Source of the DNA: a virus
Direction: 5' to 3' (one strand)
Length of the DNA stretch: 20,723 bases
Virus record (IMG/VR): IMGVR_UViG_3300036785_000310
Location: 1-20,723 of that record
Position 1 is the stretch's first letter. Each line of letters starts with the position of its first letter. The notes beneath the pieces were generated by a model. It made no database searches. It saw only the letters and a program-made list of their open reading frames with translations, and was not told the DNA's origin. Both the position numbers and the translations under genes were made by a program. Below, piece after piece: positions 1 to 20,723 of the stretch.

Positions 1-1
1 C

Positions 2-508
2 ACTACTCAAAGCGTAACCCCTGCTAATACACATTTTGTTTCAATTGATTCCACTCCATTAACGGTTTCAACTTTGTATGCGTACGCTGTCACCATCTCG
101 TCTGCAAACAATTCGGCAAACACAAGCGATTCTTCGCAGATTACGGTATTAACCCCTGATGGCGTACACAATGCAACTTTGAATTGGACGAATTCGAATT
201 GTCGAACCGCTTCCCCATGCACCATTCAGGTGTATCGCACCCAATGCACCAGTGCTACCAGTTGCCCAACATATACGCCGGGGGATGCAAACTGGAAAGC
301 ACTGGCGATGAGTACCGGACTCACAACCAATCTTGATACTCAATCAACAACATGGCAATACATAGATTGGGATTCAACTTTAACAAGCGGCACAACATAT
401 GCATGGGTAGCAACCAATTCATATACTGGCGGAAATACAACCAGTCCGGCATCGCAATCATATTCAGGCACTACTGCTTTAAATTTAATTAAGGAGACAA
501 TTAAATGA
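2..508 (+). CDS. Fibronectin-III-like surface or tail protein, 5' end outside window
   Basis: The reading frame is open from the first bases of the window, so the N-terminus is missing and the TTG at 74 is not the real start. The visible 168 residues are Thr/Ser/Asn-rich beta-type sequence. An end of one fibronectin-III-like repeat (LYAYAVTISSANNS) is followed by a second domain holding four cysteines (NC, PC, QC, SC) before a CPTYTPG segment. That second domain is clearly homologous to the whole mature part of the next gene. The stop overlaps the next start as ATGA at 505-508, so the two are probably translationally coupled. Such domains are common in phage fibres and in secreted bacterial adhesins. 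A virion surface role is inferred, and no enzymatic motif is seen. Confidence 0.7.
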   Translation, partial: TTQSVTPANTHFVSIDSTPLTVSTLYAYAVTISSANNSANTSDSSQITVLTPDGVHNATLNWTNSNCRTASPCTIQVYRTQCTSATSCPTYTPGDANWKALAMSTGLTTNLDTQSTTWQYIDWDSTLTSGTTYAWVATNSYTGGNTTSPASQSYSGTTALNLIKETIK

Positions 509-963
509 AACTGATTACATTTTCACTCCTGCTGCCACTGGCGCTAACTGCGCAGACTTCGCAAAAACCTCAAGTCGGAACTACATCCGCCACCGGGCCG
601 CATCAGGCAACCATCAACTGGAGCAATCCCAGTTGCACGGCTAATGCTGCATGCAGCATTCAGGCATATCGGGCGCTCTGCCCTGCCGGAAGTTGCCCAA
701 CATATACGCCGGGAAGCACACAATGGACTGCGCTTAACATGAGCAGCAATCTTTCCACCAATGCCGCCGCCACCGGAACCAGTTGGGTGTACACGGACAA
801 AGACCCTACCTTGCAGGATTCGACTACATACGGCTGGCTTGCCACTTGTACCTATGTCGGCGGAAACACAATCAGCGGAGCAAGCAGTAACTATATTGGA
901 ACAACCAACAATGGCACCCCGGCAGCGCCAACGTTAGCTTCAAGCGGAAATAGTGTTAATTAA
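505..963 (+). CDS. Secreted Cys-rich fibronectin-III-like protein, paralogue of upstream gene
   Basis: This 152-residue protein has an AAGGAG ribosome site at 491-496 and overlaps the previous stop by four bases. Residues 1-16 look like a Sec signal peptide: charged MK, a hydrophobic LITFSLLLPLAL core, then TAQ. The rest repeats the last domain of the upstream gene, including four cysteines at equivalent places and the identical block CPTYTPG. A 23-base stretch (691-713) is identical to 260-282 upstream. The C-terminus is low-complexity Thr/Ala/Pro/Ser/Asn. Export and disulphide pairing of the cysteines are inferred. It may be a virion decoration, an adhesin-like morphon or a lysogenic conversion protein. 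The family is not recognised. Confidence 0.75.
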   Translation: MKLITFSLLLPLALTAQTSQKPQVGTTSATGPHQATINWSNPSCTANAACSIQAYRALCPAGSCPTYTPGSTQWTALNMSSNLSTNAAATGTSWVYTDKDPTLQDSTTYGWLATCTYVGGNTISGASSNYIGTTNNGTPAAPTLASSGNSVN

Positions 964-989
964 CTAAGACAAGAAAGGAAATCAAATAA

Positions 990-1115
990 ATGACACGAAG
1001 ACAATTCACATTGCTGATGCTGGCGCTGGCACTGGCTGAAACTGAGAAGAGGAAAGCACCACCAAAACCGCCGCCGCCACCTGATCCGGGACCGGGAACA
1101 AATACGATTTCCTAA
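990..1115 (+). CDS. 41-residue peptide with twin-arginine-like leader and proline-rich tail
   Basis: ATG at 990 follows an AAAGGA ribosome site at about 975-980. The product starts MTRRQF and continues with a hydrophobic stretch (TLLMLALALA). It then turns charged and proline-rich (KAPPKPPPPPDPGPG). The T-R-R-x-F pattern resembles a Tat leader, but almost nothing follows that would need exporting. It is better described as a small membrane-anchored or secreted peptide. It is the third gene of the left plus-strand group, and its stop overlaps the 3' end of the convergent primase gene (1112-1115). The function is unknown. A chance ORF remains possible, though the ribosome site and position favour a gene. 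Confidence 0.5.
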   Translation: MTRRQFTLLMLALALAETEKRKAPPKPPPPPDPGPGTNTIS

Positions 1116-3430
1116 TGCAATCTTTTCAGCGAATCGTAATTAAGAATGTAATAAGCCACTCCAGTTTTGCCGGAATTTCTAATTAAACCCATATCGATTT
1201 TCTGCACGATGCTGGACTTTTGCATTTCCTTCATCATATTGTCAAGATCGAGCGAAGGGTTGCGCGATTTCTTGAATGCCGCGAACTGAACAATACGCCG
1301 GGAAAGATAGTGATGGGTGATCATCTTGGCATCGTACATTTCGCGAGTGATCCCATCTTTAATTAAACCTTGCTGGAAATGATTGTCCCAGTACGAACGG
1401 ATGATTTGTTTAATTGCGTTTTGTTGTTGCACATACATCGAAGCTTCACCCACTTCACCGTGTTCGAATCGCCATGTCACTTTAGCAATCCCCTGTACGA
1501 TGAACTTTCTTGCCCAGTCAACCATATCCGGAGTCACACACGGCACACTGGGATTCACACCCACGGCAATCAATCCCATCAGGCGCAACAATCGCAAGTG
1601 CGCTCTGGAATAAATTTTCGCTTCCGCTGAATCGCGGTTCTCATGCATTTTTTCATCGCATTCGTTCTGAAATCTCATCTGCGCAGTGTAGGCATCTGAT
1701 GTCTGCTGAATTTGCACCGGATCATTATTCTGTTGTGCTGCAAGATTGTGGCGAACCATGGCGGAAAGAGTATCAATTAAATAATTGTCCGGAACTATCG
1801 TTCCGTGCACTTCATTGTATGGTGTTCTTTCTTCACCATCGCATTCAATGATCGTGAATCTGCCTACAAATCCCTCTTCAACATTCTCTTCATCCATGGC
1901 CGCATAGAAGGTGTGCGGTGTGGCATCTCCCAGCAACGTGAATGAAGGCGCGTGGATCAATGGAATGTTTCTGGTTTTGTCGCTATAAACCGTACCGCGA
2001 AAGACATCCGTTCGCCCGGACTTGGTATATAAATCTAAAATAATTTTTCGCAATCCCTTTTCATGTGAATTTGCATACTTACTGGTGATTCCCTGTAACC
2101 AGAATCCCATTTCCCCTTTGTGCGACACGAAGCATTGCGATTCAGTTGCCAGATGTTTAATTAAAGCTTGTGGACTGGCAATCTCCGCTGGACCCAAAAA
2201 CAAATCGATCTGTGGATTCTTCTCCCGTATGTACGATGACAGCCGCTCGATCCCGGAAGCTGCTCCCTCTTTGCCGCCGCCTGTCTGCGCCAGTATGGCC
2301 ACATAATGATTCAGCCCGGTATTGGAGATGTTGTTAGCTTTGCCGCACAATCCGGCCATGAAACCAATGGCCGCGCCTATGGCAACTTCTTTGACAGGAT
2401 GGACGGCATTGCGATATATGAACCGCGCCACATCTCCCAGCATCCCCGGCGGTAATTCCCAATCAAATTTAAGATAGTCTTCCCGAATAAACTCCGGAAG
2501 TTTATTTAATTTTCCATGGAAACCGTTGCTATTCTCCGATTGCACTTCAATAGGCATGTTGATAATGCGCTTCTGTTCTTTCTCGCATTCTTGTTTAACT
2601 ATTTGCTCCAAGTTGGCATAGGTTACATTCGGCTTCTTTCGGTCAAACGATCTGGTAATGATTCCGTAGTGGGGGTGAAAGAGATAATCTTTTCGCAATG
2701 ATTTGTTGCGTTGTCCAAGTTGCGATTGGTGAAAAATCTCCGCAACTTGGGTTTTCGAATCGGTGTAAAAAGCCACGATATCTACGAATGCCTGATCCGC
2801 TTCGCTATGGCTTGAATAAAGGTTCTGCCAGTTTCCCTGATAAAGCTGCGTAAATAATTCTCCGTTGGCTGCACTGGCTGCACGATTGCATATGTTCTCG
2901 TTTATTTCAATCGGCGGTTGATCGTCCATTGCTACCAGTGGATTCTTCCGTGCCGCCGCAACGATACGCAGGTAAAGCTCATTTAATTCATTCTGTCTAT
3001 TTTGAATCGGGAGGCTATTCAGTGCGCGTTTGGTGACAGTCATATATCTACTGCTGGAATAGATTTCAATGAACTGTTGCGGTAGCCGTTTCCCTTCCGG
3101 CACCGTGCCTTGGCACCAGATGTGAACTCCAGCTTGTGGCGATAGCTCCGAATAAGTATTGAACGTGTTATAGATTTGTTCGTGATTGTCAATGATTTTC
3201 TGATCTTTGGTTTTGTAGGTATCAAGATCGATGCATGTGAACGGAGAATTAGTTAAGACAAATCCCAGCGTCAGAAACTTATTTGTTGCAATACATGCTT
3301 CAGCAGTTGTGTAGTCGCTCCACGTGTATGGATCAACAACATTAGCGCGAATTCCTGAGTAGGGATTGAGTGGAATTTTATCCTGCACATACGTAACTAT
3401 CCAGTTCTTATAGGCTTTTAGCTCTTCCAT
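1112..3430 (-). CDS. Phage primase/polymerase (NrS-1-like AEP) fused to DUF3987 helicase-like domain
   Basis: This 772-residue protein probably initiates DNA synthesis and unwinds the fork. The N-terminal part matches archaeo-eukaryotic primase-type phage polymerases of the NrS-1 kind. It has a WSDYTTAEAC segment at about 37-46, the metal-binding D-L-D at 68-70 (FTCIDLDTY), a GVHIW histidine motif at 101-105 and a YSSSRYMTVT nucleotide-binding motif around R128. From about 330 to 640 it resembles DUF3987. This region has a Walker A-like AQTGGGKEG at 381-389 in which Glu replaces the usual Ser/Thr after Lys, and a conserved EEGFVGRF at 518-525 that could hold an arginine finger. No Shine-Dalgarno is visible before ATG 3430, but an in-frame stop lies just upstream, so this is the first possible ATG. 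It is transcribed away from the early operon. Confidence 0.82.
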   Translation of the reverse strand: MEELKAYKNWIVTYVQDKIPLNPYSGIRANVVDPYTWSDYTTAEACIATNKFLTLGFVLTNSPFTCIDLDTYKTKDQKIIDNHEQIYNTFNTYSELSPQAGVHIWCQGTVPEGKRLPQQFIEIYSSSRYMTVTKRALNSLPIQNRQNELNELYLRIVAAARKNPLVAMDDQPPIEINENICNRAASAANGELFTQLYQGNWQNLYSSHSEADQAFVDIVAFYTDSKTQVAEIFHQSQLGQRNKSLRKDYLFHPHYGIITRSFDRKKPNVTYANLEQIVKQECEKEQKRIINMPIEVQSENSNGFHGKLNKLPEFIREDYLKFDWELPPGMLGDVARFIYRNAVHPVKEVAIGAAIGFMAGLCGKANNISNTGLNHYVAILAQTGGGKEGAASGIERLSSYIREKNPQIDLFLGPAEIASPQALIKHLATESQCFVSHKGEMGFWLQGITSKYANSHEKGLRKIILDLYTKSGRTDVFRGTVYSDKTRNIPLIHAPSFTLLGDATPHTFYAAMDEENVEEGFVGRFTIIECDGEERTPYNEVHGTIVPDNYLIDTLSAMVRHNLAAQQNNDPVQIQQTSDAYTAQMRFQNECDEKMHENRDSAEAKIYSRAHLRLLRLMGLIAVGVNPSVPCVTPDMVDWARKFIVQGIAKVTWRFEHGEVGEASMYVQQQNAIKQIIRSYWDNHFQQGLIKDGITREMYDAKMITHHYLSRRIVQFAAFKKSRNPSLDLDNMMKEMQKSSIVQKIDMGLIRNSGKTGVAYYILNYDSLKRLH

Positions 3431-3434
3431 ACAA

Positions 3435-3558
3435 TGTCAACTTTGTAATTAGCGAAACTGTGAATTGCTAGGGTTGTGCCTAGAGTGCAGCGAAGTATGC
3501 CGCAGAACATACACCTGTCCCCGGCTTCTCTGCAAGCTTCTTAGTTTTTAAGTTGACA
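3435..3558. repeat. 9-bp inverted repeat TGTCAACTT / AAGTTGACA flanking the divergent region
   Basis: TGTCAACTT at 3435-3443 is the exact reverse complement of AAGTTGACA at 3550-3558. The right copy contains the -35 box of the early promoter. The left copy ends 13 bases upstream of the primase ATG, with its near edge five bases away. A repressor binding both copies could shut both directions, possibly by looping. The operator role is inferred from position only. Confidence 0.4.
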
Positions 3559-3581
3559 GAAAAATGGGTCGGCGCTAGGGT
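3553..3581 (+). promoter_or_regulatory. Predicted sigma-70 type promoter of the early operon
   Basis: A perfect TTGACA -35 box lies at 3553-3558. A 17-base spacer follows, then TAGGGT at 3576-3581, which keeps the key T, A and final T of the -10 consensus. Transcription would begin about 15-20 bases before the first gene at 3607. The TTG of this -35 box is also a possible start codon in frame with that gene, but reading it as promoter is more sensible. The weak -10 suggests an activator or a host with relaxed -10 preference. Confidence 0.6.
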
Positions 3582-3606
3582 GAGCAAATTGGCAGGGAGA
3601 AAAGCA

Positions 3607-4029
3607 ATGGAACTCACACTCTTGCAAGTTGAAACATTGCACAAATGGTATCAGGCAAAAAGTGAATTAAGACGATGGGGAGAAATTGAAAGCCATTTGC
3701 GTGATCAAATCGTAAAAGAATTGTTCGATACCAATCGTGATGAAGGAACGGAATCACTCACAGTATTCAATGACTGGACACTTAAAGCAACCAAGAAACT
3801 CAATTACATTTTAAATAACGACGAAGGACAGATATCTGCAATCTGCGCATCACTACCAGAACAATTAAGTAAACAACTGGTACGCTGGAAGCCGGAACTT
3901 AGTTTGACAACTTACCGCACTCTTGATGTAAACATTCGCCAGATGTTCAATGGCACACTTTCAATTAAACCAGCAAAACCAACATTGGAATTGTTCGCAC
4001 CAACGAACAGTACCAAAGTACTGCAATGA
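3607..4029 (+). CDS. Small conserved phage protein (DUF7173-like), first gene of early operon
   Basis: ATG 3607 is preferred, with AGGGAG at 3594-3599 as the ribosome site. An in-frame TTG at 3553 would fall inside the -35 box. The 140-residue product begins with a charged alpha-helical segment (LHKWYQAKSELRRWGEIESHL). It continues with WTLKATKKLNY, an LVRWKPEL block and a C-terminal LSIKPAKPTLEL. This order resembles a small phage family found beside Sak4-type recombinases in many phages (DUF7173, from memory). The function is unknown, and an accessory replication or recombination role is inferred from context. The stop overlaps the next start (ATGA, 4026-4029). Confidence 0.65.
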   Translation: MELTLLQVETLHKWYQAKSELRRWGEIESHLRDQIVKELFDTNRDEGTESLTVFNDWTLKATKKLNYILNNDEGQISAICASLPEQLSKQLVRWKPELSLTTYRTLDVNIRQMFNGTLSIKPAKPTLELFAPTNSTKVLQ

Positions 4030-4697
4030 TACAGGTGCATCACACTTCCGAAATCAAATTGAATTACGGAGTGAAAGTTTGTCTGTTCGGCGCATCCGGA
4101 ATCGGCAAAACCCGTCTGCTTGCCACGGCTCCGCATCCATTGATTCTCTCTGCTGAAAGTGGATTGCTCTCACTCAGAAAAGAAAAAATTGCATACATCG
4201 ATGTCAGCACTTACAAGCAATTGACAGAAGCGTATCAATGGGTGATGCAGAGTGTTGAAGCGAAAAAATTCCAAACTTTCGGACTCGATTCCCTGTCAGA
4301 AATTGCCGAAACGGTGTTGGCTGAAGAATTGAAAAAGACCAACGATCCCCGCCGCGCTTATGGACAGATGCAACAGCAGATGTATCCGCTGATTCGCAAC
4401 TTTCGCGATATTCCCGGAAAGCATGTGGTGATGGTTGCCAAAGAAATGCTGACCGATGTAGGCATGGCAAAATGCGCTTGTCCAATCATGCCCAGTGAAA
4501 AATTACAGGCACAGTTACCGTACTTTTTTGATTTACTCATGCACATGTTTGTAGGCAGCGATCCCACCAGTGGCAAATCTTACATCGGCATTCATACTTC
4601 ATCATCAGTGAACTGGTTAGCCAAGGATCGAAGCGGGACACTGGATTTAATTGAGTATCCAGACTTGGAAAACATCTTCAAGAAAGCAATTGCATAG
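4026..4697 (+). CDS. Sak4-like RecA-fold ATPase (AAA_24), single-strand annealing recombinase
   Basis: This 223-residue protein has a Walker A motif GASGIGKT at residues 22-29 and a Walker B-like strand ending in FQTFGLDSLSE with Asp 88. A third conserved strand (HVVMVAKE) lies near 133-140. Length and motif order fit the AAA_24/Sak4 family, which are shortened RecA-like ATPases. These promote strand annealing in phage recombination together with a dedicated SSB. The gene is coupled to the preceding one by ATGA and followed 14 bases later by the DUF669-like SSB, the usual partner. The specific role in recombination-dependent replication is inferred from family and neighbours. Confidence 0.85.
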   Translation: MIQVHHTSEIKLNYGVKVCLFGASGIGKTRLLATAPHPLILSAESGLLSLRKEKIAYIDVSTYKQLTEAYQWVMQSVEAKKFQTFGLDSLSEIAETVLAEELKKTNDPRRAYGQMQQQMYPLIRNFRDIPGKHVVMVAKEMLTDVGMAKCACPIMPSEKLQAQLPYFFDLLMHMFVGSDPTSGKSYIGIHTSSSVNWLAKDRSGTLDLIEYPDLENIFKKAIA

Positions 4698-4711
4698 AGA
4701 GGTAAACGGAA

Positions 4712-5317
4712 ATGCAAATCAACTTCAACGCGAATGAGTATGATCCAATTCAAGGCACAGCAGTTTGTTTTCCACTTGCGGATTACAGAGTGGAGATTAC
4801 TGGAGCAGAACCGAAAGTTGTGAAAGACAATCCCGCCGCCGGATTTCTTGAATTAACTCTGACAGTCATTGACGGGGAAATGCGCGGTATGAATCAGAAA
4901 GACAGATTAAACATTTTCAATCCCAGCGAAGTTGCGAAGCGAATTGCGCATCAGACATTATCGGCATACTGTTTCGCAATCAATCGCCCTTACGTACAAG
5001 ACACAACACAACTGATTGGTGGAAGACTGATCTGTACTATCGGACCACAGGAAGACAATCCGAAATATAGCGAAGTGAAAATTGTGAAGTGTCCGGACGG
5101 TTCCCTTCCCACTCGTCCACAACAGCAACAACAACCTGCTACAATTCCACCATCCACAGCTACAGCCCCGGCATGGGGAGCAACTGCTCCGCCCATGGCT
5201 CCGCCGTCTGTAGCCCCACCTAGCGCCCCCTCGGCTCCGCCATGGGTAAATGCGCAACCCGGAGCACCCGTAAGCCAACCACTGGCAGGACCACAAACCC
5301 CGCCATGGGCAAAGTAA
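4712..5317 (+). CDS. DUF669-like single-stranded DNA-binding protein
   Basis: This 201-residue protein has a GAGG ribosome site upstream of ATG 4712. The N-terminal 125 residues form a beta-rich domain (DYRVEITGAEPKVVKDN, GFLELTLTVIDGEMRG, RLNIFNPSEVAKRIAHQTLS, CTIGPQEDNPKYSEVKIVK) matching the DUF669 SSB-like pattern. The tail is long, flexible and rich in Gln, Pro and Ala. It repeats aromatic Pro-Trp motifs (APAWG, APPWV) and ends PPWAK. Such tails in SSBs recruit partners, so the terminal PPW motif is a likely docking site. It follows the Sak4-like gene and probably coats single strands for both recombinase and polymerase. Confidence 0.8.
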   Translation: MQINFNANEYDPIQGTAVCFPLADYRVEITGAEPKVVKDNPAAGFLELTLTVIDGEMRGMNQKDRLNIFNPSEVAKRIAHQTLSAYCFAINRPYVQDTTQLIGGRLICTIGPQEDNPKYSEVKIVKCPDGSLPTRPQQQQQPATIPPSTATAPAWGATAPPMAPPSVAPPSAPSAPPWVNAQPGAPVSQPLAGPQTPPWAK

Positions 5318-5325
5318 ACGGAAGG

Positions 5326-5364
5326 ATTCGGGGGATGAGTATTCCTCATCGCTCTCCCCCGAAT
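5326..5364 (+). terminator. Intergenic hairpin after the SSB gene
   Basis: ATTCGGGGGA (5326-5335) pairs with TCCCCCGAAT (5355-5364), and inside it ATGAG pairs with CTCAT around a short loop. The sequence after it (TGATTTAAAA) is only weakly T-rich. It could be a partial terminator or an mRNA-stabilising or processing structure. The next start codon, at 5375, lies 10 bases downstream and has no Shine-Dalgarno. Confidence 0.5.
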
Positions 5365-5374
5365 TGATTTAAAA

Positions 5375-6238
5375 ATGCCGCTGGACTGGAACAATCCGGA
5401 ATTACTACACGAAGCTTCAATCGCTATCTCCAAAGCTGTCGATAAAGCCATCGAAGATGCGGATATTGAAGGCTACCGCGCACACTTAGGTGCATCTGTA
5501 ATTGGCAACGAATGCTTGCGATATCTGTTCTATCACTTCCGTTGGATGCATCGTGAAACTTACTCCGGAAGAGAGTTACGTATTTTTCATGCGGGTCATT
5601 TGTTTGAGCCACGCTTACGCTACTGGTTAAGACAAGTTGGATTTCAATTTATTGATGGAGTGGAGGACGGCAATGCTCAGTATCAGTTTCGCGCTATTCA
5701 TGGCCACTTTGGTGGTAGCGTTGATGGAATCTTTGTTGCGCCGGATTGGGGCATCAATGAACCGACATTACTTGAATGTAAAACTTCCGGCACAGGCACG
5801 GGATTCAACAATCTCGACAGAGGCATTTACGAAGCAAAGCCGCAACACTACATCCAAGATTCGGTGTATGGCAAAGGATTAGCAATTCACCAATGCCTGT
5901 ACGTTGCCGAAAACAAGAATGATTCCGATTGGAAATTCATCTTAACTAAGTTGGATGAGAACCTAGCTGACGAAGCATGGCGAAAAGCCGAATTCATCAT
6001 TCTGGAAGCAACAGAACCTCCCAAGAAAATCAGTCAAAAACGCAATTACTATTTGTGCAACATGTGCAAAATGCAAGGTATCTGTCACGATTCGATGCCT
6101 ACAGATATCAATTGCCGAAGCTGCAAGAACGCAAAAGCAATTGAAAATGCTCAGTGGTATTGCAACCACTGGAATGCGGTGATTCCGCCTAGCGCAATCC
6201 TTAATGGGTGTCCTGATCACAATCCCATTCAAAGGTGA
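5375..6238 (+). CDS. Cas4-like PD-(D/E)XK nuclease with Fe-S cysteines and C-terminal zinc module
   Basis: This 287-residue predicted nuclease belongs to the RecB/Cas4 superfamily. The catalytic set is visible: GHLFEPRL near 74-81, D117 in GSVDG, E134-C-K136 in LLECKTSG, and Q161-xxx-Y165. One cysteine at 47 (NECLRY) plus C228, C231 and C237 (C-x2-C-x5-C) match the four iron-sulphur ligands of Cas4 and AddB. A further module at 247-279 (CRSC, then C263 and C279 in NGC) looks like a small zinc knuckle. It recurs in the protein at 9659-9940. There is no CRISPR array or cas1/cas2 here. Next to Sak4 and SSB, the likely job is end resection for recombination. No Shine-Dalgarno is seen before the ATG. 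Confidence 0.82.
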   Translation: MPLDWNNPELLHEASIAISKAVDKAIEDADIEGYRAHLGASVIGNECLRYLFYHFRWMHRETYSGRELRIFHAGHLFEPRLRYWLRQVGFQFIDGVEDGNAQYQFRAIHGHFGGSVDGIFVAPDWGINEPTLLECKTSGTGTGFNNLDRGIYEAKPQHYIQDSVYGKGLAIHQCLYVAENKNDSDWKFILTKLDENLADEAWRKAEFIILEATEPPKKISQKRNYYLCNMCKMQGICHDSMPTDINCRSCKNAKAIENAQWYCNHWNAVIPPSAILNGCPDHNPIQR

Positions 6239-6244
6239 CTTGCC

Positions 6245-6517
6245 ATGAAATTGTTAACGGAGGAAAAGCGAGTTTACGACATCGCGTTTGCCGCTTCGAA
6301 TCACGCAACGCTTGTAATTGATGGAAAGGATTACTGCATTTGCGACGTTTGCGGCGGTACTGGATTGTTGCCGCATCCTTTCGAGGTTTACCGAGTGGCA
6401 CAGTGTTACGTGTGCAACTCCAGAGGATATCTAACGGGAACCAGTCTCGCTCAATTAAGAAAAGATTCGTGCGGGTGTAATAAGCCAGATGCTAACGTCA
6501 AGGCCATATCAGCGTGA
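6245..6517 (+). CDS. Small DnaJ-type zinc finger protein
   Basis: This 90-residue protein has AAAGGTGA as ribosome site. The core is CDVCGGTG at about 33-40 followed by CYVCNSRGY at about 54-62. This is one zinc-binding pair resembling half of the DnaJ central cysteine-rich domain. A further C-x-C near 76-78 (DSCGCNK) may be an extra ligand. No J domain is present, so it is not a chaperone. Such small zinc proteins sit in many phage replication operons with unknown function. Its last 29 bases overlap the helicase start, implying coupled translation. Confidence 0.65.
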   Translation: MKLLTEEKRVYDIAFAASNHATLVIDGKDYCICDVCGGTGLLPHPFEVYRVAQCYVCNSRGYLTGTSLAQLRKDSCGCNKPDANVKAISA

Positions 6518-8081
6518 AGCGGAGCAATCCCTGTGGGATTACTTCGAATCCGGGAAGACAGGCAATCCGTTAATTTGTCTGCCTACCGGCACCGGAAAGA
6601 GTCTGGTGATCGGATGGTTTACTCAACACGTGATGGAACGGTTTCCATCATCCCGCATTCTCGCTCTGACGCACGTGAAGGAATTAATCAAACAGAATTC
6701 ATCGAAGCTTGCCGAGATTTGGCCAACTGCACCATACGGAATTTACTCCGCTGGATTAAAACAAAAAGAACACCATTGGCCTATCATCTTTGGTGGAATC
6801 GCAACCGTAGTCAATAGTGTTGATGTGCTTGGGCGCTTCGATCTGATGCTGGTTGATGAAGCGCATTTGATGAGTGGCAAGGATGATTCGATGTACGGTG
6901 AAGTGGTCAAGCATTTGCGCGATCTGAATCCGTTTCTTAAAGTGATCGGATTTACAGCAACACCGTATCGCACTGGACAGGGAATGTTAACCCAATCCGG
7001 ATTGTTCACCGATATCGCGTATGACTGTACAACAATGCAGCAGTTCAACAAATTGATCGATGATGGTTATATGTGCATGTTGATTCCCAAGCGCACCAAC
7101 ATGCAATTTGATTTAAACAAGATTCCAATTCGCAACGGCGATTTTGCACTCAACGAATTGGAAGAGAGGGTTGATCATCACGACATCAATTTCATGGCTT
7201 GCCGCGAAGCGGTTCAATGCGGGTCGAATCGTAACTGTTGGCTGACATTCGCAAGCGGAATCAAACATGCGGAGCATATAGCGGAAATGTTGAATAATTT
7301 TGGAATACCATCAGCAACTGTGCATTCAAAGATGGATTCAAAGGTGCGTGATCAACGCATTGAAGATTTTCGCGCCGGGAAGCTTCGTTGCGCAGTGACC
7401 AACAACGTACTCACTACCGGATTTGATCATCCGCCAATTGATTTGATCCTGATGTTGCGTCCAACTCTTTCCACTGGTTTGTGGGTACAGATGCTGGGCC
7501 GGGGAACAAGGCCCAGTGTCGAAACAGCGAAACAGGATTGTTTGTGTTTGGACTTCGCCGGGAATACTCCGCGCTTGGGGCCAATTAATGACCCTGTGAT
7601 TCCGCGCAGGAAAGGAAGCAAAGGAACTCCGGGTGTTGCGCCGATTCGTATTTGCGACAATTGCGGAACCTACAATCACGCCAGTGCGGTTCGATGCTAC
7701 GTGTGCGGATTTGAATTTCCGCATCAGGTGAAGATCAACGCTACAGCCGGAACAGACGAATTAGTTAAAACTGATTATCCAATGGTGCAAGAATTTAGGG
7801 TAGATCGTGCGTTGTATAGCAAAATTACGAGCAATGGTTACAATATTCTTCGAATTAATTACGTGTGTGGGTTGCGTGAGTTTAGTGAAATTTGCTGTTT
7901 GGAACATCCGGGACGAGCAGGAGGTTTAGCAGTCCAATGGTGGAAGCAGCGTATGGGAAGTGAATTGGCACCGCCAAATGTTGATGAAGCATTGGTGTGG
8001 ACATCCGGATTGGCAGTACCCGCGAAAATCCTTGTAGATGTTAATCAGAAATATCCGCGCATTGTCAAAACGGAATTTTAA
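6489..8081 (+). CDS. Superfamily 2 DEAD/DEAH-box DNA helicase
   Basis: This 530-residue helicase has motif I PTGTGKS at 32-38, motif Ia LALTHVKELI around 58-67, motif II DEAH at 123-126, motif III FTATPYR at 155-161, motif V TTGFDHP at 309-315 and motif VI QMLGRGTRP at 334-342. A zinc ribbon follows (C389-x2-C392, C403-x2-C406). The C-terminal domain contains INYVCGLREFSE and an EHPGRAGGLAVQWWKQR block typical of phage members of this group. Most such proteins are likened to the SSL2/UvsW type and remodel branched DNA. In this operon it would act with the Sak4-like ATPase, the SSB and the polymerase. The start is set by the conserved RPYQREA opening, inside the preceding gene. Confidence 0.9.
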   Translation: MLTSRPYQREAEQSLWDYFESGKTGNPLICLPTGTGKSLVIGWFTQHVMERFPSSRILALTHVKELIKQNSSKLAEIWPTAPYGIYSAGLKQKEHHWPIIFGGIATVVNSVDVLGRFDLMLVDEAHLMSGKDDSMYGEVVKHLRDLNPFLKVIGFTATPYRTGQGMLTQSGLFTDIAYDCTTMQQFNKLIDDGYMCMLIPKRTNMQFDLNKIPIRNGDFALNELEERVDHHDINFMACREAVQCGSNRNCWLTFASGIKHAEHIAEMLNNFGIPSATVHSKMDSKVRDQRIEDFRAGKLRCAVTNNVLTTGFDHPPIDLILMLRPTLSTGLWVQMLGRGTRPSVETAKQDCLCLDFAGNTPRLGPINDPVIPRRKGSKGTPGVAPIRICDNCGTYNHASAVRCYVCGFEFPHQVKINATAGTDELVKTDYPMVQEFRVDRALYSKITSNGYNILRINYVCGLREFSEICCLEHPGRAGGLAVQWWKQRMGSELAPPNVDEALVWTSGLAVPAKILVDVNQKYPRIVKTEF

Positions 8082-8098
8082 ATAACAAGGAGACACAC

Positions 8099-8494
8099 AT
8101 GGATGTAAAAGAAACGATACGATTGCTTGAGCATATACGCGATCTGGCGCAACATCAGCTTGAAGTACAATCCAACATTTATCAGCTTTTGGAAGCTAAA
8201 AACGAAGCTGATACTGAAGATGAATCGGATATTGTGGAGAGAGTTGAAAAAGTTACTCGTAGAAAGTCTCCCAGTATGAATCGTATCGATTCCGGTAACA
8301 CAAAACCACCGGAATGGGTTTTACCTCACGGTCCAAAGTTGATGGCTACTAACACTCCAGCCGAAAGAGCGAAAGTTTATAAAGATATTGCTTTGGCTGA
8401 AGGAAAAACATTGAAATCTGTTCACATGGCTGCATGGCGTTACACCAACATGATTGAACGTCAACAAGCAAAACAGCGCCTACAAACTCAGTAA
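8099..8494 (+). CDS. Hypothetical early protein, coiled-coil N-terminus with basic helical C-terminus
   Basis: This 131-residue protein has an AAGGAG ribosome site at 8087-8092. The first 35 residues form a heptad-like helix (IRLLEHIRDLAQHQLEVQSN). An acidic then basic linker follows (DTEDESDIVERVEKVTRRK). The last 55 residues are helical (TPAERAKVYKDIALAEGK, TLKSVHMAAWRYTNMIER) and could form a small helix-turn-helix-like domain. It may oligomerise and bind nucleic acid, but the family is not recognised. It lies between the helicase and a hairpin, so it could end a transcription sub-unit. Confidence 0.6.
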   Translation: MDVKETIRLLEHIRDLAQHQLEVQSNIYQLLEAKNEADTEDESDIVERVEKVTRRKSPSMNRIDSGNTKPPEWVLPHGPKLMATNTPAERAKVYKDIALAEGKTLKSVHMAAWRYTNMIERQQAKQRLQTQ

Positions 8495-8509
8495 GACCGA
8501 TTTAATAAC

Positions 8510-8554
8510 GGGGATGGTGAACTACTGATGACCAGCATCCCCACCGCCATTTTT
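8510..8554 (+). terminator. Probable intrinsic terminator or attenuator in the early operon
   Basis: GGGGATG at 8510-8516 pairs with CATCCCC at 8536-8542, extended by GGT/ACC with a small bulge. Seven bases later comes a run of five T (8550-8554). This is the most terminator-like of the three intergenic hairpins in the operon and separates the replication genes from a run of small genes. A downstream promoter was not recognised, so partial read-through is likely. Confidence 0.5.
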
Positions 8555-8578
8555 AATTGATAAGCGAGGAGTCGATAA

Positions 8579-8848
8579 ATGCCGGATGAAAAAGCAAATT
8601 CAACCAATGTGCTTCTATCGCAAATCCTTTCTGTGTCGCAAGACACACAAAAGATCGTTGCCGCAATATCAAGTTCGACAAATGAACTTGTCAACACACA
8701 ACACGCTTCGCTAAAAATACAAAACGATTGCTTCGATCTGCTGCAACAATTAGTTGATTCGATCAGCGGCGAAACACATATCTTCACCGTGAAAGTCACA
8801 CAGATTGAAAAACTCATCAACCAACTAAGTGGGCAACTCAAGAAATAA
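8579..8848 (+). CDS. Small coiled-coil protein, paralogue of the 45-residue gene beside the fibre
   Basis: This 89-residue protein has a GAGGAG-like ribosome site (8566-8571). The N-terminus (DEKA, NSTN, LLSQILSVSQD) is shared with the minus-strand gene at 12965-13102. The remainder is amphipathic helix (TQKIVAAISSSTNELVN, LLQQLVDSIS, VTQIEKLINQLSGQLKK) suggesting a trimeric or dimeric coiled coil. No enzymatic motif is present. Coiled coils of this size occur in phage structural and regulatory proteins alike. The paralogue next to the tail fibre hints at a virion or fibre-related role despite the early-operon position. Confidence 0.6.
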   Translation: MPDEKANSTNVLLSQILSVSQDTQKIVAAISSSTNELVNTQHASLKIQNDCFDLLQQLVDSISGETHIFTVKVTQIEKLINQLSGQLKK

Positions 8849-8860
8849 GGAGATTACATT

Positions 8861-9196
8861 ATGGCTGTTCAACCCGGAATTGCTTCATCATTCGCAGCAG
8901 TCCTTGAAGACAACGGAAATGCGATTGATCTACCTTCAGGATCAAGTTTTGCTTGGTCTACAGACGATCCCACGGATCAAATTGCTGTATCGGACGATAC
9001 GCTAACTGCATCCATCACTGTTAGCAGTCCCCCGGCATCGGGACGCACTACTATCACAGTTATAGCCGATACCACCGCACCGGATGGATCGGACGTTTCC
9101 GGTAGCGTTACTACTGATATCGTTCCGGGAGTCACGCATACCTATACCGTTTCAGTAAGTCAAGTATCAACGACACGAAGAGTACCCAAACGGTGA
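8861..9196 (+). CDS. Small Ig-like domain protein
   Basis: This 111-residue protein begins at ATG 8861, with AAGGAG at 8848-8853. It is a single beta-sandwich-like domain rich in Thr, Ser, Asp and Val. It has FAWSTDDPTDQIAVSDD and ITVIADTTAPDGSDVSGS, resembling bacterial Ig-like (Big) domains in which a W-S-x-D strand is followed by T-I-T-V. The tail TRRVPKR is basic. There is no signal peptide. Ig-like domains are usual on capsids and tails, so a virion decoration protein is a reasonable guess. The location between a coiled-coil gene and a membrane peptide in the early operon is unusual. Confidence 0.6.
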   Translation: MAVQPGIASSFAAVLEDNGNAIDLPSGSSFAWSTDDPTDQIAVSDDTLTASITVSSPPASGRTTITVIADTTAPDGSDVSGSVTTDIVPGVTHTYTVSVSQVSTTRRVPKR

Positions 9197-9203
9197 CAAC
9201 TTT

Positions 9204-9231
9204 GTGGGAGAGTTTTAATCAACTCTCCCAC
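9204..9231 (+). terminator. Strong 11-bp stem hairpin after the Ig-like gene
   Basis: GTGGGAGAGTT (9204-9214) and AACTCTCCCAC (9221-9231) form a perfect 11-bp stem with the six-base loop TTAATC, starting eight bases after the stop codon. No T-run follows. Instead comes GCCTATAAGGAG, the ribosome site of the next gene. It may stabilise or separate mRNA segments rather than terminate transcription. Confidence 0.5.
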
Positions 9232-9251
9232 GCCTATAAGGAGACACTTCA

Positions 9252-9401
9252 ATGCTCACATTAATCCTTCTGGTATTCGCGTTCGTATGCTTCGCTCTTG
9301 CCGCATTCTGGAATCCCGCACCGCCAAGAGTAAATTTAATCGCCGCCGGACTCGCATTTTGGGTACTAAGTGAAATCATCGGGCACACAAATCTTCACTA
9401 A
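9252..9401 (+). CDS. 49-residue membrane protein with two hydrophobic segments
   Basis: ATG 9252 lies eight bases after an AAGGAGAC ribosome site at 9238-9245. The product has one hydrophobic segment at residues 1-19 (LTLILLVFAFVCFALAAFW). A short NPAPPR turn follows, then a second segment at 27-44 (VNLIAAGLAFWVLSEII). This suggests a hairpin in the inner membrane. Small membrane proteins in phage early regions may act in host takeover, superinfection exclusion or lysis. Nothing here decides between these. It is convincing as a gene because of its ribosome site and tight spacing to the next gene. Confidence 0.6.
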   Translation: MLTLILLVFAFVCFALAAFWNPAPPRVNLIAAGLAFWVLSEIIGHTNLH

Positions 9402-9411
9402 GGGACAACCA

Positions 9412-9633
9412 ATGACCGCGCAGAAAACAATTGCTGGTGATGAGTGCTATCAACGAGCGAAATCCAGAAATCAATTAACGTTCACTTTGATTGAGCAGGA
9501 TCGATCTTCTGTGCAGACAATTGCTTTCTGGATTTTGCAAAACATTCAAACTGCGCCTGAAGAAAAACTTTACGATGCCTTGGGTATTGCTATCCGGATG
9601 CGTGATTATTCAGCAGTAAAGGATGCGGATTGA
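9412..9633 (+). CDS. Small hypothetical early phage protein
   Basis: ATG 9412 with AAGGG at 9400-9404 is preferred over the GTG at 9370 that overlaps the previous gene. The 73-residue product reads as a compact soluble protein. It has GDECYQRAKSRNQLTFTLIEQDRSS, then a helical FWILQNIQ and EEKLYDALGIAIRMRDY. The overall pattern looks like a small family seen in phage replication regions, but I cannot name it. No catalytic residues are obvious. It is followed by the zinc-module gene, perhaps with an 11-base overlap if that gene uses an earlier start. Confidence 0.55.
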   Translation: MTAQKTIAGDECYQRAKSRNQLTFTLIEQDRSSVQTIAFWILQNIQTAPEEKLYDALGIAIRMRDYSAVKDAD

Positions 9634-9658
9634 GGATGAACCAAGCAAAAGGATGCTA

Positions 9659-9940
9659 ATGCCTAATGAATCCACAACCCGATTCAATCAGCACCTGCAT
9701 CCGCGCCTTGTTACTACCAATCCAGTTAACGGACGAGTAGTAATTCAGGTGCCTACAGAATTCGCCATGTGGATATCGCAACTGTTAAACACCATTGGTA
9801 AGCGAAGTGATTATTTCGCAACCTGCATAACATGCGAACACTGGGATGGTCACTGCAAGCTGTATAACGCCATGCCGCCGCCAGAGGTTATTGCGAACGG
9901 TTGCGAGTCTTACGAAGACAAGGATTATGTTCCGTTTTGA
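9659..9940 (+). CDS. Small zinc-module protein sharing its Cys motif with the Cas4-like nuclease
   Basis: Start 9659 is chosen for AAAAGG at 9647-9652. In-frame ATGs at 9653 and 9623 are alternatives, the last overlapping the preceding gene. In the 93-residue product, residues 1-50 are mixed with NGRVVIQVPTEFAMWI. Residues 56-82 form C56-x2-C59, C66 and C82, within CITCEHW, HCKLYNAMPPPEVIANGC and ESYE. The same arrangement, C-x2-C, W-x-C, then I/M-PP and NGC, ends the Cas4-like nuclease. A small zinc-binding fold is inferred, acting in DNA or protein contacts. The clamp-like gene starts four bases after the stop, so co-expression is certain. Confidence 0.6.
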   Translation: MPNESTTRFNQHLHPRLVTTNPVNGRVVIQVPTEFAMWISQLLNTIGKRSDYFATCITCEHWDGHCKLYNAMPPPEVIANGCESYEDKDYVPF

Positions 9941-9943
9941 GCC

Positions 9944-10966
9944 ATGCCGCGCAAAGCCAAAGAATCGCAACCGGAGCTATTCAATTCTCTTCTCTCCGCT
10001 CTCGAATTTGTTTCAGTAGTTCAGCCGAAACGCGCTAAGGTTCCGGCTTATACGCATTGCCGTTTGTTTGATAAACATCTTTCGGCTTGCGGTCCAGTTC
10101 TTTCAGCTTCCATAGATATTCAAGAAGATATTGAATGTTGCCCCCAAACACAGAAGTTTTTAAAAGCTCTTCAGCAGTGTCCGGAAAGTGTAAATCTGAC
10201 ATTGTTACCTTCCAAAGAATTATCAATTAAGTCTGGTAATTTTCACGCCATAGTTCCCTGCGTAGATCAGATGGACATCCCCGCCATATTCCCGGATACC
10301 AAACAGCAATTGAAAGTTGAATTGCCATTTCAGCAAGCAATAGAAAAGATCGGACAGATTGCTGATGAGTATTCTAAATTAATTCTCTATTCGAGTGTGG
10401 TTCTGCTTGACGGATCGGTGATTGCGACAAACGGCGACATCATTTTTGAAGCATGGCATGGGTGCAGTTCGCCTCATCCTGTCATCCTTCCCAAGCTGCT
10501 TGTCTCCGCGCTACGCAGAACGAAAGGTAAAGCGGTTTACTTGATCGGATGGAGCGCTGATAGCTTCACAACCTTCTATCCGGATGGATCATGGATTAAA
10601 ACCCATCTGCAAAGCGATCCCGCCATGCCTGATCTGAAAGGATTCCTTTCCCTTCCTGCACAATTCACCCCGGCCCCGCTGGGCTTGTGGGCAGCAGTGG
10701 AACGATTAGCACCGTTCTCCGGGGACGGAAGAATTTATTTCAGAGCGAACGGTGTTTCCACGGACAGGTATGAAACAGACGGCGCAATCAATTTGTGCGA
10801 AGGATTGCCGGATGGTATTTCATTTCCGATTGCCGCACTCAGAATCATTGCACCGTTTGCCGAAAAGCTTGCATTCAATGTCACTGAGCAGATGACATAC
10901 TTTCAAGGTGATAAAGTACGGGGAGCAATTACGCAACGCGAAGAGAAACGAAATGGTATTTTTTGA
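9944..10966 (+). CDS. Beta-clamp-like DNA polymerase processivity factor
   Basis: This 340-residue protein is placed directly before the DNA polymerase. The N-terminal half has LLSALEFVSVVQ, an HCRLFD strand, and SASIDIQEDIECCPQTQKFLKALQQCP. It then has LSIKSGNFHAIVPCV, a pattern seen in divergent phage DnaN-like sliding clamps, where it forms the first clamp domain. The rest is alternating strands without catalytic motifs, consistent with repeated clamp folds. It would encircle DNA and tether the family B polymerase encoded next, whose start lies 14 bases inside this gene. The assignment rests on pattern memory and context, and a structural comparison would settle it. Confidence 0.65.
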   Translation: MPRKAKESQPELFNSLLSALEFVSVVQPKRAKVPAYTHCRLFDKHLSACGPVLSASIDIQEDIECCPQTQKFLKALQQCPESVNLTLLPSKELSIKSGNFHAIVPCVDQMDIPAIFPDTKQQLKVELPFQQAIEKIGQIADEYSKLILYSSVVLLDGSVIATNGDIIFEAWHGCSSPHPVILPKLLVSALRRTKGKAVYLIGWSADSFTTFYPDGSWIKTHLQSDPAMPDLKGFLSLPAQFTPAPLGLWAAVERLAPFSGDGRIYFRANGVSTDRYETDGAINLCEGLPDGISFPIAALRIIAPFAEKLAFNVTEQMTYFQGDKVRGAITQREEKRNGIF

Positions 10967-12968
10967 TCAAAACTTTCTGACTCCGCAAACATCAGAATTC
11001 ATCCCCACACTTCCGCCACCAGATTTATTCTCGATCCCGGATAAGTTTGAAGTTACCTACACGATCCCATCGCGAACTGAATTAACGGATACGGAACTGA
11101 TTTCAATTAAATCCGACTCTGTGTTTGTGTTCGATTCGGAAAGCTTCATCAACTATTCGCTCATCGCATTCAAGCATGTGGATTCGGGAAAATATCTGAT
11201 CTTCGAATACCCTTTCAATGCTGGAAAACTGAAATGGGTCATGCAACACTTTCTTGTCATCGGATTCAATTCACGCACCTATGATCTGCCCATAATCAGT
11301 TTGGCACTAGCCGGATTCAACAGTCGCGATCTGAAAGAAATTTCCAATCAAATCATTTTCGGAAGACTGTTCCCGTATCAGGTTGAGCAGTCTTACAAAA
11401 TCAAAATCGTAAAGTGCAATCACATCGATCTAATTGAAGTGGCTCCGCTCGATGGTTCGCTGAAGTTGTATGCCGGAAGGCTGCACTGCAAACGAATGCA
11501 GGAATTGCCACTGCCAGCAGATACCGTTTTAACGAGCGAACAAAAAATTCAAATCAAAGATTATTGCCTGAACGATACCGACAACACGGAACTTCTCTTC
11601 AACCAACTCAAGCCGCAATTGGAATTGCGCTATTCCTTGTCCAATACATACAACGTTGATCTACGATCCAAATCGGATGCGCAAATCGCTGAAGCTGTCA
11701 TCAGCAATGAATTGGAACGCTTGACTGCCAGAAAGCCGGAACGAACATTATCGGTTCCGCGATACTTCTATTACATTCCGCCGCCTCCGCTCAAATTCAG
11801 TTCTCCAGTCTTTAACGAATTGGCTAGAACGATCCGCGACACACCATTTGAACTGGACGAAACCGGAAAGGTGAAACTTCCCGAAGCGATCAGCAAATAT
11901 GCGGTGAAGTTCGATGACAATACCTACAGGATTGGCATCGGGGGATTGCACAGTTCTGAAAAGCAATCAAGACTCACAAGCGAACGGGGCATCTTGCTTT
12001 TTGACCGGGATGTTGCAAGCTATTACCCATCGATCATTCTTAATTACGAATTGTTCCCGCGTCATTTGGGGAAGCCTTTTCTTCAGGTGTACCGCAGCAT
12101 AGTTGAAAAGCGATTGACAGCAAAGGATACCGCGGACAAAGTAACCAGTGACGCATTAAAAATCACCATTAACGGCACATTCGGCAAGCTGGGCAATCGT
12201 TACTCCATTCTTTATTCGCCCGAATTGCTGATTCAAGTCACCATCAGCGGTCAACTATTCTTGCTGCAATTGATTGATATGCTTTACACCTACGGAAGTG
12301 AAAACTACATTCGCGTGAAATCCGCCAACACAGACGGCCTTTTGATTTCATGCCCTGAATACGCAGTGCAGCTAATGCGCAAAATCATTTCGAAATGGGA
12401 AAAGGAAACGGGATTCAAAACAGAGGAAACCGCATATCAGGCTATCTATTCCAGAGATGTGAACAACTACATCGGAGTGAAGAAAGACAATTCCGGAATC
12501 AAGGTGAAAGGGGCATACAGCGAACGTGGATCAAGCGGCGATTCTCCGCTCTCGCGCAACCCTGAAGCATTCATCTGTGGTGATGCGATCAAGCAATACT
12601 TAGTTAATCAAACACCTATTGAAAAGACCATCCGCGAATGCAATGATATCCGACGCTTTGTGTTTGTTCGCAACGTGCGGGGAGGTGCGCAGAAAAGCGA
12701 CAAGTATCTTGGCAAAACAATTCGATGGTATTACTCAACTGAAATGCATGGAAACATTCGCTATGTTATCAGCGGCAACAAAGTTCCGAATACTGACGGA
12801 GCAATGCCATTAATGGAGCTATGTGAATCGATTCCTGATGATCTGGATTATCGTCGCTATGTTAACAATGCGGAATGTATCCTGTGGGATATAGGTGCGA
12901 TATCGAATAAACCGCTTGATTACAATGATAAGTTCACAAATAATTTCGCGAATTACTTTGAACGCTAG
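10953..12968 (+). CDS. Family B DNA polymerase with 3'-5' exonuclease, compact
   Basis: Start ATG 10953 follows an AGAG-rich site. GTG 10908 is an earlier alternative inside the clamp gene. The 671-residue enzyme has all three exonuclease motifs: D61-x-E63 (FDSES), N106 to D111 (FNSRTYD) and Y204-xxx-D208 (YCLND). Polymerase motif A is DVASYYPS at 353-360, and motif B is KITINGTFG at 403-411. Motif C is NTDG at 459-462, where the usual D-T-D-S has Asn at the first place but keeps the catalytic Asp 461. No thumb or TPR insertions of protein-primed polymerases were recognised. It replicates the phage genome, presumably with the upstream clamp and the divergent primase. Confidence 0.9.
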   Translation: MVFFDQNFLTPQTSEFIPTLPPPDLFSIPDKFEVTYTIPSRTELTDTELISIKSDSVFVFDSESFINYSLIAFKHVDSGKYLIFEYPFNAGKLKWVMQHFLVIGFNSRTYDLPIISLALAGFNSRDLKEISNQIIFGRLFPYQVEQSYKIKIVKCNHIDLIEVAPLDGSLKLYAGRLHCKRMQELPLPADTVLTSEQKIQIKDYCLNDTDNTELLFNQLKPQLELRYSLSNTYNVDLRSKSDAQIAEAVISNELERLTARKPERTLSVPRYFYYIPPPPLKFSSPVFNELARTIRDTPFELDETGKVKLPEAISKYAVKFDDNTYRIGIGGLHSSEKQSRLTSERGILLFDRDVASYYPSIILNYELFPRHLGKPFLQVYRSIVEKRLTAKDTADKVTSDALKITINGTFGKLGNRYSILYSPELLIQVTISGQLFLLQLIDMLYTYGSENYIRVKSANTDGLLISCPEYAVQLMRKIISKWEKETGFKTEETAYQAIYSRDVNNYIGVKKDNSGIKVKGAYSERGSSGDSPLSRNPEAFICGDAIKQYLVNQTPIEKTIRECNDIRRFVFVRNVRGGAQKSDKYLGKTIRWYYSTEMHGNIRYVISGNKVPNTDGAMPLMELCESIPDDLDYRRYVNNAECILWDIGAISNKPLDYNDKFTNNFANYFER

Positions 12969-13102
12969 TAGGAGCTTATGTGCACCGAGGATGAATCTGT
13001 CACCTTCCACTGCCAAGCCACGATTAGCGCGTCTTGCGAGACGGAGAGAATTTGTGCCAGCAGCGCGTTCGTTGAGTTCGGTGGTGCTTTTTCATCTGCC
13101 AT
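12965..13102 (-). CDS. 45-residue gene with N-terminus shared with the early coiled-coil gene, truncated
   Basis: Reading the minus strand, AAGGAG precedes an ATG at 13102. The first 24 codons (DEKA, NSTN, LLAQILSVSQD) match the gene at 8579, apart from two inserted prolines. Many codons differ only at the third base (Asn, Thr, Leu, Ile, Ser, Val), so the protein frame has been selected. After Gln-Asp the similarity stops and 21 unrelated residues lead to a TAG that shares the CTAG of the polymerase stop. It appears to be a truncated or recombined relative rather than a full coiled coil. Its third positions are more GC-rich than the early copy, suggesting a separate origin. Confidence 0.55.
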   Translation of the reverse strand: MADEKAPPNSTNALLAQILSVSQDALIVAWQWKVTDSSSVHISSY

Positions 13103-13262
13103 TTTTGCTCCTTAGAATGTACTTAGTGCTGTGCGCTTCCATGTATTCCTTGGCCGTGCAAACGTAGTGATAGTTTGCATCATCGGTGAACTGCCCGAAT
13201 CGGTTTTCACATGAATCGGGCGTTCGATAATTACCTACTGAACAGGGCCTGAAACTGTTCAT
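13092..13262 (-). CDS. 56-residue cysteine-containing protein coupled to the tail fibre gene
   Basis: On the minus strand this frame begins with an ATG overlapping the fibre stop as ATGA and runs 56 codons to a TGA. The product (NSFRPCSVGNYRTPDSCENR, FGQFTDDANYHYVCTAKEYM) is polar and has three cysteines at 7, 18 and 35. It ends basic (KYILRSKNGR). It has a balanced, protein-like composition, no Shine-Dalgarno, and depends on coupling. It could be a fibre-associated chaperone or attachment factor, which often follow fibre genes, but no family is recognised. The next small gene overlaps its last 11 bases. Confidence 0.5.
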   Translation of the reverse strand: MNSFRPCSVGNYRTPDSCENRFGQFTDDANYHYVCTAKEYMEAHSTKYILRSKNGR

Positions 13263-13270
13263 TGAACAGT
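13254..13270 (-). promoter_or_regulatory. Perfect palindrome over the fibre stop / small-gene start
   Basis: On the minus strand, ACTGTTC-AAT-GAACAGT is a 7-bp stem with a three-base loop that contains the ATGA stop/start overlap. A second CTGTTC copy downstream (plus-strand 13240-13245) could instead pair with the same GAACAG. Two exclusive hairpins are therefore possible. This suggests that translation of the small gene is opened only by ribosomes finishing the fibre gene. No T-run supports a terminator. Confidence 0.4.
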
Positions 13271-16200
13271 AAAATTAGTCGCTGTCATCGTGCTTCCGCC
13301 GCTTATGCGTAAACCTGTCTGACCCGCCGCGACAATACTCGTAGTACCCGTCGCGGTGGTAGCAACACCATCAAAATATAAGGTTGCCGTTGTACCAGAT
13401 ACCGTTAAACTTACCGTGTGCGTATCCCCAACCGCCCACGTTATGTTAGCGCTGGTTCCAAGCTGAATTGTAGAACCAGTTACAGTTTGATACAGTTGGC
13501 AAGCACCAACACCGGTGGTAGGCGCACATTGCCCAATTAAATATGTATTAGCACCGCTGGCCGCACGCCCAAATACCGAGCATAGAGGGGTTGCATCCGA
13601 TACTGCATATGTGCAGGTAAGTTTTACCGTATAGTTCGCGCTTGCTGGAGTGAGCGTGTCCAGCGAATCTCCCAGCGTTGCTGAAGTCCCTGCGGCAAGA
13701 ACAATCGAACTGGTGCCGGTCAATTTTGGTATCGATTGGGTCGTTCCATCGGCAGCATATATAACGAAAGTTTTTCCTGCCTGAGTTGTATAAGAACTTA
13801 TGTTTGTTCCTGCAGTTCCAGAAAAGTTGGCAAAGTCTTGGTATCCAATCCAAGTTGCATCCTTGGCGATTCTCTGCCAGCGGTTTGGAACTGAAGCCAC
13901 ATCGTAGTAATAAAAATAACTAATATCCTGTGCGTAGTTCCCTGCCACTCCAGCCGAATTAAATGCAGTAGGTGGGAATGTGTATCCAGACGGAGCGATG
14001 TTCCTATTTTGGCTCCCGTCACTCTGCGTTTCCGTAGCAATCGTAGCTAACGGCTGGTTAATTACTGCCGCTTTAATATAGCTAGGCACAGAACAGGTTG
14101 TCTGACTGGGACACCCGTTAGTATATGCCCCGTAATAGAGAGTGGTCCGATTAAGACTCCCCATATCGAGAAGGTAGGCATCTGCAATTTGCCCAGTGGA
14201 TAAACCAAGCCCCTCGTCGTATGTCTGCGATTGCAGAGTAGGACTGGAGTCAATCTGGAAGCTATGCCCGGTCCCGTCGGTAGAAACAAAATGGTAAATG
14301 TATGGAGTTGGTATGACTACATTAGCAGGTCCGCAGTGTACCCATACGTGTAACTTTCCGCTATTCAAAAACGCAAACGCTCCCCCGCCTTCAGCGCATT
14401 GGGAATTGTGCGCTCCCGCTCCCAATATGACAGGAGCAGCCTGATACTTGGTCCATGTCACGCCTGAGTCAGAGGAAGTAGCAAGCCACTCCGCGTATCC
14501 TGTCGTGTTATCCACGCATTCATAGAGCATCCCCCAATTTGACCCGCTTATTTGCCATACAGATGTGTTGCCTGTGCTTCCAGTAACCTCTGTTCCGTTG
14601 CTCCCGCAGCGAATGACATTAGCGTGCGTGCGCGTTAAACCCGCCAAAGTCGAGCCAGTATAAATGTCTACATTTCCCGTTGCAAGTTCCGTAGCATAGA
14701 GAACGAAATTCCCACCTATTCTTGTCGGCATCAGCCAAGAACGAGCGTGATCGCTTATAATTGGCTCGGAAGATAACCGCATGGGAGGAGTGATTCCATC
14801 AGGGGACTCACCGCCGCAAATCCCGACACCTGTTCCACCCCCACCGGTATACCACCATCCGCAGGTCCACGTCATTGACACTACTTGTGAGTAAGAAGTT
14901 AGAATCTCGGGTGTTGAATTGAGCATCGCGCTTGGTTCCTGCGCCTGTGGAGAAGGATCAGCAGCAACTGGCGCTATCACCACTCCTTGACGCTGCCACT
15001 GCGCAGTAGTAGAACCACCACCGCCGCCTGTACTACCAGTATTTGTTCCCAGCGCCCAGAAATACGAACTGCCGTCATATGCGCAGTATATAGACGTGGT
15101 GTAGGTTCCACCTGAAGTATAGTGCCCGTTAGCGCTCGGAATTGTAGCGTCGGACACGTTACTTGACGCGCCTAAACTTCCGGCGTTGCACACATAGATC
15201 GGGGTTCCTGCCGCTCTATACAACGGTGCAATCGCAGTAGAGTCATTTACAAAATGACCGGCTGCGGTACTTGCAATACTCGACCATACAAAATCACCAA
15301 TCGAAGGATTCGTGTTGAATGGATTGAAAGCGGCTGTATTGTAGCTATAGAACTGTCCAAACAAGGACGAGTTTGCCAGATTCCAAACTGAACCCAGCGT
15401 ATTGTTATTATTTATATTATCCGCAGTAAATCTGATTTGACATCCGGTACAGACGAAATCACTTCGTCTTGTGCGACTTCCAAGCCATGAATCGCTGGCG
15501 TTATATAGCACTCGCAAGGCGGTACTGAAATTCTGTGAGCCAGCCACAGTAGATTCTTCCACGTACATGGCGACATCATTTCCAATCGTGCCGCCAATAT
15601 CGCCTAGAACAGAAGAGCCGTAAATTGCAACCTGCGTCCCGGTACCCATGTTGTGAATGAACCAATATTGTGGACGCGATGTGACATCTGTACTGTCATA
15701 TGCGTAGCTCAACTTTATAAGCTGATAATTCGTTCCATCAAAAATCGCCGGGGAACCTGTAGTAGACAATAGCTGGAAATTGGCCTTGTCCAGCGTGATC
15801 TCTGAATATTGATTAACAGCGTGTATCATATTTCCGGTAGTAATCGTTGAGGCAATTATTGAACCGTTGCCATAAATTGTCAGATCATAATTGTTCTCTG
15901 TGAGGCTGGTGATATTGCACTGGACGTTATAAGGCAGTCGTATATTCGGATTCTGATCTATTGCGGCCTGAAAAGCTGCTGTATCATCCGTAGAACCATT
16001 GCACACAGCGTTGTAAGGAGGATCGGTTACCAAAGCAGCGTGTGTCTCGGAATAAAAATTGTGCCCTAGACCATCTGCCTGTAGCGCACCGCGAGTGGTA
16101 ACCGGCAATCCACCAAGGACTCCTGAGTTGTTATATTGGACAGAGTTATTAACTCCACCCGGAGTTGTACCGCCGCCAGCACCCATGGTGTTCCATTGCG

Positions 16201-16717
16201 ATCCGTTCCATACTCGCGGAGCATTCAAATTCACATTAAAGTAATTTCCACCCGGAGATGGAACAGGAGACACTTCAACATCTCCATATCCATAAGACCT
16301 GCTTGCTGTAGGTGAAGACTGAAAGCGAATTGTTTGGAGATTTAATTGAGAAGTAATATCCTGAGTCGCCTGAGTGATACTAGCAACTGTTACGCTTGTG
16401 CAATTCACTGAAGCATTCGGACAAATTTTAAACTGCCAGTGTGAACCAGATGGACTGATGTAATCATTTCTTTCAATCAGCGTAGCGTTAAGCACTCCGA
16501 TTGGAGACAACGTGTAGTTATGCACTCCGGGAGTCCATGCCGTGCCGTTAAATGTGTAGATAGTTCCCTGATATCCAGTTGGCGGAACAAATGTCACCTG
16601 TACAGTTCCGTTGTTCCACGTTTGACCATCGGAGTCCGTAACAGTTGCTTGCACTGTTGAATACTGAGCCGTAGCCCGAATGCCTACAAGCAATAAGAAC
16701 CAGATAAACAGCTTCAT
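13259..16717 (-). CDS. Large modular tail fibre/spike with predicted glycan-active domains and signal peptide
   Basis: This 1152-residue protein is preceded by AGCAGG. Residues 1-18 resemble a Sec leader (MKLFIWFLLLVGIRATAQ), which is unusual for a fibre. An N-terminal beta domain (QATVTDSDGQTWNNGTVQV) follows. A linker with NSVQYNNSGVLGG lies near 191-203. A pectate-lyase-like beta helix starts at about 235 (YNAVCNGSTDDTAAFQAAI). After a glycine-rich linker (563-568), residues 575 to about 920 resemble a beta-propeller glycosidase, with EPSAM at 594 and an Asp-box SSDSGVTW at 748-755. The last 170 residues look concanavalin/laminin-G-like (VSLTVSGTTATLYFDGV). It probably binds and trims a host surface polysaccharide. 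The catalytic residues were not established. Confidence 0.8.
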   Translation of the reverse strand: MKLFIWFLLLVGIRATAQYSTVQATVTDSDGQTWNNGTVQVTFVPPTGYQGTIYTFNGTAWTPGVHNYTLSPIGVLNATLIERNDYISPSGSHWQFKICPNASVNCTSVTVASITQATQDITSQLNLQTIRFQSSPTASRSYGYGDVEVSPVPSPGGNYFNVNLNAPRVWNGSQWNTMGAGGGTTPGGVNNSVQYNNSGVLGGLPVTTRGALQADGLGHNFYSETHAALVTDPPYNAVCNGSTDDTAAFQAAIDQNPNIRLPYNVQCNITSLTENNYDLTIYGNGSIIASTITTGNMIHAVNQYSEITLDKANFQLLSTTGSPAIFDGTNYQLIKLSYAYDSTDVTSRPQYWFIHNMGTGTQVAIYGSSVLGDIGGTIGNDVAMYVEESTVAGSQNFSTALRVLYNASDSWLGSRTRRSDFVCTGCQIRFTADNINNNNTLGSVWNLANSSLFGQFYSYNTAAFNPFNTNPSIGDFVWSSIASTAAGHFVNDSTAIAPLYRAAGTPIYVCNAGSLGASSNVSDATIPSANGHYTSGGTYTTSIYCAYDGSSYFWALGTNTGSTGGGGGSTTAQWQRQGVVIAPVAADPSPQAQEPSAMLNSTPEILTSYSQVVSMTWTCGWWYTGGGGTGVGICGGESPDGITPPMRLSSEPIISDHARSWLMPTRIGGNFVLYATELATGNVDIYTGSTLAGLTRTHANVIRCGSNGTEVTGSTGNTSVWQISGSNWGMLYECVDNTTGYAEWLATSSDSGVTWTKYQAAPVILGAGAHNSQCAEGGGAFAFLNSGKLHVWVHCGPANVVIPTPYIYHFVSTDGTGHSFQIDSSPTLQSQTYDEGLGLSTGQIADAYLLDMGSLNRTTLYYGAYTNGCPSQTTCSVPSYIKAAVINQPLATIATETQSDGSQNRNIAPSGYTFPPTAFNSAGVAGNYAQDISYFYYYDVASVPNRWQRIAKDATWIGYQDFANFSGTAGTNISSYTTQAGKTFVIYAADGTTQSIPKLTGTSSIVLAAGTSATLGDSLDTLTPASANYTVKLTCTYAVSDATPLCSVFGRAASGANTYLIGQCAPTTGVGACQLYQTVTGSTIQLGTSANITWAVGDTHTVSLTVSGTTATLYFDGVATTATGTTSIVAAGQTGLRISGGSTMTATNFTVQ

Positions 16718-16733
16718 AATTTAACCTGCTCTG

Positions 16734-17327
16734 CTAACTGCCAGCAGCAAAGTAACATGCAGTACCGTTTCCATTAATCGAACCGCTACTGGCAAGACCC
16801 CAACTAAATCCGGACAATGAAATTGTTCCATCATCCACTTGAGCCAAAGATGAATTTCCACCAGATAGGCGATTTGCACTCAACACAACACCAAAGATGT
16901 GACTCGGAAATGGAATAGGAAAATTCTGACTTGCGTGTGTGCCATTAGTTATACTTGCTGTTGTTCCCATTTGAACAAGCAAACCGCTGGGACTTAATTC
17001 CCAAAAACCGTTTGAATTTTGTCCAGCAGTAAATTGGCTCATTGTAACCAAATATCCCGGTACATCGTTGTGAGTCAGTATGTTTTCCAGAGAAGTTACT
17101 AAATTCGTAAAGTTGGAATCAAGCGTGTCGTAACCCTTAGCTACCATAGCTTGGCCAATTGCAGCAACCATCACCGATAGCTGATAAAACAACTTATTCG
17201 CCAGCGGGGAACCAAATAAACCATTAACAGCCGCACCATTCAGTCGCTGAGGATCACTTCCATAGGAGCCATCCGCTTGTATGTTTGTCTGCGATTGATC
17301 CCAAATCTGAAAATTACTTGTTGGCAT
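16734..17327 (-). CDS. Tail fibre protein with gp53-like C-terminal domain
   Basis: ATG 17327 is preferred because AGAGG lies five bases before it. A GTG at 17345 would overlap the upstream gene. The 197-residue product begins PTSNFQIWDQSQTN. It then has a helical part (LANKLFYQLSVMVAAIGQAM) and a C-terminal domain whose NFPIPFPSHIFGVVLSANR, ISLSGFSWGL and ACYFAAGS match the pattern of the gp53-like receptor-binding fold. It sits between the DUF2612 baseplate gene and the large fibre, and may connect fibre to baseplate or serve as a short fibre. The C-terminal resemblance is good and the N-terminus is not recognised. Confidence 0.75.
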   Translation of the reverse strand: MPTSNFQIWDQSQTNIQADGSYGSDPQRLNGAAVNGLFGSPLANKLFYQLSVMVAAIGQAMVAKGYDTLDSNFTNLVTSLENILTHNDVPGYLVTMSQFTAGQNSNGFWELSPSGLLVQMGTTASITNGTHASQNFPIPFPSHIFGVVLSANRLSGGNSSLAQVDDGTISLSGFSWGLASSGSINGNGTACYFAAGS

Positions 17328-17335
17328 AATTACCT

Positions 17336-17947
17336 CTATGTCCACTTACCGACATCGAATCCAGAAATTACAAGTGTTTCTAAATCAAATCCAAAGAATG
17401 GCCCCGTTACTGGCGCTGTCGGAGGATTGTACAGAACACCTTCCGGACGGGGAATAATGAAACCATTCGCAATTAAGTCTTGCTCAATAGACGTAAACGA
17501 ACCTGCGATTGTAATGTTGGCCGTCATGTTCTGGTTATCCTGAACCCCAAGCACACCACCGGGAAACAGATGTCGCCAGATTTGATAAAGGGAAAGAATA
17601 GTCCCGTCCCAATGATCCTTAGCAATCGTCGCATACAAAAGAATCCTGTAGGTAGCATCATCCAATACTGGCGATACTCCTCCGGATGGTTGAAACGGAA
17701 CTGTTCTGCTGGCACCAACCAATTCACCAATCGCATCTAATTGTTTTCCTACTGCAACATCGATATCGTATGCAGCATTGAACTGTTGAATGCATGTTGT
17801 AAGATCATCAATCGGTGTCATCAGTGCTGTTTGCCATGCAATGAGATTCGGAGATAGCTTGTATTGCGAAGTGAACAGATTCACATAATAAGCAAGCAAT
17901 TGCTTCATCTGTCGAACCTGAACCGTCATTGGAGTTACCGTTGCCAT
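17336..17947 (-). CDS. DUF2612 family baseplate-associated tail protein
   Basis: ATG 17947 (MATVTPMTVQVRQM) is chosen over the TTG at 17956, which lies inside the preceding gene. The 203-residue product has the hallmark AVGKQLDAIGELVGASRTV at about 64-82. It then has DDATYRILLYATIAKDHWDGT and IWRHLFPGGV. These fit the DUF2612 family, which replaces the gp48/gpI baseplate component in Mu- or P2-like tails. The C-terminus is Pro/Gly-rich. The gene follows baseplate J at one-base spacing and precedes the fibre genes, as expected for a protein linking wedge to fibre. Confidence 0.82.
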   Translation of the reverse strand: MATVTPMTVQVRQMKQLLAYYVNLFTSQYKLSPNLIAWQTALMTPIDDLTTCIQQFNAAYDIDVAVGKQLDAIGELVGASRTVPFQPSGGVSPVLDDATYRILLYATIAKDHWDGTILSLYQIWRHLFPGGVLGVQDNQNMTANITIAGSFTSIEQDLIANGFIIPRPEGVLYNPPTAPVTGPFFGFDLETLVISGFDVGKWT

Positions 17948-17948
17948 C

Positions 17949-19133
17949 TCATACAACCGTTAGCGTAATATTCGATATAATTCCCTGTGCAACCTGATTA
18001 AAAGCGATTGGGATATCTGCCGTTCCTAACGATCCCCCGGCAATACCTGCTGTAAGCGCAGTAATGGAATATAGCGGTCTGGTGATATCCGGGGTTACTG
18101 ACATAGCCGCGCTATACAAAGCTGAAATAGTAACAATCTCTCCAATTTGAAGACTATTCAAATAGTCATTAATGGCCAATTGAATCGCGTTTGTTGTATC
18201 TGTTGTATATCCAGCGAATGAATGAATCGTGCACTGCACAGCAATATCAATGTACGTAGGTCTAAAAAACGATATCGCCATGGTTTGTTGCGTGATCGGA
18301 TCAGTCACATTGACGGTAGTAGTGCCGTTGGTAAAACATCCCGGAGTCTTATTTAAATAAATAACATTGGCAATGTCATTTGTGTTTCCACCTTCGACAA
18401 CCATGCTGATTGAATGCGGGGGATTGCCGTAGGAGTCCACTGCGCCGGTCGGATTCTCCACACCTATGGTTCCATACCTTGTGACTCCGGGAACCTGCGC
18501 TATAGCCGCCAAAGTGCCATCGACAAGGGATTGTGAAGGCAATACAACAGACAGGGATTGCCGCATCCGAAAAGCCGAATCGGTTTCGATTCCGGTTCCC
18601 GGTGTTGCAGCACTCGCATTGGTTGCGCCAGTCCAGCCGGAAACCGGATTGTACATGATGTTGATCGTGTTTGGTGGGGCCGTGATCTGTCCAAGCGCCT
18701 GACAGGTTGCGGTGACAATTGCATTCCCAAATGCGGAAAGCAAAAAACTGCTGGGAAGATTCCAAAGATTACCATTCGCATCCTGCACAACACGATTAGT
18801 TAAATGCAAATGAGCAGTGCCAGTAACCGTAATTTGCGCTGTTGATGGTGTCGATGAAGCTCTCGCAATTCCATTTAATTTATAAAGCGAATCCTGTTGC
18901 GCTCCAATTGCCGTCATTGGAAACATGCCATTGAACACTGCTTGCGCAAGCATCATGCAATCGTTAATCATCAGCGCAAAATTTGCTATGCTCTGCGTGT
19001 CCGTTGTTGAAATATTACTGATTACGGATTGGCCATAAATCGATGCGTACTGTTGCACAAGAAAATCATTAATATCGCTGTAAGACGGTACATGCAATCC
19101 AGCCGCATCTATGTAAGGCGCAAAATATGACAT
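17949..19133 (-). CDS. Baseplate J family wedge protein (Mu gp47-like)
   Basis: This 394-residue protein has AGGTGAG as ribosome site. It begins YFAPYIDAAGLHVPSYSDI and has LYKLNGIARASSTPSTAQ. It also carries GTGIETDSAFRMRQSLSV and the central AAIAQVPGVTRYGTIGVEN, all characteristic of baseplate J/gp47 proteins. The C-terminal part (PTYIDIAVQCTIHSF, AINDYLNSLQIGEIVTISALYSA) matches the family end. It forms the wedge ring around the hub in contractile-tail phages. Length is normal for the family. Neighbours gp46-like and DUF2612 are in canonical order. Confidence 0.9.
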   Translation of the reverse strand: MSYFAPYIDAAGLHVPSYSDINDFLVQQYASIYGQSVISNISTTDTQSIANFALMINDCMMLAQAVFNGMFPMTAIGAQQDSLYKLNGIARASSTPSTAQITVTGTAHLHLTNRVVQDANGNLWNLPSSFLLSAFGNAIVTATCQALGQITAPPNTINIMYNPVSGWTGATNASAATPGTGIETDSAFRMRQSLSVVLPSQSLVDGTLAAIAQVPGVTRYGTIGVENPTGAVDSYGNPPHSISMVVEGGNTNDIANVIYLNKTPGCFTNGTTTVNVTDPITQQTMAISFFRPTYIDIAVQCTIHSFAGYTTDTTNAIQLAINDYLNSLQIGEIVTISALYSAAMSVTPDITRPLYSITALTAGIAGGSLGTADIPIAFNQVAQGIISNITLTVV

Positions 19134-19137
19134 GCTC

Positions 19138-19599
19138 TCACCTGATGGTCATCTTTGTTAACGTCTGTCTCCTAGCCGCTATCGCTAATGGTGTTGTCGT
19201 AGTCACAGGAATTGCCGCTGCATTACCGGGAGCAAAGTTAACCTGCACTTCACCGAACTGTGTGTACACAATCGCAAAATAGCTAAACGTTCTGGTTAGC
19301 GAATTGTAATTCAAAGTGACATGCGCCATTCCTGTAACGTATGGAACCGCTATGATCGTTTGTTGAATTAATAAAGCAGCAACCTGCGAACTGTTTCCGG
19401 ACGTTCCAAGAACTTTCTGAAACAGAGGAAACCCCTGCGTCAAATCTGCCCACCACTCGCCTTGCAGCAAGAGCAACGATGTTTGAATCAATTGCGCAAC
19501 CGCATCCGCATCGGTAAGAAAATTCTGTTTCCCGCCGCCATAAACAGGATCGTGATTGGAGTCCAATCGCCTTACCGAAATTGTTGGTGTAGGAATCAT
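19138..19599 (-). CDS. Mu gp46/gp25-like baseplate protein
   Basis: This 153-residue protein has its start coupled by ATGA to the spike gene. It has DPVYGGGKQNFLTDADAVAQ, LIQTSLLLLQGEWWADLTQG and FPLFQKVLG. It later has IIAVPYVTGMAHVTLNYN, which are the signatures of the gp46 group of Mu-type baseplates (functionally like gp25/gpW). It joins sheath to wedge. The C-terminus is basic and Thr-rich. It is placed between spike and baseplate J as in Mu-like phages. Confidence 0.85.
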   Translation of the reverse strand: MIPTPTISVRRLDSNHDPVYGGGKQNFLTDADAVAQLIQTSLLLLQGEWWADLTQGFPLFQKVLGTSGNSSQVAALLIQQTIIAVPYVTGMAHVTLNYNSLTRTFSYFAIVYTQFGEVQVNFAPGNAAAIPVTTTTPLAIAARRQTLTKMTIR

Positions 19600-20285
19600 G
19601 GTGTGCTACTAACCTTCATGTACCAAATAACACCGTTTATGATTACCGGAAAACAAAATGTCGCATTGGTAGGAGTACCGCTAATTACACCTGTACTGGT
19701 TGTAAATTGAATCGTGCCATCGTTCCCTAAACCAATCTTAGTTTGATTGTCCATGCTTCGTAATTCAACAGCATTGGTTGAGTAATTCTGAATTCGATTC
19801 GGTTGACTGCGCGGAGCCAGAATCGCAAACCCGTCCGAAAGATCATGCCGCCTCATAAGCTCTTGGTTGCGTACAACATAGTTACCATTAACATCGGTGA
19901 TAAGATTGCCACTACCATCAACCGGAAAGCCATTTGTAGCCCATGCGTTAATACACATATCGGCAAAGCAGACATAGCATTCCGAACCAACAATATTGGG
20001 AAATGTCAGGCACCATGTAGCATCTCCGGGAAGCATCAACAGCACATCGTCCAGTTGCGGTATAGATTTAACAGTAAATCCGCCACCAGTCATGTTAATT
20101 AAGTTCTCCGCAATTGCAAGCTGAACACTGACATATTGTGTCGAAGGATGAAAAGCGGTAATGATTCCCGGCAAGCCGCAACGCATGGTTTTGGCGATTC
20201 TCTTCGCCACGCTCTTCAAGGAAAGAGCTTCAAGTTGAGTTCTCTCGCCAACCGATATTGTTCCCGAAAATGAATTGCTGCTCAT
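19596..20285 (-). CDS. Gp138-type central spike / baseplate assembly protein (Mu gp45-like)
   Basis: This 229-residue protein has RCGLPGIITAFHPSTQYVSVQLAI at about 35-58, which matches the OB-like N-terminal domain of Gp138 spike proteins. It is followed by QLDDVLLMLPGDATWCLTFP and GSECYVCFADMCINAW. The C-terminal part has short repeating strands (NAVELRSMDNQTKIGLGNDGTIQF), typical of a beta-helical needle that pierces the outer membrane. Its ATG overlaps the preceding stop by one base (TGATG). The order before gp46-like supports the call. Confidence 0.85.
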   Translation of the reverse strand: MSSNSFSGTISVGERTQLEALSLKSVAKRIAKTMRCGLPGIITAFHPSTQYVSVQLAIAENLINMTGGGFTVKSIPQLDDVLLMLPGDATWCLTFPNIVGSECYVCFADMCINAWATNGFPVDGSGNLITDVNGNYVVRNQELMRRHDLSDGFAILAPRSQPNRIQNYSTNAVELRSMDNQTKIGLGNDGTIQFTTSTGVISGTPTNATFCFPVIINGVIWYMKVSSTP

Positions 20286-20722
20286 CAGAACTGCACCTGT
20301 AGCGCCAAGATCGATGCACCGTTTATGAATCCGGTAATTTCCGTATACCAGTCATTGCCTCTTGAGTCGCCATAGTGATGAACACATCCGATTGTGTATG
20401 TGTTTCCAACCGGAGAAAGAATAGTTGGATATCTCCCTTGCTGGCGAGTCAATTGAGCAACTGTTACTCGGGAACTCAATTTAATTTGCTGCAATAATGT
20501 TGCTCTTGAATCAAGTAACACGGTAATAACTACACCTTGCTGTGTCTGCTGTGGAGTACCAATCAATCCATTCGTTTCATCGTAATTTAATTGGGAAACC
20601 GTTGTTGCTTCGCGTAAGGATCGAATATTTGCCGCCAAATTGGAAACCCAAAACAGAGCGTTGTTCGTATCAGCAACGTTTTGCAAAAAGTCTTGCGGCT
20701 GGCCGAAAATCGTAGTTGCGCG
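20285..20722 (-). CDS. Tail/baseplate hub-region protein, 5' end outside window
   Basis: The frame is open to the right edge of the window, so the TTG at 20686 is not a reliable start and the N-terminus is missing. The visible 145 residues begin RATTIFGQPQDFL. They include NIRSLREATTVSQLNYDE, a Gln-rich segment (TPQQTQQG), VVITVLLDSRATLL, and a C-terminal TYTIGCVHHYGDSRGNDW with FINGASIL. It sits immediately upstream of the spike gene, where Mu-like phages place the hub (gp44/gpD) or a small linked protein. I cannot choose between these. Confidence 0.6.
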   Translation of the reverse strand, partial: RATTIFGQPQDFLQNVADTNNALFWVSNLAANIRSLREATTVSQLNYDETNGLIGTPQQTQQGVVITVLLDSRATLLQQIKLSSRVTVAQLTRQQGRYPTILSPVGNTYTIGCVHHYGDSRGNDWYTEITGFINGASILALQVQF

Positions 20723-20723
20723 A

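Follow-up and report, generated by a model that had tools for sequence, protein, structure and literature searches.

A tail-fibre-type protein with a Sec-type leader points to fibre export in tailed phages that appear to infect Acidobacteriaceae

Results

The window analysed here is a stretch of 20,723 nucleotides of viral DNA (positions 1–20,723 of IMG/VR record IMGVR_UViG_3300036785_000310). Its minus strand carries, in this order, a Baseplate J-like wedge protein (17,949–19,133; PF04865; phrog_6, E=2e-49), a DUF2612 baseplate/structural protein (17,336–17,956; PF11041; phrog_587), a short leaderless tail fibre of 203 residues with a Gp53-like C-terminal domain and one Cys (16,734–17,345; PF21882, E=2.4e-11; PHROG tail fibre) and then P0001. 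P0001 is a leader-bearing tail-fibre-type protein of 1152 residues, read from one uninterrupted frame with an ATG start (13,259–16,717). This is the gene order of a fibre slot in Caudoviricetes, and the phage, of a soil type and judged by its Baseplate_J genes, is contractile-tailed. The initial annotation had called P0001 a fibre, and its position directly after the baseplate genes and the short fibre agrees with this. P0001 gave no significant match of any kind in Pfam, PHROG or the PDB sequences, and none to a described fibre family. A second leader-bearing, Cys-rich protein of 152 residues, recognised from its sequence and Cys count, lies on the plus strand at 505–963 (MKLITFSLLLPLALTA, followed by QTSQ).

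Residues 1–17 of P0001 (MKLFIWFLLLVGIRATA; 16,667–16,717, minus strand) form a Sec-type leader with predicted cleavage before Gln18. The three parts of a Sec/signal peptidase I leader can be read in it: Lys2, a hydrophobic core (FIWFLLLVGI) and a c-region A-T-A ahead of Gln. The best 9-residue Kyte–Doolittle mean of the core is 3.18. The leader was scored with a rule-based test of our own, not SignalP. The strict rule asks for a positive n-region, a hydrophobic core without acidic residues and small residues at −3 and −1, and P0001 passes it. The same rule was passed by 92 of 20,000 random sequences of P0001 composition, by 549 of 20,000 sequences obtained by shuffling its residues 1–30 and by one of the 104 other genes of at least 100 amino acids on the same viral contigs. 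These controls, together with conservation in relatives, rule out a chance leader, and the signal-peptide-like N-terminus described in the initial annotation is confirmed. A wrongly chosen start codon was also ruled out, as ribosome-binding sites lie upstream of the leader ATG in many relatives (TTAGGAG in L006, TAAGGA in L013, TAAGGAG in L213). Two known kinds of phage protein were considered and rejected. A SAR endolysin, which has a weakly hydrophobic, uncleaved N-terminal anchor ahead of a lysozyme domain, does not fit, since P0001 has a strong core plus a cleavage site and no lysozyme domain. Superinfection-exclusion lipoproteins of the Llp and Cor type are small and have a lipobox Cys at +1, whereas P0001 has 1152 residues and Gln at +1. 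Leader-bearing fibres are rich in Cys: their median is 2.11 per 100 residues, that of the remaining genes on these contigs 0.65 (p=1e-7).

The leader is followed by a conserved β-sandwich domain (residues 18–180; 16,178–16,666, minus strand) with a D-x-x-GQTWNNGT motif, which was delineated by alignments, AlphaFold2 and structural matches and which we propose to be a virion-docking domain. The AlphaFold2 model has a pLDDT of 84.7. It resembles the DEV collar, the A-1(L) neck fibre and the BRock tail fibre, although the resemblance is modest (best TM 0.60–0.66 by target) and Ig/transthyretin-like folds are widespread. We aligned 20 distant copies of the domain, which do not count as fully independent observations. 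A leader stands at the start in 18 of them, lies inside a fused frame in one (L023) and is missing from one (L024:5989). Gln occupies +1 in every one of the 19 leaders, as in the Q-rule of Bacteroidetes, although their cores vary, and the cleavage signature (small-x-small before Gln) is kept across the copies. Leaders are intact even in copies that are just 31–53% identical to P0001.

The first residue of the leaderless copy L024:5989 coincides with the expected start of the mature protein. A frameshift artefact was ruled out by its strong ribosome site (GGGGAGGG) and by the lack of a leader in the other frames. The domain in P0001 contains a Cys pair, Cys99 and Cys106 (ICPNASVNC; 16,400–16,423, minus strand). 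The model places these residues where two neighbouring strands end, and their co-conservation across the 20 copies suggests a disulfide that closes a β-hairpin. Both are present in 18 of the 19 leader-carrying copies and both are lost in L012. Both are also missing from L024:5989, which has no Cys in its whole 255 residues. In contigs L013–L023 the leader-like segment is internal to a longer fused frame. There it follows a domain of about 112 residues, for which no match was found in known phages, and has no conserved internal start. Dual-start genes were rejected for this group, as the sole candidate start, GTG, reads GTA in L014.

The rest of P0001 is exchangeable. Its near-twin L002 is 99.93% identical to the window over 16,170–20,723 (4.55 kb) and 99.57% identical over 11,560–13,197, with no similarity between these two blocks. 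The exchanged cassette spans 13,198–16,169, and its breakpoint falls in a Gly-rich linker near codon 183. P0001 and its L002 counterpart thus have the first ~183 codons in common and different C-termini after them, a pattern of fibres and receptor-binding proteins. The L002 cassette holds three genes, all three with leaders, one of which ends in a PHROG tail-protein motif (phrog_17312). The layout repeats in L028, where baseplate, DUF2612 and collar-type fibre genes are followed by two leader-bearing fibres. In L024 a lipoprotein-like gene is found in the same cassette. The cassette exchange, the recurrence of leaders, the Cys pair and the leader-bearing gene at 505–963 had gone unnoticed in the initial annotation.

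Three regions follow the N-terminal domain, all on the minus strand and all assigned by eye. Residues ~205–560 (15,038–16,105) are like the start of a pectate-lyase/tailspike β-helix, a likeness read at residues ~230–300 (NGSTDDTAAFQAAID...IRLPYNVQCNI); no profile matched this region. Residues ~565–955 (13,853–15,025) appear all-β, with one Asp-box-like motif (SSDSGVTW), and residues 956–1152 (13,262–13,852) bear a likeness to a laminin-G/concanavalin jelly roll. No sequence relatives of the putative propeller and laminin-G domains of the initial annotation were found in the viral contigs or in 200 Acidobacteriaceae genomes. AlphaFold2 run on residues 565–1152 without relatives was uninformative (pLDDT 33.6). 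The earlier description of at least three carbohydrate-type modules therefore stands as a visual likeness, to which neither the profile and PDB-sequence comparisons nor the model added support.

Leaders were also found on unrelated fibre modules. Leader-bearing fibres of L002, L028, L029 and L030 have a C-terminal motif in common with leaderless tail proteins of Klebsiella phages and cyanophages (phrog_17312; Klebsiella and Synechococcus phages). Where the leader is missing, the motif contains one Cys; in leader-bearing phage copies it contains a Cys pair. The extra Cys lies 15 residues N-terminal to the shared one and goes with the leader (counts 18/15/2/78, Fisher 4e-10). In the two exceptions, the leader lies further in (L042) or the Cys is at another position (L184). 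Leader-bearing copies of the motif in Bacteroidota and Verrucomicrobiota are without the extra Cys. A second case is the docking domain of L213:8693-9640 and four Acidobacteriaceae relatives. It is homologous to that of the Xanthomonas phage PBR31 tail spike, Rhodoferax phage P26218, Thalassomonas phage BA3 and Vibrio podoviruses. In those phages the domain is leaderless and starts at residue 1–2 (10 of 10 phages checked, the PBR31 spike included), but in all five Acidobacteriaceae copies that have it N-terminally a leader stands in front.

The host group of these phages appears to be Acidobacteriaceae. A direct scan of a collection of genome contigs with the N-terminal domain gave nothing. 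The domain was later matched in an Acidobacteriaceae prophage (E=1e-29), and in none of 200 Acetobacteraceae genomes. Many open frames of Acidobacteriaceae also give weak profile matches to it. The host's own predicted leaders likewise favour Gln at +1, at 40% in one Acidobacteriaceae genome where background Gln is 4%. The gene for the disulfide catalyst VKOR is present in four of four Acidobacteriaceae genomes. In the acidobacterial genome G136, however, predicted exported host proteins contain little Cys (0.56 per 100), and a high Cys content is therefore no general mark of export in that genome.

Discussion

Tailed-phage assembly is taught as entirely cytoplasmic. Structural proteins with signal peptides are known from filamentous phages (pIII and pVIII), where the particle takes them up from the envelope. 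Those phages are extruded through the membrane, whereas the P0001 phage is contractile-tailed with Baseplate_J genes. Phage-made Sec leaders are also known from exported endolysins kept outside the inner membrane until lysis, for example those of Oenococcus phage fOg44 and the J5a-clade Bacillus phages (PMC8878798). These are lysis enzymes, and P0001 lacks both lysozyme and amidase domains. Five genes in Porphyromonas gingivalis phages, their function unknown, encode Q-rule signal peptides too (PMC10367356). They are alike in having Gln at +1, but they were not described as fibres, whereas the genes here lie where fibre genes are expected, in phages whose hosts seem to be Acidobacteriaceae. 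We found no precedent for exported tailed-phage fibres in the literature searched, and such absence is no proof.

The initial annotation had left a choice between a leader retained in the virion as a hydrophobic anchor and a protein that is exported and joined later. From the comparative evidence, we conclude that P0001 is very probably exported through Sec. Retention as a hydrophobic plug or trimer contact in a fibre built in the cytoplasm is improbable, although tailed-phage fibres normally fold there. The internal segments of L013–L023, with no start codon at that place in L014, fit a retained hydrophobic segment better than export followed by joining. Export is favoured because the cleavage signature is kept while the core drifts, a constancy that a buried contact does not need, and because the leaderless copy starts at the mature position. 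It is favoured further because Cys pairs track leaders in two unrelated modules and because unrelated fibre families gained leaders, some of them preceding docking domains whose copies in other phages begin at residue 1. The leader could also be a relic, captured from host secreted proteins with a carboxypeptidase-regulatory/Ig-like domain and tolerated but unused. The Ig/transthyretin-like fold of the N-terminal domain and its weak matches in many Acidobacteriaceae frames are consistent with such a capture. A relic should decay, yet the leaders are intact in highly diverged copies, and several unrelated N-domains bear them; we regard this origin as very improbable.

On balance, we favour a tail fibre that is exported, matures outside the inner membrane and then joins the virion. 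That it joins the virion we infer from the genomic slot, the cassette swapping and the docking-type domains, so this half of the initial proposal is held less firmly than export. Every argument for export holds equally for a protein that the infected cell secretes or keeps in its envelope and that never becomes part of the virion. Such a protein could mask the phage's own receptor, keeping sister phages or freed virions off the dying cell, or degrade capsule or slime and let progeny spread, with adsorption left to the short leaderless fibre. That the window phage already owns this short fibre speaks for secretion and against later joining. The lipoprotein-like gene in the L024 cassette points the same way, as do the leader-bearing proteins with phage-fibre C-terminal motifs that host bacteria, Bacteroidota above all, encode. 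Secretion alone would nevertheless leave the retained docking-type domains pointless; in L213 and its four relatives this is the very domain that opens leaderless tailspikes. Position and cassette swapping are likewise typical of receptor-binding proteins. We therefore consider secretion alone unlikely, though the likeliest of the rival readings.

For the favoured reading, the following sequence of events can be proposed. The N-terminal leader would direct P0001 to the host Sec pathway, and signal peptidase I would cut after Ala17, making Gln18 the new N-terminus. The mature fibre would fold in the periplasm, where the disulfides suggested by the Cys pattern could form with the VKOR of the host group. 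Heads and tails would assemble in the cytoplasm as usual. At lysis, holin would open the inner membrane and virions would meet the waiting fibres, which may dock through their N-terminal β-sandwich. The exchangeable part after residue 183 would determine the surface glycan that the fibre binds or cuts.

Export leaders are seen again on unrelated fibres of Acidobacteriaceae phages and prophages, and fibre export is thus probably an adaptation and not a single-gene accident. These may be a class of tailed phages with its centre in the Acidobacteriaceae, in which virion completion is divided between the cytoplasm, for heads and tails, and the periplasm, for disulfide-bonded fibres. Docking would follow only at or after lysis, and several unrelated fibre families would have gained the leader separately. 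We see the case for such a class as evenly poised. If fibres are exported first, phage assembly would gain a late periplasmic or lysis-coupled step. Disulfides could strengthen fibres in soil, cytoplasmic limits on folding and toxicity could be escaped, and the receptors of the producing cell could be covered before release. A missing signal peptide has been used as support for phage origin (PMC6199706). If the proposal is true, a leader would become a clue to receptor-binding proteins of soil phages in metagenomes and not a reason to discard them.

Leader and gene context

The 20,723-base viral contig is a fragment of a contractile-tail phage. The gene at 13259-16717 (-), marked in the initial annotation, was confirmed as one intact minus-strand frame of 1152 aa. 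Its upstream context, also on the minus strand, comprises two baseplate wedge genes (one of them Baseplate_J), a DUF2612 protein and a short fibre of 203 aa with a Gp53-like C-terminal domain. Searches of Pfam, PHROGs, annotated phage genomes and PDB sequences gave no significant match to the 1152-aa protein, and the domains proposed initially for its C-terminal two thirds are putative. Its N-terminus reads MKLFIWFLLLVGIRATA, followed after the predicted cleavage site by Q (+1). Leaders were called by a rule of our own (not SignalP), which requires the n-region to be basic, the hydrophobic core to be free of acidic residues and the cleavage site to be of the small-x-small type. The protein passes this rule, as do 92 of 20,000 random sequences of its own composition and 1 of 104 other genes of at least 100 aa on related viral contigs.

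At the other contig end, an intact Cys-rich fibronectin-like protein (505-963 (+)) begins with the leader MKLITFSLLLPLALTA, followed by Q; its neighbour at 2-508 (+), which is cut, is likewise Cys-rich and fibronectin-like. From the leader on the 505-963 protein, this phage may export more than fibres. The contig also encodes an NrS-1-type primase-like protein and a family-B-type DNA polymerase at 1112-3430 (-) and 10908-12968 (+) (phrog_3022, phrog_1252).

The N-domain and its cysteines

The first 183 residues, used as the query, matched 22 viral loci. The alignment of the N-terminal beta-sandwich (N-domain, residues 18-180) holds 20 non-redundant copies, the window's included; the others are 31-53% identical to it, and all 20 share the motif D-x-x-GQTWNNGT. 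The signal-peptide-like N-terminus proposed initially is thus a recurrent feature, with a leader at the start of 18 of the 20 copies; in one more, on the related contig L023, the leader sits within a fused frame. Gln occupies +1 in all 19 leaders despite their differing cores. The leaderless copy (L024:5989-6756) has a strong ribosome-binding site and starts MPSSTTVSG, the expected mature start; a search of its other frames found no leader.

Among the 19 leader-carrying copies, 18 have both Cys99 and Cys106, and that of L012 has lost both. Both are also lost in the leaderless copy, which is Cys-free over all 255 aa. Joint retention and joint loss are what a disulfide would leave. In an AlphaFold2 model (18 sequences, mean pLDDT 84.7), the two residues lie at the ends of neighbouring strands. 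The best structural matches of this model, all with modest scores, include the collar of phage DEV, the cyanophage A-1(L) neck fibre, the XM1 neck and several tail fibres.

Leader-bearing fibres as a class are Cys-rich: their median is 2.11 Cys per 100 aa, versus 0.65 in other genes of the same contigs and strands (p=1e-7). Even Cys counts in 13 of 18 complete leader-bearing fibres are a weak sign only. Since the exported proteins predicted for one Acidobacteriaceae genome contain few Cys (0.56 per 100), the richness belongs to these fibres and not to exported proteins generally.

Cassette exchange

Two flanks match almost exactly between the window and the related contig L002: 4,554 bases at 99.93% identity and 1,638 bases at 99.57%. 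The stretches between these flanks show no similarity. The 203-aa short fibre differs by 1 residue. Beyond the breakpoint, which lies within a Gly-rich linker near codon 183, three genes in L002 (347, 258 and 711 aa) replace the window's single gene, each headed by a leader of its own (MKLFIWFLLLVGIRATAQ, MKRLLVILVVLPLLAAKQ and MKLFKALTTFGLILLSVSCWAQ). A difference of this kind is typical of receptor-binding exchange, and here it is the leader-bearing genes that are exchanged.

Two further modules

The last L002 cassette gene ends in a 44-aa C-terminal motif of known tail proteins (phrog_17312). Leaderless copies in Klebsiella and Synechococcus phages have a single Cys, and leader-bearing copies (L002 and contigs L028-L030) have a second, 15 residues before the common one. 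Counted automatically, the 113 non-redundant motifs with a closed 5' end fell into four classes: leader plus extra Cys (18), leader without extra Cys (15), extra Cys without leader (2) and neither feature (78; Fisher 4e-10). Inspection of the two exceptions with extra Cys but no called leader showed that L042 does have a leader, deeper in the frame, and that L184 has its Cys at a different position. Bacteroidota or Verrucomicrobiota account for nearly all cases with a leader but no extra Cys. A leader-bearing fibre (MIIRNILLCAALTATCAHAQ) is also encoded by cultured Acidomonas methanolica DSM 5432 (L035:2898-5135, equal to L029), in a region viral per IMG/VR.

An Acidobacteriaceae prophage (L213:8693-15510, genome G136) carries three leader-bearing genes, then a small membrane-type gene and an endolysin. 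The first starts MLRSTALGLALLLFAGWPAACA, with predicted cleavage before QAIYPPINTPVFRALDANGKPLSGGKLYTY, and its docking domain was found in 37 known phage records. This domain starts at residue 1 or 2 in 10 of 10 inspected known phages, including the leaderless tail spike of Xanthomonas phage PBR31, whereas all five Acidobacteriaceae proteins with an N-terminal copy have a leader in front of it. The leader has thus been grafted exactly ahead of a domain that is leaderless elsewhere.

Host

The N-domain is present in Acidobacteriaceae prophages and was not found in 200 Acetobacteraceae genomes. Of 48 leaders predicted in an acidobacterial genome, 19 have Gln at +1, versus an overall Gln content of 4%; in this count the choice of cleavage site gives a slight advantage to A, Q, D or E at +1. 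VKOR is encoded in 4 of 4 Acidobacteriaceae genomes tested, and DsbB in none of them. Together, the prophages and the leader and VKOR data suggest that the host of the window's phage is probably an acidobacterium.

Proposed route

Phage proteins known to carry signal peptides include endolysins, spanins and filamentous coat proteins. Our searches of the open literature turned up no account of tailed-phage fibres that are exported. In phages of P. gingivalis, five unassigned genes encode leaders with Gln at +1 (PMC10367356), and Benler and colleagues read the absence of signal peptides as supporting the view that DGR target proteins stem from phages (PMC6199706).

One group fits an export route poorly. 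On the related contigs L013-L023, the leader-like segment lies within a longer frame, behind a domain of about 112 aa (NHNLGRLPVGYWVMQKDRACDVYTGS...RATVASAVLRLFII) fused in frame to it, and ends in SEAQ or similar (L013:2702-4060, L014:3441-4928, L015:1750-4008, L016:3746-5980, L017:1297-2688, L020-L022 and L023:5560-8958). The domain has no match in known phages, and no conserved start codon was found at the internal segments. These proteins would be either membrane-spanning fusions or cases of a leader turned linker.

Other genes accompany the leader-bearing fibres. In the fibre cassette of L024, the gene at 6760-9204 (+) has a lipoprotein-like leader (REFTVIALAALMMSAC, then AS) with DUF4185-like and carboxypeptidase-regulatory domains. 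ATP-grasp-like enzymes directly precede leader-bearing fibres on three viral contigs (L009:1721-3196, L012:4063-5882 and L024:4557-5828), with a GARS_A match in L024 and an acetyltransferase-like gene alongside in L012.

Export of the leader-bearing fibres is well supported by comparison of the predicted proteins. The main rival to a virion fibre accepts this export, and has the protein act on the cell or what surrounds it, without ever becoming part of the virion. Where the gene lies, the cassette swap, the retention of docking domains and the N-domain fold lead us to infer that the fibre is a virion component. Sec would export the protein, and cleavage would expose Gln18 as the N-terminus of the mature fibre, which would fold in the periplasm, aided by disulfides. 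Lysis would then join the compartments, and the fibre would dock onto the virion.
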